A stretch of DNA of 64,000 bases, from contig OX442323.1 of assembly GCA_949358305.1 (NCBI GenBank), positions 620,001 to 684,000 on the forward strand. Direction: 5' to 3'. The position numbers and the translations under genes are program-made. Below the pieces are notes generated by a model. The model was given only the letters and a program-made list of their open reading frames with translations. It searched no databases and was not told the DNA's origin. Source of the stretch: Strigamia acuminata (Eukaryota; Arthropoda; Chilopoda; Geophilomorpha; Linotaeniidae). Positions 1-64,000 of this stretch are shown here, one piece after another. Numbering within the stretch: position 1 is the stretch's first letter; every line of letters starts with the position of its first letter.

Positions 1-1688
1 AGCACAAACACCACAAGACCAATGTCTCTGAATGTTCAGAAATAGGGTTTAAACATTAGTAGAAGGCTCCAATGTAAGTTTTAGAAACATCTAACCAATG
101 ATTTGGGAGAATAGACTTTTGATCTCATCACAGTTGACTTAGCACAAACACCACAAGTCCAATGTCTCTGAATGTTCAGAAATAGTGTTTAAACCTTAGT
201 AGAAGGCTCCAATGTAAGTTTTAGAAACATCTAACTAATGATTTGGGAGAATAGACTTTTGATCTCATCACAGTTGACTTAGCACAAACACCACAACACC
301 AATGTTTCTGAATGTTCAGAAATAGTGTTTAAACCTTAGTAGAAGGCTCCAATGTAAGTTTTAGAAACATCTAACCAATGATTTGGGAGAATAGACTTTT
401 GATCTCATCACAGTTGACTTAGCACAAACACCACAAGACCAATATTTCTGAATGTTCAGAAATAGTGTTTAAACCTTAGTAGAAGGCTCCAATGTAAGTT
501 TTAGAAACATCTAACCAATGATTTGGGAGAATAGACTTTTGATCTCATCACAGTTGACTTAGCACAAACACCACAAGACCAATGTCTCTGAATGTTCAGA
601 AATAGGGTTTAAACCTTAGTAGAAGGCTCCAATGTAAGTTTTAGAAACATCTAACTAATGATTTGGGAGAATAGACTTTTGATCTCATCACAGTTGACTT
701 AGCACAAACACCACAAGACCAATGTCTTTGAATGTTCAGAAATAGCGTTTAAACATTAGTAGAAGGCTCCAATGTAAGTTTTAGAAACATCTAACTAATG
801 ATTTGGGAGAATAGACTTTTGATCTCATCACAGTTGACTTAGCACAAACACCACAAGTCCAATGTTTCTGAATGTTCAGAAATAGTGTTTAAACCTTAGT
901 AGAAGGCTCCAATGTAAGTTTTAGAAACATCCAAGCACTAATTTGGGAGAATAGACTTTTGATCTCATCACAGTTGACTTAGCACAAACACCACAAGACC
1001 AATCTCTCTGAATGTTCAGAAATAGTGTTTAAACCTTAGTAGAAGGCTCCAATGTAAGTTTTAGAAACATCTAACTAATGATTTGGAAGAATAGACTTTT
1101 GATCTCATCACAGTTGACTTAGCACAAACACCACAAGACCAATGTTTCTGAATGTTCAGAAATAGTGTTTAAACCTTAGTAGAAGGCTCCAATGTAAGTT
1201 TTAGAAACATCTAACTAATGATTTGGGAGAATAGACTTTTGATCTCATCACAGTTGACTTAGCACAAACACCACAAAACCAATGTTTCTGAATGTTCAGA
1301 AATAGTGTTTAAACCTTAGTAGAAGGCTCCAATGTAAGTTTTAGAAACATCCAAGCACTAATTTGGGAGAATAGACTTTTGATCTCATCACAGTTGACTT
1401 AGCACAAACACCACAAGACCAATCTCTCTGAATGTTCAGAAATAGTGTTTAAACCTTAGTAGAAGCCTTCAATGTAAGTTTTAGCAACATCCAAGCAATC
1501 CATTTTGAAAAAAAAATTTTGAGCTTATTTCACATCGCAGTTGACTTAGCACAAACACCACAAGACCAATGTCTTTGAATGTTCAGAAATAGTGTTTAAA
1601 CCTTAGTAGAAGGCTCCAATGTAAGTTTTAGAAACATTTAACTAATGATTTGGGAGAATAGACTTTTGATCTCATCACAGTTGACTTA
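1..1688. repeat. 140-bp satellite array, block 1
   Basis: Head-to-tail monomers repeat every 140 bp (positions 1, 141, 281, 421 and so on), each starting near AGCACAAACACCACAAG and ending near CATCACAGTTGACTT. Monomers differ at a handful of diagnostic positions. A longer variant near 1401-1550 has an A-rich insert (about 147 bp). Each monomer carries a short dyad, CTGAATGTTCAG. No coding potential. The near-nucleosomal length suggests a heterochromatic or centromere-type satellite; that is inference. Confidence 0.97.
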
Positions 1689-2050
1689 CAAGGGGAGAGC
1701 ACCAATAAGCTATCACAGATTGTTGTAATATTAAACAAGAAGGATTGTTATATCATGCTGAATGAGACCCTAAAATAATTTCATTCCATGAACAGCCAAC
1801 AATGCAAACAATGAGCTGAAAGTTGGCACTATTTTGTCTGTGTATACATCAAATCTGAGCAATCAGGCCTAGTGTATGAATACTGTAAACAACAGTTGCT
1901 AGGTAAAAAATAGTTCCAAGATCCAAGTTCAATTTTACCATTTGAGATTCAATGATGTCATTTCCTCTTTTGATATCACATGACATATGACATCAGAACT
2001 TCGTTCAACAACATGACTGTCTTCATGAAGACAATAATAGTTTGTAGTGG

Positions 2051-2104
2051 TGGTTCAGTGGTTAAGGCAATGGACCAGGAATCTTTCCACACAGGTTCAA
2101 ATCC
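2051..2104 (+). promoter_or_regulatory. tRNA-like internal Pol III promoter (A and B boxes), left arm of copy 1
   Basis: An A-box-like TGGTTCAGTGG (2051-2061) is followed 33 bases later by a perfect B box GGTTCAAATCC (2094-2104). The order and spacing are those of a tRNA gene, and the segment from about 2044 resembles a tRNA with D, anticodon and T arms. The presumed anticodon loop reads CCAGGAA, with C where U33 should be, and the acceptor stem pairs poorly. It therefore looks like a decayed tRNA-derived promoter, as in SINEs, not a working tRNA. Confidence 0.7.
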
Positions 2105-2298
2105 TGTTGGGTGTGAAAATTTTTACATTTATTTTTTGTTAAATTTTAGCAGTTATTTTAATGTTTGTAATTTTATATTTGTTAAAAAATTAAAATTAAC
2201 CAAATTAAAATTTTCTGGAAACAAATATAAAATTACAAACATTAAAATAACTGCTAAAATTTAACAAAAAATAAATGTAAAAATTTTCACACCCAACA

Positions 2299-2352
2299 GG
2301 ATTTGAACCTGTGTGGAAAGATTCCTGGTCCATTGCCTTAACCACTGAACCA
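2299..2352 (-). promoter_or_regulatory. tRNA-like internal Pol III promoter, right arm of copy 1
   Basis: Exact mirror of the left-arm segment. The minus strand has the A box at 2352-2342 and the B box at 2309-2299. If both were active, transcripts from the two arms would converge on the central spacer and be complementary to each other. Confidence 0.7.
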
Positions 2353-2714
2353 CCACTACAAACTATTATTGTCTTCATGAAGACAGTCATGTTGTTGAAC
2401 GAAGTTCTGATGTCATATGTCATGTGATATCAAAAGAGGAAATGACATCATTGAATCTCAAATGGTAAAATTGAACTTGGATCTTGGAACTATTTTTTAC
2501 CTAGCAACTGTTGTTTACAGTATTCATACACTAGGCCTGATTGCTCAGATTTGATGTATACACAGACAAAATAGTGCCAACTTTCAGCTCATTGTTTGCA
2601 TTGTTGGCTGTTCATGGAATGAAATTATTTTAGGGTCTCATTCAGCATGATATAACAATCCTTCTTGTTTAATATTACAACAATCTGTGATAGCTTATTG
2701 GTGCTCTCCCCTTG

Positions 2715-5700
2715 TTAGCACAAACACCACAAGTCTAATGTCTCTGAATGTTCAGAAATAGTGTTTAAACCTTAGTAGAAGCCTTCAATGTAAGTTTTAG
2801 CAACATCCAAGCAATACATTTTGAAAAAAAAATTTTGAGCTTATTTCACATCGCAGTTGACTTAGCACAAACACCACAAGACCAATGTCTCTGAATGTTC
2901 AGAAATAGTGTTTAAACCTTAGTAGAAGGCTCCAATGTAAGTTTTAGAAACATCTAACTAATGATTTGGGAGAATAGACTTTTGATCTCATCACAGTTGA
3001 CTTAGCACAAACACCACAACACCAATGTTTCTGAATGTTCAGAAATAGTGTTTAAACCTTAGTAGAAGGCTCCAATGTAAGTTTTAGAAACATCTAACCA
3101 ATGATTTGGGAGAATAGACTTTTGATCTCATCACAGTTGACTTAGCACAAACACCACAAGACCAATATTTCTGAATGTTCAGAAATAGTGTTTAAACCTT
3201 AGTAGAAGGCTCCAATGTAAGTTTTAGAAACATCTAACCAATGATTTGGGAGAATAGACTTTTGATCTCATCACAGTTGACTTAGCACAAACACCACAAG
3301 ACCAATGTCTCTGAATGTTCAGAAATAGGGTTTAAACCTTAGTAGAAGGCTCCAATGTAAGTTTTAGAAACATCTAACCAATGATTTGGGAGAATAGACT
3401 TTTGATCTCATCACAGTTGACTTAGCACAAACACCACAAGACCAATGTCTCTGAATGTTCAGAAATAGGGTTTAAACCTTAGTAGAAGGCTCCAATGTAA
3501 GTTTTAGAAACATCTAACTAATGATTTGGGAGAATAGACTTTTGATCTCATCACAGTTGACTTAGCACAAACACCACAAGACCAATGTCTTTGAATGTTC
3601 AGAAATAGCGTTTAAACATTAGTAGAAGGCTCCAATGTAAGTTTTAGAAACATCTAACTAATGATTTGGGAGAATAGACTTTTGATCTCATCACAGTTGA
3701 CTTAGCACAAACACCACAAGTCCAATGTTTCTGAATGTTCAGAAATAGTGTTTAAACCTTAGTAGAAGGCTCCAATGTAAGTTTTAGAAACATCCAAGCA
3801 CTAATTTGGGAGAATAGACTTTTGATCTCATCACAGTTGACTTAGCACAAACACCACAAGACCAATCTCTCTGAATGTTCAGAAATAGTGTTTAAACCTT
3901 AGTAGAAGGCTCCAATGTAAGTTTTAGAAACATCTAACTAATGATTTGGAAGAATAGACTTTTGATCTCATCACAGTTGACTTAGCACAAACACCACAAG
4001 ACCAATGTTTCTGAATGTTCAGAAATAGTGTTTAAACCTTAGTAGAAGGCTCCAATGTAAGTTTTAGAAACATCTAACTAATGATTTGGGAGAATAGACT
4101 TTTGATCTCATCACAGTTGACTTAGCACAAACACCACAAAACCAATGTTTCTGAATGTTCAGAAATAGTGTTTAAACCTTAGTAGAAGGCTCCAATGTAA
4201 GTTTTAGAAACATCCAAGCACTAATTTGGGAGAATAGACTTTTGATCTCATCACAGTTGACTTAGCACAAACACCACAACACCAATGTTTCTGAATGTTC
4301 AGAAATAGTGTTTAAACCTTAGTAGAAGGCTCCAATGTAAGTTTTAGAAACATCTAACCAATGATTTGGGAGAATAGACTTTTGATCTCATCACAGTTGA
4401 CTTAGCACAAACACCACAAGACCAATATTTCTGAATGTTCAGAAATAGTGTTTGCACCTTAGTAGAAGGCTCCAATGTAAGTTTTAGAAACATCTAACCA
4501 ATGATTTGGGAGAATAGACTTTTGATCTCATCACAGTTGACTTAGCACAAACACCACAAGACCAATGTCTCTGAATGTTCAGAAATAGGGTTTAAACCTT
4601 AGTAGAAGGCTCCAATGTAAGTTTTAGAAACATCTAACTAATGATTTGGGAGAATAGACTTTTGATCTCATCACAGTTGACTTAGCACAAACACCACAAG
4701 ACCAATGTCTCTGAATGTTCAGAAATAGCGTTTAAACATTAGTAGAAGGCTCCAATGTAAGTTTTAGAAACATCTAACTAATGATTTGAGAGAATAGACT
4801 TTTGATCTCATCACAGTTGACTTAGCACAAACACCACAAGACCAATATTTCTGAATGTTCAGAAATAGTGTTTGCACCTTAGTAGAAGGCTCCAATGTAA
4901 GTTTTAGAAACATCTAACCAATGATTTGGGAGAATAGACTTTTGATCTCATCACAGTTGACTTAGCACAAACACCACAAGACCAATGTCTCTGAATGTTC
5001 AGAAATAGGGTTTAAACCTTAGTAGAAGGCTCCAATGTAAGTTTTAGAAACATCTAACTAATGATTTGGGAGAATAGACTTTTGATCTCATCACAGTTGA
5101 CTTAGCACAAACACCACAAGACCAATGTCTCTGAATGTTCAGAAATAGCGTTTAAACATTAGTAGAAGGCTCCAATGTAAGTTTTAGAAACATCTAACTA
5201 ATGATTTGAGAGAATAGACTTTTGATCTCATCACAGTTGACTTAGCACAAACACCACAACACCAATGTTTCTGAATGTTCAGAAATAGTGTTTAAACCTT
5301 AGTAGAAGGCTCCAATGTAAGTTTTAGAAACATCTAACCAATGATTTGGGAGAATAGACTTTTGATCTCATCACAGTTGACTTAGCACAAACACCACAAG
5401 TCCAATGTCTCTGAATGTTCAGAAATAGTGTTTAAACCTTAGTAGAAGGCTCCAATGTAAGTTTTAGAAACATCTAACCAATGATTTGGGAGAATAGACT
5501 TTTGATCTCATCACAGTTGACTTAGCACAAACACCACAAGACCAATGTCTCTGAATGTTCAGAAATAGGGTTTAAACCTTAGTAGAAGGCTCCAATGTAA
5601 GTTTTAGAAACATCTAACTAATGATTTGGGAGAATAGACTTTTGATCTCATCACAGTTGACTTAGCACAAACACCACAAGACCAATGTCTCTGAATGTTC

Positions 5701-7491
5701 AGAAATAGCGTTTAAACATTAGTAGAAGGCTCCAATGTAAGTTTTAGAAACATCTAACTAATGATTTGAGAGAATAGACTTTTGATCTCATCACAGTTGA
5801 CTTAGCACAAACACCACAACACCAATGTTTCTGAATGTTCAGAAATAGTGTTTAAACCTTAGTAGAAGGCTCCAATGTAAGTTTTAGAAACATCTAACCA
5901 ATGATTTGGGAGAATAGACTTTTGATCTCATCACAGTTGACTTAGCACAAACACCACAAGTCCAATGTCTCTGAATGTTCAGAAATAGTGTTTAAACCTT
6001 AGTAGAAGGCTCCAATGTAAGTTTTAGAAACATCTAACTAATGATTTGGGAGAATAGACTTTTGATCTCATCACAGTTGACTTAGCACAAACACCACAAC
6101 ACCAATGTTTCTGAATGTTCAGAAATAGTGTTTAAACCTTAGTAGAAGGCTCCAATGTAAGTTTTAGAAACATCTAACCAATGATTTGGGAGAATAGACT
6201 TTTGATCTCATCACAGTTGACTTAGCACAAACACCACAAGACCAATATTTCTGAATGTTCAGAAATAGTGTTTAAACCTTAGTAGAAGGCTCCAATGTAA
6301 GTTTTAGAAACATCTAACCAATGATTTGGGAGAATAGACTTTTGATCTCATCACAGTTGACTTAGCACAAACACCACAAGACCAATGTCTCTGAATGTTC
6401 AGAAATAGGGTTTAAACCTTAGTAGAAGGCTCCAATGTAAGTTTTAGAAACATCTAACTAATGATTTGGGAGAATAGACTTTTGATCTCATCACAGTTGA
6501 CTTAGCACAAACACCACAAGACCAATGTCTTTGAATGTTCAGAAATAGCGTTTAAACATTAGTAGAAGGCTCCAATGTAAGTTTTAGAAACATCTAACTA
6601 ATGATTTGGGAGAATAGACTTTTGATCTCATCACAGTTGACTTAGCACAAACACCACAAGTCCAATGTTTCTGAATGTTCAGAAATAGTGTTTAAACCTT
6701 AGTAGAAGGCTCCAATGTAAGTTTTAGAAACATCCAAGCACTAATTTGGGAGAATAGACTTTTGATCTCATCACAGTTGACTTAGCACAAACACCACAAG
6801 ACCAATCTCTCTGAATGTTCAGAAATAGTGTTTAAACCTTAGTAGAAGGCTCCAATGTAAGTTTTAGAAACATCTAACTAATGATTTGGAAGAATAGACT
6901 TTTGATCTCATCACAGTTGACTTAGCACAAACACCACAAGACCAATGTTTCTGAATGTTCAGAAATAGTGTTTAAACCTTAGTAGAAGGCTCCAATGTAA
7001 GTTTTAGAAACATCTAACTAATGATTTGGGAGAATAGACTTTTGATCTCATCACAGTTGACTTAGCACAAACACCACAAAACCAATGTTTCTGAATGTTC
7101 AGAAATAGTGTTTAAACCTTAGTAGAAGGCTCCAATGTAAGTTTTAGAAACATCCAAGCACTAATTTGGGAGAATAGACTTTTGATCTCATCACAGTTGA
7201 CTTAGCACAAACACCACAAGACCAATCTCTCTGAATGTTCAGAAATAGTGTTTAAACCTTAGTAGAAGCCTTCAATGTAAGTTTTAGCAACATCCAAGCA
7301 ATCCATTTTGAAAAAAAAATTTTGAGCTTATTTCACATCGCAGTTGACTTAGCACAAACACCACAAGACCAATGTCTTTGAATGTTCAGAAATAGTGTTT
7401 AAACCTTAGTAGAAGGCTCCAATGTAAGTTTTAGAAACATTTAACTAATGATTTGGGAGAATAGACTTTTGATCTCATCACAGTTGACTTA
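2715..7491. repeat. 140-bp satellite array, block 2 with higher-order repeats
   Basis: Roughly 34 monomers lie between the two palindromic elements. Diagnostic variants recur as multi-monomer units. A trimer (420 bp) marked by TTTGCACC, then GGG, then GCG with TTTGAGAG, occurs at 4406 and again at 4826. A tetramer with related variants starts at 5246. Positions from about 141 to about 4265 match 5944 to about 10067 monomer by monomer at an offset of 5,803 bp, so this block is part of a large duplication that includes the palindromic element. Confidence 0.95.
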
Positions 7492-7853
7492 CAAGGGGAG
7501 AGCACCAATAAGCTATCACAGATTGTTGTAATATTAAACAAGAAGGATTGTTATATCATGCTGAATGAGACCCTAAAATAATTTCATTCCATGAACAGCC
7601 AACAATGCAAACAATGAGCTGAAAGTTGGCACTATTTTGTCTGTGTATACATCAAATCTGAGCAATCAGGCCTAGTGTATGAATACTGTAAACAACAGTT
7701 GCTAGGTAAAAAATAGTTCCAAGATCCAAGTTCAATTTTACCATTTGAGATTCAATGATGTCATTTCCTCTTTTGATATCACATGACATATGACATCAGA
7801 ACTTCGTTCAACAACATGACTGTCTTCATGAAGACAATAATAGTTTGTAGTGG

Positions 7854-7907
7854 TGGTTCAGTGGTTAAGGCAATGGACCAGGAATCTTTCCACACAGGTT
7901 CAAATCC
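7854..7907 (+). promoter_or_regulatory. tRNA-like internal Pol III promoter, left arm of copy 2
   Basis: Same A box (7854-7864) and perfect B box (7897-7907) as in copy 1. Confidence 0.7.
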
Positions 7908-8101
7908 TGTTGGGTGTGAAAATTTTTACATTTATTTTTTGTTAAATTTTAGCAGTTATTTTAATGTTTGTAATTTTATATTTGTTAAAAAATTAAAATT
8001 AACCAAATTAAAATTTTCTGGAAACAAATATAAAATTACAAACATTAAAATAACTGCTAAAATTTAACAAAAAATAAATGTAAAAATTTTCACACCCAAC
8101 A

Positions 8102-8155
8102 GGATTTGAACCTGTGTGGAAAGATTCCTGGTCCATTGCCTTAACCACTGAACCA
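8102..8155 (-). promoter_or_regulatory. tRNA-like internal Pol III promoter, right arm of copy 2
   Basis: Minus-strand mirror of the left-arm segment: A box at 8155-8145 and B box at 8112-8102. Confidence 0.7.
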
Positions 8156-8517
8156 CCACTACAAACTATTATTGTCTTCATGAAGACAGTCATGTTGTTG
8201 AACGAAGTTCTGATGTCATATGTCATGTGATATCAAAAGAGGAAATGACATCATTGAATCTCAAATGGTAAAATTGAACTTGGATCTTGGAACTATTTTT
8301 TACCTAGCAACTGTTGTTTACAGTATTCATACACTAGGCCTGATTGCTCAGATTTGATGTATACACAGACAAAATAGTGCCAACTTTCAGCTCATTGTTT
8401 GCATTGTTGGCTGTTCATGGAATGAAATTATTTTAGGGTCTCATTCAGCATGATATAACAATCCTTCTTGTTTAATATTACAACAATCTGTGATAGCTTA
8501 TTGGTGCTCTCCCCTTG

Positions 8518-11500
8518 TTAGCACAAACACCACAAGTCTAATGTCTCTGAATGTTCAGAAATAGTGTTTAAACCTTAGTAGAAGCCTTCAATGTAAGTTT
8601 TAGCAACATCCAAGCAATACATTTTGAAAAAAAAATTTTGAGCTTATTTCACATCGCAGTTGACTTAGCACAAACACCACAAGACCAATGTCTCTGAATG
8701 TTCAGAAATAGTGTTTAAACCTTAGTAGAAGGCTCCAATGTAAGTTTTAGAAACATCTAACTAATGATTTGGGAGAATAGACTTTTGATCTCATCACAGT
8801 TGACTTAGCACAAACACCACAACACCAATGTTTCTGAATGTTCAGAAATAGTGTTTAAACCTTAGTAGAAGGCTCCAATGTAAGTTTTAGAAACATCTAA
8901 CCAATGATTTGGGAGAATAGACTTTTGATCTCATCACAGTTGACTTAGCACAAACACCACAAGACCAATATTTCTGAATGTTCAGAAATAGTGTTTAAAC
9001 CTTAGTAGAAGGCTCCAATGTAAGTTTTAGAAACATCTAACCAATGATTTGGGAGAATAGACTTTTGATCTCATCACAGTTGACTTAGCACAAACACCAC
9101 AAGACCAATGTCTCTGAATGTTCAGAAATAGGGTTTAAACCTTAGTAGAAGGCTCCAATGTAAGTTTTAGAAACATCTAACCAATGATTTGGGAGAATAG
9201 ACTTTTGATCTCATCACAGTTGACTTAGCACAAACACCACAAGACCAATGTCTCTGAATGTTCAGAAATAGGGTTTAAACCTTAGTAGAAGGCTCCAATG
9301 TAAGTTTTAGAAACATCTAACTAATGATTTGGGAGAATAGACTTTTGATCTCATCACAGTTGACTTAGCACAAACACCACAAGACCAATGTCTTTGAATG
9401 TTCAGAAATAGCGTTTAAACATTAGTAGAAGGCTCCAATGTAAGTTTTAGAAACATCTAACTAATGATTTGGGAGAATAGACTTTTGATCTCATCACAGT
9501 TGACTTAGCACAAACACCACAAGTCCAATGTTTCTGAATGTTCAGAAATAGTGTTTAAACCTTAGTAGAAGGCTCCAATGTAAGTTTTAGAAACATCCAA
9601 GCACTAATTTGGGAGAATAGACTTTTGATCTCATCACAGTTGACTTAGCACAAACACCACAAGACCAATCTCTCTGAATGTTCAGAAATAGTGTTTAAAC
9701 CTTAGTAGAAGGCTCCAATGTAAGTTTTAGAAACATCTAACTAATGATTTGGAAGAATAGACTTTTGATCTCATCACAGTTGACTTAGCACAAACACCAC
9801 AAGACCAATGTTTCTGAATGTTCAGAAATAGTGTTTAAACCTTAGTAGAAGGCTCCAATGTAAGTTTTAGAAACATCTAACTAATGATTTGGGAGAATAG
9901 ACTTTTGATCTCATCACAGTTGACTTAGCACAAACACCACAAAACCAATGTTTCTGAATGTTCAGAAATAGTGTTTAAACCTTAGTAGAAGGCTCCAATG
10001 TAAGTTTTAGAAACATCCAAGCACTAATTTGGGAGAATAGACTTTTGATCTCATCACAGTTGACTTAGCACAAACACCACAAGACCAATCTCTCTGAATG
10101 TTCAGAAATAGTGTTTAAACCTTAGTAGAAGCCTTCAATGTAAGTTTTAGCAACATCCAAGCAATCCATTTTGAAAAAAAAATTTTGAGCTTATTTCACA
10201 TCGCAGTTGACTTAGCACAAACACCACAAGACCAATGTCTTTGAATGTTCAGAAATAGTGTTTAAACCTTAGTAGAAGGCTCCAATGTAAGTTTTAGAAA
10301 CATTTAACTAATGATTTGGGAGAATAGACTTTTGATCTCATCACAGTTGACTTAGCACAAACACCACAAGTCCAATGTCTCTGAATGTTCAGAAATAGTG
10401 TTTAAACCTTAGTAGAAGCCTTCAATGTAAGTTTTAGCAACATCCAAGCAATACATTTTGAAAAAAAAATTTTGAGCTTATTTCACATCGCAGTTGACTT
10501 AGCACAAACACCACAAGACCAATGTCTCTGAATGTTCAGAAATAGTGTTTAAACCTTAGTAGAAAGCTCCAATGTAAGTTTTAGAAACATCTAACTAATG
10601 ATTTGGGAGAATAGACTTTTGATCTCATCACAGATGACTTAGCACAAACACCACAAGACCAATGTCTCTGAATGTTCAGAAATAGGGTTTAAACCTTAGT
10701 AGAAGGCTCCAATGTAAGTTTTAGAAACATCTAACTAATCATTTGGGAGAATAGACTTTTGATCTCATCACAGTTGACTTAGCACAAACACCACAAGACC
10801 AATGTCTCTGAATGTTCAGAAATAGCGTTTAAACCTTAGTAGAAGGCTCCAATGTAAGTTTTAGAAACATCTAACTAATGATTTGAGAGAATAGACTTTT
10901 GATCTCATCACAGTTGACTTAGCACAAACACCACAAGACCAATGTCTCTGAATGTTCAGAAATAGTGTTTAAACCTTAGTAGAAGGCTCCAATGTAAGTT
11001 TTAGAAACATCTAACTAATGATTTGTGAGAATAGAATTTTGATCTCATCACAGTTGACTTAGCACAAACACCACAAGACCAATGTCTCTGAATGTTCAGA
11101 AATAGTGTTTAAACTTTAGTAGAAGGCTCCAATGTAAGTTTTAGAAACATCTAACTAATGATTTGGGAGAATAGACTTTTGATCTCATCACAGTTGACTT
11201 AGCACAAACACCACAAGACCAATGTCTCTGAATGTTCAGAAATAGTGTTTAAACCTTAGTAGAAGGCTCCAATGTAAGTTTTAGAAACATCTAACTAATG
11301 ATTTGGGAGAATAGACTTTTGATCTCATCACAGTTGACTTAGCACAAACACCACAAGACCAATGTCTCTGAATGTTCAGAAATAGGGTTTAAACCTTAGT
11401 AGAAGGCTCCAATGTAAGTTTTAGAAACATCTAACTAATGATTTGGGAGAATAGACTTTTGATCTCATCACAGTTGACTTAGCACAAACACCACAAGTCC

Positions 11501-11576
11501 AATGTCTCTGAATGTTCAGAAATAGTGTTTAAACCTTAGTAGAAGCCTTCAATGTAAGTTTTAGCAACATCCAAGC
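8518..11576. repeat. 140-bp satellite array, block 3
   Basis: The satellite continues after copy 2 and repeats the monomer order of block 2 up to about 10067. It then switches to the order found just upstream of the palindromic elements. The array stops inside a monomer at CCAAGC (11571-11576), where BEL-A is inserted; AAGC (11573-11576) is the left target duplication. Confidence 0.95.
10352..10354. other. Unoccupied insertion site (TTA) of the palindromic element
   Basis: The monomer upstream has the CATTTAACTA variant and the monomer downstream has the 147-bp AATACATTTTG variant, exactly as beside both element copies. Here GACTTAGCAC is uninterrupted. It is a paralogous empty site and fixes the element boundaries and its 3-bp TTA duplication. 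Confidence 0.85.
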
Positions 11577-13046
11577 TGTTGCAAACAACGTGGAATAATT
11601 TAGAAACTACTTTTATTGCCAATTTGTGTCTGAATAAATGTTTCCAAAGTGTGTTTTATTTTGCATAACATTTCAGTTTTTATTTACAGGATTTTTGCAT
11701 TATTAAAATGTTTTTAGTGCTTTCAGATACTGATGTTTGATGAAATGTGATATTCCATTGTTTATTGCATTTATTTCTAGTGTTTATTGCGTGATTTTGT
11801 GTTACTTTATACATTTTCTATCAATTTGTGTGATTTCGGGTGAAATTTGGTGCATTTGTCGTTAAACAGTTAACTAGTGTTATTGACGTGACGTCATATT
11901 TCAAGTTCTAGTTCGGTTTTTGTTCAAACTTCTAACCTTCCGTTTGGACGGAATTTTGATGGTTAGAATTGTTTTTGACATTGTTTTAGACTAATTTGGG
12001 GGTGATCTGTTGATTCGTGCACTCTAATTTCGTCCCGGAACAGCCGTTTTTCTGCTACGAGCGATCGTGACGGACCCCGCATGTGCGTTGCCGTCCAAGA
12101 TCGTTTCGTTCGGTTTGCGGTTGATTTCAAGTGTTCTTTTATTAAAACGTGTCTTGTTTGCGGGAAATTACATTTCCTGAACTTATTTACTTATTCCAAA
12201 GTGTTTACATAAGTTATTTCTTGTGTTGAAATTCAAACCTTGTGTTTTGCCGCCAATGTAGAGTTTACCGGACGCCATGTTGGATTTTGCCGATGATTTG
12301 TAAATCTTTCATGTCGTTTTGTTTTTATATCTCAATTGGTGTTTGTACTATTTAGTTTTAATGTATTTCAATGCAAAATCTTTACTTATTTGGTTTTGTG
12401 TGTGACTTTGAATTCAAACTTGATGATTATGTCATTTTGCTTGTCTTTGATTGGTTAGGCCCAATTGTCTGCTTAGCGATCACTGTTTTCGCTGTTTTCT
12501 CCTTGTTTTGATTAATGAATTTTGTTGTTACGATAGACTTTATTATTCCTGAGTTTTTTGTGCTCATTTTGAGCTATTACACATTATTTTTAATACATTT
12601 CTCGTAATTTGTTGTCTTTGCTTGAAATTGCATTTCCTCCGTTTCCGTGGCAACGGAGTATTTCTTTATTGTAAATTGCCGACAATTGGCTTGTTGCGTG
12701 CCTTTTGATTGATAATGTGTAATTATTCAGTTGCCATTTTATATTTGATTAAAATAGTCGTGTTAATGTTAACTCTTGTATTTTCTGCTTTTGACCCATT
12801 TTCAATGTGTCCTGAGTAGGAAACCATTTTTCCCAGACTGGCCAATGGATCAGCAAACACTTGGATACCATGCAAAAGTGTTTCCAACAGTTAAACCCTC
12901 ATGTAACAGGAGATTTTGAGGCGAATCAAGTGCATTTCCACACGGTACACGTACGAATTTCACTATACGATCGTTTGAGTTTGTTGGCGGGAGTTTCGAA
13001 TCGCCACATCTCAGTTCTTCTCTGTTCCTGTTGACTGACCGCAACA
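11577..13046 (+). repeat. BEL-A 5' LTR (1,470 bp)
   Basis: Begins TGTTGCAAACAACG and ends GACTGACCGCAACA, giving the TG...CA ends expected of an LTR. The same sequence recurs at 33197-34666. An AATAAA lies near its start (11633-11638). BEL-A and BEL-B LTRs can be told apart: A has GTAAATTGCCGAC where B, read in sense, has GTACTTTGACGAC. Confidence 0.95.
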
Positions 13047-13061
13047 TCGAATAAGAATTTT

Positions 13062-13080
13062 TGGTGCCGTGACCAGGATT
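13062..13080 (+). promoter_or_regulatory. BEL-A primer binding site, tRNA-His
   Basis: TGGTGCCGTGACCAGGATT begins 15 nt after the LTR. It is complementary to the 3' end, with CCA, of animal tRNA-His; the match to tRNA-His is from my knowledge of that tRNA. Confidence 0.8.
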
Positions 13081-13954
13081 TCGTCTGCTTCTTGTGGGTT
13101 TTTTCCGGTTCATCATTTGATACGTTCAACCGTGCGTCTGGTGCGATTGACGGAAATTACGTCCGTGAGTCGTCGTCTGCTAGAATGGTCGTCGTTCAAC
13201 GTGGCAACAGCCACAACGGAGATTTATTTGGCGTCGATCACGAACATTTCTGTGCAAGCAACGAGATTCTTCGGTCGACATCTTGGATTACACAACGCGC
13301 TGTGCTGGAAAGCCGATTTGCCCCTGAAATAATTGCTTATTCTTGTGTTTTGCATTCAGTGCTTGTATTTCTAAGATTTTGGTTGCATGAGGGTATTGTA
13401 TTGGGTGTTTCAAAGCTGTTTTTGCTTTTTCCTAAGCTAGTTTTGAGGGAAAATTCACTGAAAGTGTATTTTATTGTGAATTTTTCAAGTGCTTTCTTGA
13501 TTTTTGTGCATGCATCTCCATATAACTGGCTTAACCAGGGGAGATTTAGATTTTTTGGAGTTAGAAACTGTTCAGTCTCTCATTGCAAGAGCTGTCAGTT
13601 ATTCTCGTGAATCTGATAGTGATTTTCTGGCTAGATTCGTTCCGTACGAACAGCAGAAATAATTCAAACTTGTGTAGGACTTTTTGAGTCACGTTTTTAA
13701 TACGTGATCAAGGTCGCTCGTTTGTTTTAGCATCCTTGATTGCTAAAACACTCGATATTCTTGTGTATTTTCAAGGTTTTTTGTCGTTTGGGCAAGAAAA
13801 CTTTGAAAAATTCTGTTCTTTTAAAGTGAATGATTGTAAATTTTATTCTTTTCAAGTATAAAGTTTAAGTTATATTCTTTTTAAGTTTAAAGCGAAGTGT
13901 TTTGTTGTTCAAAATATTATCTTCTGTTTCATAATTTACAGCCGTGAATTTGAG
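13081..13954 (+). other. BEL-A untranslated leader
   Basis: About 0.9 kb between primer site and gag-pol start. Short open frames here recur in BEL-B in the same place but show no recognizable domain. The sequence before the ATG (AATTTACAG then CCGTG at about 13935) could serve as a splice acceptor, but I have no other support for splicing. Confidence 0.6.
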
Positions 13955-16900
13955 ATGGAGAGAGATAGAGATACAGAAACTTCCGAACGCGATTTACTCA
14001 CTGTGGAGCAAATTGAAATACTAGAGACCAGGTGGGAAGCACAACTTTCATCTCTCAACGACTTGCTGTCTTTGTCGGAGAAGACGAGCGATCCAGGAGA
14101 GTTAGAAGCGCTTCTGCTTACTGCAAATCTGAAAGAGACACGCGTTGTAAATGGCCTGAACGAGCTTCAAGTCTACTGTGAGCACGCGTTTTACCTTGAG
14201 AGTGTCGAGAAACTGGAATCATCACAAACGAGAGTGGAACTTCTCCGAAGAAGGTGGGAGGTTTCAAAGCGGTCTCTTCCAACCCTTGGAGGAAGACTCA
14301 ACATGTCTACAGTTTCCGGTGCAAATACATCCCTGAATACTTCGACTTCTTTCCGCAAGAATTCCAAGTTGCCCAAACTTGAATCTGTAAAGTTTGACGG
14401 GGAAATAATCAAATACAAAACGTTTAAGAGCAACTTTGAAACTTCTGTTCATAATGACCCAGATCTGAGCAGTGTTGAAAAGTTGCAATACCTTCAAACT
14501 ATGTGTACAGGTGAGGCTGCGGCTTTGATTTCCACCTTTCCTTTGATCGAGGAATCCTATGACTTGGCACGGGAAGAACTTGATCGTAACTATGGCGATG
14601 AGGATGCGCAACAGACGGCTCTCATCCAATCCATTCGAGACTTGAAGACTGTTTCAAGCATATACCCGACAAAGGTGTTGAAAGCAAATTTGACGAAAAT
14701 TTCTTCAACAATACGACTTCTTGAGCAACTGAAGATTCCTGTACGGACATCTGGTGCATTTCTGATGCCGGACATTCTTAGCAAGTTTCCTGCTCCAATG
14801 ACTTTGCGTTTTTACCAAGTCCATGGACTGTCTTGCAAGAACATTTTGACTTTGCTTGACTTTTTTCAAAAGGAAGTAGCTATGGCAGAACGCACTGAAG
14901 CTGTTTCTCCATCTGAAAAAGCAAAGAAGGAAAAGTCTGAAGTTGAAAAGGCTAAAGTTAAAGGATCCATGACGACTTGCACCGCGACGCAAGACTCAAA
15001 ATCGTCTTCAAGCTCCAAAGTGAAGACAGAGTCGAGACAAGAGAACAGGTCTGCGAATTCCAAGGCACTCAAGTGCATTTTTTGTCAAGAAGACCATTTG
15101 AGCGGTTCTTGCAAAAAGGAGTTCGAAATCAATGCAAAGATTGAATTGATAAAGAAAAACAGACTTTGCTTTAATTGTTTTCGAACAGGTCATCGCGTTG
15201 GTGACTGCAAAGTGAAGTTTTCCTGCAAGCATTGTGGCGGAAGACATCATTCAACCATTTGTAAGAAGTCTGAGGTGAACAATTCTTCAAGTCCGACAGA
15301 GAAACCCAAGGAGTCGCAAGTGACCACACACGTCTCGTGCGCGATATCCACTTCTCTTCAACTTATGATTTTTGTTGCTGACCTCAAAACCAAATCTGGA
15401 GGTTCACACCACATCCGAGGCATGATTGACCCGGGTAGCCATCGGTCATTCATTACAACTGAACTGGTGAACCGACTAAAACTGAAGAAGTGCGGCAGTA
15501 TTTCTGCGACCACACAACGGTTCAACGATTCTATGCCTGCTGCCACTGATTACGACGTATACAACGTTACTCTTCAAAGCAAGAATGACGCACAAAACTT
15601 CAAATTATCAATGCTTTCAGTGGAAAATTTGCCGAAAGTGCAGGGCATTTTGAATGCATCGGTAATAGAAAAGGTGAAGAAGCTGAATCTTGAACTTGCC
15701 GAAGATCTGCCAGCCAAGACATCTCAAATAGACATTCTTTTGGGAGTTGATGCTTGGTGGAAAGTCATTAAAGATGGCAAAAAGAAAATCAACGACGATC
15801 TTGGACTCATAAATACGTTATTTGGATGGGTGCTTATCGGAGCAGCCGGAAATACGGATTTATTCGAAGATGAAGCTGATTTGACTTCATGTTGTAATAC
15901 TTGCAACATAGAAATCCATGAACAATTGGACAAACTTTGGAATTTAGAGGCAATTGGGATTAATGCTGGTGAAAAAGAATCCGATTTCACAAGAGATCGA
16001 TTTGAAGCCACGACAAAACGTCTCGATGACGGAAGATACGAGGTGATGCTGCCTTTTAATGGACAAGAAACTGACTTGGACTCAAACTGGGAGCTCGCAC
16101 TTAACCAATTAGCCAACACATTGAAGAGAATCGACTCAAATGACGATTATAAGAAGCGATATGACGACTCAATGTGGCAGTACATTGAAGAAAACCACGC
16201 TGAGGAAGTTCCAACTGAAGAACGGTTCCTAAAGAAAGGAATATATAACATTCCACATCATCCAGTGATCAAAGAGGACCGGGAAACAACAAAATTCAGA
16301 GTCGTATTCAATGCGTCGTCTGCGAAAAAAGGAAAACGCTCATTAAATGACTGCCTTTTTCCTGGACCATCTTTGAATCCAGATTTGATATTGGTGATGG
16401 TCAGATTCAGATTGTATTGCATTCCAATCATTGCTGACATTAAACAAGCATTCCTCCAAGTAATGATAAACCCCACACATAGGAACTTTCTGCGTTTTTT
16501 GTGGGTTTCGAGGCAATATTTCAAGAACCCCTATTCGTGGAAAAATTTGTGGAATAATATTATGATTTTGAGGATGATAGTCGTACCATTTGGAGTTATT
16601 TCCTCTCCCTTTCTCCTGTGCGCAACAATTCGGAAACAAGCTGATCAATACAAGGAGACACATCCGAAAGAAGTTGATGCACTGGACGCCGGGATATACA
16701 TGGATGATTTAACTTCTGGAGGTGATCACACGACAGACACAACAAAGCATTGTGAAGAATTAAAAATGATTTTGGATGACGGGAAACTCCCACTTGTTAA
16801 ATGGGCGACACCCAATGAAAAGGTTTTCAATGACATCAAAGAAAAGGGATTTCACATGAGAAGTGACGAATTCTGTGAACAGGGAGTTATAAAAATGCTT

Positions 16901-18999
16901 GGAATCTTATGGGACACGCAAGAAGACGTCCTCATGTTCAGGATTCCACAAATGGACATTATTCCGAACACAAGACGTGAAGTTCTCTCTTTGGTAGCCT
17001 CTATTTTCGACCCGATGGGACTCATTTCTCCAGTCGTTTTGAAAATGAGACTCCTTCTTCAAGACATTTGTCTACGTACAAAGAACTGGGACGGAAGAAT
17101 TTCGGACTCAGAAAAGCAAGAGATTAACGAATGGAGTCGAGACATCCAGAAATTAAAAGACTATAGAGTACCTCGATGGTTAGAAACCTATTCTAATGAA
17201 GAATTGAGTATTGAAGTTTTCTGTGATGCCAGCACTAAAGCCTTTGGATGTGCAATTTTCATCGTCAACAACAAAGGAAAAAGAACTTTGCTACTCAGCA
17301 AATGTAGACTGGCCCCTGCAAAAAAGATTACCTTGCCTAGACTTGAATTAACTGCTGCGGTCGTTGGTGTACGGATGTGTCAGTATTTGACAAATAACTT
17401 TCTGCCAGGTTATCCAATCAAAACCATTCGATATTTTTCTGATTCCACCATAACTTTGGCTTGGATCAACTCGAAGAAAAATGAGTGGAAGCCTTATGTT
17501 TCTAACCGCGTTCAGGAAATTGTTTCATCGTCTGACGCAAGCCAATGGTCACATATTCCGACAGAGTTCAATCCTGCAGATCTACTTACACGACCACACG
17601 ATGCAAAAACATTAATGACAAATAAACTTTGGTGGAACGGCGTTGACGTTTCTAAAATCGAAAAAGTCGAGGTCGTGCAAGAAAAACTACCCGAAGAAGA
17701 AAGAAAGATTGTGGTTATGAATGTTCAAGTTAAAGAAACGTTTTTGAGCAAATTTTTCAAAAGATTTCGCAACTTCAACCGTCTGGTTAGAGTATTTTCG
17801 TACATTTTGCGCTGGAAATCTCATCGTTTTCGCGGCGAAGATCTCGCGCAACGCGAAATGGAATCTAGTCAAATTAGGATTCTTAAATTTTCACAGGAAA
17901 TCTATTTTCGAGAAGAGATCGAAGCTGTGAAAAACAAGACTGAAGTTGAGAGATCATCCCCTTTGAAAAATTTCGAATATTTCTTAGATGAGGATGGACT
18001 TTTACGTTTGCGCAGCAGACTGAGATTGTCTTTGCTTTCATTTGACGAAAAATACCCGATTCTTTTGCATAACGAAAGTTGGGTAACTAGACTAATTATT
18101 CGCAAGATTCATCTTGATCTCATGCATGGAGATTTGAGTGAAACGCTTTATCGAATTCGTGAGAAATTTTGGATTCTCCGAGGACGCAGGACCATTCAAA
18201 CTGTGATAAGAGAATGTGCCATTTGCAGAAGGACTAAACTTGCAAGAAATAATCCGTCTACTGGAGAATTACCGAAAGAAAGAATAACCCCAGCAGCTCC
18301 TTTCCAACACACCGGAATCGATCATTTAGGACCTATTTTTGTGGGAAAGGACAAAAAACGATTGAAGAAAACATACATTTTATTATTCACTTGTATGGTT
18401 ACACGAAGTTTACATCTCGAAGTGTCCGAAGATTTATCCACTGAGAAATTCTTATTGGCATTCAGACGATTTTGTGCTCGTTACGGTTGTCCAGCAAAAG
18501 TCTTCTCGGACAACAGTAAAACCTTTGAAAAAGGAAGTACACAAATTCAGTCATGGGGAAAACTGATTGGCCGTTCGGACATAAAAACATTTCTGTCTGA
18601 GAAAAGGATTGTATGGACATTTATCCCTCCACTTTCACCGTGGATGGGAGGAGCTTGGGAGAGACTAGTCCGTTCAGTAAAGGATAAATTGCGGAAAACT
18701 TTATTGAGACACACTGTAGATCTAGAAAATTAACAAACCTTGGTTCTTGAGATCAGCTCCGTGTTGAATTCACGACCTTTGTCGTATGTACACGAAAATA
18801 TAGACGGCGGCAGAATCCTTTCGCCTGAAAACTTTTTAACGGGAGGTATGCCGAAATACATGGTCAACAAGACCTTGAATGCAATCAAGAAAAGTGACCT
18901 GAGAAAACTCGACAAGAAAAGAAGACAGTTCATTTGGGATTTTTGGAGTATATGGAAACACAGTTACTTGATGCAGTTAAGAAACTTTTATGAGACTAA
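13955..18999 (+). pseudogene. BEL-A gag-pol polyprotein, broken (5' part)
   Basis: The ORF starts at ATG 13955 (MERDRDTETSERDLL) and reads in order as follows. There is a DUF1759-like Gag region from about residue 138 (KLPKLESVKFDG) and three Cys/His clusters at about residues 374-436, including CFNCFRTGHRVGDC. A DUF1758-type aspartic protease follows (IDPGSHRSF, about 490). Then come RT with YMDD (about 913), the A17/RNase H region, an integrase HHCC zinc domain (about 1387-1430), and an integrase core with D, D and E (the last in GGAWERL). TAA at 18731-18733 ends it early; BEL-B has TTA (Leu) there, so this is a nonsense mutation. The frame then stays open to 18999, where BEL-B is inserted. 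The remaining C-terminus lies at 32927-33138. This copy should not make a full polyprotein. Confidence 0.92.
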
Positions 19000-20471
19000 T
19001 GTTGCGGTCAGTCAACAGGAACAGAGAAGAACTGAGATGTGGCGATTCGAAACTCCCGCCAACAAACTCAAACGATCGTATAGTGAAATTCGTACGTGTA
19101 CCGTGTGGAAATGCACTTGATTCGCCTCAAAATCTCCTGTTACATGAAGGTTTAACTGTTGGAAACACTTTTGCATGGTATCCAAGTGCTTGCTGATCCA
19201 TTGGCCAGTCTGGGAAAAATGGTTCTCTACTCAGGACACATTGGAAATGGGTCAAAAGCAGAAAATACAAGAGTTAACATTAACACGACTATTTTAATCA
19301 AATATAAAATGGCAACTGAATAATTACACATTATCAATCAAAAGGCACGCAACAAGCCAATTGTCGTCAAAGTACAATAAAGAAAATACTCCGTTGCCAC
19401 GGAAACGGAGGAAATGCAATTTCAAGCAAAGACAACAAATTACGAGAAATGTATTAAAAATAATGTGTAATAGCTCAAAATGAGCACAAAAAACTCAGGA
19501 ATAATAAAGTCTATCGTAACAACAAAATTCGTTAATCAAAACACTGAGAAAACAGCGAAAACAGTGATCGCTAGGCAGACAATTGGGCCTAACCAATCAA
19601 AGACAAGCAAAATGACATAATCATCAAGTTTGAATTCAAAGTCACACACAAAACCAAATAAGTAAAGATTTTGCATTGAAATACATTAAAACTAAATAGT
19701 ACTAACACCAATTGAGATATAAAAACAAAGCGACATGAAAGATTTACAAATCATCGGCAAAATCCAACATGGCGTCCGGTAAACTCTACATTGGCGGCAA
19801 AACACAAGGTTTGAATTTCAACACAAGAAATAACTTATGTAAACACTTTGAAATAAGTAAATAAGTTCAGGGAATGTAATTTCCCGCAAAACAAGACACT
19901 TTTTAATGAAAGAACACTTGAAATCAACCGCAAACCGAACGAAACGATCTTGGACGGCAACGCACATGCGGGGTCCGTCACGATCGCTCGTAGCAGAAAA
20001 ACGGCTGTTCCGGGACGAAATTAGAGTGCACGAATCAACAGATCACCCCCAAATTAGTCTAAAACAATGTCAAAAACAATTCTAACCATCAAAATTCCGT
20101 CCAAACGGAAGGTTAGAAGTTTGAACAAAAAACGAACTAGAACTTGAAATATGACGTCACGTCAATAACACTAGTGAACTGTTTAACGACAAATGCACCA
20201 AATTTCACCCGAAATCACACAAATTGATAGAAAATGAATAAAGTAACACAAAATCACGCAATAAACACTAGAAATAAATGCAATAAACAATGGAATATCA
20301 CATTTCATCAAACATCAGTATCTGAAAGCACTAAAAACATTTTAATAATGCAAAAATCCTGTAAATAAAAACTGAAATGTTATGCAAAATAAAACACACT
20401 TTGGAAACATTTATTCAGACACAAATTGGCAATAAAAGTAGTTTCTAAATTATTCCACGTTGTTTGCAACA
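19000..20471 (-). repeat. BEL-B 3' LTR
   Basis: Read on the minus strand it starts TGTTGCAAAC at 20471 and ends CGCAACA at 19000. It pairs with 31456-32926. Confidence 0.95.
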
Positions 20472-20529
20472 ACGAATTGCCAGCGAGAAAGAGAGAGAAG
20501 AGAGATGAGAGAAGTCTGCAAAACACACA

Positions 20530-23500
20530 TCAATCAAGTTCAAGGGCTCTAATATGCCTTACAGAACGACGCAACTCTCTTCCATCGGGAAGCACAACAC
20601 TGACGATGCGAATTAGTCCATCATCACCAGGAAAAACTTGTTTTATTCTGGCAAGAGGCCAAAAGTAAGGGTTGGTTCCCATCTTTTCAAGAAGAACAAT
20701 CTGATCAATTTTAGGGTTTTGAAAAGATTTATCTCCTTTAGTCTCATAAAAGTTTCTTAACTGCATCAAGTAACTGTGTTTCCATATACTCCAAAAATCC
20801 CAAATGAACTGTCTTCTTTTCTTGTCGAGTTTTCGAAGGTCACTTTTCTTGATTGCATTCAAGGTCTTGTTGATCATGTATTTCGGCATACCTCCCGTTA
20901 AAAAGTTTTCAGGTGAAAGGATTCTGCCGCCGTCTATATTTTCGTGTACATACGACAAAGGTCGTGAATTCAACACGGAGCTGATCTCAAGAACCAAGGT
21001 TTGTAAATTTTCTAAATCCACAGTGTGTCTCAATAAAGTTTTCCGCAATTTATCCTTTACTGAACGGACTAGTCTCTCCCAAGCTCCTCCCATCCACGGT
21101 GAAAGTGGAGGGATAAATGTCCATACAATCCTTTTCTCAGACAGAAATGTTTTTATGTCCGAACGGCCAATCAGTTTTCCCCATGACTGAATTTGTGTAC
21201 TTCCTTTTTCAAAGGTTTTACTGTTGTCCGAGAAGACTTTTGCTGGACAACCGTAACGAGCACAAAATCTTCTGAATGCCAATAAGAATTTCTCAGTGGA
21301 TAAATCTTCGGACACTTCGAGATGTAAACTTCGTGTAACCATACAAGTGAATAATAAAATGTATGTTTTCTTCAATCGTTTTTTGTCCTTTCCCACAAAA
21401 ATAGGTCCTAAATGATCGATTCCGGTGTGTTGAAAAGGAGCTGCTGGGGTTACTCTTTCTTTCGGTAATTCTCCAGTAGACGGATTATTTCTTGCAAGTT
21501 TAGTCCTTCTGCAAACGGAACATTCTCTTATCACAGTCTGAATGGTCCTGCGTCCTCGGAGAACCCAAAATTTCTCACGAATTCGGTAAAGTGTTTCACT
21601 CAAATCTCCATGCATGAGATCAAGATGAGTCTTGCGAATAATTAATCTAGTTACCCAACTTTCGTTATGCAAAAGAATCGGGTATTTTTCGTCAAACGAA
21701 AGCAAAGACAATCTCAGTCTGCTGCGCAAACGTAAAAGTCCATCCTCATCTAAGAAATATTCAAAATTTTTCAAAGGGGAGTATCTCTCAACTTCAGTCT
21801 TGTTTCTCACAGCTTCGATCTCTTCTCGAAAGTAGATTTCTTGTGAAAATTGAAGAATCCTAATTTGACTGGATTCCATTTCGCGTTGCGCGAGATCTTC
21901 GCCGCGAAAACGATGAGATTTCCAGCGCAAAATGTACGAAAATACTCTAACTAGACGGTTGAAGTTGCGATATCTTTTGAAAAATTTGCTTATAAATGTC
22001 TCTTTGACTTGAACATTCATAACCACAATTCTTTTTTCTTCTTCGGGTAGTTTTTCTTGCACGACCTCGACTTTTTCGATTTTAGAAACGTCCACGCCGT
22101 TCCACCAAAGTTTATTTGTCATTAATGTTTTTGCATCGTGTGGTCGTGTAAGTAGATCTGCAGGATTGAACTCTGTCGGAATATGTGACCATTGGCTTGC
22201 GTCAGACGATGAAACAATTTCCTGAACGCGGTTAGAAACATAAGGCTTCCACTCATTTTTCTTCGAGTTGATCCAAGCCAAAGTTATGGTGGAATCAGAA
22301 AAATATCGAATGGTTTTGATTGGATAACCTGGCAGAAAGTTATTTGTCAAATACTGACACATCCGTACACCAACGACCGCAGCAGTTAATTCAAGTCTAG
22401 GCAAGGTAATCTTTTTTGCAGGGGCTAGTCTACATTTGCTGAGTAGCAAAGTTCTTTTTCCTTTGTTGTTGACGATGAAAATTGCACATCCAAAGGCTTT
22501 AGTGCTGGCATCACAGAAAACTTCAATACTCAACTCTTCATTAGAATAGGTTTCTAACCATCGAGGTACCTTATAGTCTTTTAATTTCTGGATGTCTCGA
22601 CTCCATTCGTCAATCTCTTGCTTTTCTGAGTCCGAAATTCTTCCGTCCCAGTTCTTTGTACGTAGACAAATGTCTTGAAGAAGGAGTCTCATTTTCAAAA
22701 CGACTGGAGAAATGAGTCCCATCGGGTCGAAAATAGAGGCTACCAAAGAGAGAACTTCACGTCTTGTGTTCGGAATAATGTCCATTTGTGGAATCCTGAA
22801 CATGAGGACGTCTTCTTGCGTGTCCCATAAGATTCCAAGCATTTTTATCACTCCCTGTTCACAGAATTCGTCACTTCTCATGTGAAATCCCTTTTCTTTG
22901 ATGTCATTGAAAACCTTTTCATTGGCTGTCGCCCATTTAACAAGTGGGAGTTTCCCGTCATCCAAAATCATTTTTAATTCTTCACAATGCTTTGTTGTGT
23001 CTGTCGTGTGATCACCTCCAGAAGTTAAATCATCCATGTATATCCCGGCGTCCAGTGCATCAACTTCTTTCGGATGTGTCTCCTTGTATTGATCAGCTTG
23101 TTTCCGAATTGTTGCGCACAGGAGAAAAGGAGAGGAAATAACTCCAAATGGTACGACTATCATCCTCAAAATCATAATATTATTCCACAAATTTCTCCAC
23201 GAATAGGGGTTCTTGAAATATTGCCTCGAGACCCACAAAAAACGCAGAAAGTTCCTATGTGTGGGGTTTATCATTACTTGGAGGAATGCTTGTTTAATGT
23301 CAGCAATGATTGGAATGCAATACAATCTGAATCTGACCATCACCAATATCAAATCTGGATTCAAAGATGGTCCAGGAAAAAGGCAGTCATTTAATGAGCG
23401 TTTTCCTTTTTTCGCAGACGACGCATTGAATACGACTCTGAATTTCGTTGTTTCCCGGTCCTCTTTGATCACTGGATGATGTGGAATGTTATATATTCCT

Positions 23501-25188
23501 TTCTTTAGGAACCGGTCTTCAGTTGGAACTTCCTCAGCGTGGTTTTCTTCAATGTACTGCCACATTGAGTCGTCATATCGCTTCTTATAATCGTCATTTG
23601 AGTCGATTCTCTTCAATGTGTTGGCTAATTGGTTAAGTGCGAGCTCCCAGTTTGAGTCCAAGTCAGTTTCTTGTCCATTAAAAGGCAGCATCACCTCGTA
23701 TCTTCCGTCATCGAGACGTTTTGTCGTGGCTTCAAATCGATCTCTTGTGAAATCGGATTCTTTTTCACCAGCATTAATCCCAATTGCCTCTAAGTTCCAA
23801 AGTTTGTCTAATTGTTCATGGATTTCAATGTTGCAAGTATTACAACATGAAGTCAAATCAGCTTCATCTTCGAATAAATCCGTATTTCCGGCTGCTCCGA
23901 TAAGCACCCATCCAAATAACGTATTTATGAGTCCAAGATCGTCGTTGATTTTCTTTTTGCCATCTTTAATGACTTTCCACCAAGCATCAACTCCCAAAAG
24001 AATGTCTATTTGAGATGTCTTGGCTGGCAGATCTTCGGCAAGTTCAAGATTAAGCTTCTTCACCTTTTCTATTACCGATGCATTCAAAATGCCCTGCACT
24101 TTCGGCAAATTTTCCACTGAAAGCATTGATAATTTGAAGTTTTGTGCGTCATTCTTGCTTTGAAGAGTAACGTTGTATACGTCGTAATCAGTGGCAGCAG
24201 GCATAGAATCGTTGAACCGTTGTGTGGTCGCAGAAATACTGCCGCACTTCTTCAGTTTTAGTCGGTTCACCAGTTCAGTTGTAATGAATGACCGATGGCT
24301 ACCCGGGTCAATCATGCCTCTGATGTGGTGTGAACCTCCAGATTTGGTTTTGAGGTCAGCAACAAAAATCATAAGTTGAAGAGAAGTGGATATCGCGCAC
24401 GAGACGTGTGTGGTCACTTGCGACTCCTTGGGTTTCTCTGTCGGACTTGGAGAATTGTTCACCTCAGACTTCTTACAAATGGTTGAATGATGTCTTCCGC
24501 CACAATGCTTGCAGGAAAACTTCACTTTGCAGTCACCAACGCGATGACCTGTTCGAAAACAATTAAAGCAAAGTCTGTTTTTCTTTATCAATTCAATCTT
24601 TGCATTGATTTCGAACTCCTTTTTGCAAGAACCGCTCAAATGGTCTTCTTGACAAAAAATGCACTTGAGTGCCTTGGAATTCGCAGACTTGTTCTCTTGT
24701 CTCGACTCTGTCTTCACTTTGGAGCTTGAAGACGATTTTGAGTCTTGCGTCGCGGTGCAAGTCGTCATGGATCCTTTAACTTTAGCCTTTTCAACTTCAG
24801 ACTTTTCCTTCTTTGCTTTTTCAGATGGAGAAACAGCTTCAGTGCGTTCTGCCATAGCTACTTCCTTTTGAAAAAAGTCAAGCAAAGTCAAAATGTTCTT
24901 GCAAGACAGTCCATGGACTTGGTAAAAACGCAAAGTCATTGGAGCAGGAAACTTGCTAAGAATGTCCGGCATCAGAAATGCACCAGATGTCCGTACAGGA
25001 ATCTTCAGTTGCTCAAGAAGTCGTATTGTTGAAGAAATTTTCGTCAAATTTGCTTTCAACACCTTTGTCGGGTATATGCTTGAAACAGTCTTCAAGTCTC
25101 GAATGGATTGGATGAGAGCCGTCTGTTGCGCATCCTCATCGCCATAGTTACGATCAAGTTCTTCCCGTGCCAAGTCATAGGATTCCTC
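20530..25188 (-). pseudogene. BEL-B gag-pol polyprotein, 3' part (interrupted by Copia-1)
   Basis: Uninterrupted frame on the minus strand from EESYDLAREEL at the Copia-1 junction to the stop at 20530. It holds the end of DUF1759, zinc knuckles including CFNCFRTGHRVGDC, the protease (IDPGSHRSF), RT (GIYMDDL), the A17/RNase H region, the integrase zinc domain and D-D-E core, and a DUF5641-like C-terminus ending near HIRALELD. The start codon seen at 25194-25192 is made by the Copia-1 junction and is not real; the true start is at 30545. Where BEL-A has its nonsense codon this copy has Leu. Apart from the Copia-1 insertion, nothing in the reading frame looks broken. Confidence 0.93.
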
Positions 25189-25193
25189 GATCA

Positions 25194-25398
25194 TGTTAGA
25201 TTTAATCTATTGTTACAAATTATCAAAGGTTTTAACGTTATCAAATGTGTGAACGTTGCACGCACGTAATGCACGTGCAATTGATTTGTTGAAAAATTTA
25301 CCGTAAAGTAAAGACGTGTTATTTTATGTTCCCGTTACAACGTGTGTTTTCATTACTTGGACATTCGAAATCTTTGTGGAACCGAATAGGAACCAACA
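25194..25398 (+). repeat. Copia-1 5' LTR (205 bp)
   Basis: TGTTAGATTTAATC to GGAACCAACA; matches 29747-29951. Confidence 0.95.
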
Positions 25399-25400
25399 AG

Positions 25401-25410
25401 TGGTAGCAGA
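25401..25410 (+). promoter_or_regulatory. Copia-1 primer binding site, initiator tRNA-Met
   Basis: TGGTAGCAGA starts 2 nt after the LTR and matches the complement of the 3' end of animal initiator tRNA-Met over 10 nt. The match then ends (AGG in place of GG). Confidence 0.75.
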
Positions 25411-25525
25411 AGGCCGGTTTTTCTTCGAAAAGAAGTATCCACGGCACTCAGACGACATTTTTCGAAGATTCGAGTGAGAACGAAGTGCGCACGTGACGGA
25501 ATTCGAAAATCGAACGTCGTGAAAA

Positions 25526-28500
25526 ATGGCGGATGCGATTTCGGGCGGTTCGTTGAATCGAATTGATCTTCTTACACCGGAGAACTATTTCATCTGGCAG
25601 TTTAAGGTTGGAACTTTATTAGCAGCTAAAAGTTTGAAAAATATGATCACGGACCCAGCGGTGGTGGAACCGGTGGTGGGCTCTGCGGGTTACGCAGATA
25701 ATCTCGTAAAATATAACACTTGGGTGAAAAACAACAACGAGGCACTCGGCATCATTATTTTGACCGTTTCGAACGAGGAAGCGACGAATTGCATGGGGAA
25801 AACCAGTGCAAAAGAAGTTTGGGATGCGTTAAAAGCGCTGTACGCCGGAACGACGGAGGAACGTCAAATCGACGCGGCGGCAGAATTGTGCGAATTACGT
25901 ATGAGACACGACGAAGCAGTGGACAGCTACTTAAACAGGGCAAAGTCAATTCAATCGAGAGCCAAGGCAGTCGGACGTGACATAAAAGATCGCGAATTGA
26001 TGATGTACGTGACGCGTGGTCTCGTGACAAGATTTTCCCACATTGCGAGGAATTTTCGATCGAATGCAGCCGCAACAATTGAAGAATTACGACGTGAACT
26101 CAAAATGGAGGACCAATGGTCAGCGTTTAATTTGAAAGGAGCAGCGACGGAAAGCGGGACAGTGGCGTTCAAGGCACAAGTCGGAAAAAATTCGGGAGGC
26201 AGGAAAACAAAAGGTGGGACAAAATTTGTTTGTTATGAGTGTGGCAAAAGTGGCCATATTGCCAAAGACTGTTGGCAGCGCCATCCAGAGAAGCGCCCCA
26301 CGAAAATGACGCAGAGACCAAAGGAGGCGGCAAAGATGGCGCAGGCCGAAGTAGAATTTGCAACAATACAACACGCGCTAGTGGTTGAATTGGAATCGAG
26401 TGATCACCTTGACGACTGGATTTTAGATTCAGGAGCTTCTGTGCATATGTCGAGCAAGCGCGAGCTGTTTAAAACGTTTGTTGAGATGGAGACAACAATA
26501 ACCACAGCCAAGAAAGGTGTGAAGCTTCTAGCAACTGGAAAAGGAAGCATAATTTTGGATTGTCAACTCGACGGAGCAGCAACAATGAAGATTTTGCTGC
26601 AAGATGTGCTCTTTGTTCCAGAGCTAAAAGGAAATTTGCTCTCAATTCCGCGCTTGACGGCAAAGAACTACACCGTTCAATTCAGAGGAAACTGGGCGGA
26701 CATTAATAGTCCAATTGGAGAGACGATTGGAAAGGGAGCGAAGTGTGGCACCATGTATTTATTGCAACTGAAAAAAGAAGAGCAAGCGAATGCGGTTGCC
26801 ACGACAACTAAACAAACCAAGGAAATATGGCATAAACGATTGTGTCATGCAAACGAACGAACAATCGACAAGATGACCAACAAGGAATTGGTTTACGGGT
26901 TGGAATACAACAATGCACCATTGGAGAAATGCACCGCGTGCATACTCGGAAAAATGACGAAGAGCCCGTACAAACGAATAAACGAAAAGCAGTCGGATGA
27001 TGTTTTGCAACTAATACACATGGATTTGATTGGACCATTCAAGACACCATCAATGGGAGGAAGCAGGTACGCTTTTGTAATTACTGAAGACTTTACCCGC
27101 AAGAAATTTGCTTATTTCATGAGCGAGAAATCTCAAACATTTGACTTCTTCAAATCGTTTAAAGCGATGGCGGAAAAACAAACGGGAAATAAATTAAAGC
27201 GTATTAGAAGCGACAACGGAGGCGAGTTTGTCAACGAGAATTTTAAACGTTTATGCAACGATGAAGGCATATTGCACGAGCTCACAGTGCCATTCAATGC
27301 AGCCAGCAACGGCATTGCGGAGCGTACAAATCGAACGCTCGTAGAGGCGACACGAACATTGCTTTTGGAATCGGGCCTACCGCAAATATTTTGGGCCGAA
27401 GCATTTTCAACGTCAATACACGTGAAAAATCGAACTTTGACGAAACCAAATGGGGATTTAGTTCCAGAAGAAATGTGGATGAAGCGCAAGCAATCAATAA
27501 AACATCTTCGAGTTTTTGGTTGTGAGGCTTTCCTGCACATCCCAGCAGAGAAGAGGCAAAAGCTTGATCAAAAAGCAAAACGCGGAATATTCGTGGGATA
27601 TTCGACGGAAAGAAAAGCATTTAGAATTTACGTCCCAGCAGAAAAGAAAATCCAAGAAGGTAGAACAGTCGAATTTAATGAAGAAATTCGGGGGGCGGAC
27701 ATCTTTAATTTGACAAAACCGGACGAAAATAAGCGTTTTTGTCAAGAATTCGAAGACGAGGCAATTGGAGAAACAAATGCTAACGATGACAACAATGCTC
27801 AACAGCCTGCAGTGATTGTTGAAGATGAACAACAAGAGCTGCAACGAGATCAACCAGCGCAGATTGGCAGACCTCGGGGAACAACACAAGCCGTGCTCGA
27901 GCAGCGACACGCGGAACAAATGGAGCAGCGTGAGCAACAATTGCAACAAGAAGGTGTACGACGATCACAGCGCATCGCAGCACAACATGAAGCAGTGAAC
28001 GCAGCGGTTGAGGCAGCGAATGCAGCATTCGAAGGCGTTGACGACTTATTTACACCGGAAACATACGAGCAAGCAATAAATTGCGACGAAAAAGAAAAAT
28101 GGAAAACGGCGATGGATAGTGAAATAGACTCATTGCACGTGAACAATGTTTGGACATTGGTGAAGAAGGAAAAACAAATGACTACGATAAAGAGCAAATG
28201 GATTTATCGGATAAAACTCAACGTGGACAGGAGTGTAAATAAATACAAGGCAAGATTGGTGGCAGTGGGGTATTCCCAGAGAGCAGGCATTGATTACACG
28301 GAAACTTTCTCGCCAGTTGTAAGAGTCGAATCACTCCGCATCATTTTATCCATGGTGGCCAAACACAAATTGATGACGCGTCAATTTGACATAAAAACAG
28401 CTTACCTGTACGGCCTGATTGATGAAACGATTTTCATGGAGCAGCCGGAGGGATATGAACAGAAGGACTTGATTTGCAGACTTGAACGAAGCCTTTATGG

Positions 28501-29626
28501 CCTGAGACAATCAGGGAGATGTTGGAACGAGAGACTGGACACGGAATTGCAGAAAATTGGCCTGACACCACTAATCAACGACAGGTGTGTGTATATTTAC
28601 AAGAGAAAAAATGACTTTATTATTCTGGGGGTGTACGTAGATGACATTTTGGCAGCGTTTACTAGTCAAAAGATATTGGACCGGATTCTAAAGAAGATAA
28701 AAAGAGTTTTTGAAATTGTTGATTTGGGAGAAGTACATTTCCTATTGGGAATGGAAATTTCGATAATGGACAACGGAATTCTAATTGGTCAACAAAAATA
28801 CATAAACGATGTTTTGAAGAGATACGAGCTGATGGACGGAGTCACTGCAAACACACCAATGGCTACTGGACAAGACTTAGATGATTTTGAGAAATCGAAA
28901 AGAGTCGACCAGCAACTTTATCAGCAAATGATAGGATCGCTGATGCACGTGATGATAATATCACGACCGGACATATCATTCGCAATAAGTGCGTTGTCAG
29001 CATATTCAAGAGATCCGCGCCAATTACACTTCAGAGCGGTCAAACGAGTGATGCGATATCTGAAGAAGACGATTGAGATGCGATTGTTTTTCTCAAATGA
29101 GGAGGGGAAATTACAAGGATTTGCGGACGCAAGCTGGAACGTCACCCAAGATGCAAAATCACATACAGGGATGATAGTAAAAATTGGATCAACAACAATA
29201 ACGTGGAAAACCAAAAAACAACGATTAGTCGCGATGTCATCGACAGAAAGCGAGATTTTGGCCATCTGCGAATTGCTGAAATCCATAAAATGGGCGCGAG
29301 ACTTTTTGAGTGAAGTGGGCGAAGGAAGCTGTGTGCAGAGAAAAGTACCAATCTTCACGGACAGTCAACCAGCAATGCAGATTTTGTGCGGTTCGAACCA
29401 GTTTGGAAGAACTAAACATATGAACCGACACTTGATGTTCATAAGGGACGAGATAAAACTTGGCAACATTGAATTAATCCATTTACCAACAGGTGACATG
29501 ATTGCTGATTTCCTGACGAAGGCGGTCGCGAAAGACAAATTCATGGAGGGACGCGACGGCGTGAGTCTGAGAGGAGAAGTTAAGATAAACGAGGACGAAG
29601 AGAAGAACGAAGACGAAGACAAATAG
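25526..29626 (+). CDS. Copia-1 gag-pol polyprotein (1,366 aa)
   Basis: An intact single ORF with ATG at 25526 in the context AAAATGGCGG. In order: UBN2-type Gag (about residues 10-190); zinc knuckle CYECGKSGHIAKDC (about 235); aspartic protease with WILDSGAS (about 300); integrase HHCC domain (about 435-475); and integrase core with IHMDLIGPF, RSDNGGEF and NGIAERTNR (about 498, 561, 596). A Gln/Glu-rich linker follows, then RT with VYVDDIL (about 1037) and RNase H with GFADASW (about 1198). The integrase-before-RT order is diagnostic of Ty1/copia. The linker lacks the MBD-like segment found in Copia-2 and Copia-3. The tail after RNase H is acidic (Glu/Asp/Lys-rich). No stop or frameshift seen. 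Confidence 0.96.
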   Translation: MADAISGGSLNRIDLLTPENYFIWQFKVGTLLAAKSLKNMITDPAVVEPVVGSAGYADNLVKYNTWVKNNNEALGIIILTVSNEEATNCMGKTSAKEVWDALKALYAGTTEERQIDAAAELCELRMRHDEAVDSYLNRAKSIQSRAKAVGRDIKDRELMMYVTRGLVTRFSHIARNFRSNAAATIEELRRELKMEDQWSAFNLKGAATESGTVAFKAQVGKNSGGRKTKGGTKFVCYECGKSGHIAKDCWQRHPEKRPTKMTQRPKEAAKMAQAEVEFATIQHALVVELESSDHLDDWILDSGASVHMSSKRELFKTFVEMETTITTAKKGVKLLATGKGSIILDCQLDGAATMKILLQDVLFVPELKGNLLSIPRLTAKNYTVQFRGNWADINSPIGETIGKGAKCGTMYLLQLKKEEQANAVATTTKQTKEIWHKRLCHANERTIDKMTNKELVYGLEYNNAPLEKCTACILGKMTKSPYKRINEKQSDDVLQLIHMDLIGPFKTPSMGGSRYAFVITEDFTRKKFAYFMSEKSQTFDFFKSFKAMAEKQTGNKLKRIRSDNGGEFVNENFKRLCNDEGILHELTVPFNAASNGIAERTNRTLVEATRTLLLESGLPQIFWAEAFSTSIHVKNRTLTKPNGDLVPEEMWMKRKQSIKHLRVFGCEAFLHIPAEKRQKLDQKAKRGIFVGYSTERKAFRIYVPAEKKIQEGRTVEFNEEIRGADIFNLTKPDENKRFCQEFEDEAIGETNANDDNNAQQPAVIVEDEQQELQRDQPAQIGRPRGTTQAVLEQRHAEQMEQREQQLQQEGVRRSQRIAAQHEAVNAAVEAANAAFEGVDDLFTPETYEQAINCDEKEKWKTAMDSEIDSLHVNNVWTLVKKEKQMTTIKSKWIYRIKLNVDRSVNKYKARLVAVGYSQRAGIDYTETFSPVVRVESLRIILSMVAKHKLMTRQFDIKTAYLYGLIDETIFMEQPEGYEQKDLICRLERSLYGLRQSGRCWNERLDTELQKIGLTPLINDRCVYIYKRKNDFIILGVYVDDILAAFTSQKILDRILKKIKRVFEIVDLGEVHFLLGMEISIMDNGILIGQQKYINDVLKRYELMDGVTANTPMATGQDLDDFEKSKRVDQQLYQQMIGSLMHVMIISRPDISFAISALSAYSRDPRQLHFRAVKRVMRYLKKTIEMRLFFSNEEGKLQGFADASWNVTQDAKSHTGMIVKIGSTTITWKTKKQRLVAMSSTESEILAICELLKSIKWARDFLSEVGEGSCVQRKVPIFTDSQPAMQILCGSNQFGRTKHMNRHLMFIRDEIKLGNIELIHLPTGDMIADFLTKAVAKDKFMEGRDGVSLRGEVKINEDEEKNEDEDK

Positions 29627-29746
29627 TTTTAAGTTCGAAATAATATTTTATTCATGTTTTTTGTTTTTGTTTTCGAATTTCATTGAATGTTAGTTTTAGT
29701 TTTTCTTAATTCATTTTAAAACTTATAAAAATTTGTAAGGAGGGTT
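29627..29746 (+). promoter_or_regulatory. Copia-1 3' untranslated region with polypurine tract
   Basis: AAGGAGGG (29737-29744) just before the 3' LTR is a likely primer for plus-strand DNA synthesis. Confidence 0.7.
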
Positions 29747-29951
29747 TGTTAGATTTAATCTATTGTTACAAATTATCAAAGGTTTTAACGTTATCAAATG
29801 TGTGAACGTTGCACGCACGTAATGCACGTGCAATTGATTTGTTGAAAAATTTACCGTAAAGTAAAGACGTGTTATTTTATGTTCCCGTTACAACGTGTGT
29901 TTTCATTACTTGGACATTCGAAATCTTTGTGGAACCGAATAGGAACCAACA
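29747..29951 (+). repeat. Copia-1 3' LTR (205 bp)
   Basis: Same as the 5' LTR. Followed by the right GATCA target duplication at 29952-29956. Confidence 0.95.
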
Positions 29952-30545
29952 GATCAAAGGAAAGGTGGAAATCAAAGCCGCAGCCTCACCTGTACACATA
30001 GTTTGAAGGTATTGCAACTTTTCAACACTGCTCAGATCTGGGTCTTTATGAACAGAAGTTTCAAAGTTGCTCTTAAACGTCTTGTATTTGATTATCTCCC
30101 CGTCAAACTTTACAGATTCAAGTTTGGGCAACTTGGAATTCTTGCGGAAAGAAGTCGAAGTATTCAAGGATGTATTTGCACCGGAAACTGTAGACATGTT
30201 GAGTCTTCCTCCAAGGGTTGGAAGAGACCGCTTTGAAACCTCCCACCTTCTTCGGAGAAGTTCCACTCTCGTTTGTGATGATTCCAGTTTCTCGACACTC
30301 TCAAGGTAAAACGCGTGCTCACAGTAGACTTGAAGCTCGTTCAGGCCATTTACAACGCGTGTCTCTTTCAGATTTGCAGTAAGCAGAAGCGCTTCTAACT
30401 CTCCTGGATCGCTCGTCTTCTCCGACAAAGACAGCAAGTCGTTGAGAGATGAAAGTTGTGCTTCCCACCTGGTCTCTAGTATTTCAATTTGCTCCACAGT
30501 GAGTAAATCGCGTTCGGAAGTTTCTGTTTCTCTATCTCTCTCCAT
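29952..30545 (-). pseudogene. BEL-B gag-pol polyprotein, 5' part
   Basis: Starts at ATG 30545-30543 (MERDRETETSERDLL) and covers the N-terminal Gag region up to STFPLI, where Copia-1 is inserted. The frame continues at 25188. It differs from BEL-A by a few residues (for example E for D at residue 6, and HKDPD for HNDPD). Confidence 0.93.
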
Positions 30546-31419
30546 CTCAAATTCACGGCTGTAAAATATGAAACAGAAGATAATATTTTGAACAACAAAA
30601 CACTTCGCTTTAAACTTAAAAAGAATATAACTTAAACTTTATACTTGAAAAGAATAAAATTCACAATCATTCACTTTAAAAGAACAGAATTTTTCAAAGT
30701 TTTCTTGCCCAAACGACAAAAAACCTTGAAAATACACAAGAATATCGAGTGTTTTAGCAATCAAGGATGCTAAAACAAACGAGCGACCTTGATCACGTAT
30801 TAAAAACGTGACTCAAAAAGTCCTACACAAGTTTGAATTATTTCTGCTGTTCGTACGGAACGAATCTAGCCAGAAAATCACTATCAGATTCACGAGAATA
30901 ACTGACAGCTCTTGCAATGAGAGACTGAACAGTTTCTAACTCCAAAAAATCTAAATCTCCCCTGGTTAAGCCAGTTATATGGAGATGCATGCACAAAAAT
31001 CAAGAAAGCACTTGAAAAATTCACAATAAAATACACTTTCAGTGAATTTTCCCTCAAAACTAGCTTAGGAAAAAGCAAAAACAGCTTTGAAATACCCAAT
31101 ACAATACCCTCATGCAACCAAAATCTTAGAAATACAAGCACTGAATGCAAAACACAAGAATAAGCAATTATTTCAGGGGCAAATCGGCTTTCCAGCACAG
31201 CGCGTTGTGTAATCCAAGATGTCGACCGAAGAATCTCGTTGCTTGCACAGAAATGTTCGTGATCGACGCCAAATAAATCCCCGTTGTGGCTGTTGCCACG
31301 TTGAACGACGACCATTCTAGCAGACGACGACTCACGGACGTAATTTCCGTCAATCGCACCAGACGCACGGTTGAACGTATCAAATGATGAACCGGAAAAA
31401 ACCCACAAGAAGCAGACGA
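30546..31419 (-). other. BEL-B untranslated leader
   Basis: Counterpart of the BEL-A leader, between the primer site and the gag-pol start. No recognizable domain. Confidence 0.6.
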
Positions 31420-31440
31420 AATCCATGGTCACGTGCACCA
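31420..31440 (-). promoter_or_regulatory. BEL-B primer binding site, altered by two inserted bases
   Basis: On the minus strand this reads TGGTGCACGTGACCATGGAT and one more T. Compared with the BEL-A site, an A is inserted after TGGTGC and a T after GACCA. It sits the same 15 nt from the LTR. The uninterrupted match to tRNA-His falls to 6 nt at the 3' end of the tRNA, so priming may be weakened. Confidence 0.75.
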
Positions 31441-31455
31441 AAAATTCTTATTCGA

Positions 31456-32926
31456 TGTTGCGGTCAGTCAACAGGAACAGAGAAGAACTGAGATGTGGCG
31501 ATTCGAAACTCCCGCCAACAAACTCAAACGATCGTATAGTGAAATTCGTACGTGTACCGTGTGGAAATGCACTTGATTCGCCTCAAAATCTCCTGTTACA
31601 TGAAGGTTTAACTGTTGGAAACACTTTTGCATGGTATCCAAGTGCTTGCTGATCCATTGGCCAGTCTGGGAAAAATGGTTCTCTACTCAGGACACATTGG
31701 AAATGGGTCAAAAGCAGAAAATACAAGAGTTAACATTAACACGACTATTTTAATCAAATATAAAATGGCAACTGAATAATTACACATTATCAATCAAAAG
31801 GCACGCAACAAGCCAATTGTCGTCAAAGTACAATAAAGAAAATACTCCGTTGCCACGGAAACGGAGGAAATGCAATTTCAAGCAAAGACAACAAATTACG
31901 AGAAATGTATTAAAAATAATGTGTAATAGCTCAAAATGAGCACAAAAAACTCAGGAATAATAAAGTCTATCGTAACAACAAAATTCGTTAATCAAAACAC
32001 TGAGAAAACAGCGAAAACAGTGATCGCTAGGCAGACAATTGGGCCTAACTAATCAAAGACAAGCAAAATGACATAATCATCAAGTTTGAATTCAAAGTCA
32101 CACACAAAACCAAATAAGTAAAGATTTTGCATTGAAATACATTAAAACTAAATAGTACTAACACCAATTGAGATATAAAAACAAAGCGACATGAAAGATT
32201 TACAAATCATCGGCAAAATCCAACATGGCGTCCGGTAAACTCTACATTGGCGGCAAAACACAAGGTTTGAATTTCAACACAAGAAATAACTTATGTAAAC
32301 ACTTTGAAATAAGTAAATAAGTTCAGGGAATGTAATTTCCCGCAAAACAAGACACTTTTTAATGAAAGAACACTTGAAATCAACCGCAAACCGAACGAAA
32401 CGATCTTGGACGGCAACGCACATGCGGGGTCCGTCACGATCGCTCGTAGCAGAAAAACGGCTGTTCCGGGACGAAATTAGAGTGCACGAATCAACAGATC
32501 ACCCCCAAATTAGTCTAAAACAATGTCAAAAACAATTCTAACCATCAAAATTCCGTCCAAACGGAAGGTTAGAAGTTTGAACAAAAACCGAACTAGAACT
32601 TGAAATATGACGTCACGTCAATAACACTAGTGAACTGTTTAACGACAAATGCACCAAATTTCACCCGAAATCACACAAATTGATAGAAAATGAATAAAGT
32701 AACACAAAATCACGCAATAAACACTAGAAATAAATGCAATAAACAATGGAATATCACATTTCATCAAACATCAGTATCTGAAAGCACTAAAAACATTTTA
32801 ATAATGCAAAAATCCTGTAAATAAAAACTGAAATGTTATGCAAAATAAAACACACTTTGGAAACATTTATTCAGACACAAATTGGCATTAAAGTAGTTTC
32901 TAAATTATTCCACGTTGTTTGCAACA
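31456..32926 (-). repeat. BEL-B 5' LTR
   Basis: Minus-strand TGTTGCAAAC at 32926 through CGCAACA at 31456. It shares the B-type variants with 19000-20471. Confidence 0.95.
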
Positions 32927-33138
32927 CTAAAGGAGATAAATTTTTTCAAAACCCCAAAATTGACCAGATTGTTCTTCTTGAAAAGATGGGAACCAACCCT
33001 TACTTTTGGCCTCTTGCCAGGATAAAACAAGTTTTTCCTGGCGATGATGGACTAATTCGCATCGTTAGTGTCGTGCTTCCCGATGGAAGAGAGTTGCGTC
33101 GTTCTGTGAGGCATATTAGAGCCCTTGAACTTGATTGA
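32927..33138 (+). pseudogene. BEL-A gag-pol polyprotein, C-terminal part
   Basis: Resumes in the frame left at 18999, after the CTAA duplication, with KGDKFFQNPKIDQIV and ends at ELD and TGA at 33138. This is the DUF5641-like tail that follows the integrase core in BEL elements (YFWPLARIKQVFPGDDGLIR). It has no start of its own and is separated from the rest of the ORF by 13.9 kb. Confidence 0.92.
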
Positions 33139-33196
33139 TGTGTGTTTTGCAGACTTCTCTCATCTCTCTTCTCTCTCTTTCTCGCTGGCAATTCGT
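33139..33196 (+). other. BEL-A 3' spacer: pyrimidine tract where a polypurine tract is expected
   Basis: The segment before the 3' LTR is CT-rich on the sense strand (about 33147-33184) and ends GCAATTCGT. BEL-B has the same. I see no purine run next to the LTR start. Confidence 0.6.
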
Positions 33197-34666
33197 TGTT
33201 GCAAACAACGTGGAATAATTTAGAAACTACTTTTATTGCCAATTTGTGTCTGAATAAATGTTTCCAAAGTGTGTTTTATTTTGCATAACATTTCAGTTTT
33301 TATTTACAGGATTTTTGCATTATTAAAATGTTTTTAGTGCTTTCAGATACTGATGTTTGATGAAATGTGATATTCCATTGTTTATTGCATTTATTTCTAG
33401 TGTTTATTGCGTGATTTTGTGTTACTTTATACATTTTCTATCAATTTGTGTGATTTCGGGTGAAATTTGGTGCATTTGTCGTTAAACAGTTCACTAGTGT
33501 TATTGACGTGACGTCATATTTCAAGTTCTAGTTCGGTTTTTGTTCAAACTTCTAACCTTCCGTTTGGACGGAATTTTGATGGTTAGAATTGTTTTTGACA
33601 TTGTTTTAGACTAATTTGGGGGTGATCTGTTGATTCGTGCACTCTAATTTCGTCCCGGAACAGCCGTTTTTCTGCTACGAGCGATCGTGACGGACCCCGC
33701 ATGTGCGTTGCCGTCCAAGATCGTTTCGTTCGGTTTGCGGTTGATTTCAAGTGTTCTTTTATTAAAACGTGTCTTGTTTGCGGGAAATTACATTTCCTGA
33801 ACTTATTTACTTATTCCAAAGTGTTTACATAAGTTATTTCTTGTGTTGAAATTCAAACCTTGTGTTTTGCCGCCAATGTAGAGTTTACCGGACGCCATGT
33901 TGGATTTTGCCGATGATTTGTAAATCTTTCATGTCGTTTTGTTTTTATATCTCAATTGGTGTTTGTACTATTTAGTTTTAATGTATTTCAATGCAAAATC
34001 TTTACTTATTTGGTTTTGTGTGTGACTTTGAATTCAAACTTGATGATTATGTCATTTTGCTTGTCTTTGATTGGTTAGGCCCAATTGTCTGCTTAGCGAT
34101 CACTGTTTTCGCTGTTTTCTCCTTGTTTTGATTAATGAATTTTGTTGTTACGATAGACTTTATTATTCCTGAGTTTTTTGTGCTCATTTTGAGCTATTAC
34201 ACATTATTTTTAATACATTTCTCGTAATTTGTTGTCTTTGCTTGAAATTGCATTTCCTCCGTTTCCGTGGCAACGGAGTATTTCTTTATTGTAAATTGCC
34301 GACAATTGGCTTGTTGCGTGCCTTTTGATTGATAATGTGTAATTATTCAGTTGCCATTTTATATTTGATTAAAATAGTCGTGTTAATGTTAACTCTTGTA
34401 TTTTCTGCTTTTGACCCATTTTCAATGTGTCCTGAGTAGGAAACCATTTTTCCCAGACTGGCCAATGGATCAGCAAACACTTGGATACCATGCAAAAGTG
34501 TTTCCAACAGTTAAACCCTCATGTAACAGGAGATTTTGAGGCGAATCAAGTGCATTTCCACACGGTACACGTACGAATTTCACTATACGATCGTTTGAGT
34601 TTGTTGGCGGGAGTTTCGAATCGCCACATCTCAGTTCTTCTCTGTTCCTGTTGACTGACCGCAACA
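33197..34666 (+). repeat. BEL-A 3' LTR (1,470 bp)
   Basis: Matches 11577-13046. Followed by the right AAGC target duplication and resumption of the satellite monomer at AATACATTTTG. Confidence 0.95.
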
Positions 34667-37543
34667 AAGCAATACATTTTGAAAAAAAAATTTTGAGCTT
34701 ATTTCACATCGCAGTTGACTTAGCACAAACACCACAAGACCAATGTCTCTGAATGTTCAGAAATAGTGTTTAAACCTTAGTAGAAGGCTCCAATGTAAGT
34801 TTTAGAAACATCTAACTAATGATTTGGGAGAATAGACTTTTGATCTCATCACAGTTGACTTAGCACAAACACCACAAGACCAATGTTTCTGAATGTTCAG
34901 AAATAGTGTTTAAACCTTAGTAGAAGGCTCCAATGTAAGTTTTAGAAACATCTAACCAATGATTTGGGAGAATAGACTTTTGATCTCATCACAGTTGACT
35001 TAGCACAAACACCACAAGTCCAATGTCTCTGAATGTTCAGAAATAGTGTTTAAACCTTAGTAGAAGCCTTCAATGTAAGTTTTAGCAACATCCAAGCACT
35101 AATTTGGGAGAATAGACTTTTGATCTCATCACAGTTGACTTAGCACAAACACCACAAGACCAATCTCTCTGAATGTTCAGAAATAGTGTTTAAACCTTAG
35201 TAGAAGCCTTCAATGTAAGTTTTAGCAACATCCAAGCAATCCATTTTGAAAAAAAAATTTTGAGCTTATTTCACATCGCAGTTGACTTAGCACAAACACC
35301 ACAAGACCAATGTCTTTGAATGTTCAGAAATAGTGTTTAAACCTTAGTAGAAGGCTCCAATGTAAGTTTTAGAAACATCTAACTAATGATTTGGGAGAAT
35401 AGACTTTTGATCTCATCACAGTTGACTTAGCACAAACACCACAAGTCCAATGTCTCTGAACGTTCAGAAATAGTAGAAGCCTTCAATTTAAATTTTAGCA
35501 ACATCCAAGCACTGATTTGGGAGAATAGACTTTTGATCTCATCACAGATGACTTAGCACAAACACCACAAGACCAATGTCTCTGAATGTTCAGAAATAGT
35601 GTTTAAACCTTAGTAGAAGGCTCCAATGTAAGTTTTAGAAACATCTAACCAATGATTTGGGAGAATAGACTTTTGATCTCATCACAGTTGACTTAGCACA
35701 AACACCACAAGTCCAATGTCTCTGAATGTTCAGAAATAGTGTTTAAACCTTAGTAGAAGCCTTCAATGTAAGTTTTAGCAACATCCAAGCAATACATTTT
35801 GAAAAAAAAATTTTGAGCTTATTTCACATCGCAGTTGACTTAGCACAAACACCACAAGACCAATGTCTCTGAATGTTCAGAAATAGTGTTTAAACCTTAG
35901 TAGAAAGCTCCAATGTAAGTTTTAGAAACATCTAACTAATGATTTGGGAGAATAGACTTTTGATCTCATCACAGTTGACTTAGCACAAACACCACAAGTC
36001 CAATGTCTCTGAATGTTCAGAAATAGTGTTTAAACCTTAGTAGAAGACTTCAATGTAAGTTTTAGCAACATCCAAGCACTGATTTGGGAGAATAGACTTT
36101 TGATCTCATCACAGTTGACTTAGCACAAACACCACAAGATTAATGTCTCTGAATGTTCAGAAATAGTGTTTAAACCTTAGTAGAAGGCTCCAATGTAAGT
36201 TTTAGAAACATCTAACTAATGATTTGGGAGAATAGACTTTTGATCTCATCACAGTTGACTTAGCACAAACACCACAAGACCAATGTCTCTGAATGTTCAG
36301 AAATAGTGTTTAAACCTTAGTAGAAGGCTCCAATGTAAGTTTTAGAAACATCTAACTAATGATTTGGGAGAATAGACTTTTGATCTCATCACAGTTGACT
36401 TAGCACAAACACCACATGACCAATGTCTCTGAATGTTCAGAAATAGTGTTTAAACCTTAGTAGAAGGCTCCAATGTAAGTTTTAGAAACATCTAACCAAT
36501 GATTTGGGAGAATAGACTTTTGATCTCATCACAGTTGACTTAGCACAAACACCACAAGTCCAATGTCTCTGAATGTTCAGAAATAGTGTTTAAACCTTAG
36601 TAGAAAGCTCCAATGTAAGTTTTAGAAACATCTAACTAATGATTTGGGAGAATAGACTTTTGATCTCATCACAGTTGACTTAGCACAAACACCACAAGTC
36701 CAATGTCTCTGAATGTTCAGAAATAGTGTTTAAACCTTAGTAGAAGACTTCAATGTAAGTTTTAGCAACATCCAAGCACTGATTTGGGAGAATAGACTTT
36801 TGATCTCATCACAGTTGACTTAGCACAAACACCACAAGATTAATGTCTCTGAATGTTCAGAAATAGTGTTTAAACCTTAGTAGAAGGCTCCAATGTAAGT
36901 TTTAGAAACATCTAACTAATGATTTGGGAGAATAGACTTTTGATCTCATCACAGTTGACTTAGCACAAACACCACAAGACCAATGTCTCTGAATGTTCAG
37001 AAATAGTGTTTAAACCTTAGTAGAAGGCTCCAATGTAAGTTTTAGAAACATCTAACTAATGATTTGGGAGAATAGACTTTTGATCTCATCACAGTTGACT
37101 TAGCACAAACACCACAAGACCAATGTCTCTGAATGTTCAGAAATAGTGTTTAAACCTTAGTAGAAGGCTCCAATGTAAGTTTTAGAAACATCTAACTTAT
37201 GATTTGGGAGAATAGACTTTTGATCTCATCACAGTTGACTTAGCACAAACACCACAAGACCAATGTTTCTGAATGTTCAGAAATAGTGTTTAAACCTTAG
37301 TAGAAGGCTCCAATGTAAGTTTTAGAAACATCTAACCAATGATTTGGGAGAATAGACTTTTGATCTCATCACAGTTGACTTAGCACAAACACCACAAGTC
37401 CAATGTCTCTGAACGTTCAGAAATAGTAGAAGCCTTCAATTTAAATTTTAGCAACATCCAAGCACTGATTTGGGAGAATAGACTTTTGATCTCATCACAG
37501 ATGACTTAGCACAAACACCACAAGACCAATGTCTCTGAATGTT
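34667..37543. repeat. 140-bp satellite array, block 4
   Basis: Continues the monomer broken at 11576. About 20 monomers, several as the 147-bp A-rich variant. A 5-monomer (700 bp) higher-order unit is visible from 35990 to 36690 onward, marked by AAGACTTC and then AAGATTAATG. Two shortened monomers that lost about 20 bp around GTGTTTAAACCTTAG (near 35461 and 37414) are almost identical copies 1,953 bp apart. The array ends abruptly inside a monomer at GAATGTT (37543). Confidence 0.95.
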
Positions 37544-38520
37544 TAGCCTTTTCGCGGATTGGCTTCCGCGAAATCCGCATTTCGGGGGTGACTATTCTGG
37601 GAATTCCGGGTGGACCATACTCTTCCGAAAAATGTCCGGGGTGGTGTTGGGAGTGTCGATAGACTGTTTTGTGTCAAGGTTGCCAATTTTCATGTAAGTA
37701 TTGGAAGGTTCATTTCTGTGCATTCTCATATATTTTTTTCACAGGAGCAACGAGGCGCGATGAAGGGGGATCAAGCGAGAGTGAATAAAATAAACTCGTT
37801 TTTGTCTCAAATGCGCGTTTGCGTTTGTAAATTTGGTTGTCTTGCAACGCGGTGGCGCGTTTGAGTTTCGTGTTGCGATACAAACACGCACGGGTGCGTA
37901 TTGGAGTCGTAAACGACTTTCTGTCGAACGGTCGAACGGTCGAAAACGAGTCTAAAACTGCTAAGCTGGCGCCTGTAACTTGGCGCATTCGCTGGGTCGC
38001 TCGAAAATGAGATTCGAGCGAACCGAAACCTATGAGAGAAACGCGCCGGCGGAAATATTCGTTTTTACCAATGAATACTTAATAAATCTTCATGGGAATT
38101 TAATCCCAATCTACTGTAGGCTTAGGAACCTTGAATACCAAATAAAAACAAAGGAGCAAAGGCGGGAAACAAAGAACAAGGGCCCGACGCCCGTAAATCA
38201 CCAAAATGGCTATCTGCCAGACACGCTAGTGGCCTTGAGCCACTTCTAACTTCGTTTTCGAGGTCGTGGGTCTCGAAAACGACTAAACCGAGTGGTGGGA
38301 ACGATTCCCCGAGGTCTTTTTAGTCAATGTCGCCCAAAACCCGAATCAACAAGCTAACTTTCAACGAGAAACGAAGACTGGAGCCGAATGCGGTGATAAG
38401 CGCTCATTCCAGACTCGTGTAAGCGATCTCCGCTTAAAGCCAGTTGCTCTGAGCAGACGACGCAATCGCTTACCAAGGAAAAAGACGGGTTTATGGGCTC
38501 AAAACCCGACGAAACACTTA
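37544..38520. other. Unassigned unique-looking DNA between satellite and Copia-2
   Basis: No convincing gene. It contains a hairpin TTCGCGGA/TCCGCGAA (about 37550-37570) right at the satellite edge and a 10-bp perfect hairpin CGTTTTCGAG/CTCGAAAACG (38253-38281). A possible 51-bp intron (37694-37744) begins GTAAGTA and ends TTTTTTTCACAG. GC content is higher than in the satellite. It may be the 3' part of a host transcript or an old repeat; I cannot decide. Confidence 0.4.
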
Positions 38521-38525
38521 AACAG

Positions 38526-38805
38526 TGTTGGCTTTTGTTCTCCGAGATTTGTGATATGCAATTGATTATTGATGTTACACATGTTTGATTTGTAATTATT
38601 TATGATTTTATAGTTTATTATCATGTAAACATTGATGTATCAATTGGGTTACCGTAGTTGGAGTTGTTTTTTAACTGCTTAGCAACTGTTGTTATTACTT
38701 GTTCTCTTGTTGTTGATTTTTCTCTATGCTTGCATGAGATGATTAAATCTTGTTCTTTTACTCACTTTTGGCCTGGAATTTGTTCATCAATCCATACTTT
38801 CAACA
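38526..38805 (+). repeat. Copia-2 5' LTR (280 bp)
   Basis: TGTTGGCTTTTG to TACTTTCAACA; matches 51512-51791. Confidence 0.95.
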
Positions 38806-38817
38806 TGGTAGCAGAGG
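38806..38817 (+). promoter_or_regulatory. Copia-2 primer binding site, initiator tRNA-Met
   Basis: TGGTAGCAGAGG directly abuts the LTR and matches the complement of the initiator tRNA-Met 3' end over 12 nt. Confidence 0.85.
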
Positions 38818-40120
38818 ATTAGAGTTCATTCCATCACTGTGAGTTGTTCATGTTGAATTTTGGCCAAGTTTTTGTCAAAATTCCATGAATTTTCGTTCAT
38901 CTTATCCTGCTGATCGATTACTCGCTCCTGGCAAAATGGCCGACCTCGTTTCTTCATGCCTGCTCACCCGACGATTTTGATGCTTTTTCTGCAATTTGCA
39001 ACGGATTTGAACGCTGCAAATTTTCGTGGGTACTGTCCTGAGCTTGTAGAAGGATCGTGGGTACTTTTCCTGATGGATTTCCGTGAATTTTCGCCGATGA
39101 TCGCCGCAGATTCGCCCGATCGCGATGCACCAAATTCCGAGTGATTTTCGCCGACGATTTTCGCGTATTTCATCGAGTTTTTGACTGTGCCATCCAGTAT
39201 CTGCTTGTGTTTAGCAGTGTACGTGTTATACACACGATTGTGAGTACTTTTCATCATGTTTTCCACGTTTTTCGGGCCGATTTTCGTTGTTTTTGCGCCA
39301 TATACCCGTGCGCTTCACGAGGATCTTCTCGCCGAATTTTAACGTGCTTTTCATCGAATTTAGTGCTTTTTCGTCGATACTGTGTTGTGCCAGGGATTAC
39401 TGGATTATTCCACTTGTTTCTACAAGTGTTGTGAGTACTTTGGGATTTGTTTCAAATTTTTTTTGTGTCCGTTACGTCGATTACGAACACGAGAGCAGCA
39501 GACGCATTTTGTGACTGTTTTTTCAAGATTTTCGTCGATTTTCGAAGATCTTTGAAGATTTTAAACATTGAATTGAATTCTCATGTACTTTTTCGTGTTT
39601 ATTTTTGCAGATTTCGTCAGGTTACGTCGATTTTTGCGTGGATTTCCGTGTGAAATCAGACACGAAGTGGCAGAAGTTTGCCAACCAATTTGCAGAGATT
39701 TTCAAGAAGTTTTGATCGAGTTTTCCAAGAGATTCTACCAGATTCTCCTCATTTTTTTTTCATGAAACTTTGTTAAATATTAAGTTTCGTGAAACTTTGT
39801 ATAAGATTAAGGTTTTTGGTAGGGACCTGGTGTAGGATCCTGGATTTGTATTTGTTAGTGGATTTAATTGCCCTAACAGATACAAATCTTTGCCTCGGTC
39901 ATTGCACTTTGACCGTTGTATTAATTTGCCGTGCCCGACAGTGGAGTATCCGGGGGCCATAGGGCCATTATTTCCCGACAACTCCTAAACGGCCACTGTT
40001 TAGTTGGGTTGGCTAGCAACCTGAATAGTCCAATTCTGGTTTTCCGCCTCGAACAACGATACCGCGCGTTCTCCTGTCACCTCGACCAAACTTTTCGCAG
40101 AACCGCTCACTTATATCGTC
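38818..40120 (+). other. Copia-2 untranslated leader (1.3 kb)
   Basis: Long leader for a copia element, T-rich, with many scattered GATTTTCG/TTTTCG motifs. No domain-bearing ORF. Its length could serve RNA packaging or internal initiation, which the sequence alone cannot show. Confidence 0.6.
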
Positions 40121-42101
40121 ATGGCGGATTCCGGCAAATCTCACCAATTTTCAATTCCACGACTGAACTCTGATAACTACGAATCTTGGTCCCGAAATAT
40201 CCAATTTTTGCTCTTGGAAAAAGGAGTAGATGATTTCATCTCAGAGAATCCTCCGGTCAGAGACGAAGCCTGGGATCAGCCTCGAAAACAGCTTCACGAC
40301 GACCGTTCAAAGCGTGCAAAAGCCTTGCTTGGCTTGTTTGTCGAGTCCCAATATCAGGACATTGTTCTTGCTGCGGACTCCGCACGTGACGCCTGGGTAG
40401 CCTTGAAAGCGACATTTCAGCCGACTTCTCTTGCCCGAATTGCTAAACTCCGCCGAGATTTCCTGATGATGCGTTTACTTCCGAATGAAGACATGTCAGT
40501 TTTCATTAGCCGTGTCACCAAAGCCCGTGCAGTTTTGAAGGACTTGGAAGTTACATTTTCGGATTCGGATGTCGCTTATCAACTTTTGGATTTGTTACCG
40601 GATTCATACGAGGCGACCGTGCAAACAATTTACCATTGGTCCAAAGCGGATTTCACATTAAAGGGAGTCTCCGACCATCTTCTCTCCGAATTTAATCGTT
40701 TGAAGATGAAGAATGCAGATTCGGGGTCATCGACTAGTTTACAGTCAGCGAGTTCGTCTTCGAGTGCACCGACGAGAGTTTTCAAGCCCTTGTCACAAAT
40801 TCAGTGCTTTAATTGCAAGGAAATGGGACACTATGCGAACAAGTGCCCCAAACCTCGAGTCCAGGGCGTTGCCTCTTCCAACTCGTCTACCAATCGTGGT
40901 CGCCGATCTTCGTCTCGGAACCGCAAAAGTGGACGCGGTAATGCAACACCACCTGCCCCGAGTGCTCAAAGTGTTTCAAGTGCAAGGTCCGGTTTAGGTT
41001 TCTTTGCACGGTCAGAATCCAACGTCGCATCGACTTCGTCTTTGGAATGGCTAATTGATTCGGGTTCATCTGATCACGTGTGTTGCCGTCGTGATTCTTT
41101 TTCGACGTACAAGCCCGTTTCGAATTATTTCATCATTTTGGGTGAAGGCCGTTCACGAGTTGATGGTATAGGTGACGTGGTTTTGCGGATTGGTCGTGGT
41201 GGCGCGAAAGGAGAATTTCCCGTCACAATGCATAATGTTCTTCATGCCCCCGCTTTTTCGCGTAATTTAGTCAGTTTGTCAAAGATTGATCGCGCCGGAC
41301 TACATTTTGTGGCTTCAAATGGTTTAATGACCATTTTTGATCCGTCCGACAAAGCCAAACAATTTCTTTTGCATGCCAAACTGAAGGATGATTTATATTC
41401 CCTTCAGCATGTCTTGCCCGCAGATTCTACATCTGCGCCGCTTCCTGCGCTTACGGCCACCTCAGTGGTCAAGCCGGTCCTCTCTGCGCAGACTGCTCGG
41501 CATGTCACTTTTGCCGAGGGACCTGCTTTATCCCCTCCTTGTAAACCCCCGAAGGGGAAGTTATCCGATTTAGAGCTTTGGCACCGGAGATTTGGGCATT
41601 TTAATACCGAAGGTTTACACTTTTTAGCGAAATCTCCGAATGCTTCCGGAATCGATATTTCGACTTCCGCATTTCCGGCATGTGCCGTGTGTGCTCGTTC
41701 TAAATCCACCCGAGCCTCGTTTCCGAGTGCAAAGAATAGAATTTCCAGTAAGAAGCCTTTGGATTTAATCCATATGGACGTTTGGGGAAATTCCCCAACT
41801 ACTTCCGTGGGTGGCGCTCGTTATTTATTAACGATCGTGGATGACTTTTCTCGCTATTCCTTTGTTGTCCCTATGAAAACGAAGGGGGAAGTTTTTGAAG
41901 TTTTTAAACTTTTCCATGCTCGGATGGAAACATTATGGGGGGCTGGCTGCATTAAAGCAGTCAGAACCGATAACGGGATGGAATTTTGCTCTAAAAATTT
42001 CGAAAATTTCTTGCTCCAGCGTGGCATCAAGGCACAGCGCACGAATGTTTATACACCTGAGCAGAATGGCGTTGCGGAACGCCTTAACCGCACCTTATTT
42101 G
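40121..42101 (+). pseudogene. Copia-2 gag-pol polyprotein, 5' part (split by Copia-3)
   Basis: ATG 40121 sits in GTCATGGCGG. It reads UBN2-type Gag (about residues 10-200), zinc knuckle CFNCKEMGHYANKC (about 229) and protease WLIDSGSSDHVC (about 309-320). The integrase zinc domain follows (LWHRRFGHF to CAVCARSK, about 484-530) and then the integrase core with IHMDVWG, RTDNGMEF and NGVAERLNR (about 551, 616, 650). It is cut in the codons for RTLF at the ATTTG target (42097-42101) and resumes at 48953. Gag and protease could still be made from this half. Confidence 0.94.
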
Positions 42102-42572
42102 TGTTGTTTATCGATGCCAAACAGTCCTCCGTACTTGTTTTGCGCATTTCTTAATGTATTACTGCATTATGCAGCCTAGTGTATTTATTAGGATTTATTT
42201 CATTATTTAACATTGGGCATAATGCTGCCTGCATCATGTTAGTATTAGTTTACTTTTTCCAACACCAGATGGTGTCACTTGTATGTTTTCTCACAATCAC
42301 AATGGCCGCTTGCATGCCAGCAAGCACTCATGTGTTTTCTCCACCTAAATGGACCACATTATGTAAGCATTTTCGTTTTTATTAAACATTTAGTTTATCT
42401 TTACATTGTGTTTGTCACTTATGAGCACTTTAGAGTGCAGTGACTTCATTTTCCACCATTTTCAAGCGCTGGAGGTGCGCGCACGTCATTGCGCTCATAT
42501 TAGCCGTGTTTCGGCATTTAAACTCGCTTCCACACACAGTATTTCATACTGTGAGCGCACTCCTCTGCTACA
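42102..42572 (+). repeat. Copia-3 5' LTR (471 bp)
   Basis: TGTTGTTTATCGATG to CTCTGCTACA; matches 48477-48947. It contains an internal dyad CACACAGTATTTCATACTGTGAG near its 3' end. Confidence 0.95.
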
Positions 42573-42574
42573 AG

Positions 42575-42586
42575 TGGTAGCAGAGG
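42575..42586 (+). promoter_or_regulatory. Copia-3 primer binding site, initiator tRNA-Met
   Basis: TGGTAGCAGAGG, 2 nt after the LTR, 12 nt complementary to initiator tRNA-Met. The LTR itself ends CCTCTGCTACA, which is the complement of most of this site, so LTR end and primer site can form a hairpin. Confidence 0.85.
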
Positions 42587-43447
42587 ATGGTTGCTATCCT
42601 TGCAGCACGCCGAAACCGCTAATTTTATCGCCATTTTCGCGAAATTCGCGAATTTGCGATAAATTTTCTATTTGCAGATTGCGTCGATTTCCGCGACGAT
42701 TTTCGTCTCTAGAACGTTCGAGACGACACGCCGACGTTCTCACGTAGTCTGCACGACCAGCTCTACGATTTTTCATTTAATTTCGTCCGAATTTCTGCGG
42801 GTTTCGCAATTTTCGAGACGAATTTCAATTTATTTTCAGATTTTCGCCATTTTCCAACGAGAATCAACGTTGGAAACCCGCTTTACACAGCGTGAACGAC
42901 GATTTGGACTAATTCCCGACTTAGTACACCGTGTACGGTCGTTGTATCGACGATTTTTCTCGAAGAAACGACGATTTTCGACGATTTTCGCATTTTAAAT
43001 GCGCAACAACGCCATTTTCGATTCTCGAATATTGGTGCAACGTTTCATCACACTAATTAATACTTGCCTTTCAGTTGTCGTAATTAGCTTGTTAGTATTT
43101 AAGGTCGTATTAAGTTTTTTGTGGGTCCTTTAGAATAGTTTTTGCTCTTCTGTTCCAGTCGGAACTACCGCATTAACTCATTCCTAGCCAGTGCTTACCG
43201 TGGCCAACAGGTACTCCCGCGCCTCCAGGCAGGCGAACGGACCCCTGTGTGTTGGCTGGCTAGGGTTATTTGGCCACTTCAGAAGTGGTCGCCCAATTCG
43301 ATTGATATCCGCTTTGACAGTGCTCCGATTAGTGCGCCGTATTTGTGTAGTGCTACGCGATATTGTGCACCGAGACCGTCAAGTGCTCCAATTGTACCAT
43401 TCTCCATCCAGTGTGTTTTGCTACGGGTTGTTTCGTAACTCCACGTC
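42587..43447 (+). other. Copia-3 untranslated leader
   Basis: About 0.86 kb without a supported ORF. Rich in CGATTTTCG-like motifs, as in the Copia-2 leader. Confidence 0.6.
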
Positions 43448-46400
43448 ATGTCGAAGTCCGCAGACGGAAATCCAGGACGTCTTCCCATCCTTAGCGTAGG
43501 AAACTACGAACTTTGGCAGCGCTCAATGCGCATGGTACTCCGAAGCGAGGAATTGTGGGAACACGTAACGGAAGAAGAGGAGGAAGATTTCCTTAAAACA
43601 GCTGGGGACAAAGAGAAAAAGAAGTACAAGCGTCGTAAAGCCAAGGCATTAGGCTTAATATACTGTTCTGTAAGCGAGGCGAAGAAGTCTGCGCTAGATG
43701 ATTGTAAAACCCCGAAGGAAGCATGGGACATTTTAGCCAACATTTATGCGCCATCATCTCGCGCACGACAGGCAGCCATGCGCCGGGAATTTTTGAATTT
43801 GCGCCTGGAGCAGGGCGAAGATATGGCCGACTTCTTAGGACGCGTTGACTATCATGTCCGCCAAATGAAGGATATCGGAGAGATAACTTCGTCTGATCGC
43901 CACGCTTACCAATACTTGGACTTATTGCCTCGTGAATATTCACAGATTTCATTCACGACATATCACTTGCCCAAAGGAGAATTTACACCAAAGAAAGTGT
44001 CTGAACAATTGCTCGCGGAACATATGCGACTCAAAGCTATGGATTCGCGCGACATAGACAATTCTAAATCTCCACGTGCCTATGCTGGTGAAAAACAGCA
44101 ACGTGGGAGAAATCGTTCTCGTCCCTCTCGACCGTTATCTTCGGTGCAGTGTTATAATTGCCAGGAATTTGGCCATTACGCAAATAAATGTCCTTTACCG
44201 CCGCGCCGAGATGACAAAAATCAACCGACAGCTTCACTTCAAAGGAAGCCAAGAAGTTCTAGCCGCAAACGCAACAAGAACTCAAACCGTGATGATTCGA
44301 GGCCAAGGGGGAATTCCAGCGCAAGGCGGAAAACAAACTTTTTCGCCAGTGCTCCGCAACAGTTGCCCACAATTCACTTCATGCAATCACATGAATGGAT
44401 AGTGGATTGTGGGGCAACGGATCATGTGTGCCACGTCCAGGCTTGGTTTCAGGACTTTGTTAAAGTTGTGCCCTTTAACATAGCATTAGGTCAAGGACAT
44501 TCCGAAGTTCTAGGAAAGGGCAAAGTCAAGATTATCTCCATGATCAACAACGTAGAATGTGTCGTAAATCTCCAAGATGTGTTGTATGCGCCAAAATTCG
44601 AGGCGAATTTGATTTCAGTGTCAAAAATGGACAAAACTAAACATCACATCCATATTTGGAATGGAGACGTCTATGTCTACAAATCCGACATTAAACATCC
44701 AATGCTTCGGGCCAAAGAAAAGGGCGGCCTTTACTATGTCGACGGCTTGTGCCCACCTTCAACACTGATGTCAACAGTGGATGTACCTATTGCGCAGTCA
44801 ATCGCTCCGACCCGAACATTAGTCACGACAGAAGAGGATTTCATCCAGTATCCAAGAGCAAAGAAAAAGTCGAAAAATCCTGAACTTTTTACTGATTTTC
44901 GGCTTGAATTCCCTCCTTTGCCAAATGAAATTCCTCCACCTGCACCAATCAAAGTAACCCAGTCCAAGACACCTCCTGTACCTGTTCCTACCAACCCATT
45001 ACCTCAAGTCCCATCCTTTGCCGACACATTAAAGGCAATTCCTCCAACTTCCAAACCGAATCTAAAGTCGGCGAATCAAAAGAAAGTTGCAGCGCCTACG
45101 GTTAAAAAGGATGCGACTGGGATATGGCACAGCAGATTGGGTCATCTTCACACCAATGCAATGAAACTTTTGGCCGGAAATGACCAAGTTTACGGGGTCA
45201 CACCGGCAGAAGTAAACAAAGAACTTTCATGTAATCATTGTCGAATTGCGAAATCAACGCGCATTTCTCATAAACCTGATGAACATCCTATTTCTACAAA
45301 GGCTTTAGATCTCCTACACATGGACGTGTGGGGAGCTTCAAGAACGACTTCCTACGGAGGCGCGCGTTATGTGTTAACGATTATCGATGACGCCACGCGC
45401 TATGCCTGGATATTTCCGATGGCCCAAAAATCCCAAGTGTTTGGACTCTTTAAGGACTATGTCACACGAATTGAACGAGTGACGGGCAAACGAGTCAAGG
45501 CCATCCGAACAGACCGAGGAGGGGAATTCTTATCAAACGAATTCGACCGCTATTTAAAGGAAACTGGGATTCAAGCCCAAAGGACCAATCCACATAGCCC
45601 CGCTATGAATGGCACAGCGGAGCGAATAAACCGCACCATGGCGGATTACACGCGTGCCATACTAGATGAAACTGGACTTCCAAACGAACTTTGGGCGGAA
45701 TTCGCAGTGACTTTCTCGTACATAAAGAACCGGTGTCCTCATTCTCGTCTCAAAAATGAGGTGCCCTATATCCTGTGGCGACGACGTGCCCTTTCGCTCA
45801 GACACTTGCGCAAGTTAGGCTCCAAGTGCTGGGTTCATCATACAGCGCCCGGCAGGGACAAATTGGATCCACGAGCTTGGGAGGGCTATTTAGTCGGCTA
45901 CGCCACGACAACGCGAGGTTATCGCGTCTGGAATCCAACAGATAACAAGGTTATCGAGTCCATTCACGTCAAAATAGATGAACGGCAGTCCTATAAACGC
46001 TCAAATCATTATCGAGGTCCACAGGAACCGTGGACAGGACCAGATTTGGACCAAACGCATCAAGCGTCGCAAATTTATGAACCATTGCGCATTTCACAAC
46101 CGCAAGTGAGATTTGACGACGAGTTGGAATATACCAATTGGCCCAAATTTCCGGATTCGGAAGATGAATGCGATACAGACTATGACTCTGACGATTCAGC
46201 TCCGCCAGGCGCTCAAGCCCGGACACCACCAGGGTCTCCAATTAGGATTCCAACACCTGTCCTATCTCCAATAATTTCTCCAGTGATATCTCGAGCGCCA
46301 AGCCCACTTATCACACCAGGTAATACACCAACTCACACACCGCCAGGAACACCACCGGGTTCACCACCATGTTTTGTGAACGCTCGTCGAGGTTCTCGTG

Positions 46401-48268
46401 GCAATGCGCCACAAGCCCATCCAGCAGCGCACCATGGTCCACCTCCAACTGGAGCTGCAACTGCATATAAATGGCGTTACATTGGTGGAGATACTGAGTG
46501 TAGACACTGGAAAAGGGAGGAACATTTGCGCAAAGTGCAGGAACCTGGCAAATTGAAAACAGATGTTTATTATTTCCCAGAAGCGGGACTCCGATTACGT
46601 TCTAGAGGTGAAGTTGAGGAATTCTGTCACATGAACAATATTCCTTATGATTCTGAACTGTTTTATTTTGGCAATATGGAATATGAATTGGAGGATCTTC
46701 CACAACCACTTCCCAGAGTGCACCTTTGTCGTCGTGATCCCACAAGTTACGCAGAGGCTGTAAGATTTCCGGATGCAACCAAATGGCAGGAAGCCATTAA
46801 TGAAGAGTTAGACACTTTTGCAGAAAGAGGCGTCTATGAAGAGGTCCCTAAACCGGAAAATACAACCATATTAGGGTGCAAGTGGCTCTTCAAACTGAAG
46901 GAAGATGCTCTAGGCAAGCCAGCAAGATATCGCGCCAGATTAGTGGCACAGGGTTTTCGTCAGACGTTAGGAGTAGACTATGATGAGGTATTCAGCCCTG
47001 TTGTCAACTTTGTTCTCATACGCCTATTTTTCTGCCTATTAGTAGTGCTTAAAGGGTGGAAGGACGCGCACTTAGATGTGAAATGCGCGTACCTATACGG
47101 CGATCTTGCGCACAAAGTATATATGCGCATTCCAGCTGGCGCAACATGTTCAAATCCAAATCACGTATGGCTCCTGATAAAGTCGCTCTACGGACTCCAT
47201 CAGTCCGGGCGCCAATGGTTTGAAAAACTGGATCAAACATTGCGCGATTTGGGATTTCGCAGATTACCAGGGTGCAACTGTGTGTACATATACGGAACTT
47301 CCGCCGTGATGCTAATATACGTCGATGATATAGTACTATTTCACGCGACGGATGGCATCCTGACGCAATTAATTGCTCTTATTAGCACCAAATTCGATGT
47401 CGTGAATTTAGGACCAATTACGAAACTCTTAGGTGTAGAGTTCATCCGTACTCCCAAGGGAATCTTCATCATCCAACGTGCATACATACAGAAGATTCTT
47501 AAGAAATTTGAAATTGTCGCCGATAAACTCATCAAGGTCCCAGTAACACCAGGAACGACGCTCGTCAAAGGGTCGAAAGAGGACTTGCCAGAATTTCCTT
47601 ATCGTTCGTTAATTGGCTCTCTTCTCTTCCTCGCATCGAGGACACGACCTGATATATTATTCTCAGTGATAATGTTATCACAGTTTAACAATTGCTATAA
47701 CCACACGCACATCAAGGCACTCATGCAGGTTGTGCGCTACGTAGGCAATACTTTGGATTACGCAATTGAACTATCAAATTGTTCCAATGGACAACTATGG
47801 GGATATACTGACGCGTCCTGGGCCACCGAAGTCAGCACTTCTTTGAGTTTCGGCGGATATATAGCCTATATTGGAAACGTCCCCATCGGATGGAGTTGTC
47901 GAAAACAGACCAGCGTGGCGTGCTCAACGATGGAGGCGGAGTTTGTCGCCCTCGTTGAGTGCGTCCGTGAGCTTTATTGGCTGGATTACGTCTACAGTTC
48001 CGTCCCGATGCTGAATAGATCTTCACCACCTTTAGTGTTCTCCGATGCGCTTTCTTCCATCCAATTCACATCAAATGACGTGGAGAACAGTAAAACGAAA
48101 CATATCCGAGTGAAATTTCATTGGATTCGGGAATGGTACACAGCAGGTGCATTCCAATTGCGCAAAGTCCCCGGATCAATGAACGTGGCAGACATCTTTA
48201 CCAAATGGTTGGGCTCATCTCAACTGCGTCTCCTGATTTCCCGGATTTTCAATTTCAACCTATCGTGA
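43448..48268 (+). CDS. Copia-3 gag-pol polyprotein with MBD-like domain (1,606 aa)
   Basis: One uninterrupted ORF, ATG in CACGTCATGTCG. In order: UBN2-type Gag (about residues 10-200); zinc knuckle CYNCQEFGHYANKC (about 235); and protease with WIVDCGATDHVC, where the usual D-S/T-G is D320-C321-G. The integrase HHCC domain is at about 558-605. The integrase core has LHMDVWG, RTDRGGEF and GTAERINR (about 623, 687, 721). A Pro/Thr-rich linker (about 918-998) leads to an MBD-like domain (about 1018-1077), then RT with LIYVDDIVLF (about 1288) and RNase H with GYTDASW (about 1451). It is some 240 residues longer than Copia-1, partly through the linker and the MBD-like insert. No internal stop. The Cys in the protease motif is the one active-site oddity. 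Confidence 0.96.
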   Translation: MSKSADGNPGRLPILSVGNYELWQRSMRMVLRSEELWEHVTEEEEEDFLKTAGDKEKKKYKRRKAKALGLIYCSVSEAKKSALDDCKTPKEAWDILANIYAPSSRARQAAMRREFLNLRLEQGEDMADFLGRVDYHVRQMKDIGEITSSDRHAYQYLDLLPREYSQISFTTYHLPKGEFTPKKVSEQLLAEHMRLKAMDSRDIDNSKSPRAYAGEKQQRGRNRSRPSRPLSSVQCYNCQEFGHYANKCPLPPRRDDKNQPTASLQRKPRSSSRKRNKNSNRDDSRPRGNSSARRKTNFFASAPQQLPTIHFMQSHEWIVDCGATDHVCHVQAWFQDFVKVVPFNIALGQGHSEVLGKGKVKIISMINNVECVVNLQDVLYAPKFEANLISVSKMDKTKHHIHIWNGDVYVYKSDIKHPMLRAKEKGGLYYVDGLCPPSTLMSTVDVPIAQSIAPTRTLVTTEEDFIQYPRAKKKSKNPELFTDFRLEFPPLPNEIPPPAPIKVTQSKTPPVPVPTNPLPQVPSFADTLKAIPPTSKPNLKSANQKKVAAPTVKKDATGIWHSRLGHLHTNAMKLLAGNDQVYGVTPAEVNKELSCNHCRIAKSTRISHKPDEHPISTKALDLLHMDVWGASRTTSYGGARYVLTIIDDATRYAWIFPMAQKSQVFGLFKDYVTRIERVTGKRVKAIRTDRGGEFLSNEFDRYLKETGIQAQRTNPHSPAMNGTAERINRTMADYTRAILDETGLPNELWAEFAVTFSYIKNRCPHSRLKNEVPYILWRRRALSLRHLRKLGSKCWVHHTAPGRDKLDPRAWEGYLVGYATTTRGYRVWNPTDNKVIESIHVKIDERQSYKRSNHYRGPQEPWTGPDLDQTHQASQIYEPLRISQPQVRFDDELEYTNWPKFPDSEDECDTDYDSDDSAPPGAQARTPPGSPIRIPTPVLSPIISPVISRAPSPLITPGNTPTHTPPGTPPGSPPCFVNARRGSRGNAPQAHPAAHHGPPPTGAATAYKWRYIGGDTECRHWKREEHLRKVQEPGKLKTDVYYFPEAGLRLRSRGEVEEFCHMNNIPYDSELFYFGNMEYELEDLPQPLPRVHLCRRDPTSYAEAVRFPDATKWQEAINEELDTFAERGVYEEVPKPENTTILGCKWLFKLKEDALGKPARYRARLVAQGFRQTLGVDYDEVFSPVVNFVLIRLFFCLLVVLKGWKDAHLDVKCAYLYGDLAHKVYMRIPAGATCSNPNHVWLLIKSLYGLHQSGRQWFEKLDQTLRDLGFRRLPGCNCVYIYGTSAVMLIYVDDIVLFHATDGILTQLIALISTKFDVVNLGPITKLLGVEFIRTPKGIFIIQRAYIQKILKKFEIVADKLIKVPVTPGTTLVKGSKEDLPEFPYRSLIGSLLFLASRTRPDILFSVIMLSQFNNCYNHTHIKALMQVVRYVGNTLDYAIELSNCSNGQLWGYTDASWATEVSTSLSFGGYIAYIGNVPIGWSCRKQTSVACSTMEAEFVALVECVRELYWLDYVYSSVPMLNRSSPPLVFSDALSSIQFTSNDVENSKTKHIRVKFHWIREWYTAGAFQLRKVPGSMNVADIFTKWLGSSQLRLLISRIFNFNLS
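46502..46680 (+). other. MBD-like domain within the Copia-3 polyprotein
   Basis: Encodes HWKREEHLRKVQ, then KTDVYYFPEAGLRLRS and RGEVEEFC. The pattern W-x-R-E, a basic R two residues before the turn, D-V-Y-Y-F, L/F-R-S and a following helix is that of methyl-CpG-binding domains. The equivalents of the DNA-contacting Arg, Asp, Tyr and Arg of MBD proteins appear to be present. It lies between integrase and RT. No search was possible. Confidence 0.72.
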
Positions 48269-48476
48269 CATTCTTAATTTAGTTTTACCGGAATTTTGAG
48301 GATCATCGAGTTCCAGTGGGAATTTTCGGGCTTCCGTAGTGATTTATATAACAGTACCCGGCTCGATGTTCCGAATTATTATTTCCATTATTATTATTCT
48401 ATGTAAAGTTACATTTAAAGTTTTTCCCTTAACTTATTCTTTATTTTTGCGGCTATTTGCCATCGAAGGGGGAAAT
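48269..48476 (+). promoter_or_regulatory. Copia-3 3' untranslated region with polypurine tract
   Basis: GAAGGGGGAAAT (48465-48476) abuts the 3' LTR and is the likely plus-strand primer. Confidence 0.8.
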
Positions 48477-48947
48477 TGTTGTTTATCGATGCCAAACAGT
48501 CCTCCGTACTTGTTTTGCGCATTTCTTAATGTATTACTGCATTATGCAGCCTAGTGTATTTATTAGGATTTATTTCATTATTTAACATTGGGCATAATGC
48601 TGCCTGCATCATGTTAGTATTAGTTTACTTTTTCCAACACCAGATGGTGTCACTTGTATGTTTTCTCACAATCACAATGGCCGCTTGCATGCCAGCAAGC
48701 ACTCATGTGTTTTCTCCACCTAAATGGACCACATTATGTAAGCATTTTCGTTTTTATTAAACATTTAGTTTATTTTTACATTGTGTTTGTCACTTATGAG
48801 CACTTTAGAGTGCAGTGACTTCATTTTCCACCATTTTCAAGCGCTGGAGGTGCGCGCACGTCATTGCGCTCATATTAGCCGTGTTTCGGCATTTAAACTC
48901 GCTTCCACACACAGTATTTCATACTGTGAGCGCACTCCTCTGCTACA
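48477..48947 (+). repeat. Copia-3 3' LTR (471 bp)
   Basis: Matches the 5' LTR. Followed by ATTTG at 48948-48952 and the rest of the Copia-2 coding region. Confidence 0.95.
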
Positions 48948-48952
48948 ATTTG

Positions 48953-51444
48953 AAGGCGTGCGTTCCTTGTTTTTGATGACGTCTTTGCCTCGAGAATTGT
49001 GGGCTGAGCTCGCGGTTTCAATGATTTATCTCAAGAATCGCTTTCCACATAAATCTCTGAACAACCTTATCCCCTATTGTCTGTGGTACAATAAGGCTGT
49101 TCCACTCAAGCACTTAAAAGTGATTGGGTCAAGGTGTTTCGTGCACATACCACAACAGGTCCGTGGTTCAAAATTCGAGTCTCGAGCCTGGACGGGTGTA
49201 GTTGTTGGCTATGCTTTGCGCACGCGAGGTTATCGCGTGTGGTGCCCAAAGCGCCGTGCAGTGTTTGAGTCAAAGCATGTTCGTTTTGATGAAAACTGCA
49301 TGTGGGGACATCCTCGTTTTTATGAGGGTACTGAGGTAACTGATGAGGGAGCTATATCGGTGACATTAGATTCGGATTTCGATTCCGATCCACCTCTTCC
49401 TCCACCTCCTCCTCAACGTCCCCCCAATCTTCCTCCGCTTTCTTATCCTCCTCCACCTTCTTATCCTCCTCCTCCACCGCCTGTGGTTACTCGACCTTCG
49501 GCGCAAGCGCATCCGTTGCCTACACCACCTACTATTGCCTCGCCACTAAATCAGCCTCAGCCTTCTACTTCGGCTGTGGGGGGCAAGTGGACTCGCTCCG
49601 AGGTGATTCGGCAGTCTGGTGCGACTATGGGAAACACTGATGTGTATTTTTATCCCCCGGATCATACCAGATTACGGAGTCATGTTGACGTTGCGCAATA
49701 TTGCGCAGATCATCGATTAGCATATGACCGGGATAATTTTGACTTTTGCACCCGGAACGTGCCTGTTTGCACGGTTGATCCCCCTCCGGCAGATCCAACT
49801 GCTTTTCCTCTTCCTAGTCCTACGGCTTCAGAAGATGAAGCATTAGGGGATTGCTATTCTGCTACACCACGGTACGCGCACTCCTTATTTGCCCAGGTTC
49901 CTCGCACCTATAAGGAAGCTATTGCAAGTCCCGACCGTGTCCATTGGCAGAAAGCCATGGAGGAAGAGCTTTCACTCTTCCGTGAGCGAGGTGTTTACGA
50001 AGAGGTTGAGAAACCTCCTTCTAATGTGAACATTGTGGGGAATAAATGGGTTTACTACATCAAGCGCGATGCAGAAGGCGTCGTGCGCCGTTTTAGAGCG
50101 ATGTTGGTTGCCCAGGGCTTTAGCCAAAAGTTCGGAGTCGACTATTCCGAGGTTTTCAGTCCCGTGGTTAACTATGTGCTTATACGCCTGTTTTTCGTGC
50201 TTCTAGTAGTCGTTTTAGGCTGGCTAGATGCACATCTCGATGTCAAGGGTGCTTATTTATATGGCAACTTAGATGAAGCTATCTTCATGAGAATTCCTAA
50301 GGGCTGGGAAACTCCTCAGAATGCCGGTAAGGTATGGAGGCTTCATAAGGCCCTTTACGGCCTTCATCAGAGCGGACGGCAATGGAATTTCCGCCTAGTT
50401 GAGGCTTTGCTAGGGATTAATTTCCACAAGCTTCTTGGGATTAATGGCGTATTTATTTCCAACACTTATGATGCTGTCATCCTTGTTTATGTTGATGACA
50501 TGGTACTTTTCACCAAAGGACAAGATCCGCGTGATCGAACTGTTAAGGCCCTTCGTACAATTTTCACGATAACAGATTTGGGTCCGGTATCGAAGTTGTT
50601 GGGCGTCCAATTTGATCGCGATGGTGGTAAAATCTGCATCCATCAGCGCGATTACATTGATAAGATTGCTGAAGACTACGAAATTTCCTCCGAGCATTTG
50701 TGCAAAGTCCCGATTACCGTTGGCACGATGGTCAATTGTGCTAGAGATGGTGAACGTGTTTTGAGGGATGATGAATTCCCATATCGGTCTCTCATTGGGT
50801 CTCTGCTCTTTCTAGCTTCTCGAACGCGTCCCGATATCCTCTTTCCAGTTATCCTTATGTCACAATATAACACGTGCTTTACTGGAAGGCACGTGGCCCT
50901 TTTGCTACAGATCCTCCAGTATGTGAAGAATACGCGGGAATATTCAATTCAGCTTTCCGCGGTCACTGGAGATATTCTATCAGGGCACTCCGATGCTTCT
51001 TGGATCTCAGATCGAGATACAAGAAAGAGCTTCGGAGGTTATACGATTTCGGTGTTCGGGGTTCCCATTTCCTGGGGTTGCTGTAAGCAACGCTATTGCG
51101 CCTTGTCCATTATGGAAGCGGAATTCCTAGCGCTTTTGGACGGTGCAAAGGAAATTGTCTGGCTTCATGGTGCGATTGAGCGGACCCGGATTTTTCAACT
51201 TCCGGCCCCAACCATGTTCTCTGATTCTCTGTCGACGATTTTTTTCACCCGCAACGATATAGAGAATCGGAGGACAAAGCACATTGACGTGAAATTCTTT
51301 TTCCTGCGGGATTGGCTAAATGAGGGTGTTTTTGTTTTGAGGAAAGTTTCAGGTGAATTAAACCCTGCGGACATCTTCACAAAATTTTTCTCGCCCGCCC
51401 GCATTCGATATTTATGTCAACATTTTTACAGTAGTTTGCGATAG
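48953..51444 (+). pseudogene. Copia-2 gag-pol polyprotein, 3' part with MBD-like domain
   Basis: Resumes the integrase frame at EGVRSLFLMTSLPRELW; open frame upstream in the Copia-3 LTR is not part of it. It continues through the integrase C-terminus (ending near SKHVRFDE), a Pro-rich linker (about 49383-49560), an MBD-like domain (49582-49758), RT with LVYVDDMVLF (about 50487) and RNase H with GHSDASW (about 50985), and stops TAG at 51444. The joint with the 5' part keeps the frame once a single ATTTG is counted. Confidence 0.94.
49582..49758 (+). other. MBD-like domain within the Copia-2 polyprotein
   Basis: 59 residues: GKWTRSEVIRQSGATMG, then NTDVYFYPPDHTRLRS, a helix-like VDVAQYC and a closing DNFDFCTR. 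This follows the MBD pattern closely: W-x-R-x-E-V-x-R-x-SG, D-V-Y, L-R-S, F-D-F. It is at the same place, between integrase and RT, as in Copia-3, and the two segments differ at many positions, so the motif is conserved while the rest has drifted. Confidence 0.78.
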
Positions 51445-51511
51445 GTTTTCGCATTTACTTTTGTTATATCTTGTTATATGATTGAGTCATGTCTCGGAGA
51501 ATGGGGGGCTC
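51445..51511 (+). promoter_or_regulatory. Copia-2 3' spacer with polypurine tract
   Basis: GGAGAATGGGGGG (51496-51508) lies 3 nt before the 3' LTR and is a likely plus-strand primer. Confidence 0.7.
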
Positions 51512-51791
51512 TGTTGGCTTTTGTTCTCCGAGATTTGTGATATGCAATTGATTATTGATGTTACACATGTTTGATTTGTAATTATTTATGATTTTATAGT
51601 TTATTATCATGTAAACATTGATGTATCAATTGGGTTACCGTAGTTGGAGTTGTTTTTTAACTGCTTAGCAACTGTTGTTATTACTTGTTCTCTTGTTGTT
51701 GATTTTTCTCCATGCTTGCATGAGATGATTAAATCTTGTTCTTTTACTCACTTTTGGCCTGGAATTTGTTCATCAATCCATACTTTCAACA
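51512..51791 (+). repeat. Copia-2 3' LTR (280 bp)
   Basis: Matches 38526-38805; followed by the AACAG duplication (51792-51796). Confidence 0.95.
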
Positions 51792-51796
51792 AACAG

Positions 51797-52310
51797 GATC
51801 CAGAAATTACCAAGCGAGTTGGTAAGCTAAACTAAAACTGTAAAATAAGTTGGGGACTTGGTAAAATGCGAGTCTCTCAAACTTTTGTTGCGTCCTGCTC
51901 GCAACACGCGCGATGTACGCGCGTGGCCGTGTGTTGAACGTGCGCACTACGCGCAAGAACCGTACAAACCGAGGTAAAACGAATTAAACACATATCTAAT
52001 GCAAAAACAATTATTAAATACATCATTCTTGTTGCTGTTTGCAAACTTGCAAAACTTGCACCGAATTTGGGCAATTTTTTACAAATTTCAGCAGATTTTT
52101 GTCTATATTTGACAAATTTCAGCAGATTTCCTCAATCCTCAAACATTTGCTGATATTTCTCAAACATTTTCTAAAATTAATTGAAATCTGTCTGAAATTT
52201 GTCTTGAATGTGTCAAATATTGTCAAAAATCCGTGGAAATTTGTCAAATACTGGCAAAAATCCATGTAAATTTGTCAAAAATTGCCATAATTTGGTGCAA
52301 ATTGTGTTAG
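51797..52310. other. Unassigned AT-rich DNA with a short recurring motif
   Basis: No gene seen. From about 52060 a degenerate phrase, roughly GACAAATTTCAGCAGATTTTTG, recurs. The same phrase is found on the far side of the gypsy element (about 61078-61140), so the gypsy element landed inside this older repeat. Confidence 0.5.
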
Positions 52311-52314
52311 ATAT

Positions 52315-52858
52315 TGTTACGAGCGCAGACCTCGCTGTACGACAGCGGGCCTAAACGCTCTGTTTAGAGAATTAATTCTGAAAGCTCTCACTAGGCACAC
52401 TGGGGTTTCCAAATCCGCTCACCAGTTGTCACTGTGTTAATTATGCACAGGGCAACTGGACTAATCAATCAAGTAGAGCGGGGGTGGACCCAGAGTTTAC
52501 CTGGTGAGCTAAGTGGGTTTGAGAGAGCAGAAATGTTCTGAGCCTCAAACAGTTAACATGGTAAGTAAAGGCTTCTGTGGACCAGCGCACACAGCGCTTG
52601 GTCCCACCCCGCCTTTCCAAATTCATAGAGATATAATTTGATTATCATTCTTGCTTTCTTGCTTTATGTTTATGTAAAATAAAGGATTATGTTTATCATT
52701 TGATTTTGTTAAGTTTGTAATAAGTCCCATAGAATAAAAGAGATTTATTTAAATGATAAATCAGTTCTCTCAATCATTTCACCTAAAGGATTTCAAGGTC
52801 TTTGCTAAATTAATTAGCATTTGTTATGTGTGTGGATCACCCCAACCCACACGTAACA
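52315..52858 (+). repeat. Gypsy 5' LTR (544 bp)
   Basis: TGTTACGAGCGCAG to CCACACGTAACA; matches 60406-60949. An AATAAA is at 52679-52684 (TAAAATAAAGG). Confidence 0.95.
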
Positions 52859-52861
52859 AAG

Positions 52862-52875
52862 TGGTGGAGATGCGG
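52862..52875 (+). promoter_or_regulatory. Gypsy primer binding site, probably tRNA-Ala
   Basis: TGGTGGAGATGCGG, 3 nt after the LTR, fits the complement of an animal tRNA-Ala 3' end (acceptor GGGGATG with a wobble pair). The identification is from memory of tRNA-Ala. Confidence 0.6.
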
Positions 52876-53637
52876 AATTAAAAGACCCTGTATAATTGCT
52901 TTATTTAAGAGCTAAAATGTTAGTAAAAATCTGGAATTTTGAGTAAAATAGTTGAAAATTTGTCCCTGAAAATGAGTAAGGTTGAGAAAGCAAATTGCCT
53001 ATAATATTATCAGATTTGAAAGCAAATAAAGAGACTTGTGAAAATCAATTTTAGTGTGAAAATTGAGAATTGGGAATGAATATTTAATTGTTTTGTGTGA
53101 AAATGTTGAATATTTAATTATCTTGTGTAAAAGTGTTGAATATTTAAGTGTTTGAGTTGAAACTGAGCATGAATGTTAAATGAGTTTGCATGTTACTGAA
53201 TATTTAATTAGTTGAAAACAATTAAACAGTATTTTAGAATTAAAGCCTAGTTTTAATGATAAATCATTTTAAGGTTATACATATTTTGAATAATTTTAAG
53301 AATTGTAAATAGTTTTAAAACAATTTTAACTCATGCACAGTTATAAGTAATAATATTATGAATTATTTTCTTTTCTCCTTAGCATGGTGAAAGTGTTTTA
53401 GTGATTAGTGTTTCACAGGTGAGGTGAATTTGTGTTTTGTGAGTGTGTGCCTTCTATGGTTGGAGTGGATCCATATTGAAGCTGGATCCTTCAAATATAA
53501 CATTTCGCAAGAAATCATCAAGTATAATTGCGGAAGACAGAGAGCGACACTACACATTAACAACAGAATTCAAGTCTGATGAACATTTGGATAGTGAGAT
53601 AGAACCAGAGGATAGTGAACCTCTAGAAGAAGTCAAG
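52876..53637 (+). other. Gypsy untranslated leader with candidate splice donor
   Basis: AT-rich and without a long ORF. CAG/GTGAGG at 53416-53424 matches a splice-donor consensus and could join the acceptor before ORF3. A short upstream ORF (ATG 53456, stop ending 53479) precedes gag. The open gag frame before 53638 contains no ATG. Confidence 0.5.
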
Positions 53638-54705
53638 ATGGCGACTAGCTCAACTGCAACGTTGGAAACCCTATTAAAAGGACTAGTAGTGCAAAAGCGC
53701 AATCCAGTCAATTATGATACCAAAACGGGGAACATTGACGAATGGATTGTTGGTTATGAAGCGATTGTTGCTACGGATACGGAACGTGCCAAGCATCTGC
53801 CGATTGTAATGAAGGAAGATGCGCTCTCCTGGTACGTCGAGCAGCTACAAGCTAACCCTAGCTGGGCTTGGGACGAATGGAAAGCAGCATTGCAGAAAAA
53901 ATTCCGCCGTAGGCCCGAGCACGTCCTCAATACCCTACACGCCCTTAAGCATGAAGAAGGGACAGCCATTGACTTTATTAAGAAAGTTCTCCACTTGTGT
54001 TCATTTGCCAGACCAGCCCTCAGTGAAACCCAGAAAATCAACTATGTCTATCAGGCTATGAAACAGCCGATAAAAGACAGGTTGATGACAGTTTTTCCTA
54101 CAGCTATGGATGATTTGATGGAAAGAGTTCAGCTTTATGAAGCCCATGGAGTGAAGGAAGATTCGTCGACAGCTTTACTGACCCTTGTACAGAAACTTGT
54201 GGCTGACAAGGCGACCGTCGCACCGTCAACTTATTTGACTGGAGTGGCAGAAGCCCCAAAGTCGCTCGCAGAACTTGTAGCAGAAAACAACTTTCTAAAA
54301 GAACAGAATATGTTTTTGCAGAATGGCGTATTGCAAGAGACGATCTCTCCAATTTTCCATCAAGGGACTTGGTTTACCCCAGTCAACAATCAGCGTCAAG
54401 GAGGAAAATTTTTCCAAGGAACCCAGCAGAAGCAGCAGCAATTCCAGCAAAGTTCTCCGCAGAACTGGCAGAATTTTCAGCAGCAGCAAACTGGACCCGG
54501 ATGTTTCCATCAGCCCAACTGCACCTGCTGTGCGTCACAAAACAGAGGTGGCGGTGGGAAGAGGCGTGATACTTGGCGTTATAATAATAAGAATAATGAA
54601 GAAAATAACAGTAACCAAGGAAATGGTCCTGCTAACAATAACAGCGGTAATAACCAAGCAAGAAATCCACCTGGGAATCAAAAACAACAGAACCGGGGAA
54701 ACTAG
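53638..54705 (+). CDS. Gypsy Gag (355 aa)
   Basis: ATG at 53638 (AAGATGGCG) is the first in-frame ATG. Residues about 20-190 resemble the retrotransposon Gag capsid family (Retrotrans_gag): DEWIVGYEAIV, SWYVEQLQ, WDEWKAALQKKFRRR. No CCHC zinc knuckle is evident. Instead the C-terminal 100 residues are Gln/Asn/Gly-rich with scattered Cys/His (CFHQPNCTCC) and basic patches, likely for nucleic-acid binding. The frame ends in tandem TAG TAG at 54703-54708, directly after a slippery heptamer. Confidence 0.88.
   Translation: MATSSTATLETLLKGLVVQKRNPVNYDTKTGNIDEWIVGYEAIVATDTERAKHLPIVMKEDALSWYVEQLQANPSWAWDEWKAALQKKFRRRPEHVLNTLHALKHEEGTAIDFIKKVLHLCSFARPALSETQKINYVYQAMKQPIKDRLMTVFPTAMDDLMERVQLYEAHGVKEDSSTALLTLVQKLVADKATVAPSTYLTGVAEAPKSLAELVAENNFLKEQNMFLQNGVLQETISPIFHQGTWFTPVNNQRQGGKFFQGTQQKQQQFQQSSPQNWQNFQQQQTGPGCFHQPNCTCCASQNRGGGGKRRDTWRYNNKNNEENNSNQGNGPANNNSGNNQARNPPGNQKQQNRGN
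54696..54702 (+). promoter_or_regulatory. Programmed -1 frameshift site, GGGAAAC
   Basis: In the gag frame it reads G GGA AAC then TAG, the canonical X XXY YYZ heptamer placed directly before the gag stop. Slipping back one base continues CTA GTA GTG CCA and enters the open pol frame. The two frames overlap from 54570 to 54705. Confidence 0.85.
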
Positions 54706-57700
54706 TAGTGCCACAAAGACAGTTAAAAAGTAGGCGTAGGAGAAGAAGAATGAGAAGGAAGTTGGAAATAGTTGACATTAACACCACTGAAGAAATGCTG
54801 ACAATACCTGTCGTAGTGAACAATTTAGAAGTCAAAGGTGTATTGGATTCAGGTGGATATAGAAATATTATAAGTGAGGAACTGGCTGATAGATTGCAAC
54901 TGTCACGTCGGCTTTGCCCTTATATCAAATTGAGGGTAATTGATAACTCCTTAATATCTCCTGAAGGAATTGGGAAAATTACAGTCACTATTGGAAGATT
55001 GGACTACAGCATGGAGGTATTAGTAGTGCGGGGATTTGGTCATGAGCTCTTACTAGGTGATCCTTTCCTCAAACAAGCAGGGTGTGTGTTGGACTATGAC
55101 CGACGGAAGGTCTTTGTGGGGCGAAAAAGTGAAGGATTTAAACCGGAAGTTTTTCCAATGTCAAGAAATTATCTGGAACAAACATTTATTGGCAGACTTA
55201 CTAAATCAATAAAAATTCCAGCAATGCACGAATGCATGCTTTTCATTGGAGTGAACAATAATAAAACCAATGAAGATTTGTTTGCAGAGCCATTATCCAA
55301 TTTGACTGATAGATTGGGAGTAATTGGCTGTAAAACTCTAACTACATTTAAGGATGGATCAGGCATAATGCGAGTTGCGAATCCGACGAAGAAGGCGGTT
55401 TATCTGCAGAAAGGAACAGCGATTGCCAAGGCATACCACGTCATTGACATTGGTAGTTTTGAGGAGCAGCCACCTAATGGCTTGAACTTTGATTCCGCCG
55501 TGTCAAGTGATCTACTGGATACAAACCAAAAGGAGCAGCTGAAGAGCCTACTGCGTAAGAATGAAGATAGATTTGCCACTTCAGATCAGGATTTAGGCAG
55601 AGTAAAGGTCTACAAGCATAAAATAGACACAGGTGATGCACAGCCAATTCACCTGCAGCCATATCGCCGATCCATGAAAGAGAAAGAAGTCGAAGCAGAG
55701 GAAACCCAGAAACTGCTTGAAATGGATGTAATCAGAGAGTCCGAGAGTCCATGGAGTGCGCCAGTGCTTTTAATTAAGAGACGTGATGGCAAATGGCGGT
55801 TTTGTGTTGATTGGAGGCGGCTGAATGCAGTGACTAAGAAGATGGTTTACCCACTCCCCCGAATCGACGACACCTTAGACCAACTGTCAGGTGCGAAGTA
55901 TTTTTCCATGATGGATTTAATCCAGGGATATTTCCAAGTCGAGATTGATGAGGAGGATAAGGAAAAGACTGCGTTCACAACGTCTTCCGGTCATTACGAA
56001 TTTAATGTACTGGGCCAGGGCTTGTGTAATAGTCCTGCGGCATTCCAAAAGCTCATGAACAAAGTGCTTGGTAACCTCCTAGGAAAAGTGTGTATAGCCT
56101 ACTTGGACGATCTGATCATCTTTTCAAAGACATTCGACCAGCATTTGGTTGATTTAGACAACGTCTTTTCGAAATTGCGCACGGCGAATTTAAAGGTCAA
56201 ATTAAGTAAATGCACTTTTGGAACGGATACCATTAAGTATTTGGGACACGTCATCAATGCAAAAGGAGTTTCACCGGATCCACGTAATTTGGAGTCCGTG
56301 GCGAAGTTCCCAAAACCAACAACAGTAAAGCAGTTGCAAGGATTTCTTGGATTATGTTCTTATTATCGCAAATTTATTCGTGGTTTTTCAGACGTGTCCA
56401 AGTGCCTTGTAAATCTGACAAAGAAAGAAGAAAAGTATGATTGGGGACCGCCACACGATGAAGCGTTCCAGAAGCTGAAGACGGCCCTAACGACAGTTCC
56501 AGTGCTGGCTCATCCAAATTTCAGCGAGCCCTTTATGATCTCTACTGACGCCAGTGCATATGGATTAGGAGTTGTGCTGAAACAAAAGATAAATAAACAA
56601 GAACATGTCGTAGCCTACGCTAGCCGACTGCTTAGCAAAGCAGAGCAGAATTATGATACGACAGAACGTGAGTGCCTTGCGATCATCTTTGGCATACAAA
56701 AGTTCCGACCTTACTTGTATGGCCAAAAATTCTACGTTATTACGGACCATTCAGCGTTGCAGTGGCTCAAAACTGTGAGAAATCCCAACGGACGACTCAC
56801 CAGATGGTCACTCCAATTGGTGGACTATGACTATGAGGTCATTCACAAGAGTGGTAAAAAACATCAAGATGCAGATGCGTTAAGTCGTATTCCTGAGGCA
56901 GTGGGCGAAGAAGAAATAATTGATTTACCTTTGTTGCTACTGGAAAATCTGGACCTACCTGCCGAGCAGCGAAAGGATCAGAAGCTGAAGGAATACGTTG
57001 ATGCACTTCGAGATATTGAGCGCCTTTCGAAAAAGAAGAGACGATCTTTACAACAGTTCGTGCTCCAGGATGAAGTTTTGTTCAGAAGGAAGAATTTCCT
57101 GGGCAACGAAAGGTTACTGCTGGTTGTGCCAAAACACTTACAGCAAGATGTTCTGCACGAGATGCATGATGGCCTTCCAGGAGCTCATCTGGGCCTGTCG
57201 AAAACTTGGAAAAGAATAAGCACCAGATTCCATTGGCCCAGAATTTATGCAGAGGTCAGAGACTACGTCTTGTCCTGCAAGAAGTGCGCTGCAGCAAAAA
57301 CAGATACCACACCACCAAAAGGATTATTGCAGCCCTGGACAACCGTGACCAGACCATTCCAAAGAGTAGGAATGGACACTTTAGGAAAATTCCCGACTTC
57401 AAAGAAAGGGAATAATTATGTGTTTGTTATGACGGACTATCTATCTAGAGCGGTCTGTGCGAGAGCGTCACCAACTTGCACGGCCATTGCAGCAGCGGAT
57501 GCTTTAGTTTATGAGATAATGGTGAAAGAAGGATCTCCAAGGGAAATTCTGACTGACCGTGGTACAGAATACAGAAATGAATTGATGGAGGAGGTCTCGA
57601 GACTCTATAAATCAAAACATAAAACAACTAGCGGATATCATGCCAGGACAAACGGTTTAACGGAGCGTTTTAACGCAACACTTGCGAAAATGCTTCTGAA

Positions 57701-58607
57701 CTACGTAAATGAAGATCATACGGACTGGGATGATTTCCTGCCACACCTGTTATTCTCGTACAACACGTCGGTTCACGAGACAACTGGATATACCCCATAC
57801 TTTTTATTAAGGGGGTATGAAGCAGATGTTAACGTCGATGTGAATCTGAATCTCCCGAAGAAGGAATTCACTTTGAGAACTGCCAAATTCATCGAGGCAG
57901 CAAGGAGAATCTCAAACCAGAGACTGGAGCAGATGTCAGCTAAAAGCAAAGAAAGATTTGATAAGAACAGAAAGGTTGTGGAGTTCGAGCCTGGAGAATA
58001 CGTTTATTTGAAAAAACCGAACAGAAAGGTTGGACTCAGTGAGAAATTACTGCCACAATATTCTGGTCCTTACGAAATAGTGCGCCGAACTGCACCAAAC
58101 GATTACCAAATAGTAGATTCAACTGGTAAAAAATCAGACATTGTAAATGTAGAAAGGTTAAAACCTTACAAGCCAAGGAAAGAAGTATCCATAATTATGG
58201 ATAGGAATAGTGAAACTGAGGTGAAGGCGGAAAATTCTAACAAAACTAAGTTGATGGAAAGTAAAGGAATTGAAGAAGTTAGAATTAACACTAAAAAATC
58301 ACTAAAACAATCAAAAAAACCATGCACAGAAAGATTCATAAGTGATGAAGATCAGATTTCTTTAAAGTCGTTGTTCGAACCGGAGGAGACGACGGGAAAA
58401 CGGTTGAAAGAATTGCCGCTGGTCGGCGATAAAGACGAAACGTCGGAGAAACGTTTGACGAAATTGCCACTAGATGGCGATAAAAGAAAAACGTCAGGAC
58501 AGCGTTCGCGGAAATTGCCACCAGAGGGCGTCGTCGACGAAACACGTGACTTCCGTTTTAAGCATTTAAGACCGCGAGCACGGACGAATTATCGTCAGTT
58601 CTACTGA
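54702..58607 (+). CDS. Gypsy Pol (protease, RT, RNase H, integrase)
   Basis: The pol frame is entered by -1 frameshift at 54702; no ATG opens it (it carries GTG at 54708). In order: aspartic protease with GVLDSGGYRNIIS (about residue 47); RT with WRFCVDWRRLN, LIQGYFQVEI and AYLDDLIIF (about 466); RNase H with STDASAYGLG (about 610) and TDHSALQWL. The integrase HHCC domain is at about 820-865. The core has GMDTLGKF, LTDRGTEY and GLTERFNATL (about 890, 950, 985), followed by a GPY/F-like module (QYSGPYEIVRR, about 1120). The Lys/Glu-rich C-terminal tail holds three 17-residue repeats (58404-58556). No breaks. Confidence 0.95.
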   Translation, partial: LVVPQRQLKSRRRRRRMRRKLEIVDINTTEEMLTIPVVVNNLEVKGVLDSGGYRNIISEELADRLQLSRRLCPYIKLRVIDNSLISPEGIGKITVTIGRLDYSMEVLVVRGFGHELLLGDPFLKQAGCVLDYDRRKVFVGRKSEGFKPEVFPMSRNYLEQTFIGRLTKSIKIPAMHECMLFIGVNNNKTNEDLFAEPLSNLTDRLGVIGCKTLTTFKDGSGIMRVANPTKKAVYLQKGTAIAKAYHVIDIGSFEEQPPNGLNFDSAVSSDLLDTNQKEQLKSLLRKNEDRFATSDQDLGRVKVYKHKIDTGDAQPIHLQPYRRSMKEKEVEAEETQKLLEMDVIRESESPWSAPVLLIKRRDGKWRFCVDWRRLNAVTKKMVYPLPRIDDTLDQLSGAKYFSMMDLIQGYFQVEIDEEDKEKTAFTTSSGHYEFNVLGQGLCNSPAAFQKLMNKVLGNLLGKVCIAYLDDLIIFSKTFDQHLVDLDNVFSKLRTANLKVKLSKCTFGTDTIKYLGHVINAKGVSPDPRNLESVAKFPKPTTVKQLQGFLGLCSYYRKFIRGFSDVSKCLVNLTKKEEKYDWGPPHDEAFQKLKTALTTVPVLAHPNFSEPFMISTDASAYGLGVVLKQKINKQEHVVAYASRLLSKAEQNYDTTERECLAIIFGIQKFRPYLYGQKFYVITDHSALQWLKTVRNPNGRLTRWSLQLVDYDYEVIHKSGKKHQDADALSRIPEAVGEEEIIDLPLLLLENLDLPAEQRKDQKLKEYVDALRDIERLSKKKRRSLQQFVLQDEVLFRRKNFLGNERLLLVVPKHLQQDVLHEMHDGLPGAHLGLSKTWKRISTRFHWPRIYAEVRDYVLSCKKCAAAKTDTTPPKGLLQPWTTVTRPFQRVGMDTLGKFPTSKKGNNYVFVMTDYLSRAVCARASPTCTAIAAADALVYEIMVKEGSPREILTDRGTEYRNELMEEVSRLYKSKHKTTSGYHARTNGLTERFNATLAKMLLNYVNEDHTDWDDFLPHLLFSYNTSVHETTGYTPYFLLRGYEADVNVDVNLNLPKKEFTLRTAKFIEAARRISNQRLEQMSAKSKERFDKNRKVVEFEPGEYVYLKKPNRKVGLSEKLLPQYSGPYEIVRRTAPNDYQIVDSTGKKSDIVNVERLKPYKPRKEVSIIMDRNSETEVKAENSNKTKLMESKGIEEVRINTKKSLKQSKKPCTERFISDEDQISLKSLFEPEETTGKRLKELPLVGDKDETSEKRLTKLPLDGDKRKTSGQRSRKLPPEGVVDETRDFRFKHLRPRARTNYRQFY
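58404..58556 (+). repeat. Three 51-bp tandem repeats at the end of pol
   Basis: Each encodes 17 residues: LKELPLVGDKDETSEKR, LTKLPLDGDKRKTSGQR and SRKLPPEGVVDETRDFR. In frame and diverged, so they are an old expansion. The preceding EPEETTGKR may be a partial fourth. Confidence 0.85.
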
Positions 58608-58729
58608 ACCCGTCTTACCGTAAACTCGACCTGATCGAGTGATAAAGTGAGATAGGTGAATTAAACTGTTGAATTTTGGATTGAATTTGGACTTAGAAAT
58701 TGTTTGAATTTTGAGTTGGATTTTAACTT

Positions 58730-58743
58730 AGAAAATTTTTCAG
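58730..58743 (+). promoter_or_regulatory. Candidate splice acceptor before ORF3
   Basis: GAAAATTTTTCAG ends 2 nt before the ATG at 58746. Its position is like that of env acceptors in gypsy retroviruses and would give ORF3 a subgenomic mRNA. Confidence 0.5.
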
Positions 58744-58745
58744 CA

Positions 58746-60092
58746 ATGGAAAATTTGAAGATTGCGCGTGACTCGGACGAGGATTCAAATGCGTCGCACG
58801 AATCGAAGATATTTCATACAGTGTATACCCGACGAGAGAACGAATTTCCCTTGCGTGACGAAGAAATTGAGCAGTTGCCGAGGATTAGGGAAATTGATGA
58901 TTTAATTGTGTGTGAGCGACCATTTACAGATCGAAACAAAGTTCCGGTTGGTACAGTGGATAAGCGAACAATGATGACGCCACGCCAATTAAAGAAGTAC
59001 GAACATAAACGAAATTCACGTCATCGACGGCAAGCTTCGAAACGATTGGATGCAAGGACGGAGATCGCTCTTGAGTCGGAGAAGGGATTAAAATTCATGA
59101 GAAAAAGGCAAGTCCGAGCGAAACAACAGCAGGAACGCCGATTAGGAGAAGTTCGACAGGAACGAAAAAACATCATGGCGGCAACTAAGGAAAAGAACTT
59201 GACCGGAACTCCGGGATGGAGCGGCTACACGGCGTGGTTGCGTGTGGAGACGGATTTGGCGCTGAAGGAGGCAGAAATTCGAAAGAAAAAGCAGCGAGCG
59301 GAGGCGCTGATGAGGCGAAAATTCAGGAACGATCCCGATGTTGACTTACCGTCGGCTTTGCGAACTTATCGCGTAGGCTTGACGGTGAGCCAGCAAACGG
59401 AAATTCAAGAATGGAGCGCGACATTTGCGGATGTGAATTCGGGGATGGAATGCTTCACGACGCCAAACCGGGAAATCGTGGTGACAGCAGGTGAGATGGC
59501 GTCATTGCTGCGATTGATGCCGGGCCGGGATTCATGGGTTTTCGACTCGGTTGTCGATTATTACCTAAACATCGTGACTTCGGATCCGGCCTATCGACGT
59601 GTTTTCGCGTTTCCAACTGCTGCCGTGCAGTACATGATCAGACGGCAATATAATGAAGCAAGAGCTGTAATGAACGGATTTTATCCAAGACCGACTCACA
59701 AGGTTTGGGTAATCCCGATGGGAATACCCGAACATTGGCAGCTGGCCATCGTCGATTTTACGCGCCCAAGGACGGAGGTGGCCCTGTTCGACCCAAGCGG
59801 CCCATTAACGATGAAGGATATAAGATGGCAGGCTGTGTTAAATGGTTTGGCGAGTTTTAACATCCAGCTCAACCAACTCCACCCATTTGAAGCGCCGGCG
59901 ATTGGCCAACTGGACGGGGACAGTTGTGGCCCAACCATCTTATATTTCGTGCGCCGATATCTAGTTGACCGCGACCTAATGCTTCCAGCGCTCCCTTACG
60001 ATTTAAGAAGCCGAATTGCGTTGGAGATCATTAAAGATCAACTAATACCTTTCGAGGAGGACGTGACAATTGAAGAAATCGAAGAAGATTAA
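58746..60092 (+). CDS. Gypsy ORF3: Ulp1-like (C48) cysteine protease (448 aa)
   Basis: Not recognized as an envelope: I see no signal peptide and no membrane segment. Residues about 70-190 are very basic and probably coiled (KKYEHKRNSRHRRQASKR and similar). Residues about 255-440 fit the Ulp1/adenain cysteine-protease fold. There is WVFDSVVDYYL, then the active-site set H330 (PEHWQLAIVDF), D349 (ALFDPSG), Q388 and C394 (GQLDGDSCGP), with normal spacing. Ulp1 enzymes cut SUMO/ubiquitin-like proteins or, in viruses and some transposons, other substrates; the target here is unknown. An in-frame ATG at 58704 would add 14 residues but lies before the likely splice acceptor. It is in the same frame as pol, 138 nt after the pol stop. 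Confidence 0.85.
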   Translation: MENLKIARDSDEDSNASHESKIFHTVYTRRENEFPLRDEEIEQLPRIREIDDLIVCERPFTDRNKVPVGTVDKRTMMTPRQLKKYEHKRNSRHRRQASKRLDARTEIALESEKGLKFMRKRQVRAKQQQERRLGEVRQERKNIMAATKEKNLTGTPGWSGYTAWLRVETDLALKEAEIRKKKQRAEALMRRKFRNDPDVDLPSALRTYRVGLTVSQQTEIQEWSATFADVNSGMECFTTPNREIVVTAGEMASLLRLMPGRDSWVFDSVVDYYLNIVTSDPAYRRVFAFPTAAVQYMIRRQYNEARAVMNGFYPRPTHKVWVIPMGIPEHWQLAIVDFTRPRTEVALFDPSGPLTMKDIRWQAVLNGLASFNIQLNQLHPFEAPAIGQLDGDSCGPTILYFVRRYLVDRDLMLPALPYDLRSRIALEIIKDQLIPFEEDVTIEEIEED

Positions 60093-60405
60093 AAATCGAA
60101 ATTACAATTGTTATCGGTATAATTTTGTGTAAAATTTTGTTTTAGATTTTCTCTTGTGTATAAATAAACACGAAGAGTTTAATTTTATGTAATTGGCTTT
60201 TCCAAGAAAAGTATTGTTAAACTAAGAATTGAGGGATATAAAGGTAATAGAACAATTCTCGTAAATTCTGTTAATAATTTTGTGAAAAGCAAGAATGATG
60301 TTGAAAGTTAGAAGTGAAAATGATAATCTCGAAGTAGAAATTTGGGGGTATTTTCATTTGAAATAATTTGAATTTTGGAGACCAAAATTTTTCAAAGGGG
60401 GGGGC
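60093..60405 (+). promoter_or_regulatory. Gypsy 3' untranslated region with polypurine tract
   Basis: Non-coding, AT-rich. It ends in AAAGGGGGGGGC (60394-60405) against the 3' LTR, a strong polypurine tract. Confidence 0.85.
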
Positions 60406-60949
60406 TGTTACGAGCGCAGACCTCGCTGTACGACAGCGGGCCTAAACGCTCTGTTTAGAGAATTAATTCTGAAAGCTCTCACTAGGCACACTGGGGTTTC
60501 CAAATCCGCTCACCAGTTGTCACTGTGTTAATTATGCACAGGGCAACTGGACTAATCAATCAAGTAGAGCGGGGGTGGACCCAGAGTTTACCTGGTGAGC
60601 TAAGTGGGTTTGAGAGAGCAGAAATGTTCTGAGCCTCAAACAGTTAACATGGTAAGTAAAGGCTTCTGTGGACCAGCGCACACAGCGCTTGGTCCCACCC
60701 CGCCTTTCCAAATTCATAGAGATATAATTTGATTATCATTCTTGCTTTCTTGCTTTATGTTTATGTAAAATAAAGGATTATGTTTATCATTTGATTTTGT
60801 TAAGTTTGTAATAAGTCCCATAGAATAAAAGAGATTTATTTAAATGATAAATCAGTTCTCTCAATCATTTCACCTAAAGGATTTCAAGGTCTTTGCTAAA
60901 TTAATTAGCATTTGTTATGTGTGTGGATCACCCCAACCCACACGTAACA
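60406..60949 (+). repeat. Gypsy 3' LTR (544 bp)
   Basis: Matches 52315-52858. Followed by ATAT (60950-60953). Confidence 0.95.
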
Positions 60950-60953
60950 ATAT

Positions 60954-61911
60954 TGGAAAAATTTATTTTAACGCTTCCAACGCGCCAGTAAATCGCGCGT
61001 GCACACGCGTGGATTTTTCGTCATAGTTGGATGCGCGCAAACCTCACGTAACTTGCGCCAAAATTTGGCAATTTTTGACAAATTTCAGCAGATTTTTGCC
61101 AGTATTTGACAAATTTCCACTGATTTTTGACAGTATTTGACCCAACAACTGCGCCACGTTCCAGGCGCCGGTTTAGGCATTTTAGACCCGTTTTAGACCG
61201 TTTTAGATGGCGAAAACGTTCTCTCCATCATTTTCTACCCCTGGGTGAGGTTTTCAGCGTTCATGATTGATGAAAAAGCTGTTTTCTAACTAGCTGTCCC
61301 ATTGCTAGTTTTGGCGTCAGGTTTTAGCAACCTTCCAATCCGACTCTGTCGTCTGCACGACCTCCAAGACCGTTTTAGGGTTAATTTGAGTCAAATAATT
61401 CATTCTGGGGGTTGTTTTGGGTTTTTTACAAGTGTGTTTTTGTAGTTTTTATTGGTTTCAAACATTGTCAATTCTTTATACAAGTGTAACTTTCATTTCT
61501 CTGTATTTTGAGAACTTTGCATTGCAGCAAAGTTCATTTCTTGCCCCTTAATTATTGTGTAATTGTTGGTTTTCAAGCCCGTTTTTTAACAATAACTTTA
61601 TTTGAAGTGCCTATTGTTTCAGTCACGTGCTTCCACGTGCCTTTTATTGTTGAGCAATTTCTTGGGCAGTTGCGCTCCTGTTGCTAGCATTGCCGCGCGT
61701 TCTCCGCGCGTGTACTCGCGCGTTTCGCATCACACACATTCGGGTTCAATGGCCTATCGCGGCGGCACATTGTGTGGCATAGCGCGGCACGTTGCAATTA
61801 CGTGACGTGGCACGTTGCTGTTACGTGACGCGATAGCCAGTATTTAAGCAGGGGATTCCATCATCGTTTACACAAATGCGCATTGCAACGTGGAGGCGCA
61901 TTCGAGTCCTT
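60954..61911. other. Unassigned intergenic DNA
   Basis: The continuation of 51797-52310 after the gypsy insertion: the GACAAATTTCAGCAGATTTTTG phrase recurs at about 61078-61140. I see no gene. Toward the end are GC-rich CGCGCG stretches, three TTACGTGACG/TTACGTGACGTGG-like motifs (61797-61830) and a TATA-like TATTTAAG (61841-61848) just before the foldback array. That could be a promoter, but with weak support. Confidence 0.45.
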
Positions 61912-62640
61912 TTCCCAAGCGTTGAAAAAGGACAAAACTCGTATTCGATTCGAAAGCGAATCGAATACGATTTTTGTCCTTTTTCAACGCAAAATTGTAT
62001 TCGATTCGCTTTCGAATCGAATACGAGTTTTGCCCTTCTTCAACGCGAAATCGTATTCGACTCGTTTTCGAGTCGAATACGAGTTTTGCCCTTCTTCAAC
62101 GCGAAATCGTATTCGACTCGTTTTCGAGTCGAATGCGAATTTTGCCCTTCTTCAACGCGAAATCGTATTCGACTCGTTTTCGAGTCGAATGCGAATTTTG
62201 CCCTTCTTCAACGCGAAATCGTATTCGATTCGCTTTCGAATCGAATACGAGTTTTGCCCTTCTTCAACGCGAAATCGTATTCGACTCGTTTTCGAGTCGA
62301 ATACGAGTTTTGCCCTTCTTCAACGCGAAATCGTATTCGACTCGTTTTCGAGTCGAATGCGAATTTTGCCCTTCTTCAACGCGAAATCGTATTCGACTCG
62401 TTTTCGAGTCGAATGCGAATTTTGCCCTTCTTCAACGCGAAATCGTATTCGACTCGTTTTCGAGTCGAATGCGAATTTTGCCCTTCTTCAACGCGAAATC
62501 GTATTCGACTCGTTTTCGAGTCGAATGCGAATTTTGCCCTTCTTCAACGCGAAATCGTATTCGACTCGTTTTTGAGTCGAGTACGAATTTTGCCCTTCTT
62601 CAACGCGAAATCGTATTCGACTCGTTTTCGAGTCGAATAC
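61912..62640 (+). repeat. 56-bp tandem repeat, forward arm
   Basis: About 12-13 units of 56 bp (for example 62041 and 62097), each AACGCGAAATCGTATTCG, then a hairpin, then TTTTGCCCTTCTTC. The hairpin is GTATTCGACTCG-TTTT-CGAGTCGAATAC or a variant with both arms changed (GATTCG/CGAATC). The first unit (61918-61990) is itself a larger palindrome, GCGTTGAAAAAGGAC against GTCCTTTTTCAACGC. Very rich in CpG. Confidence 0.92.
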
Positions 62641-63191
62641 GAGATAGTCGATGACCCGTTCCCGGACTTTGACTCGTACGACTCGTATTCGAGATGTATT
62701 CGAGATGTATTCGAATCGTATTCGAGTCGCATTCGAGATGGTCGATGATTTCCACTCGCTCGTATACGCGTTGTATACGAGCTCGTATTTTGATCGTAAT
62801 CGTAAACGAATCGTTTACAAGTCGTATACAAGTCGTATACGACGTGTATACACCTCGTATACGAACGAAGTTTGGAAAATCCACCGGACACTTACTACGA
62901 CATGAAAACACATAGTAGTCACATACGTCTTATTTGGAAATTGTGTTTTCACAAACTTCGTTTGTATACGAGGTGTATACACGTCGTATACGACTTGTAT
63001 ACGACTTGTAAACGATTCGTTTACGATTACGATCAAAATACGAGCTCGTATACAACGCGTATACGAGCGAGTGGAAATCATCGACCATCTCGAATACGAC
63101 TCGAATTCGATTAGTATTCGATTCGAATACGATTCGAATTCGATTCGAATACGAATACGATCAAAATACGAACTCGTAACAACTCGAATAC
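62641..63191. repeat. 551-bp repeat copy 1 with a long palindrome
   Basis: Contains near-perfect inverted arms 62737-62876 and 62951-63088 around a 74-bp loop (62877-62950). One mismatch noticed (GTATACGAACG against GTATACAAACG). Confidence 0.88.
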
Positions 63192-63742
63192 GAGATAGTC
63201 GATGACCCGTTCCTGGACTTTGACTCGTACGACTCGTATTCGAGATGTATTCGAGATGTATTCGAATCGTATTCGAGTCGCATTCGAGATGGTCGATGAT
63301 TTCCACTCGCTCGTATACGCGTTGTATACGAGCTCGTATTTTGATCGTAATCGTAAACGAATCGTTTACAAGTCGTATACAAGTCGTATACGACGTGTAT
63401 ACACCTCGTATACGAACGAAGTTTGGAAAATCCACCGGATACTTACTACGACATGAAAACACATAGTAGTCACATACGTCTTATTTGGAAATTGTGTTTT
63501 CACAAACTTCGTTCGTATACGAGGTGTATACACGTCGTATACGACTTGTATACGACTTGTAAACGATTCGTTTACGATTACGATCAAAATACGAGCTCGT
63601 ATACAACGCGTATACGAGCGAGTGGAAATCATCGACCATCTCGAATACGACTCGAATTCGATTCGTATTCGATTCGAATACGATTCGAATTCGATTCAAA
63701 TACGAATACGATCAAAATACGAACTCGTAACAACTCGAATAC
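63192..63742. repeat. 551-bp repeat copy 2 with a long palindrome
   Basis: Directly follows copy 1 at an offset of 551 bp. Its arms are 63288-63427 and 63502-63639. It differs from copy 1 at a few bases, such as GTTCCTGG for GTTCCCGG. Confidence 0.88.
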
Positions 63743-63774
63743 GAATCAAAGTCCGGGAAACAAAAATCGACCAT

Positions 63775-64000
63775 CTCGTATACGATTCGAAAGCGAATCG
63801 AATACGATTTCGCGTTGAAGAAGGGCAAAATTCGTACTCGACTCGAAAACGAGTCGAATACGATTTCGCGTTGAAGAAGGGCAAAATTCGTACTCGACTC
63901 GAAAACGAGTCGAATACGATTTCGCGTTGAAGAAGGGCAAAATTCGCATTCGACTCGAAAACGAGTCGAATACGATTTCGCGTTGAAGAAGGGCAAAATT
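63775..64000 (-). repeat. 56-bp tandem repeat, reverse arm (runs off window)
   Basis: The same 56-bp unit as 61912-62640, now on the minus strand (CGTTGAAGAAGGGCAAAATTCG and so on). At least four units before the window ends. Confidence 0.9.

Follow-up and report, generated by a model that had tools for sequence, protein, structure and literature searches.

A methyl-CpG-binding domain in copia retrotransposons of Strigamia acuminata and its possible role in integration into CpG-dense DNA

Between the integrase and the reverse transcriptase of a Ty1/copia retrotransposon, here called Copia-2, lies a short coding segment that raised the question of whether a mobile element can recognise the CpG content or methylation of its host's DNA and choose its landing sites by it. 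The element is found in a window of 64,000 nucleotides (the whole stretch of DNA that was analysed), which was taken as part of chromosome 9 of Strigamia acuminata, a genome of 237.5 Mb. The two LTRs of Copia-2 are 99.64% identical, and its coding region is split within the integrase by the insertion of a second element, Copia-1 (Table 1), with LTRs of 99.8% identity and an ORF of 1609 aa at 43439-48268; the ORF that contains the 3′ half of Copia-2 (48769-51444 as listed) has its start within a Copia-1 LTR. A 140-bp satellite, nearly CpG-free (mostly 1-3 per kb), occupies window positions 1-11571 (81.7 copies) and 34707-37543 (20.4 copies), and BEL/Pao copies in opposite orientations, with LTRs of 1473 bp, lie at 11577-34666, one of them interrupted by Copia-3. 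A gypsy element with identical LTRs follows at 52315-60950; its second ORF (58665-60092, 475 aa) gave no Pfam match, and the terminus of this ORF, judged by eye, resembles a Ulp1/C48 cysteine protease (D-S-C-G). A very CpG-rich 56-bp satellite is present at 61939-62642, with a CpG observed/expected ratio (o/e) of about 3 in the surrounding DNA.

Table 1. Features of the copia elements in the window; positions are those of the window.
Feature	Position	Strand	Details
Copia-3, MBD-less copia, control	25194-29951	+	LTRs 205 bp, 100% identical
Copia-2, whole element	38526-51791	+	280-bp LTRs, target duplication AACAG
Copia-2 5′ LTR	38526-38805	+	AACAG target duplication at 38521-38525
Copia-2 coding region, 5′ half: gag, protease, integrase core	40025-42101	+	ORF, Pfam, LTR boundary
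Copia-1, complete, nested in Copia-2	42102-48947	+	LTRs 42102-42572 and 48477-48947; target duplication ATTTG
Copia-1 MBD, more diverged	46508-46663	+	Pfam MBD 27.2 bits isolated, 21.4 bits in whole ORF
Copia-2 coding region, 3′ half: integrase end, MBD, RT	48948-51444	+	ORF, LTR boundary
Copia-2 integrase C-terminal SH3-like domain	49090-49305	+	Pfam SH3_retrovirus 88.1 bits, aa 108-179
Copia-2 MBD	49585-49758	+	Pfam MBD, aa 273-330 of ORF 48769-51444
Copia-2 reverse transcriptase	49996-50715	+	Pfam RVT_2 191.8 bits, aa 410-649
Copia-2 3′ LTR	51512-51791	+	AACAG target duplication at 51792-51796

The original prediction held that 59 residues encoded at 49582-49758 resemble a methyl-CpG-binding domain (MBD), and these residues are indeed present in the frame that had been given. 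When the segment alone was compared with the Pfam profile PF01429, residues 3-58 matched with 39.8 bits and an E-value of 3.4e-10, where the cut-off is 21 bits; within the whole ORF the score was 35.3 bits. The closest sequences in the PDB, searched with phmmer, were those of MBD1 (E 2.7e-7) and MBD2 (E 4.3e-7), and in the phmmer alignment R10, D20, Y22 and R32 of the segment line up with the corresponding residues of MBD2, which we take to be DNA contacts, so that the predicted retention of the contact residues Arg, Asp, Tyr and Arg was borne out. Structure prediction from the single sequence, with no alignment, was poor (pLDDT 47.0), but an AlphaFold2 model built from an input alignment of 21 copies reached a pLDDT of 78.4, and its top 43 neighbours in the PDB (Foldseek ranks 1-43) were all MBD/TAM structures, three of them with E-values of 0.001 or less. 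Examples are MBD4 (4lg7, rmsd 1.4 over 55 columns) and MBD2 (6c1a, rmsd 2.1 over 53 columns). The predicted place of the domain was likewise correct, since the SH3-like end of the integrase lies upstream of it and RVT_2 downstream. These results confirm that 49585-49758 encodes a true methyl-CpG-binding domain. A tblastn search for the domain in phage records gave no match.

Related elements turned out to be abundant. The domain occurs at no fewer than 150 genomic places, as all 150 matches that were scored, out of 1,092 candidates, pass the Pfam cut-off, and many of these 150 sit in ORFs of 1,500-1,640 aa. It should be kept in mind that the genome match lists used throughout hold the top 40 or top 150 entries out of larger numbers of candidates and hence sample the best-scoring lineages. 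The MBD-bearing copias form several diverged lineages. Copia-3 had no Pfam MBD match, and no listed MBD match is found within 3 kb of any of the 150 top RVT_2 matches in the genome. In 21 of 21 aligned domains the Trp, both Arg and the Ser that follows the second Arg never vary. At the Tyr position there is Ile (10) or Val (5) in lineages that supplied 15 of the 20 loci fetched, while Copia-2 and Copia-1 retain all four contact residues. For the MBD, dN/dS was 0.04-0.14 in 6 of 14 pairs, the remaining 8 being saturated, which supports the retention of the domain under purifying selection. Three other origins of the segment could be set aside: a chance resemblance, by the E-value of 3.4e-10, the at least 150 genome copies and the fold; an insert private to a single copy, by the genome-wide matches; and a decayed relic, for Copia-2 and its relatives, by the low dN/dS of those six pairs and the 99.64% identity of the LTRs.

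A possible link between the domain and integration is seen in the DNA next to the insertions. Flanks of 400 bp were taken to the left of LTR-defined copies for four families, which are young by the 99.6-100% identity of the LTR pairs of their window copies. The sample came from 13 of 23 merged places for Copia-2, 15 of 24 for Copia-1, 18 of 22 for gypsy and 18 of 20 for Copia-3 (19 flanks, 18 of them unique). For the 28 flanks of Copia-2 and Copia-1 the median was 9.25 CpG per 100 bp, with a CpG o/e of 1.38; the 36 flanks of the MBD-less Copia-3 and gypsy gave 2.88 and 0.85 (p=1.0e-9 for CpG per 100 bp). The difference was found against Copia-3 alone or gypsy alone (p about 4e-7 each), and persisted when related flanks were removed (23 vs 36, p=2.0e-8); in GC-matched subsets the CpG o/e was again higher for the MBD families (6 vs 16 flanks, p=0.002; 12 vs 9, p=0.014). 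Most gypsy flanks have ATAT at their end, and for this reason gypsy is not a composition-neutral control. The CpG excess is flat across the 400 bp, with no peak at the insertion, and CpG richness is therefore a property of the region and not of the exact site. Three of the 14 fetched Copia-1 flanks consist of the 56-bp CpG-rich satellite that is also present in the window, and the BEL copy of the window adjoins the CpG-free satellite.

Location along the chromosomes gave a less specific picture. Among the matches listed, 57 of 134 MBD matches are located no more than 2 Mb from a chromosome end, against 13 of 147 for RVT_2 and 18 of 145 for BEL, and on autosomes only the numbers are 41 of 111 for MBD against 10 of 135 for RVT_2 (p=1e-8); these tests treat the matches as independent, although copies are related. 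Eight autosomes have end-located MBD matches among those listed, six of them at one end only and two with a split of 6 to 1. For the individual families, with LTR matches less than 17 kb apart merged, the comparison of Copia-1 plus Copia-2 (19/39) with Copia-3 plus gypsy (11/41) was not significant (p=0.064). Moreover, all 34 chromosomal LTR matches, among the best 40, of the MBD-less BEL family of the window fall in the terminal 2 Mb of a chromosome, with 26 on the Y, and an end location is thus not special to elements with an MBD. The better evidence is CpG density rather than end location.

A lineage with an altered domain (loci L111, L022+ and L024+) complicates the relation between the MBD and the flanks. 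It has a domain at the same place in the polyprotein, which is not recognised by the Pfam MBD profile at E-values up to 1 (two isolated domains) or, in the L111 ORF, up to 0.05, but is connected by a profile made from four copia MBDs with 17-22 bits. The Tyr is replaced by Glu and the loop is altered; the Asp is either lost or preceded by a shortened loop, depending on the alignment. L111 itself has an open frame of 1533 aa and identical LTRs, and in an RT tree (15 sequences, a single outgroup) it falls outside the other MBD copias with a support of 0.93. Flanks of 150 bp (n=19, from 19 of 25 places counted among the best 40 matches) had a median of 10.0 CpG per 100 bp, indistinguishable from Copia-1/Copia-2 (p=0.72) and far above the controls (p=5.7e-8). 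The Ile lineage, with eight flanks of 150 bp, had a median of 7.0 (p=5e-4 vs controls), while its CpG o/e in the same eight flanks did not differ significantly from that of the controls (p=0.086). CpG-dense landing is therefore a property of the clade for which the canonical Tyr is not required, and since the L111 lineage keeps it, intact methyl-reading residues may be unnecessary for it. Either the altered domains still bind CpG via the two invariant Arg, or the bias comes from the integrase or from a host factor. The result is the chief evidence against a simple account in which the domain reads methylation. In chromosomal distribution, 83 of the 144 listed matches of this lineage lie on the X or Y (33 and 50), compared with 23 of 150 MBD and 12 of 150 RVT_2 matches (best 150 each).

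In the host genome, exons of DNA methylases were found at five loci (L009-L018), of which L009, L010 and L012 look DNMT1-like by eye in translations of the plus strand. This is in line with the congener Strigamia maritima, for which published work gives four Dnmt1 and one Dnmt3 and a high peak of gene-body CpG o/e centred at 1.48 (PMC4244043), a value close to the 1.38 of the MBD-family flanks. According to a second report, a proportion of 0.758 of 719 transposable elements of S. maritima belongs to a highly methylated group (PMC7343188).

Taken together, the MBD of Copia-2 and Copia-1, elements of the CopiaMBD kind of arthropod Ty1/copia retrotransposons, most likely (with a probability of roughly 0.7) binds CpG-dense DNA and steers integration to CpG-rich, repeat-rich regions. 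The domain, an MBD of animal type, would be made jointly with the integrase and would bind DNA dense in CpG, which in this genus is presumably methylated, and the bound domain would then direct integration into such regions. This reading is favoured by the domain and its fold, the number of copies, the invariant Trp, Arg and Ser residues, the low dN/dS, the CpG-dense flanks, the end bias relative to RVT_2 and BEL, the DNA-methylase loci of the host, the methylation of transposable elements in S. maritima and the reported binding of an S. maritima CopiaMBD domain to methylated, CpG-dense DNA. We infer from these observations both that the MBD is the cause of the CpG-dense pattern and that methylated CpG is what it responds to. 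The original prediction that the domain could steer integration toward or away from methylated DNA is supported in part: there is an MBD fold next to the integrase, it is under purifying selection, and the insertions are strongly biased to CpG-dense DNA. The Tyr-less lineages, one of them with a domain that Pfam does not recognise, land in CpG-dense DNA too and weaken the case for methylation as the cue. Those lineages lend some weight to the idea, on balance doubtful, that the domain reads CpG density and not methylation, two Arg fingers contacting the CpG guanines being sufficient, with part of the clade independent of methylation. Unlike the Tyr, both Arg are the same in all 21 aligned domains, and the L111 and Ile lineages, with Glu and Ile at this position, have the CpG-dense flanks given above; all four residues are, however, retained in Copia-2 and Copia-1, and the S. 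maritima domain reportedly bound methylated DNA. As the young Tyr-less lineages and the one without a recognisable MBD keep both Arg and CpG-dense integration, a methylation reader may, tentatively and against the odds, have become a CpG-density reader more than once in the CopiaMBD clade, with targeting partly independent of methylation.

The CpG preference could also reside in the integrase or in a host factor bound to it, with the MBD serving for tethering after integration, for expression or for evasion of silencing. That a lineage in which Pfam recognises no MBD has the bias too, and that the bias is flat over 400 bp and uncentred on the insertion, would fit such an arrangement, but Copia-3, which belongs to the same superfamily and lacks the MBD, has no such bias (it is a distant control), and the low dN/dS of the MBD also speaks against it; we regard it as unlikely. 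A case without any targeting, in which random insertions persist where selection and recombination remove the least, is improbable. Such refuges are typically found at repeat-rich chromosome ends and on sex chromosomes, the L111 lineage has more than half of its listed matches on the X or Y, and the MBD-less BEL elements cluster as well. Yet all four families compared are young, only those with an MBD have CpG-dense flanks, and the window BEL copy adjoins a satellite that is free of CpG. Retrotransposons that steer by host epigenetic marks are a direct case of selfish elements exploiting host chromatin. With a chromosome-scale genome, many young copies, control families lacking the MBD and natural variants of the domain, S. 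acuminata makes it possible to ask what the MBD does (reading methylation, reading CpG density, or playing no part in targeting) without an engineered element.

The original prediction knew of no described copia lineage with an MBD, but such elements were published in 2019: de Mendoza, Pflueger and Lister (Genome Res 29:1277-1286) reportedly described CopiaMBD elements of S. maritima and of a spider, with an S. maritima domain that is said to have bound methylated CpG-dense DNA and elements that are said to accumulate where CpG is denser than around other LTR elements. No earlier report of CopiaMBD in S. acuminata was found in the open-licence literature. Measured against this description, Copia-1 and Copia-2 are of the CopiaMBD kind by three features: the order gag-PR-INT-RT of a Ty1/copia polyprotein (by Pfam, in one ORF for Copia-1 and in two separately scanned halves for Copia-2), an MBD above the Pfam cut-off of 21 bits in the polyprotein (39.8 bits for Copia-2, 27.2 for Copia-1) and young copies in CpG-denser DNA (28 vs 36 flanks, p=1.0e-9). 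Their MBD therefore marks an already known type of element, here in a species congeneric with its described host S. maritima. The S. maritima elements reportedly share with ours the capture of an MBD by a Ty1/copia element, the genus and CpG-denser insertions than other LTR elements; the present analysis differs in the species, in the comparison of Ile, Val and Glu lineages and in the mapping of landing sites on chromosomes, and the behaviour of the altered-domain lineages may be new. The host proteins MBD1, MBD2, MBD4 and MeCP2 have the same fold, and Copia-2 shares the four contact residues, but unlike in these proteins its MBD stands in a retrotransposon polyprotein in which a Pfam scan revealed no other chromatin-protein domains. 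A targeting module after the integrase is also known from the chromoviruses, which are Ty3/gypsy elements with an integrase chromodomain, and from Ty5, which has a motif that binds a silencing protein. The copias described here have the same arrangement in a superfamily other than that of the chromoviruses, with an MBD in place of the chromodomain or of the silencing-protein-binding motif of Ty5.
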